This document shows, one piece after another, positions 1 through 64,000 of a DNA stretch of 64,000 bases. Below the pieces are notes generated by a model. That model searched no databases. It had not been told where the DNA came from and saw only the letters and a program-made list of their open reading frames with translations. The stretch spans positions 16,768,486 to 16,832,485 of the forward strand of contig NC_080059.1 in NCBI RefSeq assembly GCF_026212465.1, written 5' to 3'. Both the position numbers and the translations under genes were made by a program. Each line of letters begins with the position of its first letter. Position 1 is the first letter of the stretch. Source of the stretch: Amaranthus tricolor (lineage: Eukaryota; Streptophyta; Magnoliopsida; Caryophyllales; Amaranthaceae).

Positions 1-178
1 ATGATCATTTTAACGTTAAAACTAAAGACTTAAAAATAATTGGTCCATTTAAGGTTTATTTCTTAATAAAACTGAAACAATTATTTTTGTGAGAGACTGT
101 TTCTCAGAGAGACAACTTCAAAATAAGAAGCCTATATTCTTATTTCCTCTTTACTTTGTATTAATTGGGCTATTTAAC

Positions 179-182
<4 letters not shown>

Positions 183-209
<27 letters not shown>
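183..209. repeat. (TA)n microsatellite
   Basis: An uninterrupted TA dinucleotide run lies in the intron at the 3' edge of the transporter gene. It is probably polymorphic in length. Confidence 0.9.
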
Positions 210-282
210 ATGTATCTCACTTAAAAACCGTCCCTGCCAATAATTTGTGAAACTGAAAAAGCATATAAATATTTGAACAAAC

Positions 283-3200
283 CAAATTTCCATAGGCCCA
301 ATATCCAGCAATTGCAATGGGAAACAAGCACATTCCAATGATGACATAAGCAAACTTGACCCCTTGCCACATTGCTATTTTTGATGGTTCTTTTATATTG
401 CTTGGCATTGTTCCCTATATCCACAAACATGCATACATAATTATTACAGGCAAAGTCCACAATGATTTGACATTAGATATATATTGTACCTGAATTTCAA
501 GAACTAAATTGTGCCCTCTAAATGCCAAAGCAATAATCCCAATAGCATGGACAACCTCACACACTCTAAACACCTCAGACTCAGCTCGGCTCGACCCATA
601 GGACACATTCATGGGTCGGTCTTTACATACGGATAAAACCCATATGATAGAACAATACCCGACACCAGAAACGGATCCAATGAGTGAAACAAAAGCAAGA
701 GAGTTGAGATTAGGAAGCTGAGCCATAAGGACAGCACAGGAAGTGAAGACCATATACCATTCAACAGTAGAAAGTGGGTTAGAAGTGGGTCCACACAAAG
801 TTTCATAGAATTTCTTGAGGGATCCACTTCCAAACATGATGAGTGCCACACACGTGCCACCTGATAAATACATGATTGGGAACAAGGAGAGCAGTTTCCC
901 AAGCTTTTCACCTGCATCATTATTAATAGTCACAGTGAGTCTACTTTTGTTTATCGGTACTTCTTTTTCTTTTGACTAATAAAGTTAGAAAGCAACTTAA
1001 TTGCATCCACGCATTCGGACAATTTTTTATCACAAATTCTGTGGATTTTAATTGATCAAATAGCAATAAAATTAGTTATTGTCATTTGATTGTTTATTAT
1101 AAAAAATAATGGTTGGGCAAATTAAGTTCTCCAAAGTTAGCAGAAAAACTACTTTAATTGGTTTAATTAAAGGTGATTTATTAATTATGTTTCATTTAAG
1201 TAGTTGATTGACCAATAATTCAAAAGACAATTAATACGTCAGAAATTTATAAATAAATAGACTAAAAAGCTAACCATTAAACGAAAACTAGAAAGAATTT
1301 ACTAAAATAGAAAAATCATATTATCTCTATCTCAACACAAATGTCTCATTTTCTTATTATGTTATTTCATTGAAAATATCTTATTTTTGTATTTGAAAGT
1401 AAATTTGTCGTATACTTTTACTAACCCAATAAGATTCCTTTAATTTAAAATTTTATCTAACAATTTACATATACTTTTAAGTTAGGTAAATAAATAAAAG
1501 CTAAAGGTACGGGATTCCATACACACAAAATATATTATTAAATAAAGTTGTGAAGGATAAAAGTTTGGGTTCTCAATTTGGTTCATATTATTGAATTATA
1601 GTGGTGGAAATTCTGAATAGTTTTCTTGCGTGTAAAGGCAAGAGACTTTTCTAAGATCTCCTCACTTTTGTTCTTTTGGGAAAATACCATGAATATGCTC
1701 AACCTCAATTATGGTTCTAATATCATACATAATGTCTCGTTTTCTATTTCAATATTTGTTTTATTCGATTAAGAAAAAACACCCACATTCTAGAAGTACA
1801 ATACATAGATATAAACATATAATTTTCAAAAGTTTCAAGAAACTCCAAAGCAATATACTTTCATAAAAATAAAATTTTTACAAGAAAATAAAATCTTGAT
1901 AACAGAATGTTGAATGATATTATATATTTTTTTATTACAGATTATAATAGATTGTAATAAAATAACTTTTACGGTTATATATGATGTTTGCAGTCAATTA
2001 TTCGTCAAATATAGCCTCTCAATTCGTACATAAATAAGGATGTGTAGAATGGAGTCCTTTAACCAAATTGAATGAGTCGAATGATTGTTGTTGTTAACTC
2101 CTTTAAAATCAAGTTGGTATTTTTTTGTCTTATAGTAATTATTTATTTCTTAAAAAGCTAGATTTTAAAAAAAAGCATTTAGCACACTTCTATAATATAG
2201 GCATGCATATTACTTATCAATATAAATTTATAACTAAAGGTATTCATTCTGATTATCAGTATGATTTTGGATCAGTTTAAAATCGGCTCTTATGTCCACA
2301 TTAAGTTTTAAATAGTTTTGAATTCTTTATCAAAAAGAAAATAGTTTTTGGATTCATTTTAAAGTCGTGTACAGTCAAAATCAAGTTCAATTTCAATATC
2401 CAGTGCATATTAGATTATCGGATCTATTTTTAAAATACATCTATTTATAACTAAGTTCCTTAATATCATAATTGGGATAGAATGAAGCTCACCAAAGGCA
2501 GCCATAGAGAGTCGTAGGTATCTACTATAACGTGTGCCATTCTCGGTTTCATGCAATTGGATTAGCAACCATATTGTATACATTTGCCATGTGAAGCCCA
2601 ATATTAAACAAGTAATGCCCCAAATCCTGTTTACAAAAAGAATAAGGAAATATTAGGATGGCGTGATTATAATTTCCATAATCAATATGACCTAAAAGTC
2701 ATCTCAAATCTAATAAATTTAGTGTTTTGAAACTATTAATTTATTTGAAAATTTAGAATTGAATTTTAAAATTATAAATCATGAATTGTAAATTCAAAAA
2801 TTGTTGTAAAAAGAGCATTGTAATTTTCAGTTTTAAATTTACGTGTCAAAGATTATTTGGGAATCCTTAAAATTATCCTTAGTCCACATGTACGATCTTA
2901 TTTTGTAAAAGTTATAAAATGCAAACACCACACTTGTGACTTGCCTCTTCATTTTTCTATGGATGATAAAAAAGTTCAATAAGATATCTCCATTAACTTT
3001 AAGAAGGGTTATTGATCAAAAGGATAATACCTTCGAAAATAGAGAGGATTCAATCAACAATTTTAAAGTTGAATTACTCGAGAAATTCATTCGCAATAGT
3101 TACTTCATTAACAATATATTAAGAGGAAATTGAAGAGAATTACAAAATCAAAATAAGTGCATGATTTAATTAAAAAGGAGGGAGGAAACTAGGAGTAAGA

Positions 3201-4625
3201 AATTTAAGGTTATAGGATTAAATTTTAGCATATATCAAATAGAAAGAAAAGAGGCGAGTGAAAAAAATTTGACGGGTTTATAATATTTGCAATTAACAGT
3301 CTATGTATTGTCATTTTCAATTTATTATAATGAGGCTAGTTTTAAAAGAGTTAAAATTCATTAAAACTTGATCAATTCCAAAACTTGCCAAACAATGGAT
3401 TTGGGTTATGAATTTGAAAATGAAATTCATATTTTTAAAGAAGCCATAAAGAATTTATTGGGATTTTAAGAGTCTTTTAAAATAAAAATATGAATGAAAT
3501 ATATATCTTTTTATAGTTAATGTTAAATATGGCATTTAAAAGATGGTAAATAAGATTCAAACCTCAACTCATGATAATATGGGTTTCTAATACACTCAAA
3601 AAAAAGGGGTTGCACCAAATGACCAATTATGTGTAAATTCTAAAGAACTATTCAAAGTGAGACATGATGGTACCAACCAAATCTAGTAACTATTTGTTGT
3701 TGGAGTTCTACTTTTATGAGAGGTGACAACTACTATTGATACTATGTAGATGCATAAACTAGTATTAGGTATTTAGGTAAGAGATGATAGATTAGTCAAA
3801 ATTATTATTATAGAATGACCATAGTCCATATATCCATATACTTCTATATTGAGATAGTATATAACATATTTTGGAACTGCAGTGATCACTTTAAATTTTT
3901 AATTGAATAATTTATGGTATCATACAATAATCTCTATAGTAATACTTTTGATTGAAATTATCCTTCCACATACAATAATCTCTATAGTAATACTTGAATT
4001 TATTATGTATCTTAAGTTTTAATTATCAGTTTAATTATTATAATACACGGTATTAAGAGTCAACGGAACATAATATAAGAGATTTAAATTTCACCAACTT
4101 CTCTCTTTATATTGCAGTCATACTTTTAGTCAAAAGGCTTTTGTCTTAAAGCCGTGATTAACAAGTATATATAACATATAATAGACTTTACAACTTCAAA
4201 ATAATTAGTTTAATTAACCTATTAATTGAGTTGATGGTTGGGTATGTACAATTAATGTAAAATAAAAATATTGAAACTTACCAACCAAGGGAAGTAAAAG
4301 CAAAGGGAAGTAGAAGAGCATGGAAAACAATTCCTGTAGATAAAGTATGAAAAGCAGCATAATATTTATTTCCATTTCTTGATTCAGTTATAGGAAGCCA
4401 AGCATCTTGAGGATCAACTTTTGTATGATCATGACCCACTATTTCTTCTAAGTAACTATGCATATTTGAAACAGCCTTTAACATTGGGCTCACTACTTGA
4501 ATTCTTATTGGGCTATTTTTGGGCATAATCCCATCACGGGCCGGCGTCCCGGCGGGTGAATATTGGGAAAAGAACCACCATAGTTGCTTTGGAGATAATG
4601 ATACATGATCACTAGAAATAGACAT
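283..4625 (-). CDS. LHT8-like amino-acid transporter, partial (exons 1-4; 3' exons beyond base 1)
   Basis: This is probably a plasma-membrane H+/amino-acid symporter of the AAAP family, closest in my judgement to plant lysine/histidine transporter-like 8. Four exons fit GT-AG rules and stay in frame: 4625-4282, 2626-2493, 911-490 and 414-283, giving about 344 residues where the family usually has about 500. Seen: an N-terminal tail ending in DPQDAWLPITESRNGNKYYA, then hydrophobic segments such as IWGITCLILGFTWQMYTIWL, LGKLLSLFPIMYLSGGTCVA and VKFAYVIIGMCLFPIAIAGY. The start is the ATG at 4625; an upstream in-frame TTG at 4649 is not a plausible plant start. Exon 4 ends at AYGNL, directly followed by GT at 282, so the last exons must lie outside the window. 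Introns are about 1655, 1581 and 75 bp. No stop interrupts the exons. The exact LHT subgroup is from recall of the family. Confidence 0.88.
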
Positions 4626-4775
4626 TTCAATAACTATAGTGTATACCAATTACCAATTGTAATGTTTTCTTTAGTCTTTTTTTTTCATGTACAAACTAGA
4701 AATTAGGAAGGATTTGGGAACATGCATGAATATTTTTAAAGTTTTCTTAGAGGTTAGTAGTAAGAGTACTAGAAT

Positions 4776-4786
4776 GGTATATATAG
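4776..4786 (-). promoter_or_regulatory. candidate TATA box of the LHT8-like gene
   Basis: The minus strand reads CTATATATACC about 150 bp upstream of the ATG at 4625. This is a normal spacing for a plant TATA box plus a 5' leader. The transcription start is not known. Confidence 0.5.
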
Positions 4787-4886
4787 GGTGTTCAAAGGTG
4801 GAAGATGACTAGAAACATTGGGGTCTAGTGAGATTCTAAGTGAGACTTTATATGTTATTTTTTAGTCAAGTTTCATTGCAATATGG

Positions 4887-7498
4887 TGGAGTATAAAAAT
4901 TATTATTATTAATAATTACAATTACAACTACTTAGGTTTTCTAAAATACTATTCAATCTCGACTCTATCAGACTATCACCTTCTTATTAACTATGGTGAA
5001 TAAGTGGTGAATGAGTTGTATCTTAATTAATCATATTAGATTTTGTTTCAAAATCATGGGTCATGGCAAAATGGGTTATCACCCAAGCCTCTAAATTATT
5101 TAGGACTTAAAAAATATTTTTTCATGTATAAAATTGATATTAACTTAATTAAATTTTGGTATAATTTATATTTTTTCTGTGTAATATACGTTATTAGTGT
5201 TTTTTTTTATAAAATAGTTAAAATATCAACATTACAAAATAAAACGTGTATTACATTAATTATTGCACATTAAATTTTTAAGGTCTCTTTGTATCTTTCA
5301 CTTTGAGACCCAAATGAAATTAGTGGACCTTGTTCAAGTTACTTTGCTATGAAAAATTTAAAAGCTACCAAAGTTAAATGAGTTATTTTAATATAATTAA
5401 GACGTTGTTTTTATCTAATTCCTGATGTATAACAAAACATTATACCTACTACTTTAAAAAAAATAACAAGTGAACATAATTTAATATGTTACTTTAATAT
5501 AATTAATAATCTAAAATTAAAAAAGCATTTTTTTTTATTCCATTAAGTTTTAAGATGTTCTTTAAATAAATTTCAAATCTAACAACTTAGGAATTAAGAG
5601 TTAGATAAGTGAATATCTTAGCCGCCTCCCTCTTCTTTTATCTCGTCTCTTCGAAACAACCATAATCTTCATAATTAGTTTAGAATTATCATTAATCTTT
5701 TCATTGATGGTAAGCTTCTAATTTTTCTGTTTTAAGTTTTTTTTTTATATGATTAGAATAAAAATGTCTTCTCTCTATAGAAGAGTTATTCTACCCATTT
5801 ATTGGGTTGATTCTACCCATGTATTAAGTTTTGATCTCTCTCATCGTGAGAGTTTGGAGTCATGAAGTTTGGTTTCTAATTGATTTGTTGGTAGAGATTA
5901 ATACGATAATGCAACAGACACTAAAATTGCAATTATCATCAGCTACGTCGAATTCAATTCTATCTCAAGACTACAATAAATCGAAAGACGCGCTCGTAAA
6001 AGGCTGTGTCAAATAGTGATGTGAAAGAGGATATTCAAAATTGTCAGATGCCATATGCAACAATAGTAGTTTTGTTAATTTTGAATTATATTTGATTAAA
6101 GTTGTTATGTTAATATTAATGAATTAGGTATTATTCAAAAAAAGAATTTAATAAGTATAATAAAAAAAATAATAATCGAGTTGATTCAGTTAAGATATAG
6201 AATCTGAGAGTATTCCATTTACCTATCCTCACACTTTCCTAAATTTATCCCTGAATGGAGGGATTGGTGAATTGAAATTCCCATGTTATTTTCCAAGAAA
6301 ATACAAATTCAAATGGATTAACAGCAAACACTTTGATGTAATTTCCTATGGAAGTTTAAATCACATATGAATCAAACGAGTATGAAATGAAATTTGGAAG
6401 TCTCTTTACGCACTATGCTAAATATGGTCCAAGAGAAGTCAAATTTATAAGTTTCCGTACAACATTATTTCCAATGCCAGCCAATTTTCAGTTGAAAATT
6501 TCATTTAAATAAGTTTTTGTGATATACAACTATACAAGTGGTTTTGTCCTATCTCATTAAAAGAGTTTTTTTTTCATCTTTTGGAATTTTCTAAATTGAA
6601 TTAAACCTAAGAGATTAAGTATATAATTAAGTCTTTTATTTAAGTTGTTTAGTTTATTTTTTAAGGTAATGACAGCCCTAATAAAAATTAGTAAATTATA
6701 TTTATTATCAATAATTTTAGGTTTTCCATAGAATCTAATATAGAAAATTTAGAATATTTAATATTTTTTATAGTTATTTCAAATTCCCGAGAAAAAATTA
6801 ATAATAAAATAATATAATATAATTAAATTTTATATTTTCAAAGCAAAAACAATAATAAATTACGTAAAAGAATATACAAGAATCTTTCTTATATACAACC
6901 CTTAGGATTGTATATATCATTTTCTTATTTTTTATTACAGTGTAGGACAAAAGGTAGGCTACATGTGGATCAAACTCAAGATTTTTTCTTTATAAGTGAT
7001 ATATTTGATTTTCCACTTATACAATTATTTGGTGTGAGATAGTGAGATTTTCATAGTTCAAGTCTCTAAGTTAGTAAGTTTTAGAGATATTTTCAACCTT
7101 TTTGTTCAAATTATTTTCTAAAAATAATCCGCAATATCAAATTTTAAAAATAAATTTTATAATGACTAGATTGATTAATTGTATTAACTATGCATTGATC
7201 TTAGACAACTTATTCAAGTCAGTTAATAAATTTCTTTAATAATTCTACAATTAACAAAGAAAAAATAAACATTTCTTTGATAAGGGAACAATTTTTTTAT
7301 ATTCTACAATTAACTTAAAAGGCAAAAATTCGTTTGCGTAATCTATTTAGGTCATTAAAAAATTAAAATGAAAATTTTGGCTGTATTGATGTTTAATATC
7401 AAAACTTCACAAAAACTTTTACAATATCTGTTTTTTTATATCCTTGCAATATTCAACATTGTAGGTCATTATTTATTTATTCTACAATTAAATTATAA
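4887..7498. other. AT-rich intergenic DNA, no gene recognised
   Basis: No ORF with recognisable domains is visible. A short ORF at 5831-6016 has no family signature and poor codon structure. The stretch 5112-5250 resembles 58732-58862 (listed separately). Confidence 0.6.
5112..5250 (+). repeat. degenerate dispersed repeat, copy 1
   Basis: It shares the ordered blocks AATTTATATTTTTTC, GTTATT and AAATATCAACA with 58732-58862 in the same orientation. By eye the identity is only moderate. It could be an old non-autonomous element; no terminal repeats were found. Confidence 0.35.
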
Positions 7499-7974
7499 GA
7501 AAATTTTATATGGTAGCATTGAATTTTCATAAAATGTCAGTGGTAGCACTTTTTAAAGATTTTTCTACATAGTAACATTTATGCTTTATCTAATTGCCAT
7601 AATATTTTTCTTTAAATTCTTGTCAATTTTCATTTAATTTACTATTTTAACATTTCTACACTTATTAAGTGTTGGTTGTTGTCTTTATAATTTGCCCTAA
7701 ACCTTTTACATGCTCTCAAATGTTTAATTCACCATTTTAACGTTTAATTCATCAACGTTTTCAAATATTTAGGGCAAATTATAAAAACAAGAACCAACAC
7801 TTAATAAGGGTAGAAATGTCAAAATAGTGAATTAAACAGAAATTGACAAGAATTTAATAGAAAATGCTACGGCAGTTAGATAAGGCATAAAATGGATGCT
7901 ATCATGTGGAAAATTCTTACAAAGTGCTATCATTGACGTTTCATAAATGTTCAATGCTACCACATAAAATTTTC
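7499..7974. mobile_element. fold-back MITE with ~205-bp inverted arms
   Basis: The left arm (about 7499-7703) is matched by the reverse complement of 7768-7974 over nearly its whole length. The termini read GAAAATTTTATATGGTAGCA on the left and, in reverse complement, GGAAAATTTTATGTGGTAGC on the right. The short centre is itself partly palindromic around GTTTAATTCA and AACGTT. There is no coding capacity. The size and long arms fit a Mutator-type or other DNA-transposon MITE, but I could not define a clean target duplication. Confidence 0.8.
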
Positions 7975-9723
7975 CCATATTATATTTTTATATAAATTAC
8001 TGAGAATTTCACATATTATACGAGTTTCTATACTAATTAAATTATAATAATACATCCTCAAACAATATTTTCGTTTGAAATCGAAGGCCAGAAATGATTT
8101 TAGTCTTTCAAGATGGCTACTTGCTAAAACTTTTTTGGTAAACGTATTATTCTTTTGTGTGTTCTAATGGATGTCATTCTCAAATTGAGATTTTGACCAA
8201 TTTTGTTTAAATTATTGTTGCCCCAACATATATATCCTTTTCATCATTAATGTGATTGGTAAAAAGCTTCTTTTTAATACTTCTATGGTTTAAAAAAAGT
8301 GATCTTAAACTTTTTTGTTTTACGTTATTAAATATAGTTGTTTCAATTCTTGATATCTTTGATTAGATACGACTAAAAATAGAAAAAAATTATTTTATCT
8401 TAAGAAAAATCAAATAAAATTCAACTTAACTATGTTTTTTCTTACTCAAATATAAAAAAAAAAATAAATAAAAGGTAAAACAATAATTATTGTAATTGAA
8501 AGTTGAATAATGCTTGAAATTGCTTAAAAGCAAATGTAAAAAATTGAAAAAATGGAATAATATAAGTAATAACTAATTACAAATTAATCTAATTTGAGTA
8601 CTTTTCTTTCTAAAAGGTAAGTTTAAGTTTTTTTTAAGTTCAATTTGTAAGAGAAAGACATAGCATTCAATTACAGAATTTTTGTTGGTAGCACTAGTGG
8701 CTAGCTTGTAGTGAAGACTGAAGACTATTCATGGTGCACAACGATAAAATTTTAAGGTTAATCTTTTGGTTCTTTCTATGATGTATTTGGATTTTAGAAC
8801 AAATTAAGTTAAATTTTTTTTTTATTAATTTAATAAAGAAGAGAAAAACTCGAACTTTAGATATAAGGATGATTAACTATAAAGATTAAGATATTTACTA
8901 AAGATTGTCCAACATCGGATACCAGATTGATTCGGATTTGAAAATCCGAACACCCTGTTTGTCGGATACTAAAAATTATGATCTCTTTCTGATCCATATA
9001 AATCGAATATTTGAAATCTAGGTATCCGATTTATGTCAAGTCCGATACCATATATATATATATCCCTTTTTCAAAATATCTCTTTAATATTTTGCGCTTT
9101 TGTATACAAAAATATTTAATCACACTTTTTTTTCTTTCTTTAATAAAAATTTCAATTTGTGTGTAAAATAATAATCAATTTGACAATATCGTTGGGTGTT
9201 CAAAAGTCTAAACTAATAGATAAGTCAAGAAACTTAACAATAGTACAAAATTGTAAATATTAGCATGTGTTTAAAGCCTAAATAGAATTATTCTAATAAA
9301 GTAACTCAAAAAATAAGTTAAAAAATTCCAAATTGGACATTCGGATGTTCGGCTTCACTAAAATTCAAATCTTGATCCGATATTCGATTTTAAACTAGAT
9401 AATCAATCCGAATTTTCTAATTTAAAAAAATTAAAAATCAGATATTTAAAATTGGATAATGATGCAAACTCCTTATATTTACCGTGTATTTATATTTGAA
9501 TAAATTGCTTCGTGTGCAATTGTTTGTTCCAATATTAAATAGTACTTCATCGCTAGTCATTAGTATCATTTATTAAATCTCCATAGTCATGGACAACACA
9601 ATTATTTATTTAGGGTAAGTTCAAAGTACTAATATAAGGTTAACAAAACATTCATTTTTATATCGCCTTATGAATAAATCTAAAGATATTTTTTTATATT
9701 ATATGTTAAACAATTTAAAATTT
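7975..9723. other. AT-rich intergenic DNA, no gene recognised
   Basis: Nothing coding is supported. Repeated ATCCGA/TCGGAT words at about 8910-9420 suggest an old degenerate repeat, but no boundary can be drawn. It ends at the gypsy target duplication (GTACT, 9724-9728). Confidence 0.5.
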
Positions 9724-9728
9724 GTACT

Positions 9729-10363
9729 TGTTTCGGTAATGAAACGAGGAAGTGCGAAAGATACTCAAAATACCTAAAGATTAGTGGAAGTGTGATTAAG
9801 AGAAGCAATTTGTGGGAGGAAGTGGCTGGAATTCCTGCAAAACAACTTGTTAGCCTTGTCCGGGGGGTGATCTCCCGGAAAACCCCTCCGACGCTCAAGT
9901 TAGAACGTGGATATCGGAAATAAATGAATGAACGATTATATAATGAATGCAAGAAGAGATGTCGGGATTAAGATTGCTAGTGTTTGGGTAGGTTAATGAA
10001 GCAGGGTGAGAGCAATGATATTACAAAGGCTATGTTTTTTCTGATCTTTCCTTCTTGATGGCTACCCATATTTATAATGATGGAAAGGAAGTTGCAGAAG
10101 AAGTGAACTATCATGGGAGTAGTGGGAGTAATGGGAAGAGTGGGCAGTTACTTATCTTGAAACAAGGAGAGCCATGCATTGTGGGAGAGTGGGGAGTTAT
10201 GGTTTTTCAGAGGTAACTGGCCCATGGGCCATTCAAGGAAGATGGGACTTCCAGAAAAAGCCCATTGACCGAAAGTCAAGGTCAACGGAAAAGGTCAAAG
10301 GGTATTTCGGTAATATGATGCTATTTATTAAATAAATTAATTAAAAAAAACAGTACCATGACA
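9729..10363 (-). repeat. gypsy 3' LTR (left)
   Basis: It begins TGTTTCGGTAATGAAACG and ends ACAGTACCATGACA. It is nearly identical to 21909-22543. The adjoining internal bases on the sense strand (GTGGGGCTAAA, just above 10363) are where the polypurine tract should lie, but that tract is not purely purine. Confidence 0.95.
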
Positions 10364-12019
10364 TTTAGCCCCACGCATGAAGGAGGATGTGAGGAATAGC
10401 CCCAGCGATCAGAAACATCTTCCTTTATGCGGAAAAATACGCGTCCGTCGGACTCGGTTTGATGAAGAAACATGACTGTAGAAAATACTCAAAAGCTCAT
10501 AAGGAGTAACATGGCCACAATTTGGCAGATCTTCGGACGGATTAGGAAAATTTGGCTCGTAAGCTTCAAATCGATAGTTCACACATCAAATTCCGAGTTA
10601 TAATGGAGAAGTTATCGGCTTTTCAAAATAACCACAAGAGATACTTCAAAGTAAAGAAAAAATGATTAACACTCTCAAAGCCGCGGCTTCCGGCATGCCG
10701 CGGAATATCTTTGACTATCCTTTTTATTTATCCTCGGAAGAATAGATGTGGGAGTCGGATCCTGATATGTGCCCAACTGATGCCGCGGAAGCCTCAATAC
10801 TTAAAATATTTCTGGATAAGGAAGCCCCAAAGAGGGTCCGACTTATCGACCACACGGATCTTCCAAGGACCTGGATATCTTCGAACGAGAATACCACCAA
10901 GGCAGGTCCGACTTACAGACCCTACGGACCGGATGCTGGTTTGACCTGATCTACCTTCCTTTTCATCAATGCTTCAAGCCGGAGGGTAAAGGGAAAAATG
11001 ATACCGCGACATATTTGAGCTGACCCACTAGCTAAAATGAGCCATATGTATGGAAGACACGGCTTGAATATAGAGTTTATTCTGTACTGAGGTACTTAGG
11101 GGGTCCGACTTATCGATGTAGCGGGGAATTGAAAACTTGAAGTAATTCCAAGCCACGGATGACACTAAGGGTACGGAAGCATTTCTCCCGTACTTAGAAT
11201 TTTTACCTTAACTGGGACCATTTGGGGGTCCGACTTTTCGACCATGCGGACACCCCATCACGGAATAATTCGCCTTCATTCTGGAGTGTAACTCAGGGTC
11301 CGACTTATCGACTTTTCGGAATATTATCAATACTGAACCACAACATATCCATAACTTTCCTATGACGCGGAAGGGGCATTTGGGCCGTGTCTTCAATCAT
11401 ACGGATAAAGGCAGATTATACCATACTCAGTTTTTTACGATATGACAGTCTTCCAAGGAGTCCGACTTATCAATCATACGGACTTTCTGAAACATTTCAC
11501 CTCATACATACGAAGGTTTAGAGCAAAAGTAATGCGGCATGACATTCGCTGTATCCATAAGTCGGATAGCTGAATGCGTAACTTTGCATACTTGAAACAT
11601 TTTTCGTTCTTGGAGGTGCAGTTTAAGGTCCGACTTGTCGACTTCCCGGACGTACTCAAATGTTGGAAGACTTGGAACAAATTTCCACTCTCCCTCTCCT
11701 TGGGGGTCCGACTTATCGACCCGACGGTTGCCCGAAAGTTGGTTAACTGGATACTTGGAGAAATTTGATGTTCCCCCCACATTGGGGATCCGAGTTATCA
11801 ATCTCCCGGCTATAGTTAAGAATTGACACTTAAAAGATTTTTCAATATTTCCCTTCTATTGAGGGTCCGACTTGTAGACCTTACGAAACGCGTTGAACAC
11901 TTAGAAAAGTTCCCAACGATTTCCCCTCATGGGGAATCCGACTTATCTTTTCTCCGGCTCTCGTTTGGGATTCTTCTTTCCATTTATTGTACTCAAGTCC
12001 CAAAGGCATTTATTGCTGT
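10364..12019. other. gypsy 3' non-coding region
   Basis: This is non-coding for gag-pol and upstream of the antisense ORF. It is dominated by the GGTCCGACTTATCGAC repeat field. Short ORFs here follow the repeats and are not genes. Confidence 0.7.
10820..11960 (+). repeat. irregular GGTCCGACTTATCGAC repeat field, left of the antisense ORF
   Basis: About eleven variants of GGGTCCGACTTATCGAC followed by a short divergent stretch and CGG occur at roughly 10830, 10905, 11100, 11225, 11298, 11458, 11628, 11705, 11786, 11864 and 11935. Spacing ranges from about 70 to 195 bp. The stretches between copies are diverged. It lies in the 3' region of the gypsy element (sense strand minus). Confidence 0.8.
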
Positions 12020-12027
12020 TATAAATA
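12020..12027 (+). promoter_or_regulatory. candidate TATA box for the antisense ORF
   Basis: TATAAATA followed by GGG lies about 390 bp upstream of the ORF start. The leader between them is rich in CTTCAA/TCTTCA words. It implies a promoter inside the retrotransposon pointing opposite to the LTR promoter. Confidence 0.55.
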
Positions 12028-12412
12028 GGGTGGTTGGAACAGTTCCCTCTCACTTAATTCTCATTACTTCCTTCAAATTTTACATTGCTGGAAAAAGAGT
12101 AGAGAGAGACGCTCTGACAATCTTCATCCTTTCTTCATACTTCTGACAAATTCTTGAAGATCTTCAAGACATCTGACAGATCTTCATCAAGTTTTTGACA
12201 AATCTCCAACTATTCTTCAAAGGTATTCAAATTTTTTCCCAGATCTTCAAATTTCTTCAAGTTAATCTTCAAACTGTTCTTAAATTTCTTCGATTTGTTC
12301 TTGAATTTCTTCAAATTATTCTTGAATGTTAGCCTAGGACATTGAATTCGTTTCATGAATTTAGTCTCTATTCTTTACAAGTTTCGCCTACTACTTTATG
12401 ATTCTTGTTAAC

Positions 12413-15400
12413 ATGGATGTCGCGGCTACTCAAGAGACCATAGCTAACTCAGACATTAACTTTACTAACTTGCCGGAAACTCCTTTGATAGTACGTAGGC
12501 GTCTTAATAAAAAGGGGTTGTTAATGAATGATTCGGACGAAAGTAGTTCGGTGAGAATTACCCCCCATTATGAACCAATAAAAGCCGGGGATGAGTCGTC
12601 TGTATCCCCTATATACCCTCCGGAGATTATGAAAACTGCTCCTTGGGAAGTGAGCATTACTTTCTTTCCCAATTACTTGCCGCGAATAAATCCTGACCTG
12701 GAAGGGTTATTGTATGTAGATATGGAAAACCTTGAAGGATCAGCCGAGTCTTCCGGAAGGGAGAGTGCAGCGCCAGTTCCTCCTCCATTCTACATTCCAA
12801 ACGGCGGGCCCCTAAACTACTTCATTGATTTACAGACTAAGAGAGATCTAGACAACCGTCGGGAAGCCATCTCTCAAAAATGGGGTTTGAAAGACAACAT
12901 AAACATCATTACCCCGGGGAATTATGACACTGTTAGGTTTCCTCCCCCACACTGTATAGCTGTATACTTTCCCTCTTTTGAGTTAGGACTTAGGCTTCCT
13001 CTTCACCCGTTTTTTAGGGAGGTGTTAGAGTTTTTGAACGTTTCAGTGCCCGAGCTATACCCAAACGCCTGGGGTTGTATGGTGGCATTTTTGATCTTAT
13101 GCAAAGTTTTGGCCGTGCCACCAACACTCACCGCCTTTAGATATATATTCAGAGCCCGCCTATGTAATTCTCAATCATACGGCTGCGGCTGGATAACTTT
13201 TACCCATCGTCGTGGACTGAAGATAGTCCACGACCTCCCTGATAACCAAAAGGGGTATAGGACTAAATTTGCCTACCTCTATAATTCGGAAGGATGGAAT
13301 ATCAAGACTTCCTTCGACATCAAACCCAACCTTTCGGGTTTCAATAATGGTATCCCGCAATGTTCTCTTAGCGACGCGGTGATAATCGAGTATGCAAAGA
13401 TGGACGTTCAACTGGGAAGGAAACCCATGAACGTCCAGCTCAACTGGATACCCGGTCGTCCTGAGTTGGAGAATGAAAACCTCCTCTCAGCATTCGGCAT
13501 CAGCTTGGCTATCGATCGGAGTAAGGGTTGTCGGACTTCTTCCTTCTTTTTTCTGTTATCTGCTTGCCTCTAACTCATGGTTTTTGCAGGGATAGCCAAG
13601 GAAAATCTTCGAGCAAAAGACCCGGAACTCATGAAAAAATTCAGTGTCATGAGACTTGCTCAAGGGGCCATCCAACGGCCCGCGGAGAAACCTCTACCTC
13701 TTCCGCCAAAGGTATAACTTTCTTCGTTCTTCCCGAACTATATTAGATTTCTTTGATTCTTTCTAAGTTTTCTCTTGTAGGATTCTGCGACGGCGGAAAA
13801 GGGGCTGGATGAAGTCCCCTGCGAAGAGGAGGCTCTCCGGCTCCTCGAGGAGAGAAGACAAGTCCATATTCCCGATGACTCTCAGAGGGTAATCCCTTCT
13901 AAGAAGAGGGAATCGAAGAAAAGGGAGAGGAAGAGAAAGAGAGTCTCTTCCTCTCATGAAGAAAGTGCCTCAAAAAAGGCCTCGGCGGGAACAACAATAA
14001 TGTCGGCCGTACCTCTGCAAATGAGGTCGGCGGAAGAGGAGGTGGCTTCACCTCAAACCAAGGCGTCCCCTGTCCTGAGTCGGGGCAAAGAGAAGGTGGG
14101 GGAGTCGGCCGAGGCTCCTAAAGTGAAGGTGGAAGAGGTGTATCGTCGTCGGGAGGTTCTCCCTTTCCGGCACGACACCCCTTTCACCGACTTAGGCCAT
14201 AAGGGCATGATAACCCGTTTTAATAGGGCGACGTCTCACTTGATCAGCCAAGTGGATGTTGATCTACTGGATTCCCTTTCCCCCACCGATAGGGTCCGTC
14301 AACTTCAAGTTTCCGCGGCTGAGGTAACTTCCTTCCTCTTACATCTCTTTGAGTTTAACTGTTCGATTCTGATTTATTCTTTTCGCAGGCTTTTCTGAGG
14401 TTGTCTTTTGAGCTCAACCTCAGTCGCCAAAGTGCCGCGGGCAGGGAGACTCTGGCTGCCTTATCCTCCCGCAGCAATGAGCAGGACGCGGAGCTTCAAA
14501 AGCTCCGAGATGAATTGCCGAGCTTAAAGGAAAAGCTGGCTAAATGCTCTGAGCTGAAGGAGCGTTTAGTCAAGACTGAGCAGTGGCGGGAGAGGGCGAG
14601 GAAGCAACTGGAGGAGACCGTCGAGAGTCTGGACGCGGCTTCTAATAAATCGGCAACCCTCGGCCACGAAATCGGTCATCTGATGGATGTTCATGCTAAA
14701 CTGGTTCATCAGAACCAGTGTCTTTTGGAACAGGTGTCGACTGATTCGGCCAAACTCAAGACTTTGCTATCCGCGGCTCGGATTTACAAGACCAGCTTAG
14801 GGAGACGAGCCCGGATAGCTAGGGATTGGCTCACTTCGGACGAACCGAAAGCGTCCAGTTTCTTAGGGAGTCTGACGGCAGAAATGGTGGGCACGGGGTC
14901 CACAATTACTGAAGAGAGCTACCGTCTGGCTGCCGCGGAGTTAGGCATTGACTTCGATTCCTTCAAACAAAAGGCATATCTTAAGGGGAACGAAGCTTTG
15001 GCCAACCTAGCTCCAATTTTGGACCGGGAGTCGGCGGTACTGGTGGACCCCGACTTGGATGTGGAGGAGGCAAGGGCTTGGTCGGAGAGGGTTGATGTCG
15101 CGGCTGAAAAGGAGGCGTTATGCCTTGATCTGGATCAACTAACCCTCTCCCCTTCTTCGACCTCGGGGGCCCCTGAAAACTTGGCGCTTTCCCATTTGGA
15201 GAGTTTGTGCTTAGACTTGTCGAATCTCCTTATTGATGAAGGAAGAAACCTCTAGGGTTTGTCCAAGGAGCTATCCGGGATTGAAGTGGAGCCGTTCAAC
15301 GTTGAAGATTTTGTGAGCTTCACTCCCAGTCTTGAAGAGGGGGCGGCCGAATCTCCTCCGTTGCCGGTCCAGGACGCAGAGGGGGACGTCGACGCCTTTT

Positions 15401-15414
15401 TGGATAATGTTTAG
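12413..15414 (+). CDS. antisense extra ORF of the gypsy element (putative gypsy-type transposon domain), spliced
   Basis: This gene lies opposite to gag-pol, between pol and the 3' LTR. Four exons join in frame by GT-AG rules: 12413-13520, 13590-13711, 13781-14323 and 14389 onward. Exon 1 contains the domain known in databases as 'putative gypsy type transposon', with PPHCIAVYFPSFELGLRLPL, HPFFREVLEFLNV and LYPNAWGCMVAFLILCK. Exon 3 is a Lys/Arg/Glu-rich linker with nuclear-localisation-like clusters. Exon 4 is a long predicted coiled coil (AELQKLRDELPSLKEKL and following). A TAG at 15253 ends the frame after about 879 codons; 53 further in-frame codons run to a second TAG at 15412, so the first may be a recent mutation. 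An alternative ATG is at 12398. Function is unknown; such ORFs are recurrent in Tat elements. Confidence 0.8.
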
Positions 15415-15649
15415 TCTTGTAATTTTGTAATTTGATTTCTGTAAACATTCAATTCTGATGTATGTATTTTGAATATTCTGATGTATATATTTTGAACATT
15501 CAACTCCCAGTCTTGTTTGTTGAGCCGTGGCTTCTATCGTCTGAGCCCGCGGAATTTTTGCTGAATCGTTTTAGCAGAGGACACGATTTACCGATGTCAC
15601 GTGCGGGCGACATCAAGGGGATTTATACTTAGAATATTTTCAGTCCTTA

Positions 15650-16150
15650 GGCCCCCTTCATGTCCCGGTTGGGGGACATCTTAGTAGAAAACTTATAATA
15701 TTTTGGGACTCCGAAACCCCAAACTGGGGGTCCGACTTATCGATGTCCCGGTTAGGAAACATCTTTGTGAAAACATAGAATATATTTTTGAACTATGGGA
15801 CCCCAATCTGGGGGTCCGACTTATCGATGTCCTGGTTAGGAAACATTTTTGTGAAACTTGGATTATTTTTGAACTATTGGACCCCAAACTGGGGGTCCGA
15901 CTTATCGATGTTCCGGTTGGGAAACATCTTTGTGAAAAACTTGGAATATTTTTGAACTTAGGGACCCCAAACTGGGGGTCCGACTTATCGATGCTACGAA
16001 CAGATGGTGAATGCTTGAAATGGTTTTTGGTCTTGGAACCCTTTTCTAAGGGTCCGACTTATAGGTATCACAAGTTTGTTAGTGACTTAGAATAATTTGA
16101 TAATGGGACCCCTCTTAAGGGGTCCGACTTATGGATATTACTGATTTAAT
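15650..16150 (+). repeat. tandem array of 70-84-bp units with GGGGTCCGACTTATCGATG core
   Basis: Cores (TCCGAC) occur at 15731, 15815, 15896, 15979, 16053 and 16123, with a period of 70-84 bp. Units also share ACCCCAAACTGGGGGTCC and a GAAACAT..TTGTGAAA block. The array is more regular than the field on the other side of the antisense ORF and uses the same core, so both probably come from one ancestral array. Confidence 0.88.
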
Positions 16151-16363
16151 AAGATTTGCGAACATAGGAGCCGGATATTCTGAAAATGAAACTTCTATTA
16201 TAAAGGATTGATAAGAATACAAATGACGATGACAAAAGTGATTTCGAATGACAACGCAACTATGTTGCGGAATGAATGTAGTCGCGGATTGATGCTGATA
16301 AGTTTGTCTCTGTTGAAGCTGCTTACACTGATACTAGCAACTGATTGCCCCTTGCAAATTTTA

Positions 16364-16837
16364 TTAAATGAAGAATTTCTTTAAGTGGTCTCCATTCCAT
16401 GGACGGGGTAGTTTTCTCCCTTTCATGTCTTCTAGTTCGAACGTTCCTGGTTTGATGATGCGGGTGACTTTGAAAGGTCCGTCCCAGTTGGCCCCTAACT
16501 TTCCTTTTTCAACAATCTTCCCAGTAGCTTCGACTTTTCGGAGGACGAGATCATTGACTTGGATACGTCTTGTTTTCACATGGCGGTTGAAGCTACGAAT
16601 CATCTTCTGCTTTTAGGCCACCGATCTCAGTAGTGCATTTCCTCTGGTCTCTGGAAGTAGGTCTAAGTTTGCTCTTTTTCCTTCTTCGTTCTTGTCGTAT
16701 GAGTAGTAGGTGACCCTTGTAGAGGGTACTCCTATTTCCACTGGAAGTACGGCTTCGGACCCGTACACTAAAGAGAACGGTGTGTGCCCCGTGGCCTCTT
16801 TTATGGTGGTTCGACTGGCCCACAAGATTCCGGGTAG
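16364..16837 (-). pseudogene. gypsy integrase C-terminus, cut off by nonsense codons
   Basis: The integrase reading continues past the stop at 16838 with WASRTTIKEATGHTPFSLVY and EAVLPVEIG. A second stop follows near 16613, and then comes the C-terminal module with QVNDLVLRKVEATGK, LGANWDGPFKV and PWNGDHLKKFF. The genuine end is the stop at 16364. These are ordinary plant gypsy integrase-end motifs, so this is a broken tail and not a separate gene. Confidence 0.85.
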
Positions 16838-19800
16838 TTATTCATCCCAATTACCTTTGACCCCTTCTATCTTCTTTTTGATACCATTTAGTATCTCTTT
16901 GTTGGCGGATTCGACTTGACCGTTAGTTTGCGGCCTGGACACAGAACTAAATCTGATTTGGATGTGGAATTTGTCGCAATACTCAATGGTGTTCTTGCTG
17001 ACAAATTGCCTTCCATTATCCGTAATGATCACCCTCGGTATGCCGTATCTTGTGATGATGTTCCGCCATAAAAACTGGCAGACTTGCTTGTCTGTGATCG
17101 AACTAAGAGCCTCTGCTTCTACGTACTTTGTGAAGTAATCAATAGCCACAATGATGAACTTGCGTTGCCCCTTTGCTGGTGGAAAAGGGCCAAGGAGATC
17201 CATACCCCATTTGTCGAATGGCAGGACGGCTTGCAAGACGGTCAAGTAATTAGAGGGTTTTCTCCCTATCTTTGAGTGATACTGACATTCAGGACACCGT
17301 AGGATCAACTCTTCCGCGTCTTTCCGGAGTGAAGGCCAATAATAACCACTTCTAAGGACTTTGCTAATGACCGTTCGCACTCCCTGGTGTATTCCGCATC
17401 CGCCTTCGTGTATTTCTCGTAGGATATAGTTTCCTTCCTCAGGAGCAACACATTTCAGGAGGGGATGTGTGTATGATTTTTTATAAAGCGTTCCTTCATG
17501 AAGTTCGAACCATTTGGCTTTCTTCTGGAGCATTTTGGCCTGATTCTCGTGTTGGGGGAGCGTTTGATCTTGCAAGTACTTAACGTATGGCCCCATCCAT
17601 GTTTCAGATCTGTCGATGGTGTTGATCATGAAGTTGATGCTGGGGTTGGGGAGCACTTCCCAAATTATATCACGAGCCGCGGAAGTATCTGCGGAGCTGG
17701 CAAGTTTTGCTAGGGAATCGGCCTGGGCATTTTGGGATCGTGGAATGTGCTCCAACGTGAACTTGTCAAACTTTGGAATAAAGTCCTTCACTTGCTGCAG
17801 ATACATTTTCATGCTATCATCTTTAGCCTCGAATTCCCCGTTTACTTGCCCCACTATCAATTGGGAATCCGAGAATGCGGCCAATTCTTTAGCCCCAGCC
17901 TCGCAGCAGATTTTCAGCCCCATCAGTAATGCTTCATACTCGGCATCATTGTTGGATGCCGCGAACTCAAATCTGACCGCCCTTTCCATGCGGACCCCGG
18001 CGGAGGACACAATGAGGAGTCCGGCCCCACTCGCCGATTGTGTTGAAGACCCGTCTACATACAATTTCCATTCTCGATTAACTTCAGCAGGAGGGGGGGA
18101 AGTGCTTTCAGCAATAAAGTCAGCCAAGGCTTGTGCTTTAATTGCCGTTCGAGACTCGTACTCGATGCCGAAATCTGCTAGCTGGTTTGCCCAATCTGTG
18201 ACACGGCTCGACTTGTTTTTCCCCTCAAGGATCTTTTTTAAAGGTTGATCAGTCCGGACAATGATCGGGTTGGACTGAAAGTATGGCTTTAATTTCCTGC
18301 TGGCCATCACTATCGCAAATATGACCTTTTCCACTTCGCAATAGTTCCCTTCTGAGCCGTGGAATGCATGACTCACATAGTATATTGGAAGCTGCTTCTT
18401 TTCCCTTTCCGCCACAAGCACTCCGGATAACGAGTATTCGGAGACAGAGACATATAAGACTAGCTTTTCCCCGTTGATGGGCGAAACTAGTTTTGGCAAG
18501 GCCGATAAGTGCTCCTTAAGCTGACGGAAAGACTTTTCTGCTTCCGCGGTCCATTCGAATTTCTGTTGCTTTATTGTTTTGAAGAAAGGTAAGCATTTGT
18601 CTGCCGATTTTGAAAGGAATCTTCCTAGTGCGGCTATACACCCCGTGAGCTTTTGCACTTCTTTTACGGAGGTGGGGGATCTCATGTTTTGAATGGCCTG
18701 AATCTTATCCGGATTTGCCTCGATGCCCCGTTCGTCTACCAAGAAGCCGAGACATTTTCCTCCTGTGACCCCGAACACACACTTGTCCGGATTGAGCTTC
18801 ATCTGGTGTTTACGGAGGGTATTGAACGTTTCACGCAAGTCCGCAGCGTGCTGAGTTGCGTGCTTGCTTTTTGTTATCATGTCATCCACGTATACCTCAA
18901 GATTCCGTCCAATCTGAGATTGGAAAACCTTGTTTACCATCCTTTGATAGGTGGCTCCTGCATTTTTTAACCCGAAGGGCATGACTTTGTAGCAGTAGAC
19001 ACCCATGCTAGTAATGAAGGCCGTGTGTGTTTGGTCCTCCGGCGCCAATTGAATCTGGTGATATCCGGCATTGGCATCCATGAAACTTAGTAGCGCATGG
19101 CCTGCTGTGGAGTCCACCAGGCGATCTATTTTTGGAAGTGGATAGTCGTCCTTGGGGCAGGCTCTATTCAAATCCGTGAAATCGACACACATCCTCCATT
19201 TGCCGTTTGGTTTCTTCACGAGGACGACATTGGATAGCCAATCGGAGTATTTGCATTCTCTAATGAATCCGGCTCTCAATAATTTTTCAACTTCCTCTTT
19301 GGCGGCCTCGGTCCGCTCTTTTCCTTGATGCCGCAACTTCTGCTTTACTGGTTTGTGGCCTGGTCTTATGTCAAGTTTATGACACATGACGCTAGTAGGG
19401 ATGCCAGACATTTCTTCCGTGCTGAAGGCGAAGACGTCACGGAACTCAGCAATGGTGGCCACGATTTCTTTTTTAATCGTACCAGGAATATCTTTCCCTA
19501 TCTTTAGTTGCTTTCCCTCGAACATGTCTACTGCCTCGTATCTTTCTATGGGGCGAGGCCTTTCGTGTGTGCTAGGGTTTTCCATATATACGCTCATGAC
19601 AGCGGGAGCGTCTTGATCTTCCCTTTCCCTTTTGGCGGGTGTCGCGGAGTGTCCGCGCTTCAGAGTGTTTATAAGGCATTGGCGTGCCGTTATCTGATCT
19701 CCCTTGAGGATGCCAACTTTCCCATCGTCCCGTTCGAATTGCAACAAGAGTTGATGAGGGAAGATTGCAGCTTTGATCTTGTTAATGAGGGGAAGTCCCA

Positions 19801-20776
19801 TGATGGCGTTGTAAGGGAAAGTGAGATCCACTACCGTGAAACGTATGGGCAGGGTCCTGCTTTCACTTCTTTCTCCCATGCGCACGGGGAGAATGATCGT
19901 TCCTAGCGGAATGACCTGACTTCCCCCAAACCCGATCAGCGGCTTATCGAGGGGCTGCAAGTGCTTTTCCTCGAACTTCATTTTTCTCAAGCACTCCATT
20001 GTAATGAGATCAGCCGTGCTTCCGGTATCCACGAGTACCCTTTTGACTTTCATCTGTCCGATTTTGAGGGTGACCACCAGAGGGTCAGTATGGGGCTGTT
20101 GCAGCGTTTGAGAGGTCGTGGCATCAAACTTCATGACCGGCCCGCTGGTTACGGTTGTTGGTCTTTTCAGCAGAGTATGAACACTGTCTTTTGCAGCGCG
20201 GACGGTAGGATATTCCTCGGTGTATCCTCCAAAAATCATGTTGATGGTCCCTTGCGTATGGGAACCTTCGCGCCTTGCCTCTTCCCTCTTGGGGGATCCG
20301 CGTCTTTGATTCCACTGCCTTCTGTTTGCTCCTTCTCCCGTGTCATAGTCCCTCTTGTTGAGGAACCAGGAAAGCTTTCCTTCATCGGCCAGCTGATACA
20401 AGATACGCTTGAGTTCGCGACATTGGGCGAGGGTATGGCCGTGCTCTTTATGGTAGTCACACCATAAATTGTAATTGCGCCTGTTGGAAGGAGTGGTAGT
20501 GGGAGGTGGAGTTGGCAACTTGTCGCGAACGGCAAAGAAAATATCCCTTCTGTTTCGATTAAACATCGGGTCGTTTCCTCCGTCTAACAAATTGCGTGTT
20601 CTGGATTCCCCTGCCGCGGTATAAATGTGATGGGAACGCGGGGGTCCCATATCTGAAGGGGGCGCGGGACGACGCGGCGTGTGATTTCTTTCCTCTATGG
20701 GGGGTTGCGGCGTCTTTCTTGTCAGACTTCCGCCTCTTGGGGTCGTGTGCCTGACATACCTCGGAGGCCGTGACAT
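16838..20776 (-). CDS. pol: gypsy pol polyprotein (gag tail, protease, RT, two RNase H, integrase part)
   Basis: This 1312-codon frame carries, in order: a CX2HX4HX4C gag-tail knuckle (about residues 106-119); an aspartic protease with VLVDTGSTADLI (about 247-258); a reverse transcriptase with the YVDD catalytic motif (about 629-632); a degenerate RNase H (VLYVSVSEYSLSGVL); an archaeal-type RNase H (KLYVDGSSTQSASGAG); the integrase zinc region ending CPECQYH; and an integrase core with MDLLGPF, ITDNGRQF and a glutamate in QTNGQVESANKE. The frame ends at a premature TAA in integrase (16838-16840). The rest of integrase follows in 16364-16837. The encoded enzymes would copy and insert the element in virus-like particles and the nucleus. 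Confidence 0.92.
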   Translation of the reverse strand: MSRPPRYVRHTTPRGGSLTRKTPQPPIEERNHTPRRPAPPSDMGPPRSHHIYTAAGESRTRNLLDGGNDPMFNRNRRDIFFAVRDKLPTPPPTTTPSNRRNYNLWCDYHKEHGHTLAQCRELKRILYQLADEGKLSWFLNKRDYDTGEGANRRQWNQRRGSPKREEARREGSHTQGTINMIFGGYTEEYPTVRAAKDSVHTLLKRPTTVTSGPVMKFDATTSQTLQQPHTDPLVVTLKIGQMKVKRVLVDTGSTADLITMECLRKMKFEEKHLQPLDKPLIGFGGSQVIPLGTIILPVRMGERSESRTLPIRFTVVDLTFPYNAIMGLPLINKIKAAIFPHQLLLQFERDDGKVGILKGDQITARQCLINTLKRGHSATPAKREREDQDAPAVMSVYMENPSTHERPRPIERYEAVDMFEGKQLKIGKDIPGTIKKEIVATIAEFRDVFAFSTEEMSGIPTSVMCHKLDIRPGHKPVKQKLRHQGKERTEAAKEEVEKLLRAGFIRECKYSDWLSNVVLVKKPNGKWRMCVDFTDLNRACPKDDYPLPKIDRLVDSTAGHALLSFMDANAGYHQIQLAPEDQTHTAFITSMGVYCYKVMPFGLKNAGATYQRMVNKVFQSQIGRNLEVYVDDMITKSKHATQHAADLRETFNTLRKHQMKLNPDKCVFGVTGGKCLGFLVDERGIEANPDKIQAIQNMRSPTSVKEVQKLTGCIAALGRFLSKSADKCLPFFKTIKQQKFEWTAEAEKSFRQLKEHLSALPKLVSPINGEKLVLYVSVSEYSLSGVLVAEREKKQLPIYYVSHAFHGSEGNYCEVEKVIFAIVMASRKLKPYFQSNPIIVRTDQPLKKILEGKNKSSRVTDWANQLADFGIEYESRTAIKAQALADFIAESTSPPPAEVNREWKLYVDGSSTQSASGAGLLIVSSAGVRMERAVRFEFAASNNDAEYEALLMGLKICCEAGAKELAAFSDSQLIVGQVNGEFEAKDDSMKMYLQQVKDFIPKFDKFTLEHIPRSQNAQADSLAKLASSADTSAARDIIWEVLPNPSINFMINTIDRSETWMGPYVKYLQDQTLPQHENQAKMLQKKAKWFELHEGTLYKKSYTHPLLKCVAPEEGNYILREIHEGGCGIHQGVRTVISKVLRSGYYWPSLRKDAEELILRCPECQYHSKIGRKPSNYLTVLQAVLPFDKWGMDLLGPFPPAKGQRKFIIVAIDYFTKYVEAEALSSITDKQVCQFLWRNIITRYGIPRVIITDNGRQFVSKNTIEYCDKFHIQIRFSSVSRPQTNGQVESANKEILNGIKKKIEGVKGNWDE

Positions 20777-21872
20777 AACTTTGACATTGCTTCATGGCCT
20801 CCGCATATGTCTTGACCTGGCTTTCCACCAACTTGAACTTGAGCCTTTGAGCCTTCATTCCATTGATAAGGGCGTTTAAGGCGACTGATTCCTCTAAATC
20901 CGTCACCTCTAGCACCGCCTCATGGAATTTCTTCAGATAGGAGGATATGGATTCTCCTTCCAATTGAGTGACACTTAGTAGGTGGAAGTTTGATTTCTCC
21001 TGCCTTCTTGAGGCTATAAAGTGGCCCAGAAATTTGCCTTCTAGTTGGGCAAAATTGTGGATACTTCCTTGGGGAAGGGAGGTGTACCACGTCAAGGCTG
21101 CTCCCGTAAGAGTAGTTGGGAAGAATTTACACCACAAGGAAGGATTGGTAGTGTGCAGCACCATCAGGTTCTTGTACGCCATCAAGTGTTCTTCAGGGCA
21201 TGACGTTCCGTCAAACGCTGCCATATTTGGGATTTTTATTTTCCCCGGGTTGGGAATGTTTAGTATTTCGGGAGCCATTGGAGAGATTATCGGGGTAGGA
21301 TCTCCAGGGAGGATTTTGACCTCATCTTCGTTCCGCGGCATGGTTACAGGACTCGCTGGATGGCTGGATCCTACCAGCTGCGCCCTCTTCCTCTCTTCCC
21401 TCCGTCGATCCACCAGTGACTGGATGCTTTCGGATGCCTTATGCTTTTTGCTTTCTAAATAAGTACGGGCATCTTGAGAGGCGGTTTTAGACTCTCTGTC
21501 TCTAGGATCACTTCTGCCGAGGCTCGTGTGAGTCCTTGGTCTCTCCCGTCGCCTCTTGTTTCTCTTGCTGGAACGTGACATCTCCGAGTTCCCATCCTGA
21601 GATTCGTGGGATTTGGGTGTCTCGTTAGGGGGCTCAATCCGTTCCCGCAGATTTTTTATTTGATCTGCCATATCATCCAATACTTGTTGTGGAGCAGGAT
21701 TATTGTTATTCATGACAGCGCGGAGCTGTTCGGAAAACGCAGCAGTGAGGTTTCGTGCTAGCATGTCCAGATCACGGCGGGTCACGGCCTGATTGTTGGC
21801 CTGACCTGCAGAAGTGTCTGTATCTGTGCTATGCACGGTTGCGGTTTGTGTTGGATTTCTTTTGGGAGCCAT
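20559..21872 (-). CDS. gag: gypsy gag polyprotein (N-terminal frame)
   Basis: This is the capsid/nucleocapsid precursor of the Tat element. The ATG at 21872 follows the primer-binding site by about 15 bases. The 437-codon frame has a Ser/Arg-rich, probably disordered N-terminal third and then a retrotransposon gag domain from about residue 215, with PEEHLMAYKNLM, ALTWYTSLP and LEGESISSYLKKF. After about residue 365 its basic tail is out of frame with what follows: the expected gag C-terminus with the CX2HX4HX4C knuckle lies in the pol frame starting at 20776. The frames overlap by 218 bp. This could be programmed frameshifting, but since related elements often have one gag-pol frame, a one-base indel is at least as likely. 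Confidence 0.85.
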   Translation of the reverse strand: MAPKRNPTQTATVHSTDTDTSAGQANNQAVTRRDLDMLARNLTAAFSEQLRAVMNNNNPAPQQVLDDMADQIKNLRERIEPPNETPKSHESQDGNSEMSRSSKRNKRRRERPRTHTSLGRSDPRDRESKTASQDARTYLESKKHKASESIQSLVDRRREERKRAQLVGSSHPASPVTMPRNEDEVKILPGDPTPIISPMAPEILNIPNPGKIKIPNMAAFDGTSCPEEHLMAYKNLMVLHTTNPSLWCKFFPTTLTGAALTWYTSLPQGSIHNFAQLEGKFLGHFIASRRQEKSNFHLLSVTQLEGESISSYLKKFHEAVLEVTDLEESVALNALINGMKAQRLKFKLVESQVKTYAEAMKQCQSYVTASEVCQAHDPKRRKSDKKDAATPHRGKKSHAASSRAPFRYGTPAFPSHLYRGRGIQNTQFVRRRKRPDV

Positions 21873-21887
21873 GACTTATTGTAACAG

Positions 21888-21905
21888 TCCCCACAGACGG
21901 CGCCA
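21888..21905 (-). other. gypsy primer-binding site
   Basis: Three bases inside the 5' LTR the minus strand reads TGGCGCCGTCTGTGGGGA, the usual TGGCGCC-type tRNA primer site of plant gypsy elements. The cognate tRNA was not determined. Confidence 0.75.
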
Positions 21906-21908
21906 AAC

Positions 21909-22543
21909 TGTTTCGGTAATGAAACGAGGAAGTGCGAAAGATACTCAAAATACCTAAAGATTAGTGGAAGTGTGATTAAGAGAAGCAATTTGTGGGAGGA
22001 AGTGGCTGGAATTCCTGCAAAACAACTTGTTAGCCTTGTCCGGGGGGTGATCTCCCGGAAAACCCCTCCGACGCTCAAGTTAGAACGTGGATATCGGAAA
22101 TAAATGAATGAACGATTATATAATGAATGCAAGAAGAGATGTCGGGATTAAGATTGCTAGTGTTTGGGTAGGTTAATGAAGCAGGGTGAGAGCAATGATA
22201 TTACAAAGGCTATGTTTTTTCTGGTCTTTCCTTCTTGATGGCTGCCCATATTTATAATGATGGAAAGGAAGTTGTAGAAGAAGTGAACTATCATGGGAGT
22301 AGTGGGAGTAATGGGAAGAGTGGGCAGTTACTTATCTTGAAACAAGGAGAGCCATGCATTGTGGGAGAGTGGGGAGTTATGGTTTTTCAGAGGTAACTGG
22401 CCCATGGGCCATTCAAGGAAGATGGGACTTCCAGAAAAAGCCCATTGACCGAAAGTCAAGGTCAACGGAAAAGGTCAAAGGGTATTTCGGTAATATGATG
22501 CTATTTATCAAATAAATTAATTAAAAAAAACAGTACCATGACA
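21909..22543 (-). repeat. gypsy 5' LTR (right)
   Basis: This is the partner of 9729-10363, followed by the second GTACT copy. On the minus strand it is the promoter LTR for gag-pol. The short translations seen inside both LTRs have no gene signature and are not annotated as genes. Confidence 0.95.
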
Positions 22544-22548
22544 GTACT

Positions 22549-24147
22549 TGTATTCGCAAATAAATTTATTCAACTACAATTATCATCTTTTATATGCTGA
22601 ATGAATCATCGTCATCAACCCAATATTCTACAAAAGTCAGTGTTAGGGGAAGAAAATAGCGAACGAGCCATACACCTCTCCAAGAAAAGGACAAAGTAGG
22701 TTGCGCACACTTAGATGATCCCGCAAAAGGATTGGATAAAGTAAGTGCATACATCTCGCTTGAGCCTTGCATGCAGTCATGAAGAATATCTTGCTTAATA
22801 CTAGTGAAAATAATATATTTGCTGGTTTGTAGAATATTTTTCTTTTCACCGTAAAAATAAGAAAAAATTACCATTAAATATTCCACGTTTGGTGGTTTCC
22901 TTTTAAAAATTACACCTTTAGTATTTTTATTTTCTTTAAAAAAAATCCTACTTTTCCTTCAATTTTCTTTTAAAGGACTAACTAATTTTTTCAACCTGCT
23001 ACTAGCCAGTTTTTTCCAAAAATTTAGAGGAAATGCCACGTGTCCTATTGTATATCGTTACTTATTTTTTCAGACTACTTTAAAATAATCACCAAAACTC
23101 TTAACACTTCCACCCCTCTCCTCTCCCGACCATAGCCCCACAGCCGTTCCATGTACCACTACCTTTTCTATTCCTGAACCAACAACAATCATCACGACGC
23201 AATCCACCCCCTTTTCTGCGAGGTTTTAACTTCGTGAATAGATTGAAATCATTAGATTGGAGAACATAGAGGGGGAGAGAGAGAGAGAGAGAGAAAAAAA
23301 AAGATGTGGATATAGAAAGTTAGGTAAAATAATGGTGAGGAGAACCCTCATTGTATTTGAGTTCTACTTCGTCCACCATTATAATTTGTCTGTCATAGTT
23401 GTGTCATGAAGGAGTCAATGGTGATGGAGGAGGAAGGTAGTGGTAATGGTTGGTGGTGGTGGGTAGTTACAGGGAGGGGTGGCAGGCTGGTAAAGGTGGT
23501 GGTGTTTGACAAGGGAGAGATTGTTTTTAAAATTTTAAAAATTACAAAATAAATGATAAATGAAAAGGTAATATGATTAGTAGGTTTAAGGTCATTTATA
23601 CCTTAAAGAAAATGGAATGCAAAGATCAAGGTTTTCAAAATAAACAAAAGGTGAGATTTTTTTTAAAAAAAAAAAACATAAAAGATGGAATCTTTAAAAG
23701 TAAATAAATTTTCCAAAAAAATAAATATGGTTGCAACATGTGTCCTTGAAGTTAACAGATAATTTTACAGAAAAATGAAAAATGATAAACTCTCAAAAGA
23801 CCTGAAAAATAGTTATTTTTATTGGTACAAATGTAGCAAATATTGATTTAGGTAACTTATAAATAATCTTATTTGGTTTAGAATATTAATAAATTGGTCA
23901 TTTTTAATCTTAAATATTATTGGTATAAGACATAATTGATTTAATTAGTATATATACATGCATAAACTTTATGAAAAGTTAAATAATTGGAGTAAAAGCT
24001 AATTCATTCATATGGGAAAAGGACAACATAAGGACAAAATGCAAATTTTTTATATTTTTATTTCTCTCTCTTTTTTTTTTGAATAATGTTATTTTTCTCT
24101 CTTAATGTTATGTAAAAAGTTCATGTGCCTATTTACTTTTTTTTTTT
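22549..24147. other. gene-free stretch between the gypsy element and the nested complex
   Basis: A minus-strand ORF at 22590-22886 has no recognisable domain. Plus-strand G/T-rich words (GGTGGTGG) occur near 23430-23510. The last bases before 24148 are a T-rich run. No gene is supported. Confidence 0.5.
23275..23294. repeat. (GA)n microsatellite
   Basis: A run of GA dinucleotides followed by poly-A. Confidence 0.85.
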
Positions 24148-24163
24148 AATCTTGCTACTGAGT

Positions 24164-24696
24164 TATGATGCAATGGAAGAGGTTGATTATCTGTCTTGTT
24201 CGAAGGACTCTGATCCGATTTGGGGCAAGCTGTGGAAATTAAAAATTCCTCCTAAAGTCCGGGATTTTTTTTGGAGGGCCTACTGGGACATCATTCCTCA
24301 TGGGGTGAATTCTAAGGGTATCTCTTATTTGTTATTTTGCCACCGTTGCGGTTAGAAGGAATCTTTGAAGCATCTGTTGTTTTAGTGTTCTTGGGCTTAA
24401 AATTTTTCGAAAGCAGCTAAGTTTGTGCTTCCTAGTCAGGGGTTTTCCTCTTTTTGTGACTACCTTGAGTGGGTCTGGAGTTGTCATGGGAGTGTGGATA
24501 TTGATATTTTTGTGACTCTATGCTGGCAGCTATGGAAGGCGAGGAATAATGTGGTCTTTGATCATGGTCAGCCTCTTTCATTTCTTAACTGTCGAAGAGC
24601 TATGGATTGGGTAAAGGATTATCACAAGGTTCTCACTTTGGATCATGCTAGTATTAGGTCTATCATACTTCTTGAAAAGGTCCTCCATTGGGCATA
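24164..24696 (+). pseudogene. 5'-truncated LINE, left piece (zf-RVT region)
   Basis: The plus strand encodes the zinc-binding region that follows reverse transcriptase in plant LINEs: DPIWGKLWKLKIPPKVRDFF, then CHRCG, then ESLKHLLF and WQLWKARNNVVFDHGQ. It has in-frame stops after CHRCG (24353-24355) and further on. It breaks at about 24697, where the hAT end begins. Its missing 3' part is found at 56685-57177. The piece is preceded by AATCTTGCTACTGAGT (24148-24163), which recurs with one mismatch right after the poly-A at 57178-57193; this is the LINE target duplication. The insertion was therefore 5'-truncated when it landed. Confidence 0.85.
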
Positions 24697-24928
24697 GGCG
24701 GATCCAGGATTCTAAAGCATGGGTAGCACCATTCATGATTCACCAACGTGTTGAAATAAATTACAGTCGAGAGTTTTGTTTATAAAATGAGCATTCCAAA
24801 AATATTTCATTGCACCAAATTACAAGTTACAATTTACAATGAGATTAAAGTCTAACATAGTGAAATACAAGATAATAACAAAATATAAAACTACAATTGT
24901 TCTCTTCGAGTTCTCATATTTTGATATC

Positions 24929-26429
24929 TGTAGACTCAATTAGGAACGGGAATAGCAACAAGAGGGGGGGTGAATTGTTGTTGTTACTAGTTTAAGCGTT
25001 TTTGCCCTGTTTTTGCGGAATTGAATAAAATAAATAAAGCTTAAACTTAGAGCGAAATAATTAAAAGAGACAAACGATTTTTACGTGGAAACCTTCTAGG
25101 CCTAAATAGAAGGAAAAACCACGACCCCTCGGGATTTCTAAATTCTCCACTATGTTTAAGGCAACTCGTTACAATTACATTAAACATCTTACTTCACTCG
25201 AAGCGCATCAACTAGGCCAACTCTTCTCTCTCAAATTGCTTCACTCAAAGCAACAAACTTAGCTTCACTAAAAGCTAATTCTCACCACTAGCTTCACTAG
25301 AAGCTTTCTCCTTAGCTTTACTCAAAGCTAATCTCTTCTCTAGCTTCATTAAAAGCTATCTATTTTCCCCCTTAGACTCACCCGAGTCTAATTACAAATT
25401 CTCTCAAAAACCCTTACAAAGGATAAAAATTCTCTAAAAATAAAATCAATGAGTTGCACAAGAAAATATTATAAATTAATTGGCATTTTTAAAACAAAAT
25501 TTTCTTGTAAAAATTCTCCCATAATTACATATGATTTAATGGCTCATACTAAGGCAAGTTTTTATGAATAACCGAGTCTCTTATTTATAGAGCTAAAATC
25601 CCTAAGAATAAGGAATATTCAAATCCATTATTCCCTATCAAAAGATCACGGGAGTAATGTGGATTTTAATAACCAAGTCTTCCTACGGTTAATCTTAAAA
25701 ATAGGCATTTAAAGTTGACCAATTCAAGCCCACGGTTATTTAGCAATAACCGCTGTTCCCTAATAATAGGTTCTGTTCCCTTTAAGGCAGCAGTTTTACA
25801 AACAGCTGTTCCTGTTCCAGTACTAATTGCTGGAACGTGTTTGCTATAAATAGAAACGGTTATACTGATTGGGAATGATTACTTGCTAACTTTTAGGAAT
25901 AAAGACGGTTTAGAATGATAGCTAAGACCCATTCAACAACCACTATGTCTATTTTTAGCAAATCCAAAATTTACTAAATATAGATCCTAAAATAAAGGAT
26001 CTTTATTTAGAGGCTCATACGTAAGTAATTTTAAGAAAACTTTTTGCCAATTAATTATAATAATTAATAAATGCAACAAATTAACTTTATTTAATACATT
26101 AACTAAAAATAATAATTATAAATAAATAACCAGAATTTCCAGTTAACGTAGGCTGACTGCAGTTCAGGAACAGTGCGCTGTTTCCAGAATCCAGTTTTGC
26201 TAGAACATCCAACTTAGGAACAGTAGACCTGCTGTCTCCATTTTACATCCCAAGCGATATACTTCTTCTAACATCCCTTGAATCCTTTTGACACGTGCAT
26301 TCCAATGAACTATGAACTAAGCCATAGGTACTATCAACGATCACAATTAATCGGATATCGACCTGCACACAAACTCTAAACACATATTTGTTTAAGTGTA
26401 GTCATCATCAAAACTCAAGAGGTCCAACA
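24929..26429 (-). repeat. copia 3' LTR (left)
   Basis: On the plus strand it starts TGTAGACTCAATTAGGAAC and ends CTCAAGAGGTCCAACA. It is flanked on the left by ATATC. Confidence 0.95.
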
Positions 26430-26444
26430 AATTCCCCCTTTTTG
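26430..26444 (-). other. copia polypurine tract next to the 3' LTR
   Basis: The minus strand reads CAAAAAGGGGGAATT immediately before the 3' LTR start. A similar AAAAGGGGGAATA lies upstream at about 27087-27099, consistent with the duplicated tracts known in Sireviruses. Confidence 0.75.
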
Positions 26445-27680
26445 ATGATGACAAACTTTTAAACAAACTTAAAATAAAATTAGAGTAAAATCAATATTAT
26501 AGAGCATGTCAGAGATTAAAACAACTCTACATAACTTAGTAAATTAACTCGTTACAATATAATTTACCAAGCAATCATAGCAACACAGTTTACTCCATAT
26601 AGTATAAAAACACAATATAAAATATATGTTTTTAAATAGTTTCCAAAAATAGTTAACATAAATCACTAAGTATTTCAAATGTAATAACTTTGAAATCAGA
26701 ACAATTATTCATATAGTCAGAGCATATATCTTATATTCCTATCAACAGAACATTCAAAACAATTATTAGAACAGTTCATCATCAGAGTCATCAGAGCAAC
26801 AGTTCATCAAGTAACTTCTATTATCAGAGCAATATAAATCAATCTTGATCATAAGTATCAGAGCATTAAGCATTAACAAAAGGTGTTAACTATATACTGA
26901 CAATAGATTAACTATACTTTGACAATCAGAGCAAAATCAGCAAGCAATAAACAAGCAATAAACAATCATCAGCAGAATACAGCCAAACAGCCTTAGATCA
27001 TGAATCATAACCTTAGTCCTAAAGTCCAACATAATAGATATTATCAGAGCTAAGCATACTCAAGCATTATTTAAGTTTGTGTCAAATATTCCCCCTTTTG
27101 ACATCATTCAAAAAGAATTGGAGCAATCAAACCACAGCACTACGCATATAGACATAGTCAAAGAGAGAATAAGGATGCACAAAGTAAAAAGCAATAACAA
27201 TGAATGCAAACAAGATCAGCTATGATTAATCGTCACAGATAGTTAGTAGCATAAAGGAAAATGTAGGTCATAGTATGAATTAATACAAACAGTACCCCAG
27301 CTGGTACAAAACAAAAGCAAGAAAAGATTGTTTGATAATAGTGATGGTTGCAACAATTAAGAAAATATGATGATTATCAGGAGAAATTAAGATGCAGGAG
27401 CTTCATCATCTATGTATTTTGTTTCCACCTCCACTGTGTCAAGCTTGGCCCCCAAACGTGCTTCCATTTGGTCCATTTGAGCAGATAGTGAAGCTATAGA
27501 AACACGAACATCTTTAAAAACAAGGAAGCTCGTCTGCAATTCTGTGAGTTTTAGGAGAATGGAGGATAGAGGGGCTGTAGGAACTGTAGTGTCACCTAAA
27601 CCTTGATTTTGTGATGTGTGTACTGGTGGTGGTGATGATGGTATAGGTGACTGTGGTGGTGAAGATGGTTGTATTGGTGA
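26445..27680. other. copia 3' untranslated region
   Basis: This is AT-rich, non-coding sequence between the extra ORF and the 3' LTR. It contains many CAGAGCA/ATCAGAGC words and the second polypurine-like tract at about 27087-27099. No ORF is supported. Confidence 0.6.
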
Positions 27681-28950
27681 CTATGTGGCAGGTTTAGGTG
27701 AGGAAGGATGGCTTGGTTCAGCTGTTGTGTATGAGGCTGAGTCATCATCAATAATAACAACAGGTTTCTTTCCTTTGGAAGCTAGCCTACGACTCTTCCT
27801 AAGGTTTGAACCAGGTAAGGAACTCTCCTCATCTTTTTCTTCTTCTTCCTCCACAGCATCCTTCACAGGTTCCTTCTCAACTTCCCCCTTACAAGAATTT
27901 TCCTCCTGTTCCTCCTCAGAATGCTCCTCTGCCTTCTCAGTGGCACAGGGAACAGGCTCCTGTTCCTCCTTGTTTACTTCCTCCTCCTCAATATTTTCTT
28001 CAACTTCTTCTTCTTCATCGGTGTCCTCTGATTGTTCAAAAATGTTCTCAAGGGTCCCATTTTTAGTTAATCTTAGATGTAAATTTTTCAAACATTTTAC
28101 ACCCACTTTGTTGTTTGGACCCATGGGATAGTTTGGACCATCAAGAGGAACACCCAATTTCTTAAATATCCAGGTCAACAGTCCACCATATCCTAACACA
28201 TTCCTTTTAAAAATACAATCATTTAAATGACAAATCATTAAAGAAGGAAAATTAATCTTGATGTGGTTCGCCAGACAGTAGATCAACGTAGCATCCCTCA
28301 AACTAACCTCACTTCTTTTAGATGTGCGAGGCAAAATAAATCGTCTTGCTATATTGTATAACAACTTGTGCATAGGTAACAGCACATTGTGACTAACCTT
28401 TCCTCTTTTTTCTTTCAACCCTAAAAACTTCCAAACTGTGTTCTCATTTATACCAGAAAAATCAATTTTTGACCCAACAATGTAAACATCAAATCCAGTG
28501 GAGGGAACACCTAACCATCCTCCTAAAATCAAACTATTAAATTCAATTTTAATCCCCTTAACAACACTAGTACAAACGCCATGGTCAAAAGAAAAATTTT
28601 GAAACAAACTCGCGCATCAAGTTGGGGTTCATTGGGTTGCAACAGTGTTCTGCCATTAAAGATTCCCAACATTGATTTTGCAAAATGGCGTGAAATTGAG
28701 GAAAGAAATTAGATTCATACCATTGTTTGTCTAGCCCGAAACCAACAATCATTTCTTTGGATATCTCCTCAGCACTAATTGGAACAACAACTTTTGCCCT
28801 TTTTTAAGATGATTTCTTTACTGTAGAGTCCCTCTCTCTCTTTTTGGTTTCATGCACTCCAGAGGCAACCGGGGTTTCCTGTTGCTTTCTTGATGAGAAC
28901 TCAGTTTCGGTAATGAGAGGTGTTGGATGGATGATTTGTAGAGGTTTGGG
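27681..28950 (-). pseudogene. env-position extra ORF of the Sirevirus-like element
   Basis: It lies between RNase H and the 3' LTR on the sense strand, where Sireviruses carry an 'env-like' ORF of unknown function. The best frame (28607-27681, 308 codons counted from a TTG) has a globular part with GIKIEFNSLILGGWLGVP and LRDATLIYCLANHIKINFP, as in the 'putative plant transposon protein' family. This is followed by an extremely acidic Glu-rich tail and a basic NLRKSRRLASKGKK stretch. The N-terminal part (LDKQWYESNFFPQFHAIL and upstream) is in another frame up to about 28950, with a stop (28805-28807) and a frame change near 28600. No signal peptide or membrane segment is evident, so a true envelope role is not supported. 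Confidence 0.7.
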
Positions 28951-29493
28951 TTGCTTAATCTTTGGTGTTTGGTTCTTGGTTTTTATGGTGGTTTGAAGAA
29001 TTGATGGAGCGAGATTTTGCAGGAAATGTGAGAGGATGAAGATGATTTTGGGATTCAGGGTTGATTGCGTTTGAGGATGAAGGGTTTAGGGCTTGGCGTG
29101 TGAGAGTGTATAAAATGAATGTGAGGGGACGTGTGTTTAGGTGATTCATGTTCCTTATTTAATTCGCGCACATGAACACAAAATGTGAAATGGAAACAGA
29201 CGAATTTAGTGAAGAACTATGATGATTTAACTCCCGCTATTTTAATAGAAATTGCTGGGTAAATATATATATTAAATATTATGAAATTTTTATGAAAATG
29301 AAAAATAAATGAAGGTTTTATGCTACTATAATCTGAACAAATCAAACAAGCAATCATATGAGCATTCACAGTATATACTTTTAAATGGTGCGTACCTGAT
29401 CCTTTCGATAATCGATTTTTCAATCAAGATTTTGTGGTTGATCGACCTTTTCAATTTTCATTCTGACTTTAAGGATCACATATGTCACTCACT

Positions 29494-31091
29494 TCAATGC
29501 AGCATGATCATGCCAAGTTCCAATCTCGTTTTTTCATGTTGTTCCCTTGGAAGTGGTTTAGTCATGATATCTGCTATTTGCTCGTTGGAGTTTACATGCT
29601 TTAAAATAATATTTTTATTTTCAACATGATCCTTAAGAAAATGATGCCTAATGTGGATGTGTTTTACTCGTGAATGATGCACTGGATCTTTAGATATGCA
29701 TATGGCACTGGTATTATTACAATAAATAAGAACACATTCAAACTTAATACCAAAATCTCTTAAAGCATTTGGGAACAGCAAGCTGCTGCTGCTACGTATT
29801 CAGCTTCGGCAGTGGATAATGCAATAGTGTTTTGTTGTTTTGAACACCATGACACTAAACATGAGCCAAGAAATTGTACCATACCTGACGTACTTTTTCT
29901 ATTAACTAGATCACCTGCATAATCTGCATCACTAAAACCTTTTAAATCATAAACATCACTTTTAGGATAAAATAAGGACAAGTCTTCTGTTCCCTTCAAG
30001 TATCTCAAAATTCGTTTTACTGCTGTGAGATGTGATTCTTTGGGGTTGGACTGAAATCTAGCACATAAACCAACACTAAAAGAAATATCGGGTCTTCTAG
30101 CAGTTAGATATAACAAAGAACCAATCATGCCTCGATACATGGTTTGATCAATAGTTGTTCTATTTGGGTCTTCATCTAATCTAACACTTGTAGCCATAGG
30201 TGTATGGTTGGTTTTAGCATTGTTTAGTCCATATTTCTTAAGAAGTTCTTTGATGTATTTTTGTTGATGAATAAAAATACCATTTTCAGTTTGTTTAATT
30301 TGCAACCCAAGGAAGAAGTTTAGTTCTCCCATCATACTCATTTCAAATTCATTGCTCATTAGGTTAGCAAATCCTTTACATAGCAATTCATTCGTGGCTC
30401 CAAAAATAATATCATCAACATATATTTGAACAACTAGAATATCAGAACCTTTATTTTTAAAGAATAAGGTTTTATCAATTTTACCTCTAACAAAGTCATT
30501 TTGGATTAAAAACTTTGATAGTCTTTCATACCATTGCTTTGGAGCTTGTTTCAAGCCATAGAGAGCTTTATCAAGCTTGTAGACATGATCAAGACATGAG
30601 GTATTTTCAAAGCCTGGTGGTTGTTCAACAAAAACTTCTTCATCAAGAAAACCATTTAAGAAAGCACATTTCACGTCCATTTGATATAATTTAAAATTCA
30701 TGAAAGCAGCAAAAGAAATTAAAATTCTAATAGCCTCTAACCTTGCTACCGGAGCAAATGTCTCGGTGTAATCAATACCTTCTTGTTGATTGTATCCTTT
30801 GACCACGAGCCTTGATTTGTTTCTAACAATTATTCCATGCTCATCTAGTTTATTCCGAAATACCCATTTCAAACCAATTACCTTTTTGTGTTTCGGTTTG
30901 GGTTCCATGTGCCATACTTTATTTCTTTCAAATTCATTTAATTCATCTTGCATGGCTACAACCCATTCGGAATCCTTTAGATCTTCTTCATGATTCTTGG
31001 GCTCGAGTGATGATAGGAACGCAAAGTGTGCACAAAAGTTTCTCATTTGAGATCTAGTTTGTGTTCCTTTATTCAAATCACTTATAATCAA
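29494..31091 (-). pseudogene. copia reverse transcriptase-RNase H, copy A
   Basis: Frame 31091-29760 has the copia RT ([49 protein letters not shown]), then [20 protein letters not shown] and the RNase H start [16 protein letters not shown] with [15 protein letters not shown] 17-bp deletion relative to copy B shifts the frame at about 29770, so the C-terminus (KHIHIRHHFLKDHVE, MTKPLPREQ) is in the neighbouring frame 29781-29494. Apart from this lesion the reading is intact. The first in-frame ATG is at or near 31091, after a nonsense codon shared with copy B. Confidence 0.9.
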
Positions 31092-31118
31092 ATCAAGAGG
31101 ATGATAACTTTGATATTT

Positions 31119-32341
31119 TCAAGGTTTGGGCACAAATTCTCTTGTGGGAACAGTAGCATGTTCTGGTTCATCAGCTTGATTGACATTCTGTTCAGCTACT
31201 GGATCAACTTGCTCGTCTGTGGGAACAGCTGTATTGGGAACAGTCTGCTGGTCCCGTTGAACTGGCAGTTCCAGATTATGATCAGGCCTTTCTGCTTCTT
31301 CTGGAAACGGCTGTTCACCTGCTGTTCCTTGATCTTGCACTTTCAATTCTTCATCATCGTGTTCTAGATTTGTAAGACCTATCTTATAATTTTTTGTATC
31401 CTGTTCACTTGACAAAAAGTTAGTTTCATCGACAATTATGTGAACGGACTCTTCCACACTCATTGTTCTTTTGTTATAAACTCTGTAAGCCTTACTATGT
31501 GATGAGTAGCCAAGAAATACTGCTTCATCACTTCTTTCATCAAATTTACCTATATTTCGTTTTCCATTCACATGAACAAAACATTTACATCCAAACACAC
31601 GAAAATAGGAAATATTTGGTTTAACACCTTTAAGCAATTCATAAGGTGTCTTAGAAGTGATTGGTCTTATTAACACTCGATTCAAAATGTAACATGCAGT
31701 ATTAACAGCCTCGGCCCAAAAATTTCTAGGTAAACCACTAGCGATTAATATGGTTCTAGCCATTTCCTCTAAAGTTCTATTTTTCCTTTCTACTACACCA
31801 TTTTGTTGTGGTGTTCGTGGTGCCGAAAAATTATGACTTAGTCCATGCTCATTGCAATAATTCATGAAACTTGAATTTTCGAATTCTCTACCATGATCTG
31901 ACCTTATGTGAATAATTTGATTATTGGTAGATTTTTGTATTTTGTTAGCGAAAGAAACAAACTCATTAAAAGCTTCATCTTTACTAACTAAAAATAAAGT
32001 CCATGTAAATCTACTATAATTATCAACAATAACAAACACATATCTTTTGCCACTACGGCTTTGTGTTCTCATAGGTCCACATAGATCCATATGTAATAAT
32101 TCAAGTGGTTTAGAGGTGGTCACAACATTCTTTGGTTTAAAAGATGACCTAACTTGTTTTCCTTTGGCACAAGGATCACAAATTTCATCCCTAAGGAATT
32201 TTATAGCTGGTAGTCCTCTAACTAGGTCTTTTGATCTTAATGTATTAATCAATGTATAACTAGCATGACCTAGACGCTTATGCCAAAGAAGTGGGTCGTC
32301 TTCTATAACGCTTAGACACGTTAGACTGGTTTTGGGAACAG
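31119..32341 (-). pseudogene. copia integrase, copy A (5'-truncated)
   Basis: It starts abruptly at the virus junction (32341), within the GAG-pre-integrase region (LLWHKRLGHASYTLINTLRS). It keeps the CDPCAKGKQ zinc residues and the core motifs LLHMDLCGPM, HIRSDHGREFEN and PQQNGVVERKNRTLEE (D, D, E). It has the long Pro/Glu-rich C-terminal linker and ends at a stop (31119) that copy B also has. Gag and protease are absent upstream. Confidence 0.9.
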
Positions 32342-32445
32342 AGCAATAGGGAGTACAGGATCGATAGAGAAAATAATTTAATAATTTTGTGGATATAAAT
32401 CTTATTATATAATTGATAATAATAAGATAAGTAAAGAAAGTTAGA

Positions 32446-32871
32446 TTTATTTGAGATAAGACTTAAATAAAAGAAAATTACAGGATGCTCTCATCTTAGA
32501 GCTAGACACTTAATTTATACACAAAGGAAGAGATAAGGTGCAATCTGCTCTTCCAATAAGAAAGTAAAGAGAAAAAGTAAATAGTACAAACATAATTATT
32601 AAAGTTACACTATAATATTGTAGAAGATGCTTTGAATTACTATTGAAGATGCTTTACTGTTGAAGATGCTTTGAATCACTGTTGGAGATGCTTTACTATT
32701 GAAGATGCTCTGAATTAATGTTGGAGATGCTTTTGATTTCGTCATTGTTTACGTTTGTGCTTCCGGATGAATTAATTTGAGTTGTTGAACATTTGAATGA
32801 TACTTTTGATTTCGTCATTGCCTACGTTTGTGCTTCCGGATGAATTAATTTGAGTTGTTGAACATTTGAAT
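32446..32871 (-). promoter_or_regulatory. viral promoter/leader region, left copy, pointing left into copia copy A
   Basis: Mirror image of 42395-42820. It contains tandem units with TGACG words (about 32745-32871), GAAGATGCTTT-type short repeats and a minus-strand TATAAA at 32514-32519. If active it would transcribe the minus strand, which is the sense direction of the copia pol copy A. Confidence 0.6.
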
Positions 32872-32892
32872 TGAACTTTTGTGAACTCAATA

Positions 32893-34197
32893 TTAAAAGT
32901 CATATGGATCTTGAGCAAATGGGCCACCAAATGTTGGATCATAAGACTCATTTGAAAACTCCGATAAAATCTCATCAGAGGATTCTTCTGATAATATTTT
33001 CTTTGCATATTGTGGATCTTCAAGAATCTTTTTGAGAATAGCTTTCTGGACTTTAGATAATGATTCTGAATTTGGACTTTCTACTTTGGGGTTTTTATTG
33101 TGTTGAGGAGAGTTTGAATTTGATGTTGCTTTTGAGGGTGAAGGTTTGTTGGTGGTTGATGGAGATTGGTATTCCATTTTCATACCGGTTTGAAAAAAGG
33201 AGATAACATTTTTTGTTGAACAAATTTCTAAGGTAAATTTGTCCCACCATTTAATTTTGAATTCTCTTATTAACGAATATGGATATGGACGTGGAAGGTG
33301 TTGTTTGAGACAGTAACTCCAACATAGAATCCATGGAATTTTAAATTCTGCATGAAACATGACTGGAGTTTCATAAGCTTGATAATTTGAATTGGCAACA
33401 AAAGTTGTGAAACCCTCATTGCATTCTTTTGGATAAATTTGAGGAGTTGGTCCAAATAAATACCACCAATGATAAAACCACATAGGATATTTCTTTGGAC
33501 AATATTTGTCAAATATAAAAAACCATGAATGATCAAATGGTCTGAATAAAAATGCTCTATACCAGGCCATTTTGTAATCATAGTATGAGTAATTTTGAGG
33601 GAAAAATCTTTTTGAAAAAATTCGTTCTGCATAAGGGTCTCCCCATTCTACAGAAGAAATAATTTTCTTAAAAATACATTTTGAATAAATTATTTTTTCT
33701 GAAGAATCCTTGATATGTTGGATTTCAACAGAGTTTGAATCTACTAAAATAAATTCATAAAACCTTTGAGTTTTAAAACGATTTTCTGGTATCCATTCGC
33801 AACCTTTTGGAAAAGTTTTTTGATTGATTGAATTAATAATTTGTGGGCTTTGAGGAATTGTAAAATTAGTGAGATATACATTTTCTATTTCGGTTTTTGT
33901 AATGTATGCAGATTTGGTAAAGCTTTGTGTTGGTATTTTTGTAGTTGGTTCTTTTTGTTTTGAATTTGGAATAATATTTTGTGAAGTAGGCTCTTGAACA
34001 ATTTGTGAATATGGAAGTGGGGGAAAATCATTTAGTTGAGTAAATTTGTTTGAAATGGATAGGGTAGTTTGAAGATTTTTGGAGGATGAAAATTTATTTT
34101 GTTCTGTTTTGTTTGGTTTTGGATCTGGTTCCATTTCGTAATCATCTGAACTCTGGAACCCTTTGAGTTTTTCTTGCTGATTCTTCTTCCTTGGCAT
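32893..34197 (-). CDS. endogenous caulimovirid ORF2, left copy
   Basis: An open 434-codon frame on the minus strand, near-identical to 41069-42373. The N-terminal third is rich in Asn, Lys, Ser and Gln. The middle is aromatic, with YDYKMAWYRAF, FRPFDHSWFFIFDKY and MWFYHWWYLFGPTP. The Ser-rich tail ends in an acidic stretch (LSEESSDEILSEF). I do not recognise a catalytic motif. The position after RNase H and the ~50-kDa size fit the ORF2 of unknown function described for florendoviruses. It overlaps the RNase H end by about 56 bp. It has stayed open although neighbouring viral frames are broken. Confidence 0.75.
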   Translation of the reverse strand: MPRKKNQQEKLKGFQSSDDYEMEPDPKPNKTEQNKFSSSKNLQTTLSISNKFTQLNDFPPLPYSQIVQEPTSQNIIPNSKQKEPTTKIPTQSFTKSAYITKTEIENVYLTNFTIPQSPQIINSINQKTFPKGCEWIPENRFKTQRFYEFILVDSNSVEIQHIKDSSEKIIYSKCIFKKIISSVEWGDPYAERIFSKRFFPQNYSYYDYKMAWYRAFLFRPFDHSWFFIFDKYCPKKYPMWFYHWWYLFGPTPQIYPKECNEGFTTFVANSNYQAYETPVMFHAEFKIPWILCWSYCLKQHLPRPYPYSLIREFKIKWWDKFTLEICSTKNVISFFQTGMKMEYQSPSTTNKPSPSKATSNSNSPQHNKNPKVESPNSESLSKVQKAILKKILEDPQYAKKILSEESSDEILSEFSNESYDPTFGGPFAQDPYDF

Positions 34198-37132
34198 TAT
34201 GATGTCCCTGTAGAAATTCTCTGGTTAAGAAATCAGGGAGAGAGTTACTTTCGCCTCTTATATGCTCTATTTGAAAATCAAATACTGATAAAATTGCTTG
34301 CCATCTTGCAAAAATTTGTTTAGAAACAATGTTTTTGACATCCTTTTCTAGAACCTCTTTTGCAAATTTGCAGTCGATCCTTATCAAAATTTTTTTGTTG
34401 TAAAGATCATCTTGAAATTTTGAAACGCATAGTACTATAGATAAAATTTCTTTTTTAATGGTAGAATAATTTTTTTGAGGTCCGAGCCAGAGACCTGAAT
34501 GAAATCTAACTAATTGTTCTTTTGTATCTATTCTTTGTTTTAATATGCCACCATATCCTATTTCTGATGCATCTGTTTCTACTATCATGAATGCAGATGG
34601 ATCTGGAATGCCTAGACATAGAAGTGATTTGATTTTTTATTTTAATTCAATAATAGTCTTAGTATGAATTTCTGACCAGGGAGGCGGATTTTTTTGAAGT
34701 CTTTGAAAGAGGGGCATGCAAATTTGTCTGAGCTTTGGGAAAAAATCTGATATATAATTTAGACATCCCAAAAATCTTTGTAACTGGGTTTTGTCTTTAA
34801 TTTCGTTAGGGAATTGTTCTGCAAATTCTAAAGACCTTGTAATTGGCTTGATTGTTCATTTATAAATGTCATGTCCCAAAAATCTAATTTTTGTTTGAAA
34901 TAATTTCATTTTAGTGGCAGAAACTACTAAACCATTTTTTTCAACAGTGTTTAGAAATATATGTAAATGTTTGAAATGTTGATCAATATCATGAGAAAAA
35001 ATTAAAACATCATCTATATAAACAATTATGAATGAAGAAAATTGATTGAAAATATCATTCATTATATGTTGAAATTCAGAAGGAGCATTTTTAAGTCCAA
35101 AAGGCATTACATTCCACTCATAATGTCCAAATGGTACCGTGAATGCAGTTTTATATCTATCTTCTTTAGCAATTTGTATTTGCCAGAAACCAGATTTCAT
35201 ATCAAATTTTGAAAATATTTTGGCTTTATATAAGCGATTAATTAAATCTCTTTTATTTGGGATTGGATATCTTATCCATTGAAGAACTTTGTTTAAAGGT
35301 TTGTAATTAATAACTAATCTAGGAACTCCTCTTTCTTTTTCTGCTGCATTCATAACATAAAATGCTGCACAGCTCCAAGGAGATTTGGATGGAGTTATTA
35401 ATTTTTTATCTAAAAGAGTTTGAATTTCTTTCTTGCAGAATTCAAGATGCTTAGAATTCATTTGGATGGGTCTAGCTTTTGTAGGAATATTTTTTTCAGA
35501 GAAATCCTTTTCATATGGCAATGTGACAATATGCCTTTTTCTATCCCAAAAGGCATTTGGAATATCAGCACAAACTTTTGATTTAAAAATATTTTCTAAA
35601 TTAAAAATTTTTTGTTGCAATTTTGATTGTTGTAATTGTTCTTCAATCCTTTGAAAAGAAATTTCTTCTTTTAAAGAGGAAATTTGAAATTCTTTTTGTT
35701 TTATTAAATTTATACTTTGTATTACTGAAGAATTTTGTTATAAATTAATATCTTTTTGTAACATGGGACTTAAAAAAGGAAATGATAATTGTTTCCCTAA
35801 AATTTTTGTATGAACACCTTTGTCATCAACCCAAAAAGGATAAATTTGTGTTAAAAAGGGAGTACCTAATATTATTTCTTCCTTAATATCATTAATAATA
35901 ATGAAAGTATTAGTAAAACTATAATTTTCATTTATGATCTTCCCTTTTGAAATTTTATATTTAATATCCATGGGTGAACTATTTGCACTATATAACCGAG
36001 TTTTTGTTTTTTCATAAAATTTGGTTGGGACTAATCCTTCCCTTAAGCAATTTTGATCCGCTCCACTATCAATTAAAGCAATATAGGTTTTTTGAAAATC
36101 TTCAATTTGAAAAGTAACTGGTGCGTACCATTTTTGAAAATTAATTTTATTAATAACGGTGATAAAATCATCATCATCCCCATTAACTTTCTCTTTTCCC
36201 AAAGAAAGATTTTCTTTATAGATGGGGTTTTCTAAAATAGATAATTTTGTTTCAAGTTCGAAATCTTTGATTTCTAAATGCTTTAAACTATTTTTGATAG
36301 AAATGATGTCTTCTTTGATTTTATTTATTTCAAGTTGAAGATCTTTGACCGAAAGAGTTTGATTCTTAATAGGAATTAATTTAGAAGTCATTTCTTTGGA
36401 AGAGTATTTTTCTAATAATTTTGAAATATTGAAAGGTTCAATTTGAGGAAGTGGAATACTTTCTTTGTTTTTAGAGGTAGAGGTTTCACCCAAAACCATA
36501 GTTTTGAGTTTCAAAAGGGTTTCTCTTTTGATCTCATTATCTTGGATTTTGTCAACGAGATCAAAAAGAAATTCCACATTTTTCTCTTTATCTGTTAAAA
36601 CATTAATGCATTTGATAGGAGAGGAAGAAATCGAAGATTCAGAATCAGAAGTTTGATCATTAATTTGTAAAATTTCGTCATCTTCCTTTTCTGAAGAAGA
36701 AGAAGAAGAAGTAGACTCAGGAGTTTGTAATAATATTTTGGATATTTTATCTCCTAGCTCAGAGTCGTTAATAAATAATTCTTGAATCTTTTTCTTTGTG
36801 GTACAAGCATTTGCTTTATGCCCAGGTTTTCCACACGAATAACAAAAGATTTTGAAAGCTTTGTTTGATTTTCGGAAATTTCCGAAATTTTCTTTCCTCG
36901 TTTCTTTCGATAATAAGAAGGATAAGAATTTTTATTTTTATGTTTTGAAAATTTAGAAAATTGTTTTTTAATTTTCTTTTTTGTAGAGGGAGCTCTAATA
37001 GCTTCCATACCAAATGCTTCACAGAAACATCCAATTTCTTTCCTAGATTGTTTCTTTTCAGAGGTATATTTGGCTTGGAGTTTGAGTTCTTCACATAAAG
37101 AAAGACCTTCCTTTTTAATGAAAGCGAATAGT
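34142..37132 (-). pseudogene. endogenous caulimovirid polyprotein, left copy (capsid end to RNase H), decayed
   Basis: Fragments on the minus strand: capsid end and basic region to 37132, with a one-base deletion near 36880 that moves the CCHC knuckle out of frame; a protease frame 36577-35738 with LIDSGADQN, closed by a stop that the right copy lacks (about 35738); an RT frame 35620-34856 with YIDDVLIFS; and an RNase H frame 34588-34142 with ETDASEIGYGG. Stops at 34856-34858 (end of the RT frame) and about 34637 are also present in the right copy, so they predate the duplication. The protein cannot be made in one piece from this copy. Confidence 0.88.
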
Positions 37133-37143
37133 AAGATTTTCTT

Positions 37144-40100
37144 TTGGAATTTCCCATGTTACAAAAAGATATTAATTTATTACAAAATTCTTCAGTAATA
37201 CAAAGTATAAATTTAATAAAACAAAAAGAATTTCAAATTTCCTCTTTAAAAGAAGAAATTTCTTTTCAAAGGATTGAAGAACAATTAGATAAAATTCAAA
37301 AATGTTTACAAAAATTAGCAGATAGTCCAAGTCATATTAAGGTTTTGAGTAAATATCAAAGTTCAGAGATATCTTCTGATGAAGAAAATTTTCAGTCTTT
37401 AATCATTTCAAAAGTTGCAAAGCAATTTCAAGAATCTGATAATGATCCTCATCAAATTAATAAAATTCGATCATCTTGGAAGAATATCCCTACAAAAAAC
37501 TATTATCCTAGACCTACTCCTGTTGATCTTCAATATGAGGAAAGGTCTACATTTACCTCCAAATCCTTTTCCCCAGATATGATCCATGAATGGAACATAG
37601 ATGGAAAATCTGATTATGAAATTCTTAATACTCTTCAAAATATGGGAATGGCTATTGTAGCTTACAAGGCAAAACCTTTGGATGAACAAATAATTTTTGG
37701 TTTTATTATATCAGGTTTTACTGGGCAATTAAAAAACTGGTGGGATAATCTTCTCACTTTACAAGACAAATTAGAAATTTTGAATCACGTTACTGACATC
37801 ATGGATGATCAAGGAAATGTATTTCAAAAATCTGACTGCTGTGATTTCTTAATCATAGTTATTGCCTTTCATTTTGTCGGTAACCCTACTCAAACTCTTT
37901 CTTCTGGAGAAACGATTTTACAAAATTTACGTTGCCCAACTTTAAGTGACTATAGATGGTATAAAGATACCTTCTTTAGTTATGTTTTACAAAGACAAGA
38001 TTGCAATCAAAGTTTTTGGAAAGAAAAATTTATATCAGGACTACCAAAATTATTTGCTCAAAGAATTTTTAGAAAAATAGCTGAACATGATACAGATAAA
38101 GAACAAGCTCTTAATAATACTACTTATGGAGGACTATTCGCTTTCATTAAAAAGGAAGGTCTTTCTTTATGTGAAGAACTCAAACTCCAAGCCAAATATA
38201 CCTCTGAAAAGAAACAATCTAGGAAAGAAATTGGATGTTTCTGTGAAGCATTTGGTATGGAAGCTATTAGAGCTCCCTCTACAAAAAAGAAAATTAAAAA
38301 ACAATTTTCTAAATTTTCAAAACATAAATATAAAAATTCTTATCCTTCTTATTATCGAAAGAAACGAGGAAAGAAAATTTTCGGAAATTTCCGAAAATCA
38401 AACAAAGCTTTCAAAATCTTTTGTTATTCGTGTGGAAAACCTGGGCATAAAGCAAATGCTTGTACCACAAAGAAAAAGATTCAAGAATTATTTATTAACG
38501 ACTCTGAGCTAGGAGATAAAATATTCAAAATATTATTACAAACTCCTGAGTCTACTTCTTCTTCTTCTTCTTCAGAAAAGGAAGATGACGAAATTTTACA
38601 AATTAATGATCAAACTTCTGATTCTGAATCTTCGATTTCTTCCTCTCCTATCAAATGCATTAATGTTTTAACAGATAAAGAGAAAAATGTGGAATTTCTT
38701 TTTGATCTCGTTGACAAAATCCAAGATAAAGAGATCAAAAGAGAAACCCTTTTGAAACTCAAAACTATGGTTTTGGGTGAAACCTCTACCTCTAAAAACA
38801 AAGAAAGTATTCCAATTCCTCAAATTGAACCTTTCAATATTTCAAAATTATTAGAAAAAGACTCTTCCAAAGAAATGACTTCTAAATTAATTCCTAATAA
38901 GAATCAAACTCTTTCGGTCAAAGATCTTCAACTTGAAATAAATAAAATCAAAGAAGACATCATTTCTATCAAAAATAGTTTAAAGCATTTAGAAATCAAA
39001 GATTTCGAACTTGAAACAAAATTATCTATTTTAGAAAACCCCATCTATAAAGAAAATCTTTCTTTGGGAAAAGAGAAAGTTAATGGGGATGATGATGATT
39101 TTATCACCGTTATTAATAAAATTAATTTTCAAAAATGGTACGCACCAGTTACTTTTCAAATTGGAGATTTTCAAAAAACCTATATTGCTTTAATTGATAG
39201 TGGAGCGGATCAAAATTGCTTAAGGGAAGGATTAGTCCCAACCAAATTTTATGAAAAAACAAAAACTCGGTTATATAGTGCAAATAGTTCACCCATGGAT
39301 ATTAAATATAAAATTTCAAAAGGGAAGATCATAAATGAAAATTATAGTTTTACTAATACTTTCATTATTATTAATGATATTAAGGAAGAAATAATATTAG
39401 GTACTCCCTTTTTAACACAAATTTATCCTTTTTGGGTTGATGACAAAGGTGTTCATACAAAAATTTTAGGGAAACAATTATCATTTCCTTTTTTAAGTCC
39501 CATGTTACAAAAAGATATTAATTTATTACAAAATTCTTCAGTAATACAAAGTATAAATTTAATAAAACAAAAAGAATTTCAAATTTCCTCTTTAAAAGAA
39601 GAAATTTCTTTTCAAAGGATTGAAGAACAATTACAACAATCAAAATTGCAACAAAAAATTTTTAATTTAGAAAATATTTTTAAATCAAAAGTTTGTGCTG
39701 ATATTCCAAATGCCTTTTGGGATAGAAAAAGGCATATTGTCACATTGCCATATGAAAAGGATTTCTCTGAAAAAAATATTCCTACAAAAGCTAGACCCAT
39801 CCAAATGAATTCTGAGCATCTTGAATTCTGCAAGAAAGAAATTCAAACTCTTTTAGATAAAAAATTAATAATTCCATCCAAATCTCCTTGGAGCTGTGCA
39901 GCATTTTATGTTATGAATGCAGCAGAAAAAGAAAGAGGAGTTCCTAGATTAGTTATTAATTACAAACCTTTAAACAAAGTTCTTCAATGGATAAGATATC
40001 CAATCCCAAATAAAAGAGATTTAATTAATCGCTTATATAAAGCCAAAATATTTTCAAAATTTGAAATGAAATCTGGTTTCTGGCAAATACAAATTGCTAA

Positions 40101-40410
40101 AGAAGATAGGTATAAAACTGCATTCACGGTACCATTTGGACATTATGAGTGGAATGTAATGCCTTTTGGACTTAAAAATGCTCCTTCTGAATTTCAACAT
40201 ATAATGAATGATATTTTCAATCAATTTTCTTCATTCATAATTGTTTATATAGATGATGTTTTAATTTTTTCTCATGATATTGATCAACATTTCAAACATT
40301 TACATATATTTCTAAACACTGTTGAAAAAAATGGTTTAGTAGTTTCTGCCACTAAAATGAAATTATTTCAAACAAAAATTAGATTTTTGGGACATGACAT
40401 TTATAAATGA
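37144..40410 (+). CDS. endogenous caulimovirid polyprotein, right copy (capsid-protease-RT), open for 1088 codons
   Basis: The frame is uninterrupted from 37144 to a TGA at 40408. The first ~48 codons are a misplaced 136-bp piece (37152-37287) identical to the protease-RT linker at 39498-39633. Then follow the capsid region (about residues 49-400, with YKDTFFSYVL and FWKEKFISGLPKLFAQR), a basic stretch, a CX2CX4HX4C knuckle (CYSCGKPGHKANAC, about 427-440), an acidic Ser-rich linker, the protease (DSGAD, about 685) and RT with YIDD (about 1035). RNase H is beyond the TGA. The start is artificial because it falls in the rearranged junction; the natural N-terminus (movement protein) is missing. 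Family assignment is firm, genus less so. Confidence 0.85.
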   Translation: MEFPMLQKDINLLQNSSVIQSINLIKQKEFQISSLKEEISFQRIEEQLDKIQKCLQKLADSPSHIKVLSKYQSSEISSDEENFQSLIISKVAKQFQESDNDPHQINKIRSSWKNIPTKNYYPRPTPVDLQYEERSTFTSKSFSPDMIHEWNIDGKSDYEILNTLQNMGMAIVAYKAKPLDEQIIFGFIISGFTGQLKNWWDNLLTLQDKLEILNHVTDIMDDQGNVFQKSDCCDFLIIVIAFHFVGNPTQTLSSGETILQNLRCPTLSDYRWYKDTFFSYVLQRQDCNQSFWKEKFISGLPKLFAQRIFRKIAEHDTDKEQALNNTTYGGLFAFIKKEGLSLCEELKLQAKYTSEKKQSRKEIGCFCEAFGMEAIRAPSTKKKIKKQFSKFSKHKYKNSYPSYYRKKRGKKIFGNFRKSNKAFKIFCYSCGKPGHKANACTTKKKIQELFINDSELGDKIFKILLQTPESTSSSSSSEKEDDEILQINDQTSDSESSISSSPIKCINVLTDKEKNVEFLFDLVDKIQDKEIKRETLLKLKTMVLGETSTSKNKESIPIPQIEPFNISKLLEKDSSKEMTSKLIPNKNQTLSVKDLQLEINKIKEDIISIKNSLKHLEIKDFELETKLSILENPIYKENLSLGKEKVNGDDDDFITVINKINFQKWYAPVTFQIGDFQKTYIALIDSGADQNCLREGLVPTKFYEKTKTRLYSANSSPMDIKYKISKGKIINENYSFTNTFIIINDIKEEIILGTPFLTQIYPFWVDDKGVHTKILGKQLSFPFLSPMLQKDINLLQNSSVIQSINLIKQKEFQISSLKEEISFQRIEEQLQQSKLQQKIFNLENIFKSKVCADIPNAFWDRKRHIVTLPYEKDFSEKNIPTKARPIQMNSEHLEFCKKEIQTLLDKKLIIPSKSPWSCAAFYVMNAAEKERGVPRLVINYKPLNKVLQWIRYPIPNKRDLINRLYKAKIFSKFEMKSGFWQIQIAKEDRYKTAFTVPFGHYEWNVMPFGLKNAPSEFQHIMNDIFNQFSSFIIVYIDDVLIFSHDIDQHFKHLHIFLNTVEKNGLVVSATKMKLFQTKIRFLGHDIYK

Positions 40411-41124
40411 ACAATCAAGCCAATTACAAGGTCTTTAGAATTTGCAGAACAATTCCCTAACGAAATTAAAGACAAAACCCAGTTACAAAGATTTTTGGGA
40501 TGTCTAAATTATATATCAGATTTTTTCCCAAAGCTCAGACAAATTTGCATGCCCCTCTTTCAAAGACTTCAAAAAAATCCGCCTCCCTGGTCAGAAATTC
40601 ATACTAAGACTATTATTGAATTAAAATAAAAAATCAAATCACTTCTATGTCTAGGCATTCCAGATCCATCTGCATTCATGATAGTAGAAACAGATGCATC
40701 AGAAATAGGATATGGTGGCATATTAAAACAAAGAATAGATACAAAAGAACAATTAGTTAGATTTCATTCAAGTCTCTGGCTCGGACCTCAAAAAAATTAT
40801 TCTACCATTAAAAAAGAAATTTTATCTATAGTACTATGCGTTTCAAAATTTCAAGATGATCTTTACAACAAAAAAATTTTGATAAGGATCGACTGCAAAT
40901 TTGCAAAAGAGGTTCTAGAAAAGGATGTCAAAAACATTGTTTCTAAACAAATTTTTGCAAGATGGCAAGCAATTTTATCAGTATTTGATTTTCAAATAGA
41001 GCATATAAGAGGCGAAAGTAACTCTCTCCCTGATTTCTTAACCAGAGAATTTCTACAGGGACATCATAATGCCAAGGAAGAAGAATCAGCAAGAAAAACT
41101 CAAAGGGTTCCAGAGTTCAGATGA
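40411..41124 (+). pseudogene. endogenous caulimovirid RT end and RNase H, right copy, cut by stops
   Basis: The reading continues past the TGA at 40408 with RFLGCLNYISDFFPKLRQ, meets a TAA at 40627-40629, and resumes as a 148-codon frame (40678-41124) with ETDASEIGYGGILK and IRGESNSLPDFLTREF, typical RNase H start and end motifs. Both stops also occur in the left copy. The frame ends within the start of ORF2, which overlaps it by 56 bp. Confidence 0.88.
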
Positions 41125-42373
41125 TTACGAAATGGAACCAGATCCAAAACCAAACAAAACAGAACAAAATAAATTTTCATCCTCCAAAAATCTTCAAACT
41201 ACCCTATCCATTTCAAACAAATTTACTCAACTAAATGATTTTCCCCCACTTCCATATTCACAAATTGTTCAAGAGCCTACTTCACAAAATATTATTCCAA
41301 ATTCAAAACAAAAAGAACCAACTACAAAAATACCAACACAAAGCTTTACCAAATCTGCATACATTACAAAAACCGAAATAGAAAATGTATATCTCACTAA
41401 TTTTACAATTCCTCAAAGCCCACAAATTATTAATTCAATCAATCAAAAAACTTTTCCAAAAGGTTGCGAATGGATACCAGAAAATCGTTTTAAAACTCAA
41501 AGGTTTTATGAATTTATTTTAGTAGATTCAAACTCTGTTGAAATCCAACATATCAAGGATTCTTCAGAAAAAATAATTTATTCAAAATGTATTTTTAAGA
41601 AAATTATTTCTTCTGTAGAATGGGGAGACCCTTATGCAGAACGAATTTTTTCAAAAAGATTTTTCCCTCAAAATTACTCATACTATGATTACAAAATGGC
41701 CTGGTATAGAGCATTTTTATTCAGACCATTTGATCATTCATGGTTTTTTATATTTGACAAATATTGTCCAAAGAAATATCCTATGTGGTTTTATCATTGG
41801 TGGTATTTATTTGGACCAACTCCTCAAATTTATCCAAAAGAATGCAATGAGGGTTTCACAACTTTTGTTGCCAATTCAAATTATCAAGCTTATGAAACTC
41901 CAGTCATGTTTCATGCAGAATTTAAAATTCCATGGATTCTATGTTGGAGTTACTGTCTCAAACAACACCTTCCACGTCCATATCCATATTCGTTAATAAG
42001 AGAATTCAAAATTAAATGGTGGGACAAATTTACCTTAGAAATTTGTTCAACAAAAAATGTTATCTCCTTTTTTCAAACCGGTATGAAAATGGAATACCAA
42101 TCTCCATCAACCACCAACAAACCTTCACCCTCAAAAGCAACATCAAATTCAAACTCTCCTCAACACAATAAAAACCCCAAAGTAGAAAGTCCAAATTCAG
42201 AATCATTATCTAAAGTCCAGAAAGCTATTCTCAAAAAGATTCTTGAAGATCCACAATATGCAAAGAAAATATTATCAGAAGAATCCTCTGATGAGATTTT
42301 ATCGGAGTTTTCAAATGAGTCTTATGATCCAACATTTGGTGGCCCATTTGCTCAAGATCCATATGACTTTTAA
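41069..42373 (+). CDS. endogenous caulimovirid ORF2, right copy
   Basis: A 434-codon open frame starting MPRKKNQQEK inside the RNase H end. It matches the left copy almost residue for residue, including the aromatic core (FRPFDHSWFFIFDKY, WFYHWWYLFGPTP) and the acidic tail. There is no known catalytic motif. A role as a viral accessory protein is inferred only from position and from the presence of a comparable ORF2 in florendoviruses. It is followed directly by the tandem repeats of the viral non-coding region. Confidence 0.75.
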   Translation: MPRKKNQQEKLKGFQSSDDYEMEPDPKPNKTEQNKFSSSKNLQTTLSISNKFTQLNDFPPLPYSQIVQEPTSQNIIPNSKQKEPTTKIPTQSFTKSAYITKTEIENVYLTNFTIPQSPQIINSINQKTFPKGCEWIPENRFKTQRFYEFILVDSNSVEIQHIKDSSEKIIYSKCIFKKIISSVEWGDPYAERIFSKRFFPQNYSYYDYKMAWYRAFLFRPFDHSWFFIFDKYCPKKYPMWFYHWWYLFGPTPQIYPKECNEGFTTFVANSNYQAYETPVMFHAEFKIPWILCWSYCLKQHLPRPYPYSLIREFKIKWWDKFTLEICSTKNVISFFQTGMKMEYQSPSTTNKPSPSKATSNSNSPQHNKNPKVESPNSESLSKVQKAILKKILEDPQYAKKILSEESSDEILSEFSNESYDPTFGGPFAQDPYDF

Positions 42374-42394
42374 TATTGAGTTCACAAAAGTTCA

Positions 42395-42820
42395 ATTCAA
42401 ATGTTCAACAACTCAAATTAATTCATCCGGAAGCACAAACGTAAGCAATGACGAAATCAAAAGTATCATTCAAATGTTCAACAACTCAAATTAATTCATC
42501 CGGAAGCACAAACGTAAGCAATGACGAAATCAAAAGCATCTCCAACATTAATTCAAAGCATCTTCAACAGTAAAGCATCTCCAACAGTGATTCAAAGCAT
42601 CTTCAACAGTAAAGCATCTTCAATAGTAATTCAAAGCATCTTCTACAATATTATAGTGTAAATTTAATAATTATGTTTGTACTATTTACTTTTTCTCTTT
42701 AGTTTCTTATTGGAAGAGCAGATTGCACCTTATCTCTTCCTTTGTGTATAAATTAAGTGTCTAGCTCTAAGATGAGAGCATCCTGTAATTTTCTTTTATT
42801 TAAGTCTTATCTCAAATAAA
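42395..42820 (+). promoter_or_regulatory. viral promoter/leader region, right copy, pointing right into copia copy B
   Basis: A 73-bp unit is tandemly duplicated (42395 and 42468), each copy with AAGCAATGACGAAATC, a TGACG word of the kind found in caulimovirid enhancers. A run of CAAAGCATCTTCAACAG-type short repeats follows. TATAAA is at 42747-42752 and AATAAA at about 42815-42820, so transcript start and poly-A signal lie close together as in pararetroviruses. Transcription would run rightwards, antisense to copia copy B. Confidence 0.7.
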
Positions 42821-42919
42821 TCTAACTTTCTTTACTTATCTTATTATTATCAATTATATAATAAGATTTATATCCACAAAATTATTAAATTATTTTCTCT
42901 ATCGATCCTGTACTCCCTA

Positions 42920-45900
42920 AGTTTCGGTAATGAGAGGTGTTGGATGGATGATTTGTAGAGGTTTGGGTTGCTTAATCTTTGGTGTTTGGTTCTTGGTTTT
43001 CATGGTGGTTTGGAGAATTGATGGAGCGAGATTTTGCAGGAAATGTGAGAGGATGAAGATGATTTTGGGATTCAGAGTTGATTGCGTTTGAGGATGAAAG
43101 GTTTAGGGCTTGGCGTGTGAGAGTGTATAAAATGAATGTGAGGGGACGTGTGTTTAGGTGATTCATGTTCCTTATTTAATTCGCGCACATGAACACAAAA
43201 TGTGAAATGGAAACAGACGAATTTAGTGAAGAACTATGATGATTTAACTCCCGCTATTTTAATAGAAATTGCTGGGTAAATATATATATTAAATATTATG
43301 AAATTTTTATGAAAATGAAAAATAAATGAAGGTTTTATGCTACTATAATCTGAACAAATCAAACAAGCAATCATATGAGCATTCACAGTATATACTTTTA
43401 AATGGTGCGTACCTGATCCTTTCGATAATCGATTTTTCAATCAAGATTTTGTGGTTGATCGACCTTTTCAATTTTCATTCTGACTTTAAGGATCACATAT
43501 GTCACTCACTTCAATGCAGCTTTATCATGCCAAGTTCCAATCTCATTTTTTCATGTTGTTCCCTTGGAAGTGGTTTAGTCATGATATCTGCTATTTGCTC
43601 GTTGGAGTTTACATGCTTTAAAATAATATTTTTATTTTCAACATGATCCTTAAGAAAATGATGCCTAATGTGGATGTGTTTTACTCGTGAATGATGCACT
43701 GGATCTTTAGATATGCATATGGCACTGGTATTATTACAATAAATAAGAACACATTCAAACTTAATACCAAAATCTCTTAGCTGCTGTTTTATCCAAAGCA
43801 TTTGGGAACAGCAAGCTGCTGCTGCTACGTATTCAGCTTCGGTAGTGGATAATGCAATAGTGTTTTGTTATTTTGAACACCATGACACTAAACATGAGCC
43901 AAGAAATTGTACCATACCTGACGTACTTTTTCTATTAACTAGATCACCTGCATAATCTGCATCACTAAAACCTTTTAAATCATAAACATCACTTTTAGGA
44001 TAAAATAAGGACAAGTCTTCTGTTCCCTTCAAGTATCTCAAAATTCGTTTTACTGCTGTGAGATGTGATTCTTTGGGGTTGGACTGAAATCTAGCACAAA
44101 AACCAACACTAAAAGAAATATCGGGTCTTCTAGCAGTTAGATATAACAAAGAACCAATCATGCCTCGATACATGGTTTGATCAATAGTTGTTCCATTTGG
44201 GTCTTCATCTAATCTAACACTTGTAGCCATAGGTGTATGGTTGGTTTTAGCATTGTTTAGTCCATATTTCTTAAGAAGTTCTTTGATGTATTTTTGTTGA
44301 TGAATAAAAATACCATTTTCAGTTGGTTTAATTTGCAACCCAAGGAAGAAGTTTAGTTCTCCCATCATACTCATTTCAAATTCATTGCTCATTAGGTTAG
44401 CAAATCCTTTACATAGCAATTCATTCGTGGCTCCAAAAATAATATCATCAACATATATTTGAACAACTAGAATATCAGAACCTTTATTTTTAAAGAATAA
44501 GGTTTTATCAATTTTACCTCTAACAAAGTCATTTTGGATTAAAAACTTTGATAGTCTTTCATACCATTGCTTTGGAGCTTGTTTCAAGCCATAGAGAGCT
44601 TTATCAAGCTTGTAGACATGATCAAGACATGAGGTATTTTCAAAGCCTGGTGGTTGTTCAACAAAAACTTCTTCATCAAGAAAACCATTTAAGAAAGCAC
44701 ATTTCACGTCCATTTGATATAATTTAAAATTCATGAAAGCAGCAAAAGAAATTAAAATTCTAATAGCCTCTAACCTTGCTACCGGAGCAAATGTCTCGGT
44801 GTAATCAATACCTTCTTGTTGATTGTATCCTTTGACCACGAGCCTTGATTTGTTTCTAACAATTATTCCATGCTCATCTAGTTTATTCCGAAATACCCAT
44901 TTCAAACCAATTACCTTTTTGTGTTTCGGTTTGGGTTCCATGTGCCATACTTTATTTCTTTCAAATTCATTTAATTCATCTTGCATGGCTACAACCCATT
45001 CGGAATCCTTTAGAGCTTCTTCATGATTCTTGGGCTCGAGTGATGATAGGAACGCAAAGTGTGCACAAAAGTTTCTCATTTGAGATCTAGTTTGTGTTCC
45101 TTTATTCAAATCACTTATAATCAAATCAAGAGGATGATAACTTTGATATTTTCAAGGTTTGGGCACAAATTCTCTTGTGGGAACAGTAGCATGTTCTGGT
45201 TCATCAGCTTGATTGACATTCTGTTCAGCTACTGGATCAACTTGCTCGTCTGTGGGAACAGCTGTATTGGGAACAGTCTGCTGGTCCCGTTGAACTGGCA
45301 GTTCCAGATTATGATCAGGCCTTTCTGCTTCTTCTGGAAACGGCTGTTCACTTGCTGTTCCTTGATCTTGCACTTTCAATTCTTCATCATCGTGTTCTAG
45401 ATTTGTAAGACCTATCTTATAATTATTTGTATCCTGTTCACTTGACAAAAAGTTAGTTTCATCGACAATTATGTGAACGGACTCTTCCACACTCATTGTT
45501 CTTTTGTTATAAACTCTGTAAGCCTTACTATGTGATGAGTAGCCAAGAAATACTGCTTCATCACTTCTTTCATCAAATTTACCTATATTTCGTTTTCCAT
45601 TCACATGAACAAAACATTTACATCCAAACACACGAAAATAGGAAATATTTGGTTTAACACCTTTAAGCAATTCATAAGGTGTCTTAGAAGTGATTGGTCT
45701 TATTAACACTCGATTCAAAATGTAACATGCAGTATTAACAGCCTCGGCCCAAAAATTTCTAGGTAAACCACTAGCGATTAATATGGTTCTAGCCATTTCC
45801 TCTAAAGTTCTATTTTTCCTTTCTACTACACCATTTTGTTGTGGTGTTCGTGGTGCCGAAAAATTATGACTTAGTCCATGCTCATTGCAATAATTCATGA

Positions 45901-46374
45901 AACTTGAATTTTCGAATTCTCTACCATGATCTGACCTTATGTGAATAATTTGATTATTGGTAGATTTTTGTATTTTGTTAGCGAAAGAAACAAACTCATT
46001 AAAAGCTTCATCTTTACTAACTAAAAATAAAGTCCATGTAAATCTACTATAATTATCAACAATAACAAACACATATCTTTTGCCACTACGGCTTTGTGTT
46101 CTCATAGGTCCACATAGATCCATATGTAATAATTCAAGTGGTTTAGAGGTGGTCACAACATTCTTTGGTTTAAAAGATGACCTAACTTGTTTTCCTTTGG
46201 CACAAGGATCACAAATTTCATCCCTAAGGAATTTTATAGCTGGTAGTCCTCTAACTAGGTCTTTTGATCTTAATGTATTAATCAATGTATAACTAGCATG
46301 ACCTAGACGCTTATGCCAAAGAAGTGGGTCGTCTTCTATAACGCTTAGAGACGTTAGACTGGTTTTGGGAACAG
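42920..46374 (-). repeat. copia pol duplication, copy B (direct repeat of 28903-32341)
   Basis: Same orientation as copy A and nearly identical, 3.46 kb. Copy B is continuous with gag, protease and the 5' LTR on its right. Its left end (AGTTTCGG at 42920) abuts the viral right arm. Confidence 0.92.
43511..45124 (-). pseudogene. copia reverse transcriptase-RNase H, copy B
   Basis: Frame 45124-43868 has RT motifs identical to copy A ([29 protein letters not shown]) and [16 protein letters not shown]. It is closed by a TAA within RNase H (43868, after SWCSK) that copy A lacks. The C-terminus continues at 43801-43511 (HIRHHFLKDHVE, MTKPLPREQHEK). The 17 bases missing from copy A are present here, so this copy has the ancestral frame except for the stop. 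Confidence 0.9.
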
Positions 46375-46387
46375 TGTCCAGGTCCAC
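45152..46387 (-). pseudogene. copia integrase, copy B
   Basis: A 411-codon frame with the pre-integrase H..H (WHKRLGHASY), CDPCAKGKQ, and the D-D-E core in LLHMDLCGPM, HIRSDHGREFEN and PQQNGVVERKNRTLEE. It ends at the same stop as copy A (45152), followed by the RT frame. It is joined upstream to protease with a frame change near 46388-46470. The integrase core looks complete, but no continuous gag-pol reading exists. Confidence 0.9.
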
Positions 46388-46442
46388 AACATAAGTGTTC
46401 CCTTTTCTGATTCCCTCAAGAACGGTGTCTCCTGTGTCATTC

Positions 46443-46730
46443 CTAGAAATAATGCACCCTTTTTGAAGTAAAGTTCATAGAGTTACCTTTAACGCAAAAT
46501 TGAGAAATGCTTAGTAAGTTATGTTTCAAATCCTCGACTAAAAATATATTATCTATAGCATGGGAACATGACCTTCCAACTTTTCCTTTGGCTATTATCT
46601 CACCCTTCATATTGTCACCGAAGGTTACTGTTCCCCCATCATAGGCTTCAAGTGAGAGAAATTTAAATTTGTCACCCGTCATGTGCTTGGAACACCCACT
46701 GTCGAGATACCATGAGCTGTTCCCCCTCAC
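46443..46730 (-). pseudogene. copia protease
   Basis: The minus strand has SSWYLDSGCSKHMTGDKFKF with the DSG active-site triad, followed by GGTVTFGDNMKGEIIAKGKV and LKHNLLSISQFC, typical of the copia aspartic protease before GAG-pre-integrase. The frame closes at 46443; the next domain is in another frame. Only one copy exists, since the duplicated segment begins downstream of it. Confidence 0.85.
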
Positions 46731-46739
46731 TTGGACCTG

Positions 46740-47668
46740 AAAAAAAATAATTGTTAGTTACAGGATCCCATGCTGTCTTGGGTTCCTTGTCGATTTTACA
46801 AAAATCTGTTTTCTTCGTCCAAACATTATCGACATAATTTCTGTTAGAGACAGTGTACTGTTCCCTTTTGGTGCACTGGTCCTTCAGATGGCCAGTTCCT
46901 CCACAGAAGGAACAGATTCTGTCACTAGGGAGATCAACGTAAGCTTTCTTCTTCTTGTTATTCTTAAAGTAATTTAGGCCTATTGAATTTTTACTTTTGG
47001 CATCTTAAATCCATTTGGGAGTAATTTTGATTTTCCCTTTTTCTCTTGAATTTAATTCAAGTTTATCATTATTGTTACAATTAGGTTCTAGATTCAACTT
47101 TAAATTTTGAAAATCATTGCACATATCTTTAGTAGATGCATCATTCAATTCTTTATTCAAGCCTAATAATTTCTATTGCGACGACTCAATATCAAGAATA
47201 ACATTTTCCTTTTTAATTCTCTCTATATTTTCCTTTAGAATTATATTTTGGTCCAACAAATCGAAAAATCTGTTTTGGACATCGTATCTAAAGGTGTTTA
47301 TATAGAAGACATGGTCTTTGCTTACCTTGAGTTCCTTTTCTAATTGGAGACACTTAACATTACAACTTTCAAGTTTAGCTTGTGTCTCCTTTAGCAACTC
47401 TAATAATTTATTTTTACTAAATTTGGATGGATGAAAATAAAATGAGTTAGAAATATATACCTGTTGCGGGTTTGAGAACAATTTCATTGTTGGAGTTAGT
47501 AGTGGTTACCTCAAAATCTCCAATTTCGATTACTCTCCAAACTTGATAATTTTCCGCTTTGATAAAGATCTCCATCCTATTTTTCCATTATGTATAGAAT
47601 TTTCAATCGAACATGGGTGGTCTTTGAGTAGAATACCCTTCTTCCATTCGCTCGTTCATAATTGACAT
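46740..47668 (-). pseudogene. copia gag with internal deletion
   Basis: The start ATG at 47668 lies about 55 bp after the primer site. The N-terminus (MEEGYSTQRPPMFD) meets a stop, then the expected WKNRMEIFIKAENYQVWRVI reads on. After about 80 codons the reading jumps to a coiled-coil-like stretch (NKLLELLKETQAKLESCNVK, 47420-47173) and then the CCHC knuckle CSFCGGTGHLKDQC (about 46871-46914). The large central gag (UBN2-type) domain that normally lies between is absent. The element's own gag is therefore non-functional. Confidence 0.8.
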
Positions 47669-47722
47669 TTTCGGAAACACCAGGATTCTGCCCTCAGGGT
47701 TTCCTGATCTACTGGGAACAGG

Positions 47723-47734
47723 GCTCTGATACCA
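47723..47734 (-). other. copia primer-binding site (initiator tRNA-Met type)
   Basis: The minus strand reads TGGTATCAGAGC two bases inside the 5' LTR. This is the standard initiator-Met primer site of copia elements and it fixes the orientation. Confidence 0.92.
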
Positions 47735-47736
47735 AT

Positions 47737-49238
47737 TGTAGACTCAATTAGGAACGGGAACAACAACAAGAGGGGGGGTGAATTGTTGTTGTTACTAGTT
47801 TAAGCGTTTTTGCCCTGTTTTTGCGGAATTGAATTAAATAAATAAAGCTTAAACTTAGAGCGAAATAATTAAAAGAGACAAACGATTTTTACGTGGAAAC
47901 CTTCTAGGCCTAAATAGAAGGAAAAACCACGACCCCTCGGGATTTCTAAATTCTCCACTATGTTTAAGGCAACTCGTTACAATTACATTAAACATCTTAC
48001 TTCACTCGAAGCGCATCAACTAGGCCAACTCTTCTCTCTCAAATTGCTTCACTCAAAGCAACAAACTTAGCTTCACTAAAAGCTAATTCTCACCACTAGC
48101 TTCACTAGAAGCTTTCTCCTTAGCTTTACTCAAAGCTAATCTCTTCTCTAGCTTCATTAAAAGCTATCTATTTTCCCCCTTAGACTCACCCGAGTCTAAT
48201 TACAAATTCTCTCAAAAACCCTTACAAAGGATAAAAATTCTCTAAAAATAAAATCAATGAGTTGCACAAGAAAATATTATAAATTAATTGGCATTTTTAA
48301 AACAAAATTTTCTTGTAAAAATTCTCCCATAATTACGTATGATTTAATGGCTCATACTAAGGCAAGTTTTTATGAATAACCGAGTCTCTTATTTATAGAG
48401 CTAAAATCCCTAAGAATAAGGAATATTCCAATCCATTATTCCCTATCAAAAGATCATGGGAGTAATGTGGATTTTAATAACCAAGTCTTCCTACGGTTAA
48501 TCTTAAAAATAGGCATTTAAAGTTGACCAATTCAAGCCCACGGTTATTTAGCAATAACCGTTGTTCCCTAATAATAGGTTCTGTTCCCTTTAAGGCAGCA
48601 GTTTTACAAACAGCTGTTCTTGTTCCAGTACTAATTGCTGGAACGTGTTTGCTATAAATAGAAACGGTTATACTGATTGGGAATGATTACTTGCTAACTT
48701 TTAGGAATAAAGACGGTTTAGAATGATAGCTAAGACCCATTCAACAACCACTATGTCTATTTTTAGCAAATCCAAAATTTACTAAATATAGATCCTAAAA
48801 TAAAGGATCTTTATTTAGAGGCTCATACGTAAAGTAATTTTAAGAAAACTTTTTGCCAATTAATTATAATAATTAATAAATGCAACAAATTAACTTTATT
48901 TAATACATTAACTAAAAATAATAATTATAAATAAATAACCAGAATTTCCAGTTAACGTAGGCTGACTGCAGTTCAGGAACAGTGCGCTGTTTCCAGAATC
49001 CAGTTTTGCTAGAACATCCAACTTAGGAACAGTAGACCTGCTGTCTCCATTTTACATCCCAAGCGATATACTTCTTCTAACATCCCTTGAATTCTTTTGA
49101 CACGTGCATTCCCATGAACTATGAACTAAGCCATAGGTACTATCAACGATCACAATTAATCGGATATCGACCTGCACACAAACTCTAAACACATATTTGC
49201 TTAAGTGTAGTCATCATCAAAACTCAAGAGGTCCAACA
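47737..49238 (-). repeat. copia 5' LTR (right)
   Basis: This is the partner of 24929-26429, with ATATC following it. A minus-strand TATAAAT (about 48392-48398) is a likely promoter element for the element's own transcript. Confidence 0.95.
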
Positions 49239-49243
49239 ATATC

Positions 49244-51003
49244 GTTGCAAAATTGCATCAAGACTAACATCTCTAAATAAATCATACTCCAAAAAAGTAG
49301 TTATCATTCAACAACTGATCTCCCATACTATTACGCACTTTGTTTTTTATATGATTCATTCCAGAGAATGATCTTTCTACACTTCCTGTTGCCACGGGGA
49401 GAAGTAATACCAATTTCAAAAGCAAGTACACATCTTGGTGACTCTCATGCTTCTTTGTCTCAACAAGCTTTATTGCAAGTTCATTGAGATTCTTCACATT
49501 TGAAAATCGTTCGTCATTTCTCACATCATCAATGAAACTTTGAAGTGATTATCAAATCTTCATTTGGAAATTCATTTGGATAAAATTTAGCAAGTTTAAG
49601 CAATTTTTTTGTATCAAAGGATGAAAGTCTATCACAAGGATGAAACCAAAACATACAAATAAGTAGATCTTTGTTTTTTTCACTAAACCGATTTTCAAGT
49701 TCTTGCAACTGTAGATCAATTACACTCAAGAAAACCTCAACTCAATAATGATGAAGATTTGTCACACGAGGAGTTTTACTACGAATCCTCCTCCTGCCAG
49801 CTACTTGACTAGCATATAAATCTTCCATATTCGAAATATCGATGTCATACCCAACTAAAAATGAGGTAACTTTGTTCAAGTGAGTTTCCCAACCATTATC
49901 TCGTAGTTTTTGTAATCCCAATTTGGTACTATCAACCAACTTCATCGCATTAACTATATCTTGATCCATTTTTTGTAAACTCATATTCAACGAAACTTTC
50001 AACCCAAAAATAGACCCCATTAAATGTGCTATAAAAACAAAATCAAATGACATTAACATACTTAGGATCGACAAAGCTTTAACCTGATTGGAATCATGAG
50101 CATCTGCAATTGTTTCAAGGGACTCAAGGATCGCTGAAAACATAGTAAGCACATTCTTAAGGCTTCTAAAGTGAGAACTCCAACGAGTGTCACCGGGCCT
50201 AATTAGGCTAAGATCTTGATTCAAACCACAACCTGTTAGAAGTTCACCGAATGACAAAGCTTCTGCAATATGAGCTAATTGTTTTTCATGAAGAATCTCT
50301 TTTCGTTTAGATGAGCCACCAATAAAATTCAATAAAAGGGGAAGAACTTCATCAAATAGCCAACAACAATCATGATTTTTTTTTTTTGCTACGGCAACTA
50401 GTGTTAACTGAAGTTGGTGAGCAAAACAATGCACATAATGTGCAGATGGACATTCATTCATGATTAAAGTTTTAAGACCACCAATAGCACCTTTCATGTT
50501 GCTAGCACCATCATAGCCATGACCACGAGCTTTAGAAAGTGTAAGAGAATGCTCCATAAGCAAGGATTCTATTGCATTCTTAAGAGTCAAAAAGGTGGTA
50601 TTAGGAACATGCACAATACCAAGAAATCGCTCCATTACTTCACCACTTTTCCTAACATAACGCAAACAAAGAGACAATTGCTCTTTATCAGATATATAAG
50701 CAAACTCATCAGCAAGAATAGCAAAACATTCATCAATAATTGCTTTAGTGCGTGGTCTCTTTTGCACAAGCATTGATAATATCCTTCTGAACTACCAACA
50801 TATAATTTTCAGGGGCATTATCCAAAATAACATCTTCAACATCAGGTCTACCTTCAGCATATAACTACAAAAGTTCAACAAATTTTACCCTATTATGTGA
50901 ATCATGTTTTTCATTGTGACCACAGACAGGCATACCTTGAAATAAGAGCCACCTCAAACATTTAATAGAAGCTTCTAATATCATTCGATATTTATGGGTG
51001 TGA
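49244..51003 (-). pseudogene. hAT transposase (DUF4371 / hAT-dimer type), broken
   Basis: This is a transposase of the zinc-finger MYM/TTF-like hAT group. Reading right to left: KCLRWLLFQGMPVCGHNEKH, then NAPENYMLVVQKDI (50775-51000), then a 343-codon frame (50773-49742) with GYDGASNMKGAIGGLK, HYVHCFAHQLQLTLV and GDTRWSSHF typical of the catalytic region, and the C-terminal dimerisation block with LPVATGSVERSFS and KNKVRNSMGDQLLND. Stops and frame changes occur at 50872-50874, about 49741, about 49528 and 49282. The last codons continue on the far side of the copia element at 24928-24891 (QNMRTRREQL, then stop). The N-terminal zinc finger is missing. Confidence 0.88.
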
Positions 51004-51305
51004 TTAAAGTTCGCCATCCTTTTCATTTTATCGCCACCCCCTAATGAAATTACTAGTTTGCCCCTACACTTGTAAAAATTATAAAATTGCCATTGTACCT
51101 AAAACATGCTTAACAATTCTAAATTGCACTTAATAACACTAGTATCACTTAATAACCATATTATCGGAACTCTATATATGTTGAATTTTCAGAAACGTTC
51201 TTGTAGTATATACGAATTCAAAAAACGCACTATCTTTCTAAGACTTCCTAAAAACGAATTTAAACACGTTAAGGTAAATAAGCTAGAACTCAACATCGAA
51301 CAACA

Positions 51306-53850
51306 ATGGCATATCAAAACGAGCATGATAACGATTCGGTAAGTAATTAATCGATTCGTAGTTTTTTTAAAAAAAAAGAAAAAAATTTGAACTAGTCGCA
51401 CTTTTTGTGCGACTGGTTTAATTTTTTTTTTTTTAATTTTTTTTAGTTTCGAATTATAAAATTTGTTTCGTGTAATTAATTTATTTTTTAAGTTTTTATT
51501 TAATAAATGTTGTGATAAATAAATATATTTGAATTTATTATAATTTGTTAATGTAATGGTTTTGTATTTATTATAATTAGTGTAATGGTTTTTAATATTG
51601 TAAATTCGAAAAAAAAAAGAAATAGTCGCACTTTTTGTGCGACTGATTTGAAATTTTTATTTTTTTTATTTTTTTTGGGACTTTTATTTTTAATTTTTTT
51701 TTGGTTTTTAATTTTTTTTTTATTTCATAAGTGTTGTAATACAATGTTTTATATTAATGTATTATTATATTATGATAATGTTATTATAATAATTTATTTT
51801 AAATTGGAGGGATAAATTTATTTAAATGTTTAAGTATTTTTTTTTTGGAAAACTTATTTCCTCAAATATGTTAAAAGTGTTTTTGAAGTTATTATTATTT
51901 ATTAAATATTAAAGTAAATGATTTTATTTACTCATATACTTTAATATATTATTATATTACCATAATTTTATTATAATTATTGTTTGCAGGACTATGAAAA
52001 CTTAGGGGATGATGCAGATTATTCTGATAGATTTGTTACTGATAGAGAATTTGATTCTGTAGATGATTTACATGCTTGGGCTGATGAGATAGCACTAACA
52101 ATTGGTTTTCAATTTACACGTGCTTCATATAAAAAAAAGGAAGGACGTTCTAGAGTGAGTCTGTACTTAAGATGTCACCGTTACGGTAATATAAGGGGTG
52201 ATTTGCATAACTTAGACAATGTTGCCCGAACTGGTTCTAAAAGTATGGCTTGTGGGTGTAAATTTATGATTATAGGAACTAATCGTAAATCAAGGGAAAG
52301 ACCTTGAACGGTTAGAGTGTTTCCTGGTGAAAAAGGAATACATAACCACCCGTTCTTCATGTATTGAGAAGGTCAAATAAGAGTAAATAGGATGACTGTC
52401 GATATTAGGCAGCACATACGAGATCTTAGTGCAAAGGGCATGCAACCAGCGTTCATAATGAGTTCAATTAAAAGGAATTTTCCTGCTTTTTTTGCAAGTA
52501 TGAATCAAATTTACAATGTAAGACAATCAATAAGGAGAGAAGAGATGGACGGCAGGACTCCTCTTCAACACTGTCTATATATGGCCACAGAGCATAATTA
52601 TGTAGTCTAGACAGACTTGGATAGTGAGGGGCCGTTGAGTAGACTATTGATTGCGAATCCAACATCTATCCAGATGATACGTTCGTGGCCCCATGTTGTG
52701 TTGATAGACACAACGTACAAAACGAATAAGCAGAAGTGGCCCCTTTGCGAAATCAATGGAATGACGCCAACCAATCATAACTTCTTGGTTGCGTTTTGTT
52801 TGATACGAGATGAGGCGGCTGTGTCTTATTCTTGGGTGTTGGAGAGGTTGAGGGATATTTATGGCAGAGTCCAGAAGCCCGACGTAATCGTAACGGATCG
52901 GGATGAGGGTCGTCTGCAGCTATTAGTGTTGTATTTCCAGGTGAACATGTTTTTATTATCACTTGTTGTCATTCAATGTATATATGATTCACTTAATTTT
53001 AAATTTATGTTTGATGCAGGTGTACGACATTTATTGTGCTTATGGCATATAGGCAACGACGTGGAGAACATGATCGATAAATTGTGCGGCGGGAAGAAAA
53101 ATCAACAAGGGCAGATATTCAGGCAAGCAAAATGGAACCCTTAGTTAACAGTATGACGATCCCTGAATATAAAAACAAATGGGAAGGAATTGTGTCTTCT
53201 TGGTCGATTAGGAACAGCAGGGTCGTGCGATACTTGGTTGGAACATGGATTCCTCACAAGGAGAAATTTGTGCGTTCGTGGACGAACGAGTGTTTACACT
53301 TGGGTAACCAGACTACCAGTAGAGTTGAAAGCCAACACTCTTCCTTCAAGTACTACTTGGGTAGCGGTAACAGCTCATTCGATACGCTATTTAAAAGGGC
53401 ACACGCACAAATAACGAATCAGCAGTCAAGGATAAGGCAAGCTTTGGAGGAATCTAGGAATTCCATTTCAAGGACGTCGCGTCTCAATTTTCTCAGACCG
53501 TTATATCGTCATGTTTCCATATTTTCTTTGGAACAATTGATGATGGAGCACAACTGGATGTTAAACCTGGGTAGTTTTGTTTTTCAAAAATGCGGTTGTA
53601 CTATTCAAAAAACCCACGGATTATCATGCGCGTGTTACTGTTACTTGTCAATCAGGTCTAATGGTGCTTTGTACTTGGACGATATACATCCGTTTTGGAA
53701 AACGTTAAAGTACTTAGAGCCAGAAGAAGACGCCAGCGAAGAAGTACGGCACGTAAACGCCGATGATAAATAGTACTTTCAATTGTTGGTGGATGAAGTT
53801 TTAAGAGCCGACCCCTCAGTTGTACAGCGTGTGTCTCAGGGGCAGCCTCT
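51306..53850 (+). pseudogene. MULE transposase (FAR1 domain, MULE catalytic domain, SWIM finger), decayed
   Basis: A first exon ATG at 51306 (MAYQNEHDNDS) splices by GTAAGT at 51339 to 51990 (DYENLGDDADYS) in frame; the 651-bp intron holds two palindromes. The N-terminus has a FAR1-like DNA-binding region (FQFTRASYKKKEG, ACGCKF, GIHNHPF). Catalytic D-D-E residues are seen in VVLIDTTYK, VIVTDRDE and TSRVESQHSSFK, with CLWHIGND between. A second small intron is at 52941-53019. A SWIM-type finger has KCGCTIQKTHGLSCACYC. Lesions: in-frame stops near 52305, 52366, 52608 and 53771, and frame changes near 52910 and 53120. A tail (LLVDEVLRADPSVVQRVS) runs to about 53850. Confidence 0.85.
51394..51414. 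repeat. MULE palindrome unit AGTCGCACTTTTTGTGCGACT, copy 1
   Basis: Hairpin-forming unit in the first intron of the transposase. The identical unit recurs at 51624-51644, with variants at 55899-55935 and 56112-56134 and the long form at 56352-56412. Confidence 0.85.
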
Positions 53851-53992
53851 GATGGTACCGATGCCCGACACAATGCATGCTCAATTACGCGGGCACAATA
53901 GGGGAAGCTACTCCACATCTCCGTGTACATGGACGGCTGCACGAACGTCACTGAGTAGGAGCCTTGTGCCGGTCGCACAGGTTAGGTTGGTC

Positions 53993-55540
53993 TCAATGGA
54001 GGGGGGGAACGGCCTGTACAAACCCGAGCTGCCTGACTGTCCTCTCAGGCAAGTAGACCTCCATGATATCAAAACAAGTGATACCACCTATATAGGCGGT
54101 GCGTGGGTGCTCGTTCAATAAATGCCTATCATAACTCATGTACGACGTCCTCTTCACCTGCTTACAAATAAAATAAACATTAAGAACATAATACAAAATT
54201 AAAATATTTAGTGTAATGTTGTGGGAGGTCATGTACAAAACCTGTGTCTCTGTCATGGCGTCTAGTATGCTCCTGCAGTCTATCAATCTACTGAGCTCAC
54301 GGATTGGCTTCCGCGGCGACCACATCTCTGCCCGACTTATGTTCGGCATGTCAGCTTGACGCGGATGGGGGCGGAAGGCTGGGAAGTACTCGTATATCCA
54401 AGTCTGCAACAGTGTCAGACATCCAGCAATTGTCTTGCACCCAGTCCTTGTCGCCATACCCAGTTGGCGATACATGTGAGCAAGCGTCAATGTACCCCAA
54501 GCAATGTCATCCTGATCAGCAGTGACAGCAACAACAGGATGAGGCCTCATTCCGACGCGAGTCTTATCCACGAGCAGGGTCGAACCGACTATAGCCATGT
54601 AATACACAGTAGCCTGAGTCTCCATGGACTGAGTACGGTGACATAGCTGAAACAGTGCCCCAACATTAATGTTGCCGCTGGTGAAGTGCTCTTTCGCACA
54701 CAGCTCCGACAACGGCTCCCCAAATAGACCGCCCAGGCCAAGCTGCCACTCAGAATCAAACGGTTCAACGGGGAGTGAACCGTCAATGCCAATTCCTAAG
54801 ATGCGTTGCACGTCGTGCAACATTATGGTCATCTACCCCCACGACATGTGGAAGGTGTTGGTATCAGGCTGCCACCTTTCCACAAATGCCGTAATGAGAG
54901 CGCTATTTATATGCTGGTGCATTATATACGGCAGACGACCAAGAGGAGTGGCAGGTAACACCCTGTACAGTTCATCAGACATGTCCAGAATCGGAGGGGT
55001 GCGCTCCGATCCCTCAAATATAAGTTTTGCTACGTGCCCACCGTAGCTGGGTATTAAAGTGGTGTCCACAGGGCCCCCGGGCTGGGGTGATGTGACCAGC
55101 CAGTCCATATCCGCGGACTGTGAGCGACTCCTCCCCCGTGGAGCCGCATCCTCAGCCTGGCTCGCTCCCGCGTGATCAGAAGTGCCAACTGCGCTACGCC
55201 CTCTAATCCTAAACTGACCGGCATGGCCTCTAACAATCGTCCAATCCACAGGAAGACCCGCACCCTCATCATGACCTACAGACTCTTCACGACTAACAGA
55301 TCGTCCCAATTTGTGTCATCGTCAACTGATCCGACCGTATGACTGTGCAGGCTGCTCTGGCGCTGAAAGCGACTACGCACATGGTATAGGGTTGTTGAGC
55401 GTTGGGCCTGACTATGTCTGATCGCCTCTTCTTGCCTTGATCGTCTCACAAATCCCGTAACCCCCCCTCAGTGAAGTCGGCTTAGAGCTATTCCTGCTCA
55501 ATAACCCTCTAAAAAACCCTTTTCCTTGATTTCCATCCAT
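53993..55540 (-). pseudogene. plant mobile domain (PMD/MAIN-like) gene inside the MULE, decayed
   Basis: Read on the minus strand. A likely ATG at 55540 (MDGNQGKGFF) is followed by a stop near 55410. A frame from 55309 has LYRVLPATPLGRLPYIMHQH and ERWQPDTNTFHMSWG, a stop at 54833, then MTIMLHDVQRILGIGIDGSL, the hallmark of the plant mobile domain. An 84-bp intron (54241-54158) leads to VKRTSYMSYDRHLL and GGITCFDIMEVYLPERTVRQ. The family is known from MULEs, some gypsy elements and the host genes MAIN/MAIL1, which act in gene silencing and genome stability. The function in transposons is not established. The gene converges on the transposase and ends about 140 bp from its tail. Confidence 0.82.
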
Positions 55541-56351
55541 TTACTACAATTTTCATATAAATATTTTCATTCGAAATTCAAATAAATAATTCACAACAAA
55601 AATAATTACATCTAAATATTTAATTTAATAAACACTTAGAATCATATAAATTACTAACAAATAACAAAATAAATAATTCACAATTACATACAAATAAAAA
55701 ATTATTATATTCATAAATATTTATACAACTAAAAATTTAATAAATTAATTACAAAAAATAAATTTGTTTTAAATTCAAAAAACAAATAAAAAAATTAAAC
55801 TAACAAAAAATAATTATAAAATTTTCATTCGAAATTCAAAAAAAAAAATTTATTAAAAATTTTTGATTCGAAATTCAAAAAAAAAAAAAAATTTACTCAG
55901 CCGCACTTTTTGTGTGACTAGTTTGTGCGACTGGTTTTCAAATTTTTGTTTTTCTAAATTTTCTAAACTTTAAATTAAAACTAGTTCTAACAATTAAATT
56001 ATCATAATAGAATGTATTACAACATTTATTAAACAACAATAACTAAAAAAATAAATTAATTTAACACAACAATTACATGCGAAATTTAAATAAAAAAAAT
56101 TCAAATCTTCATCCCAGTCGCACAAAGCAACTGGGATGAAGATATATATATTTTTTTTCCTTCGAATGAAATAAAATAAAAATTACTAAACTTTAAATTA
56201 AAAACTAGTTCTAACAATAAAATTATCATAATATAATGTATTACAACATTTATTAAACAACAATAACTAAAAAAATAAATTAATTTAACACAACAATTAA
56301 ATGCGAAATTTAAAAAAAATAAATAAAATAAAATAAAATTCAAATCTTCAT

Positions 56352-56412
56352 CCCAGTCGAACAAAAAGTGCGACTGTACCTAGGTACAGTCGCACTTTTT
56401 GTGCGACTGTGA
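56352..56412. repeat. compound palindrome near the MULE right end
   Basis: Bases 56361-56402 form a perfect 42-bp palindrome centred on CCTAGG (56379-56384), made of two opposed copies of the GTCGCACTTTTTGTGCGAC unit. The outer parts can also fold separately. It lies about 280 bp inside the right terminal repeat. Confidence 0.9.
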
Positions 56413-56684
56413 TGAACATAAATTTTGTTTTTCTTTCGAATGAAATAAAATATAAATTACCTCGAATTTTTGTTGACGGCTTCGATTCCAAAGCTTTAGC
56501 TCAAATTATTTTTATGTGAAGAATTTGAGTTTATGGAAGTGATGAGAGTGTTATTGAGTGAATTGAAGTGTTTTATAGATGTTTTAAGGTAAGTGGCATT
56601 TTCGTAATTTTTTAAAGTCCATGGGCAAATTCGTAATTTCATTAGGGGTGGTGGCGATAAAATGAAAAAGGTGGCGAACTTTAA

Positions 56685-57177
56685 GAATCCGATTAATTTT
56701 AATGGAGCATTATTTAGGTTAAGGAAAAGCAGGGATATAGCTTTGCGGCTTGTGATTTTGTGAGGTCATTTATTTTAGCTGGTTTGAAGTTCGCTTGGCT
56801 GGGTGAGTCTGTTGAGGTAGTTAAAGCTCAGGATTTGTTGTGGGCGTTGACGGTTTGTAGAGATAAGGGCTGTCAGTGTGTGGTGGTTGAAGGCGACTGC
56901 AGGAATATTATCGATGCTTGAATAACAAAAGCAAACGATGTTTCCATGTTCAGTCCACTATTGACAACTTGTTTTTGAAAAATCATTTTAGCTCCTTATC
57001 TTTTTAATTCTGTAATAGAAAATGCAATTGGGTGACTCATAGGTTGGCTAAATAGGCGGTTTCTAGTTGTACTAATGAGGTGTGGGTTAATGTTGCTCTA
57101 TTTTAATTGGAGGGTGCTTTGTATTTTGATTCAGTTCAATTTAATGCTTAGCCTTCTTTTTCTTTAAAAAAAAAAAA
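56685..57177 (+). pseudogene. same LINE, right piece (RNase H end and poly-A)
   Basis: The reading frame gives GYSFAACDFV, EVVKAQDLLWALTVCRDKG and CVVVEGDCRNIIDA, then (after stops) CNWVTHRLAK, the usual C-terminal RNase H of plant LINEs. It ends in a run of about 14 A at 57165-57178, followed by the second copy of the 16-bp target duplication. About 40-50 codons of RNase H expected between the two pieces were not found, so some LINE sequence was lost at the nested insertion. Confidence 0.85.
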
Positions 57178-57251
57178 AATCTTGCTAGTGAGTAAAATCA
57201 AATTATTACTAAAAGGTAGGAGTACTTTTTTCCAATGTAAACGCAGAATTA

Positions 57252-57282
57252 ATTAGAGATTAGAGATTAGAGATTAGAGATA
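57252..57282. repeat. (TTAGAGA)n short tandem repeat
   Basis: Four to five copies of a 7-bp ATTAGAG unit just beyond the LINE target duplication. It is similar in length to, but not the same as, the plant telomere heptamer. Confidence 0.8.
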
Positions 57283-57952
57283 TAACATAAACTTTAGTAA
57301 AAGTTAAATAAAAAAGTTATAAATTAGGAGGGAAAAGACAAGAAAAAAAAAAGTTCCAAAAATGAACAAACAAATTAGTAGTAAATAAATAGCACAATTA
57401 TTGGTCTATAATGGACACTGATTAATAACTTATGTCACAGCCGTCAATGGAATTCAAGTCACTTTTACGTCATTGAATGGAAATTGGAATACTCTAACTA
57501 CTATTGCTAAGTACTCCTACCAAGTATCTGTGTTTGGAATTGTCCAACATTCGCGTTAATAAATGAATAGTTCTGATTATATTATAGAAATAACAATTAT
57601 GATAATTTGGTAATTGATATTTATTTGGGAAATAATCATACGTTTTATTAATTTTATTATATAATAGTAAAAGGAAATTGATTATAAGTATATTATTTGT
57701 CTTTTTTCATTGAATAGTATTAATAGAATTTTACTAATTTGTATTTTTTAAATTACCATAATTACACATTGTATTTTTGGAAAATTTATACATTCACAAT
57801 TATTCCAATTACATTCTTATATACTCCCTCTAATTCATAACTATTGTCTTATTTGCTTTTTGAATACCATTCATCTCTTACTCTTAATTTGTTAATTAAT
57901 TTTATTGTATTATATATTTATTAATTACATAAAATGCATAAAGAACAAAAAT

Positions 57953-58240
57953 GAATATTCTATATAGTAGGTACGAACTTTGCAAAAAGCAGTGGTAGCA
58001 AATGTTAAAAAAAATTCTAAACATTGCATTGTACTAATGGTATTCAAGTGCCGTAACAAATATGAATTACACAAGGATAAAAGGAAATTTCTCAAGATAA
58101 TGAAAAATCAAACGTTTTTTTGGTTCATAATGTTACGGCAACTTAAATTCCAAAAGTACAATGCTATTTTGTAGAAATTTTTTTAAGATTTGCTACCAAT
58201 GACCTTTTACAAAAGTTCTTGTCTACTATATAGAATATCC
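57953..58240. mobile_element. second fold-back MITE with ~105-bp arms
   Basis: Left GAATATTCTATATAGTAG matches the reverse complement of the right end (GGATATTCTATATAGTAG). The match continues through GTGGTAGCAAAT..TTAAAAAAA and GCATTGTACT to GCCGTAAC on both arms. The element is about 288 bp and non-coding; the short ORF inside follows the repeat. Flanking A-rich sequences are similar but do not give a clean target duplication. Confidence 0.75.
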
Positions 58241-61239
58241 CAAGAAAAATAATATTAGTTTATTTAAATTATGTATTTTGGGGGGAGAAAATTTAGAACC
58301 AATTTCAAAAATTCATTATTCCAAAAGTTTGTTTAAGGCATGATTTTTGTTAGAAATTTAATGAATTGTTGTACAAATTTCCCTAATTTTATTTTCAAAT
58401 TAAGAGTCCTAAATTTATCACAATTTAAATAAAACTAGAAAATTTATGAAATTTCACAATTAATCATAAACATAGCACAGTAATATAGTTATTGAATGGT
58501 ATTCCCCATAATTTAGACTCATAATTAGAACGATAGTTGTTCGAATTATGCCCCAAATTTGTTCCGAAAATTTGAAAAATATAACAAGATCAAAATGGGC
58601 TACTTTGGAGGCTTGTAGCAGTGGCTCATGGTGGGGACTGGGGATCAAAAATCAGAGGTCTTGGTACGGTTAAGGTGGCATCTGGTGTGGTATTGTTCAA
58701 CACTCTAATTTTTTTTTTTAAGTCTAAAAAGTTTAAAGTCCATTTTAATTTGATTTAAATTTTGATATAATTTATATTTTTTCCTAAATAATATGAGTTA
58801 TTGATGCTTTTTATAAAGTACCTTAAATATCAACAATAATAAATAAAAGGAGTATATATAATATAAAAAGTGACAAGAAATAATAATGTGATTAATTATA
58901 CATTGAGTAACTCTAAGTTAATAATAGTTATTTGTCACCTTGACAAATCACACTCATATAGAAGCATTTGACAGGGTAACTTTTTTTTAGATTGATATTT
59001 ATCTTTTTATATTTTGCTTATTTTACTAATATATTTTTTATCTTTTATGGTGATTTATTAGAATTTTCTAATTATAGATTAACATTTTTAACTTGACTGG
59101 ACTCGTTGGGAGTTTCATCATTGGGATGGCAAATTAACTCTCACAATGACCACATGACAAATGACTAATTAGGTGCAAAATCAAATTCATTATAATTTTT
59201 TTTTTTTTTTTTTGAAATTCATGGTTGAAAGATACCAACTCTAGTGTACATCTATTATAATAAGATTAAATTTTTAGACTGGATGATCATTTGATATATA
59301 TTATTAAAATTCTAATTCAGAGATTTAAATCTCAATTAAAATTCACTTTATTAAACATCAGATATAAAAAAAATTTACGTATAATTCAAACTTTTAGTCC
59401 GACAAATCGATTATTTATTATATATCACGGAAAATATTAAACAAAAGTTTAGTTGATATTATTAAAATGAGGACCATTTAATAATCTAACTCTTTTGCTT
59501 GTGACATTGACTACTCATAATTCTTTTACATATTCCAAGCTCCTTTTTATTGTACACAAAAAGTGTGTTGATCTTTGAATAAACTGGTAGGAAAATATAT
59601 AGTTGTACTCTACCAACTCCTTCTATTGCTAACACTTTGCTTACTGTCAACCATATAAAACATATACACAATCTCTTTCCATGTTCGCTCTATAGTCTAT
59701 ACCACCTTTCTAAAGCAATTGGAAAGAATTATGTAATTTTTTTTGACTTGTTTTTTTTTTTTTAAAAAAAAACTTAAATCTCACAAAATCAGAATATAAG
59801 TATAGGGTGATTCAAAATTAAAAAAAAAATAACGGTAAAAGCTTTTAGTCCCTCTAATTTGATCTTAACACTTTAATTAGAACACTCATCTCTACATTTA
59901 ATATATATTTTGTGTTAATCATGGGCAGGCATGCCTAAAATTAGATTCTCCTTTACTTTAAATGATCAAAATTGTAAATGCATGTAGTCAGGTTTTATAA
60001 ATTATTGTATTTGTCGTTTATGAATTTGAGTAGGCATGACAAAAGTTGACTTGGCCTGTTAACTTAACCTCCACCTAATCCGAAATAAGTGGATTTTTGT
60101 TGAGTCTTTTAACCCAATTAATTAAATTGGTCGAGTCGGCATAATTTATTTATTAAATGGATTAGTTTAAGTTTAAAATTTTAAACCTAAAACCAACATG
60201 TATAACCCACTTAAATAAGTATAACTTGAAATTAATTCTTTTATAATCTTCCTATTTTTCGTAATAAATAGTAAAAACACAACTTGTAAACGAAAAAATT
60301 TAAATTGAGGCGTAAAAAAAATATAATCAATGAATAAAATCTTAACTGAAAACAAAAACCCTTAAACTGATTAAGTAGGTTAAAATTAGGTCGATCTAAT
60401 TTGTTGCAAATTAGGTCATGAAAACAAAAAAAAAAAACACTAAATCGATTAAACAGATTAAGTTTGTATCAAAGAGGTTTCAAACCTGTTTACACATGAC
60501 CCCGAACCAAAACCTGATCATAACTGATCTATTTGACAAACCTAAGTTTGCCACATGCTAAACAACGACTTACATCAAGCATGGTCAATGGTCATCAATT
60601 AAATATAGAAAAATCACTATATATTTTTTTTTTCAATAACATGTCTTATTTTCTTCCCCAAGAAAAGCACATTTATTTCTTTTCTTTTTTTTTTAGAAGA
60701 AAGCACATTTATTTCTAATCTTCTTTACTTTCTTGTATTCAAATTTTCTATTTTGTTATTTTTAGTTTCAGACATTCAGTCTTTGGAAATTTCTTCCACA
60801 TATGGAAATGACTAATAAAAAAAAAGAATACTTTTTCATCTAAATAGTTTTTCTTACCCTACAAATAAAAGAAAAAAGTCTCGTTTCCAAGAACTTAATA
60901 ATTTAATGGCATAATGAAATACTGACATCATTATCATCATCATTATCTTACCCAATATATCTCACTCATAGAAAAACTATGGACCGGATCTGGAGAGGGA
61001 AGGATGACGACAACTCATATTCATAAAGAAAAGCACGGCCACAGAAGTCCCCCGGCTTGAGAAAGATAAATAGACGTAACTACACAGGAAAGATAAATTA
61101 AATGGCAAATGCCTATAAATAAAATAAATAAGTAGAACCAATTACAAAATAAAGGAAAAAAAACTAATAATAAACGAAACTAGAGAAGTAAGAGGGCAAG
61201 AACACCAAAAGATAATTTAAGAGTATGTCAGTAGTCTAA
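58241..61239. other. AT-rich intergenic DNA, no gene recognised
   Basis: No ORF with a family signature is visible. Bases 58732-58862 resemble 5112-5250. Bases 60030-60540 contain degenerate repeat-like phrases, but no ends can be drawn. Confidence 0.5.
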
Positions 61240-61560
61240 AACATGGATATGACACCTCTAACTACCCCCTATCCCTAGTTAGGCCCTCAGAGAGGTTTAA
61301 CTCATGCAAGTCAATTTTTATTTGCTCATCCCAAGTTCTCCTGGGTCTTCCTCGACTCCTCTTACTCTCTACTATAATGCTTTCTACCCTTCTCACAGGT
61401 GCGTCGAAAGTCTTTCTCTGCAAATGTCCGAACTACCTCAATCTATATTTGTGCATTTTTTCAGAAATAGGGGCTACCCCTAGTTTGTCCCTAATTTCTT
61501 GGTTCCTAATTCGATCCATCAATATGTGCCCACATTAATATTGAAATACTGACATCGATC
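61240..61560 (-). pseudogene. RTE-type LINE relic (C-terminal end of the reverse-transcriptase ORF)
   Basis: The minus strand reads CGHILMDRIRNQEIRDKLGV, APISEKMHKYRLR, a stop, FGHLQRKTFDAPVRRVE, RSRGRPRRTWDEQIK and LHELNLSEGLTRDRG, another stop. This is the familiar tail found at the end of plant RTE-like LINE proteins. Only about 300 bp are left, and no poly-A or target duplication was identified. Confidence 0.8.
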
Positions 61561-61654
61561 TCTTAATAAAAATGTTGAAGATGACAATGTGTACCTTAAC
61601 TGAGTTATAAAAACAGTTAAATTTGTAGAAGATATGAAGATGACCAATCATCAT

Positions 61655-61886
61655 ATCATACAATACTACAAAAGTGTTAGAAAAATTTAAGTGTCATCCT
61701 CTAAAGAGGCATAACAAATGAAAAAATATCTTTAAATGAGAAATGACTAAATGACATGTAATTAATTTTTATCATACAATAGTACAAAAATATTGGAAAA
61801 TTTCATGTGTCATCCTTTAAGGAGGGATGACTAATGGAAAAAAATCTTTGAATGAAAAATGACTAAATGACATGTATTAATTTTTG
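61655..61886. repeat. two tandem units of about 116 bp
   Basis: ATCATACAATACTACAAAA at 61655 recurs as ATCATACAATAGTACAAAA at 61771. The following GTGTCATCCT..AAAGAGG, AATGACTAAATGACATGTA and TTAATTTTT blocks are repeated in the same order. The copies have diverged moderately. Confidence 0.8.
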
Positions 61887-62596
61887 TTTAGTAATAATAT
61901 GATTAAAAATGATAAATGAATAAATTGAAACATATAACAACAATTAAGGAAATAAATATAGTAAAAATTTTGACATAATCTTTTGTATTAAAATCGCAAA
62001 ATAAATCAAAAGATTATGTACACAAATATTCGAACTTAATTGACTCTAACTTTTGAAAGAAATAATAACATAAAAAAATCAATCATCAACTCACAAAATA
62101 GAAAATCAATAAAAAAAATTTAATTAATTCCTATTTGAATTTATGATGGATTTGATATAATAATTAAGGAAATTGAGATATGTATTTTAATTTCACAAGT
62201 TAATCAATAATTTAAAATCGAAAATATGAACTACACTTATGATTTTGATATCTAAATTATGATTTTGATATCTAAATTAATTATTAGTCTGCTTTCATAA
62301 TACTAAGTTATTTATATGTTACATGTTTACTTAAATAAAAAATAGTGATTGAAAACTATAGTTTTGTATATGGATTCGATATATAAAGTCATATTGTTAA
62401 AAGCTTCTAATATAAGCATTCAAAAAGAAATGATTTATACATTACTTTTATTAGAAAATATGTTGGTATAACCTGCGTTCGTAAATGACTATGCGGTTAG
62501 TTTTACTTTTTACGTCATTTACTATGTGATACATTAAAGATTAATAAAACTTCCAACTATTTAATCATATTTATATAAATCAAACGGTTAATATAT

Positions 62597-62624
62597 CCGT
62601 ACAGTGTACGGGCACTTATACTAG
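62597..62624 (+). mobile_element. Helitron-like 3' terminus
   Basis: A hairpin CCGTAC-AGT-GTACGG (62597-62611) is followed nine bases later by CTAG (62621-62624) and then T. This matches the known Helitron 3' end (hairpin, CTRR, host T). The 5' end (TC after a host A) could not be placed in the AT-rich DNA upstream, and no Rep/helicase coding is present, so it would be a non-autonomous copy. Confidence 0.5.
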
Positions 62625-63132
62625 TTACTTAATAATAGCAATGCTTGTTTGATATACGACGCTTTATTAATTATTGAATACCGCATTTTATAATCTTATC
62701 TTTTTAATAACAAATAATTTTTTTCGATTCACGGTTGAAAATAAAAATAATTCATTTATAACTTTACATAAATAACAAGTACATATAAGTTAACGAGTCA
62801 TTTTATATACTCAATAAAATTATAAGGTGATTTATTTGTAACATGAATCTCGGATAACAATAGTTAATCGAAACCAATATTTTGGCATTACGTATTGCAA
62901 GGGTTACATTGTGTAAATTTAACCCTTCAAAGCTTGCATTAGCGAGAGCATTACTGTATTATTATGTTATTGTTACATACTCGTTTATCCTATGGAGTTT
63001 GCTACATACATCTATGGAGTTAGCTTTATATGTTTTTTTCTACCATTTAAATTTTTTAATAATGGTTATGATTATGAAATAAGATACGTAACAATATTAT
63101 GTCTATTGGACAAAGCAAAGAGTTTCTAAGCC
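62625..63132. other. AT-rich DNA between the Helitron-like end and the right-edge copia LTR
   Basis: A short ORF (62882-63082) with hydrophobic residues shows no family signature. Nothing further is supported. Confidence 0.5.
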
Positions 63133-63417
63133 TGTTGAGGCAATCTTATTAAGGGACCTTCCTCATTTTCTGCAATGTTGCTCCCACTACTGCTAATTAT
63201 TCTTCTGTCAAATGGTGTATGCATGCTTTCTCCATGTAGTAGAGAATATTCTGTGGTCTTCTTTTATTTTTCTTACACGTGTCCTATACTAGCATGTGTC
63301 TTGTTTTTGTATTAGCATATATCTTGTTTTTCTTTCCTTTATATTGGGCTCTTTCCTGTAATAGTATTTAGGACAAAAGTTTATGAATGAAAGCAACTTT
63401 CTCCTCCAGCCTTTACA
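63133..63417 (+). repeat. probable 5' LTR of a second copia element
   Basis: A block starting TGTTGAGGCAATC and ending about CCTTTACA precedes a primer-binding site. Only one LTR is in the window, so the ends are inferred from TG..CA and from the primer site 20 bases downstream, a slightly long gap. Confidence 0.5.
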
Positions 63418-63436
63418 TACTTTTACTAAACCTTTT

Positions 63437-63448
63437 TGGTATCAGAGC
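63437..63448 (+). other. copia primer-binding site (initiator tRNA-Met type)
   Basis: TGGTATCAGAGC upstream of an open gag frame. This supports a plus-strand copia element running off the right edge. Confidence 0.8.
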
Positions 63449-63602
63449 TTTGGCTCAATCCATCACAATTGCCATATATATCCTCTACTCTACTAATCTT
63501 TCTATTCCTCTTATTTCCCTTTTCGTCTGTTCTCTCTATTCTTCTGCTCTCTTTTTGATATCCTCTCTCTAATCTTCTTCTTCTAATACTTTCTCAATAT
63601 AC

Positions 63603-64000
63603 ATGGAAAGGATGAATCCTCAAAACCCTCTATACCTTCATGGTTCAGATGGACCAAATACAGTAAGTGTTGATAAGCTAACTGGGACTAGCAATTATAG
63701 ACAATGGAGGAGGTCAATGAAAATTGCACTGTCATCAAAAAGAAAGTTGGGATTTATCAATGGAAACGTTGTGAAGGATGGAGATGATAGGGTAAAAGCT
63801 AATTTGTGGGACACTTGCAATGACACAGTCATTCCATTGGGTTCTGTCTCAGATGCTATCAGAAAGACCATTATTTACATGATGACTGCAAAGGAGATAT
63901 GGACATACCTTGAAAAAAGATTTGCTGTATCAAATGGGTCTCTCATATATAAACTCAACAAAGATGTGTATAGCCTCAAACAAGAGAGTAACACCATCAA
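63603..64000 (+). CDS. gag: copia gag, N-terminal part (runs off the window)
   Basis: The ATG at 63603 begins [20 protein letters not shown], followed by [51 protein letters not shown] and [12 protein letters not shown]. This is the usual start of a plant copia gag, with the YLHGSDGP region and the LTG.NY..W block. No stop occurs in the 132 codons visible. The protein would be the nucleocapsid precursor. It is a different copia family from the Sirevirus-like element, and its sense strand is plus. Pol lies outside the window. Confidence 0.88.

Follow-up and report, generated by a model that had tools for sequence, protein, structure and literature searches.

The DNA of caulimovirids comes without an integrase, and its entry into plant chromosomes is described as speculative in the available text of a 2023 review, in which break repair and retrotransposon chimeras are the candidates (PMC10377300). 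Several systems come close to the locus described here. In rice, the junctions of endogenous ERTBV have viral ends at discontinuities of reverse transcription, according to the accessible part of Kunii et al. 2004 (PMC526188). In tomato, transcriptionally competent areas of rearranged endogenous pararetroviruses (EPRVs) combine inverted repeats with a high density of 22-nt small RNA, and 22-nt siRNA has been proposed to arise from them (Valli, Gonzalo-Magro and Sanchez 2023, as summarised in PMC10377300). Endogenous banana streak GF virus is joined to a Ty3/Gypsy element and a chimera has been proposed (Gayral et al., as summarised in PMC10377300). Finally, the LTR elements of cereals that arose as template-switch complexes have outer LTRs that are alike and a target-site duplication (TSD) on both sides (Sabot and Schulman 2007, PMC1950507).

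Here we analysed a 64,000-nucleotide stretch of Amaranthus tricolor DNA (the window), in which a viral palindrome lies inside an LTR retrotransposon. The viral repeat is inverted as in the tomato areas, but here it is enclosed by a complete copia element in which a pol segment is duplicated, and it is known from sequence alone. As in rice, the viral ends lie at a reverse-transcription discontinuity, whereas here both ends of one palindrome stop at the same primer site, unlike what the accessible part of the rice study describes. The window shares the association of virus and LTR retrotransposon with banana streak GF virus as summarised in the review, but the element is copia, not Gypsy, and LTRs, a TSD and a direct pol repeat frame the viral palindrome. 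It also has both marks of the cereal elements, from which it differs in having no internal LTR and in that its foreign part is a virus, and inverted.

The enclosing element extends over 24929..49238 on the minus strand and contains both viral arms and the loop between them. It has the marks of a complete Ty1/copia retrotransposon: two LTRs with TG..CA ends (5' LTR at 47737..49238, with a TATA-like TATAAATA at 48390-48397, and 3' LTR at 24929..26429, both on the minus strand), a primer-binding site (PBS) TGGTATCAGAGC (47723..47734, minus strand) which we take to be of the tRNA-Met type, a polypurine tract (PPT) AGGGGGA adjoining the 3' LTR (26433..26439, minus strand) and a 5-bp TSD, ATATC, at 24924..24928 and 49239..49243. 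The LTRs differ by 11 substitutions and one 1-nt indel, and only these two copies of the LTR are present in the window, with no third one inside. A 3.4-kb integrase-RT (reverse transcriptase) segment flanks the virus on both sides as a direct repeat, and integrase precedes RVT_2 in both copies. The copy on the gag side, A2 (42919..46374, minus strand), covers integrase, RT and RNase H and matched rve, SH3_retrovirus, gag_pre-integrs and RVT_2 in the ORFs 43871-45124 and 45155-46387, its RNase H being assigned by position only. The copy on the 3' LTR side, A1 (28903..32341, minus strand), differs from A2 by 16 substitutions and a 16-bp indel. A2 is contiguous with the copia 5' part (46375..47736, minus strand), a gag remnant in which the ORF scan of the window found no long open frame. 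The 3' region X (26430..28902, minus strand) contains an ORF matching PF20167 just below threshold (42.7 bits against a cut-off of 45). A relative, L069, has the contiguous order gag-A-X with a single A. Among 40 LTR matches, 12 other LTR pairs were spaced 7.6-8.8 kb apart compared with 22.8 kb in the window, a recount that used 40 of the 43 match rows after three short pieces at C12:20.67 Mb were dropped. Sirevirus membership was considered and rejected: the marks given in the available part of the source are a PPT octamer AGGGGGAG and an AT/TG attachment site at the 3' LTR (PMC2829016), while the window has AGGGGGAATT|TG at that position. AGGGGGA itself occurs three times in the copia 3' region, the terminal copy included.

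The preliminary description of this DNA had claimed a 4.8-kb near-perfect inverted repeat of an EPRV with a spacer of about 1.0 kb, able to fold as a hairpin. Self-comparison of the window bore out the repeat, with ends at most 1 nt from those claimed: arm B (32347-37132, minus strand) is the inverted copy of arm B' (38133-42919, plus strand), the two being 99.58% identical over 4787 alignment columns and separated by a loop of exactly 1000 nt. Inverted arms around a loop give the hairpin geometry and, by sequence, the capacity to form long dsRNA that characterises siRNA-producing inverted-repeat EPRV loci. At the edge of arm B, 32345-32346 (AA) is also viral and 32342-32344 (AGC) perhaps so; the alternative that AGCAA (32342-32346) is random 5-nt filler was rejected, the sequence being that of the viral primer site. 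Between the arms 4767 of 4786 aligned bases match, leaving 19 substitutions and one 1-nt indel. The changed arm could be assigned from other copies for 18 of the 19 substitutions (8 of these assignments rest on the single fetched copy L070), with 8 changes in one arm and 10 in the other, and this balance indicates that the arms aged separately. Identical arms would be expected from a fold-back read or a doubled contig; the observed arms differ. Nine further changes, spread over 3.35 kb, are common to both arms and absent from the other fetched copies with data there. Sequence comparison establishes a common source for the two arms. The preliminary description did not mention the copia element around the virus, the doubling of that element's pol segment, what the loop consists of, or that the two outer ends lie at the primer site.

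Domain search upheld the pararetroviral identity with PF22909, PF00077 and PF00078 (coat, protease and RT) in the window. The contents previously attributed to the arms, namely capsid end, protease, RT, RNase H and ORF2, were all found, together with a zinc knuckle: arm B' carries the coat C-terminus, zinc knuckle, protease, RT, an RNase H stretch, ORF2 and a promoter-like region, and ends at the viral primer site. The open part of the polyprotein frame (37135..40407, plus strand) encodes coat, zinc knuckle, protease and RT, and is followed downstream by in-frame stops common to both arms. ORF2 (434 aa; 41069..42373, plus strand, and 32893..34197, minus strand, in the other arm) matched 37 proteins at E<=1e-10 in a protein search, with relatives in Saponaria, Catharanthus, Prunus and Carya, among others. 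No relative was confirmed when viral contigs were scanned with pieces of ORF2 and RT. The movement protein (PF01107) was located after the primer site in a family copy, L026, and is not in the window copy; coat domain, protease and RT in the window together with this movement protein place the virus in the Caulimoviridae. Coat, protease and RT share one frame and ORF2 occupies another, the movement protein being seen only in L026, and by this layout the virus is a candidate florendovirus. Endogenous florendoviruses, in the available text of Geering et al. 2014 (PMC4241990), have movement protein, coat with zinc finger, protease, RT and RNase H in a single polyprotein, an ORF2 in another frame and a tRNA-Met site. 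The ORF2 of the genus is expected at 45-58 kDa. The window virus is alike in its ORF2 frame and its tRNA-Met site and differs from the florendoviruses so described in that its copy has no movement protein.

The promoter-like region of arm B' (42385..42820, plus strand) is mirrored in arm B and contains 73-bp and 39-bp repeats, two as-1-like boxes (42439-42453 and 42512-42526), TATAAATTA (42747-42755) and AATAAA (42815-42820). The boxes were called with what we take to be the as-1 motif; with at most one mismatch allowed, four were found in the window against 0.04 expected, and both of those in arm B carry one mismatch each. In both arms the promoter-like sequences aim outward, away from the loop.

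The loop (37133..38132, plus strand) consists of three parts. A stretch of 19 nt of uncertain origin (37133-37151) is followed by an exact 136-bp second copy (37152-37287) of the protease-RT linker found at 39498-39633, and from 37285 the sequence matches the coat N-terminal region of the family and runs contiguously into arm B'; PF24925 and PF22909 were matched in 37576-38205. We rejected the idea that the linker piece comes from a diverged virus strain at 92% identity, as its mismatches are confined to the edges, with 136 bp free of any difference. Self-primed snap-back was unsupported, as inspection by eye found no priming overlap next to the join. The local fold at the loop was no better than that of shuffled sequences (z 0.34).

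The outer ends of both viral arms coincide with the tRNA-Met primer site of the virus itself. Of the ORF2 loci outside the window, 28 were fetched: in 10 the sequence extends beyond CTCCCTA and TTGGTATCAGAGC, 11 break at the primer site (position -7 to +13) and 7 break elsewhere; in 4 of the 11 the whole site is kept and the break follows immediately. Thus 11 of 18 breaks fall within 21 of 1507 nt, where 0.25 would be expected. Counting distinct junctions, 10 of 17 lie at the primer site (p ~5e-15, a guide only since the copies are related). Locus L032 shares its join with the window junction CAGAGC|AATAGGGAG; in the window, virus and copia overlap there by 3 nt (CAG), and by 1 nt at the opposite copia-virus side. 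The A2-virus junction, the one of the two copia-virus junctions that was searched, occurs once in the 520-Mb genome (at most 2 mismatches), while the viral end motif occurs 305 times.

From the anatomy, the primer-site ends, the common source of the arms, the indistinguishable divergence of the three repeat pairs and the single A2-virus junction, we lean slightly towards an origin by joining of linear viral DNA ends, in which a tail-to-tail viral pair was captured in copia; transcription starting at the copia 5' LTR is predicted to give a hairpin and from it siRNA against the virus family. Viral DNA would emerge from reverse transcription with one end free at its primer site. The broken inner ends of two such molecules, both of the same viral variant, would be joined, and the filler between them would be copied from viral sequence. 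This pair would then be joined to two copia ends overlapping by 3.4 kb, from sister or homologous copies or from two unintegrated copia DNAs, so that A would end up as a direct repeat. Transcriptional read-through starting in the copia 5' LTR would cross the loop and could stop at the AATAAA of arm B, yielding a self-contained hairpin RNA that Dicer-like enzymes could use; this read-through and the dicing are the least certain steps. The primer-site ends, in the window and at 11 of 28 loci, count for the joining of linear DNA ends. So do the L032-type join, which accounts for AGCAA at the edge of arm B, the nine changes common to both arms with the 8:10 balance of private ones, the similar divergence of the three repeat pairs, the single A of L069 with the closer spacing of the other LTR pairs, and the A2-virus junction present once. 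Copying of templated filler is a feature of end joining, and the 136-bp piece in the loop counts for it too. Against it, simple break repair usually leaves short duplications and the 3.4-kb duplication of A is far longer, and no microhomology marks the loop join, where 19 nt are without explanation. Hairpin DNAs of cauliflower mosaic virus have reportedly been described in infected plants, and our literature search for them found no paper.

In another scenario, the copia RT would have switched to viral nucleic acid during reverse transcription and later returned, so that A was copied two times, and copia integrase would have inserted the chimera in one step; a jump back upstream would by itself account for the repeated A. 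This origin at the time of retrotransposition appears unlikely to us, yet it has several points in its favour. Intact LTRs, PBS, PPT and a perfect TSD surround the whole structure, a TSD with matching outer LTRs being the criteria applied to template-switch complexes (PMC1950507), and retrotransposon/EPRV chimeras have been proposed before in the available texts of PMC10377300, PMC8256270 and PMC1899175. The three repeat pairs are moreover indistinguishable in divergence (Fisher p 0.13 to 0.73), with K2P distances of 0.0074±0.0022 for the LTRs, 0.0047±0.0012 for the A pair and 0.0040±0.0009 for the arms. Counting against the end-joining reading, arms and A copies are together slightly less diverged than the LTRs (35/8225 against 11/1501, p=0.15), a difference compatible with one event as well as with an insertion at a later time. 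Against the chimera, several jumps would be required, one of them an inversion, the viral ends resemble DNA ends rather than RNA positions, and TSD and LTRs would look alike had the virus entered an already resident element.

The arms have the lowest divergence of the three pairs, as might be expected if a single viral copy had first landed in copia and a later replication or repair error had produced both its inverted partner and the A repeat. The nine private changes common to both arms are also expected if one resident copy was doubled, but conversion between the arms explains them too, and such a chromosomal rearrangement does not predict both ends at the same primer site unless old ends were used; we judge it improbable. 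We give still less credence to an assembly artefact, in the form of a false palindrome or of collapsed and rejoined copies. Assembly is difficult where repeats are young, highly similar and present hundreds of times, but in each of the three pairs (arms, A copies, LTRs) both members have changes of their own, the searched junction is unique and the TSD is intact. This one young locus with datable repeats bears on both entry candidates, break repair and retrotransposon chimera. Since its bases distinguish the locus from the other compared copies, the questions of capture and silencing can be addressed with accessions and small-RNA reads.

Given the small-RNA-rich inverted repeats of tomato EPRVs, an antiviral silencing role of the predicted hairpin is plausible. 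The outward orientation of the viral promoter-like sequences implies that a transcript crossing the centre would have to start at the copia 5' LTR or outside. EPRVs and LTR elements are usually methylated, and the copia element may be methylated and silent, which counts against an LTR-driven hairpin, as does the loss of a long open frame in its gag. There is about an even chance that the locus, whatever its origin, is neutral debris that neither yields hairpin RNA nor acts in silencing: hairpin expression is predicted from sequence and, besides the usual methylation, that of LycEPRV is reported in the available part of PMC1899175, but EPRV inverted repeats are reported as small-RNA sources in tomato and soybean in the available text of PMC10377300. 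We see only a slim chance of a hairpin that acts as virus memory within a retrotransposon, producing dsRNA against the virus family and its own copia family from a body with the ends needed to move. If this were so, the LTR would transcribe the hairpin, and transcription from the outward viral promoters would read A1 in sense and A2 in antisense.

Among 40 scored ORF2 copies out of 455 candidates, we counted 23 neighbouring viral pairs less than 20 kb apart, of which 12 are inverted (the window pair included) and 11 tandem. As other inverted pairs of the same virus exist, any silencing effect need not come from the window locus. With inverted and tandem pairs about equally frequent and an end motif occurring hundreds of times, an inverted arrangement is nothing out of the ordinary in this recent virus family; the unusual part is the capture of the palindrome in copia with duplication of pol.

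Self-comparison of the window placed the arms of the viral inverted repeat at 32347-37132 (arm B, minus strand) and 38133-42919 (arm B', plus strand), inverted around a 1000-nt loop and 99.58% identical over 4787 alignment columns, with 19 substitutions and one 1-nt indel between them. The arm coordinates of the preliminary description proved exact or nearly exact to the base, and the contents it had proposed (capsid end, protease, RT, RNase H and ORF2) were matched. On the plus strand, loop and B' carry a single open frame (37135-40407) encoding coat (PF24925, PF22909), zinc knuckle, protease and RT. The RNase H stretch, assigned by position, lies in the RT frame beyond in-frame stops common to both arms and is followed by ORF2 (434 aa) in a frame other than that of the polyprotein; the minus-strand arm has an extra frame break in the protease/RT interval. 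In the fetched copy L013 the RT-RNase H stretch and ORF2 are both open. Located 3' of ORF2 are 73-bp and 39-bp repeats, a TATA-like sequence and AATAAA, and each arm has two as-1-like boxes (4 in total at no more than one mismatch, against 0.04 expected from shuffles). The movement protein is missing from the window copy and was found after the primer site in the family copy L026 (PF01107, 4.1e-21). Judged by sequence, gene order and ORF2 appear to agree with florendoviruses as described in PMC4241990. We also observed P0001, a protein of 434 aa that shares 99% identity with ORF2, on a 7598-bp contig of an archaeal metagenome bin (Candidatus Nitrosocosmicus); as this contig is about as long as one viral unit, it is probably misbinned plant or viral DNA.

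The arms are enclosed by a Ty1/copia element (24929-49238, minus strand) with ATATC on both outer flanks, LTRs with TG..CA ends (24929-26429 and 47737-49238), a PBS (TGGTATCAGAGC) adjoining the 5' LTR and AGGGGGA adjoining the 3' LTR. Read along the element, the 5' LTR is followed by the gag remnant, A2 (46374-42919), the virus, A1 (32341-28903), X (the copia 3' region) and the 3' LTR; A comprises integrase, RVT_2 reverse transcriptase and RNase H (profile domains; RNase H by position). In L069, the sole relative fetched over this part, gag, a single A and X are contiguous, so that A is doubled in the window. L069 is 98.5% identical to the window copia over the final 133 bp of gag and about 93% in A, a contrast hinting at mosaic copia elements. 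The LTR search, in which 40 of 3162 candidates were scored (43 rows, 40 of them LTR-sized), gave 12 other same-strand pairs spaced 7.6-8.8 kb, versus 22.8 kb for the window pair. Among the scored matches the window LTRs are mutually nearest (99%; other full-length matches do not exceed 97%, and one partial match reaches 98%). No viral sequence was found within 1.5 kb of related LTRs in the 28 LTRs fetched.

Each arm ends in CTCCCTA, where other copies continue with TTGGTATCAGAGCCAG, the tRNA-Met primer site. Among 30 ORF2 loci fetched from 40 scored matches (455 candidates), 10 extend through this site and past it, eight of them classed by common sequence beyond the +70 stop of the scan. Thirteen, including both window arms, break between -7 and +13 (L031 and L033 being placed at +13 rather than +19, given six chance matches), and four of these retain the whole site and break directly after it; the other seven break at -16 to -308. 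L011 and L012, where the automatic scan halted at a repeat, were classed from a separate comparison. With the two window arms set aside, the remaining 28 loci show 18 breaks, of which 11 (10 of 17 when distinct junctions are counted) fall at the primer site, within 21 of 1507 nt where 0.25 are expected; p values for this clustering are a rough guide only, since copies within one array are related. Rice EPRV ends at reverse-transcription discontinuities are described by Kunii et al. 2004 (PMC526188). The A1-side join, CAGAGC up to the junction and AATAGGGAG beyond it, is identical to that of locus L032 and has 3 nt common to virus and copia; the A2-side join has 1 nt. Elsewhere in the host assembly (G000 C6:2731829-2731877 and C7:798631-798687), opposed viral end motifs 7 and 15 nt apart are primer-site-to-primer-site palindromes.

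Genome-wide, the viral end motif CTATCGATCCTGTACTCCCTA has 305 occurrences, 158 on one strand and 147 on the other, against 0 for the reversed control. All 38 other scored ORF2 copies (40 of 455 candidates) have one identical score. Among the 40 scored copies, between which unscored ones may intervene, 23 neighbour pairs lie within 20 kb: 11 are tandem and 7 converge, and the 5 that diverge include the window pair. The A2-virus junction occurs once in the genome at up to two mismatches, so that no second copy of the chimera was seen. In the loop, 37152-37287 is a mismatch-free repeat of 39498-39633, the protease-RT linker, and 39 of the 40 scored spacer matches (789 candidates) start at 37285, the remaining one being the window itself; searching gave no convincing source for 37133-37151. 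Coat-segment arrays with unit spacings of about 6.35, 6.54 and 7.53 kb were observed at G000 C2:22.56-22.64 Mb, C7:0.64-0.66 and 3.04-3.05 Mb, and C9:7.32-7.36 Mb, suggesting amplified deletion forms.

K2P divergence is 0.0074 (se 0.0022) for the LTR pair, 0.0047 (se 0.0012) for A1/A2 and 0.0040 (se 0.0009) for the viral arms (pairwise Fisher p 0.13-0.73; LTRs against A and arms pooled, p 0.15). Dated with between 2.5e-9 and 1.3e-8 substitutions per site per year, the three values correspond to 0.28-1.5, 0.18-0.9 and 0.15-0.8 My, respectively. Polarised substitutions are balanced between the arms (8 versus 10, one site without a call, 8 of the 18 relying on L070 alone) and between A1 and A2 (5 versus 6, five without a call, L069 being the sole outside copy); A1 also has a 16-bp loss, and LTR differences are mostly private to a single copy. 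Compared with those other fetched copies that cover the region, both arms carry nine changes in common over 3.35 kb, which were either present in the source variant or spread by arm-arm exchange after insertion.

We explain these ends, repeats and divergences, and the one unique junction, by end joining: linear viral DNA with primer-site ends would have been joined end to end and then captured in copia via two overlapping copia ends. The ends, repeats, divergences and junction are observed; how the ends were joined, and in which order, is inferred. A chimera formed during copia reverse transcription is a less probable alternative, compatible with the target-site duplication and LTRs. EPRV-retrotransposon chimeras have been hypothesised in PMC10377300, PMC8256270 and PMC1899175, and template-switch complexes with a target-site duplication and similar outer LTRs are known from cereals (PMC1950507). 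Among the titles and opening lines of abstracts from a literature survey that covered few subscription papers and was run in other wording, there was no viral palindrome framed by repeated pol in one complete copia, and with this coverage we make no claim of a first report.

Hairpin RNA requires transcription through the loop. Because the viral promoter-like regions of both arms face outward, a loop-crossing transcript would more probably come from the copia 5' LTR, where a TATA-like sequence lies at 48390-48397; such a transcript would reach the AATAAA of arm B (32446-32451) close to the hairpin end. EPRV inverted repeats have been tied to 22-nt small RNA in tomato and soybean (reviewed in PMC10377300), and many identical EPRV RT sequences per genome are reported, for instance in Capsicum and Lotus (PMC9794742); the inverted repeat as such is therefore of a known kind.

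The window also contains a complete Ty3/Gypsy-type element (9729-22543; LTRs 99.4%, apparent 5-bp duplication GTACT), whose gag and pol are read from the minus strand and which has a Transposase_28 ORF inside it on the plus strand, and, beside the copia element, transposon remains (49742-55309) with DUF4371, MULE transposase and plant mobile domain ORFs.
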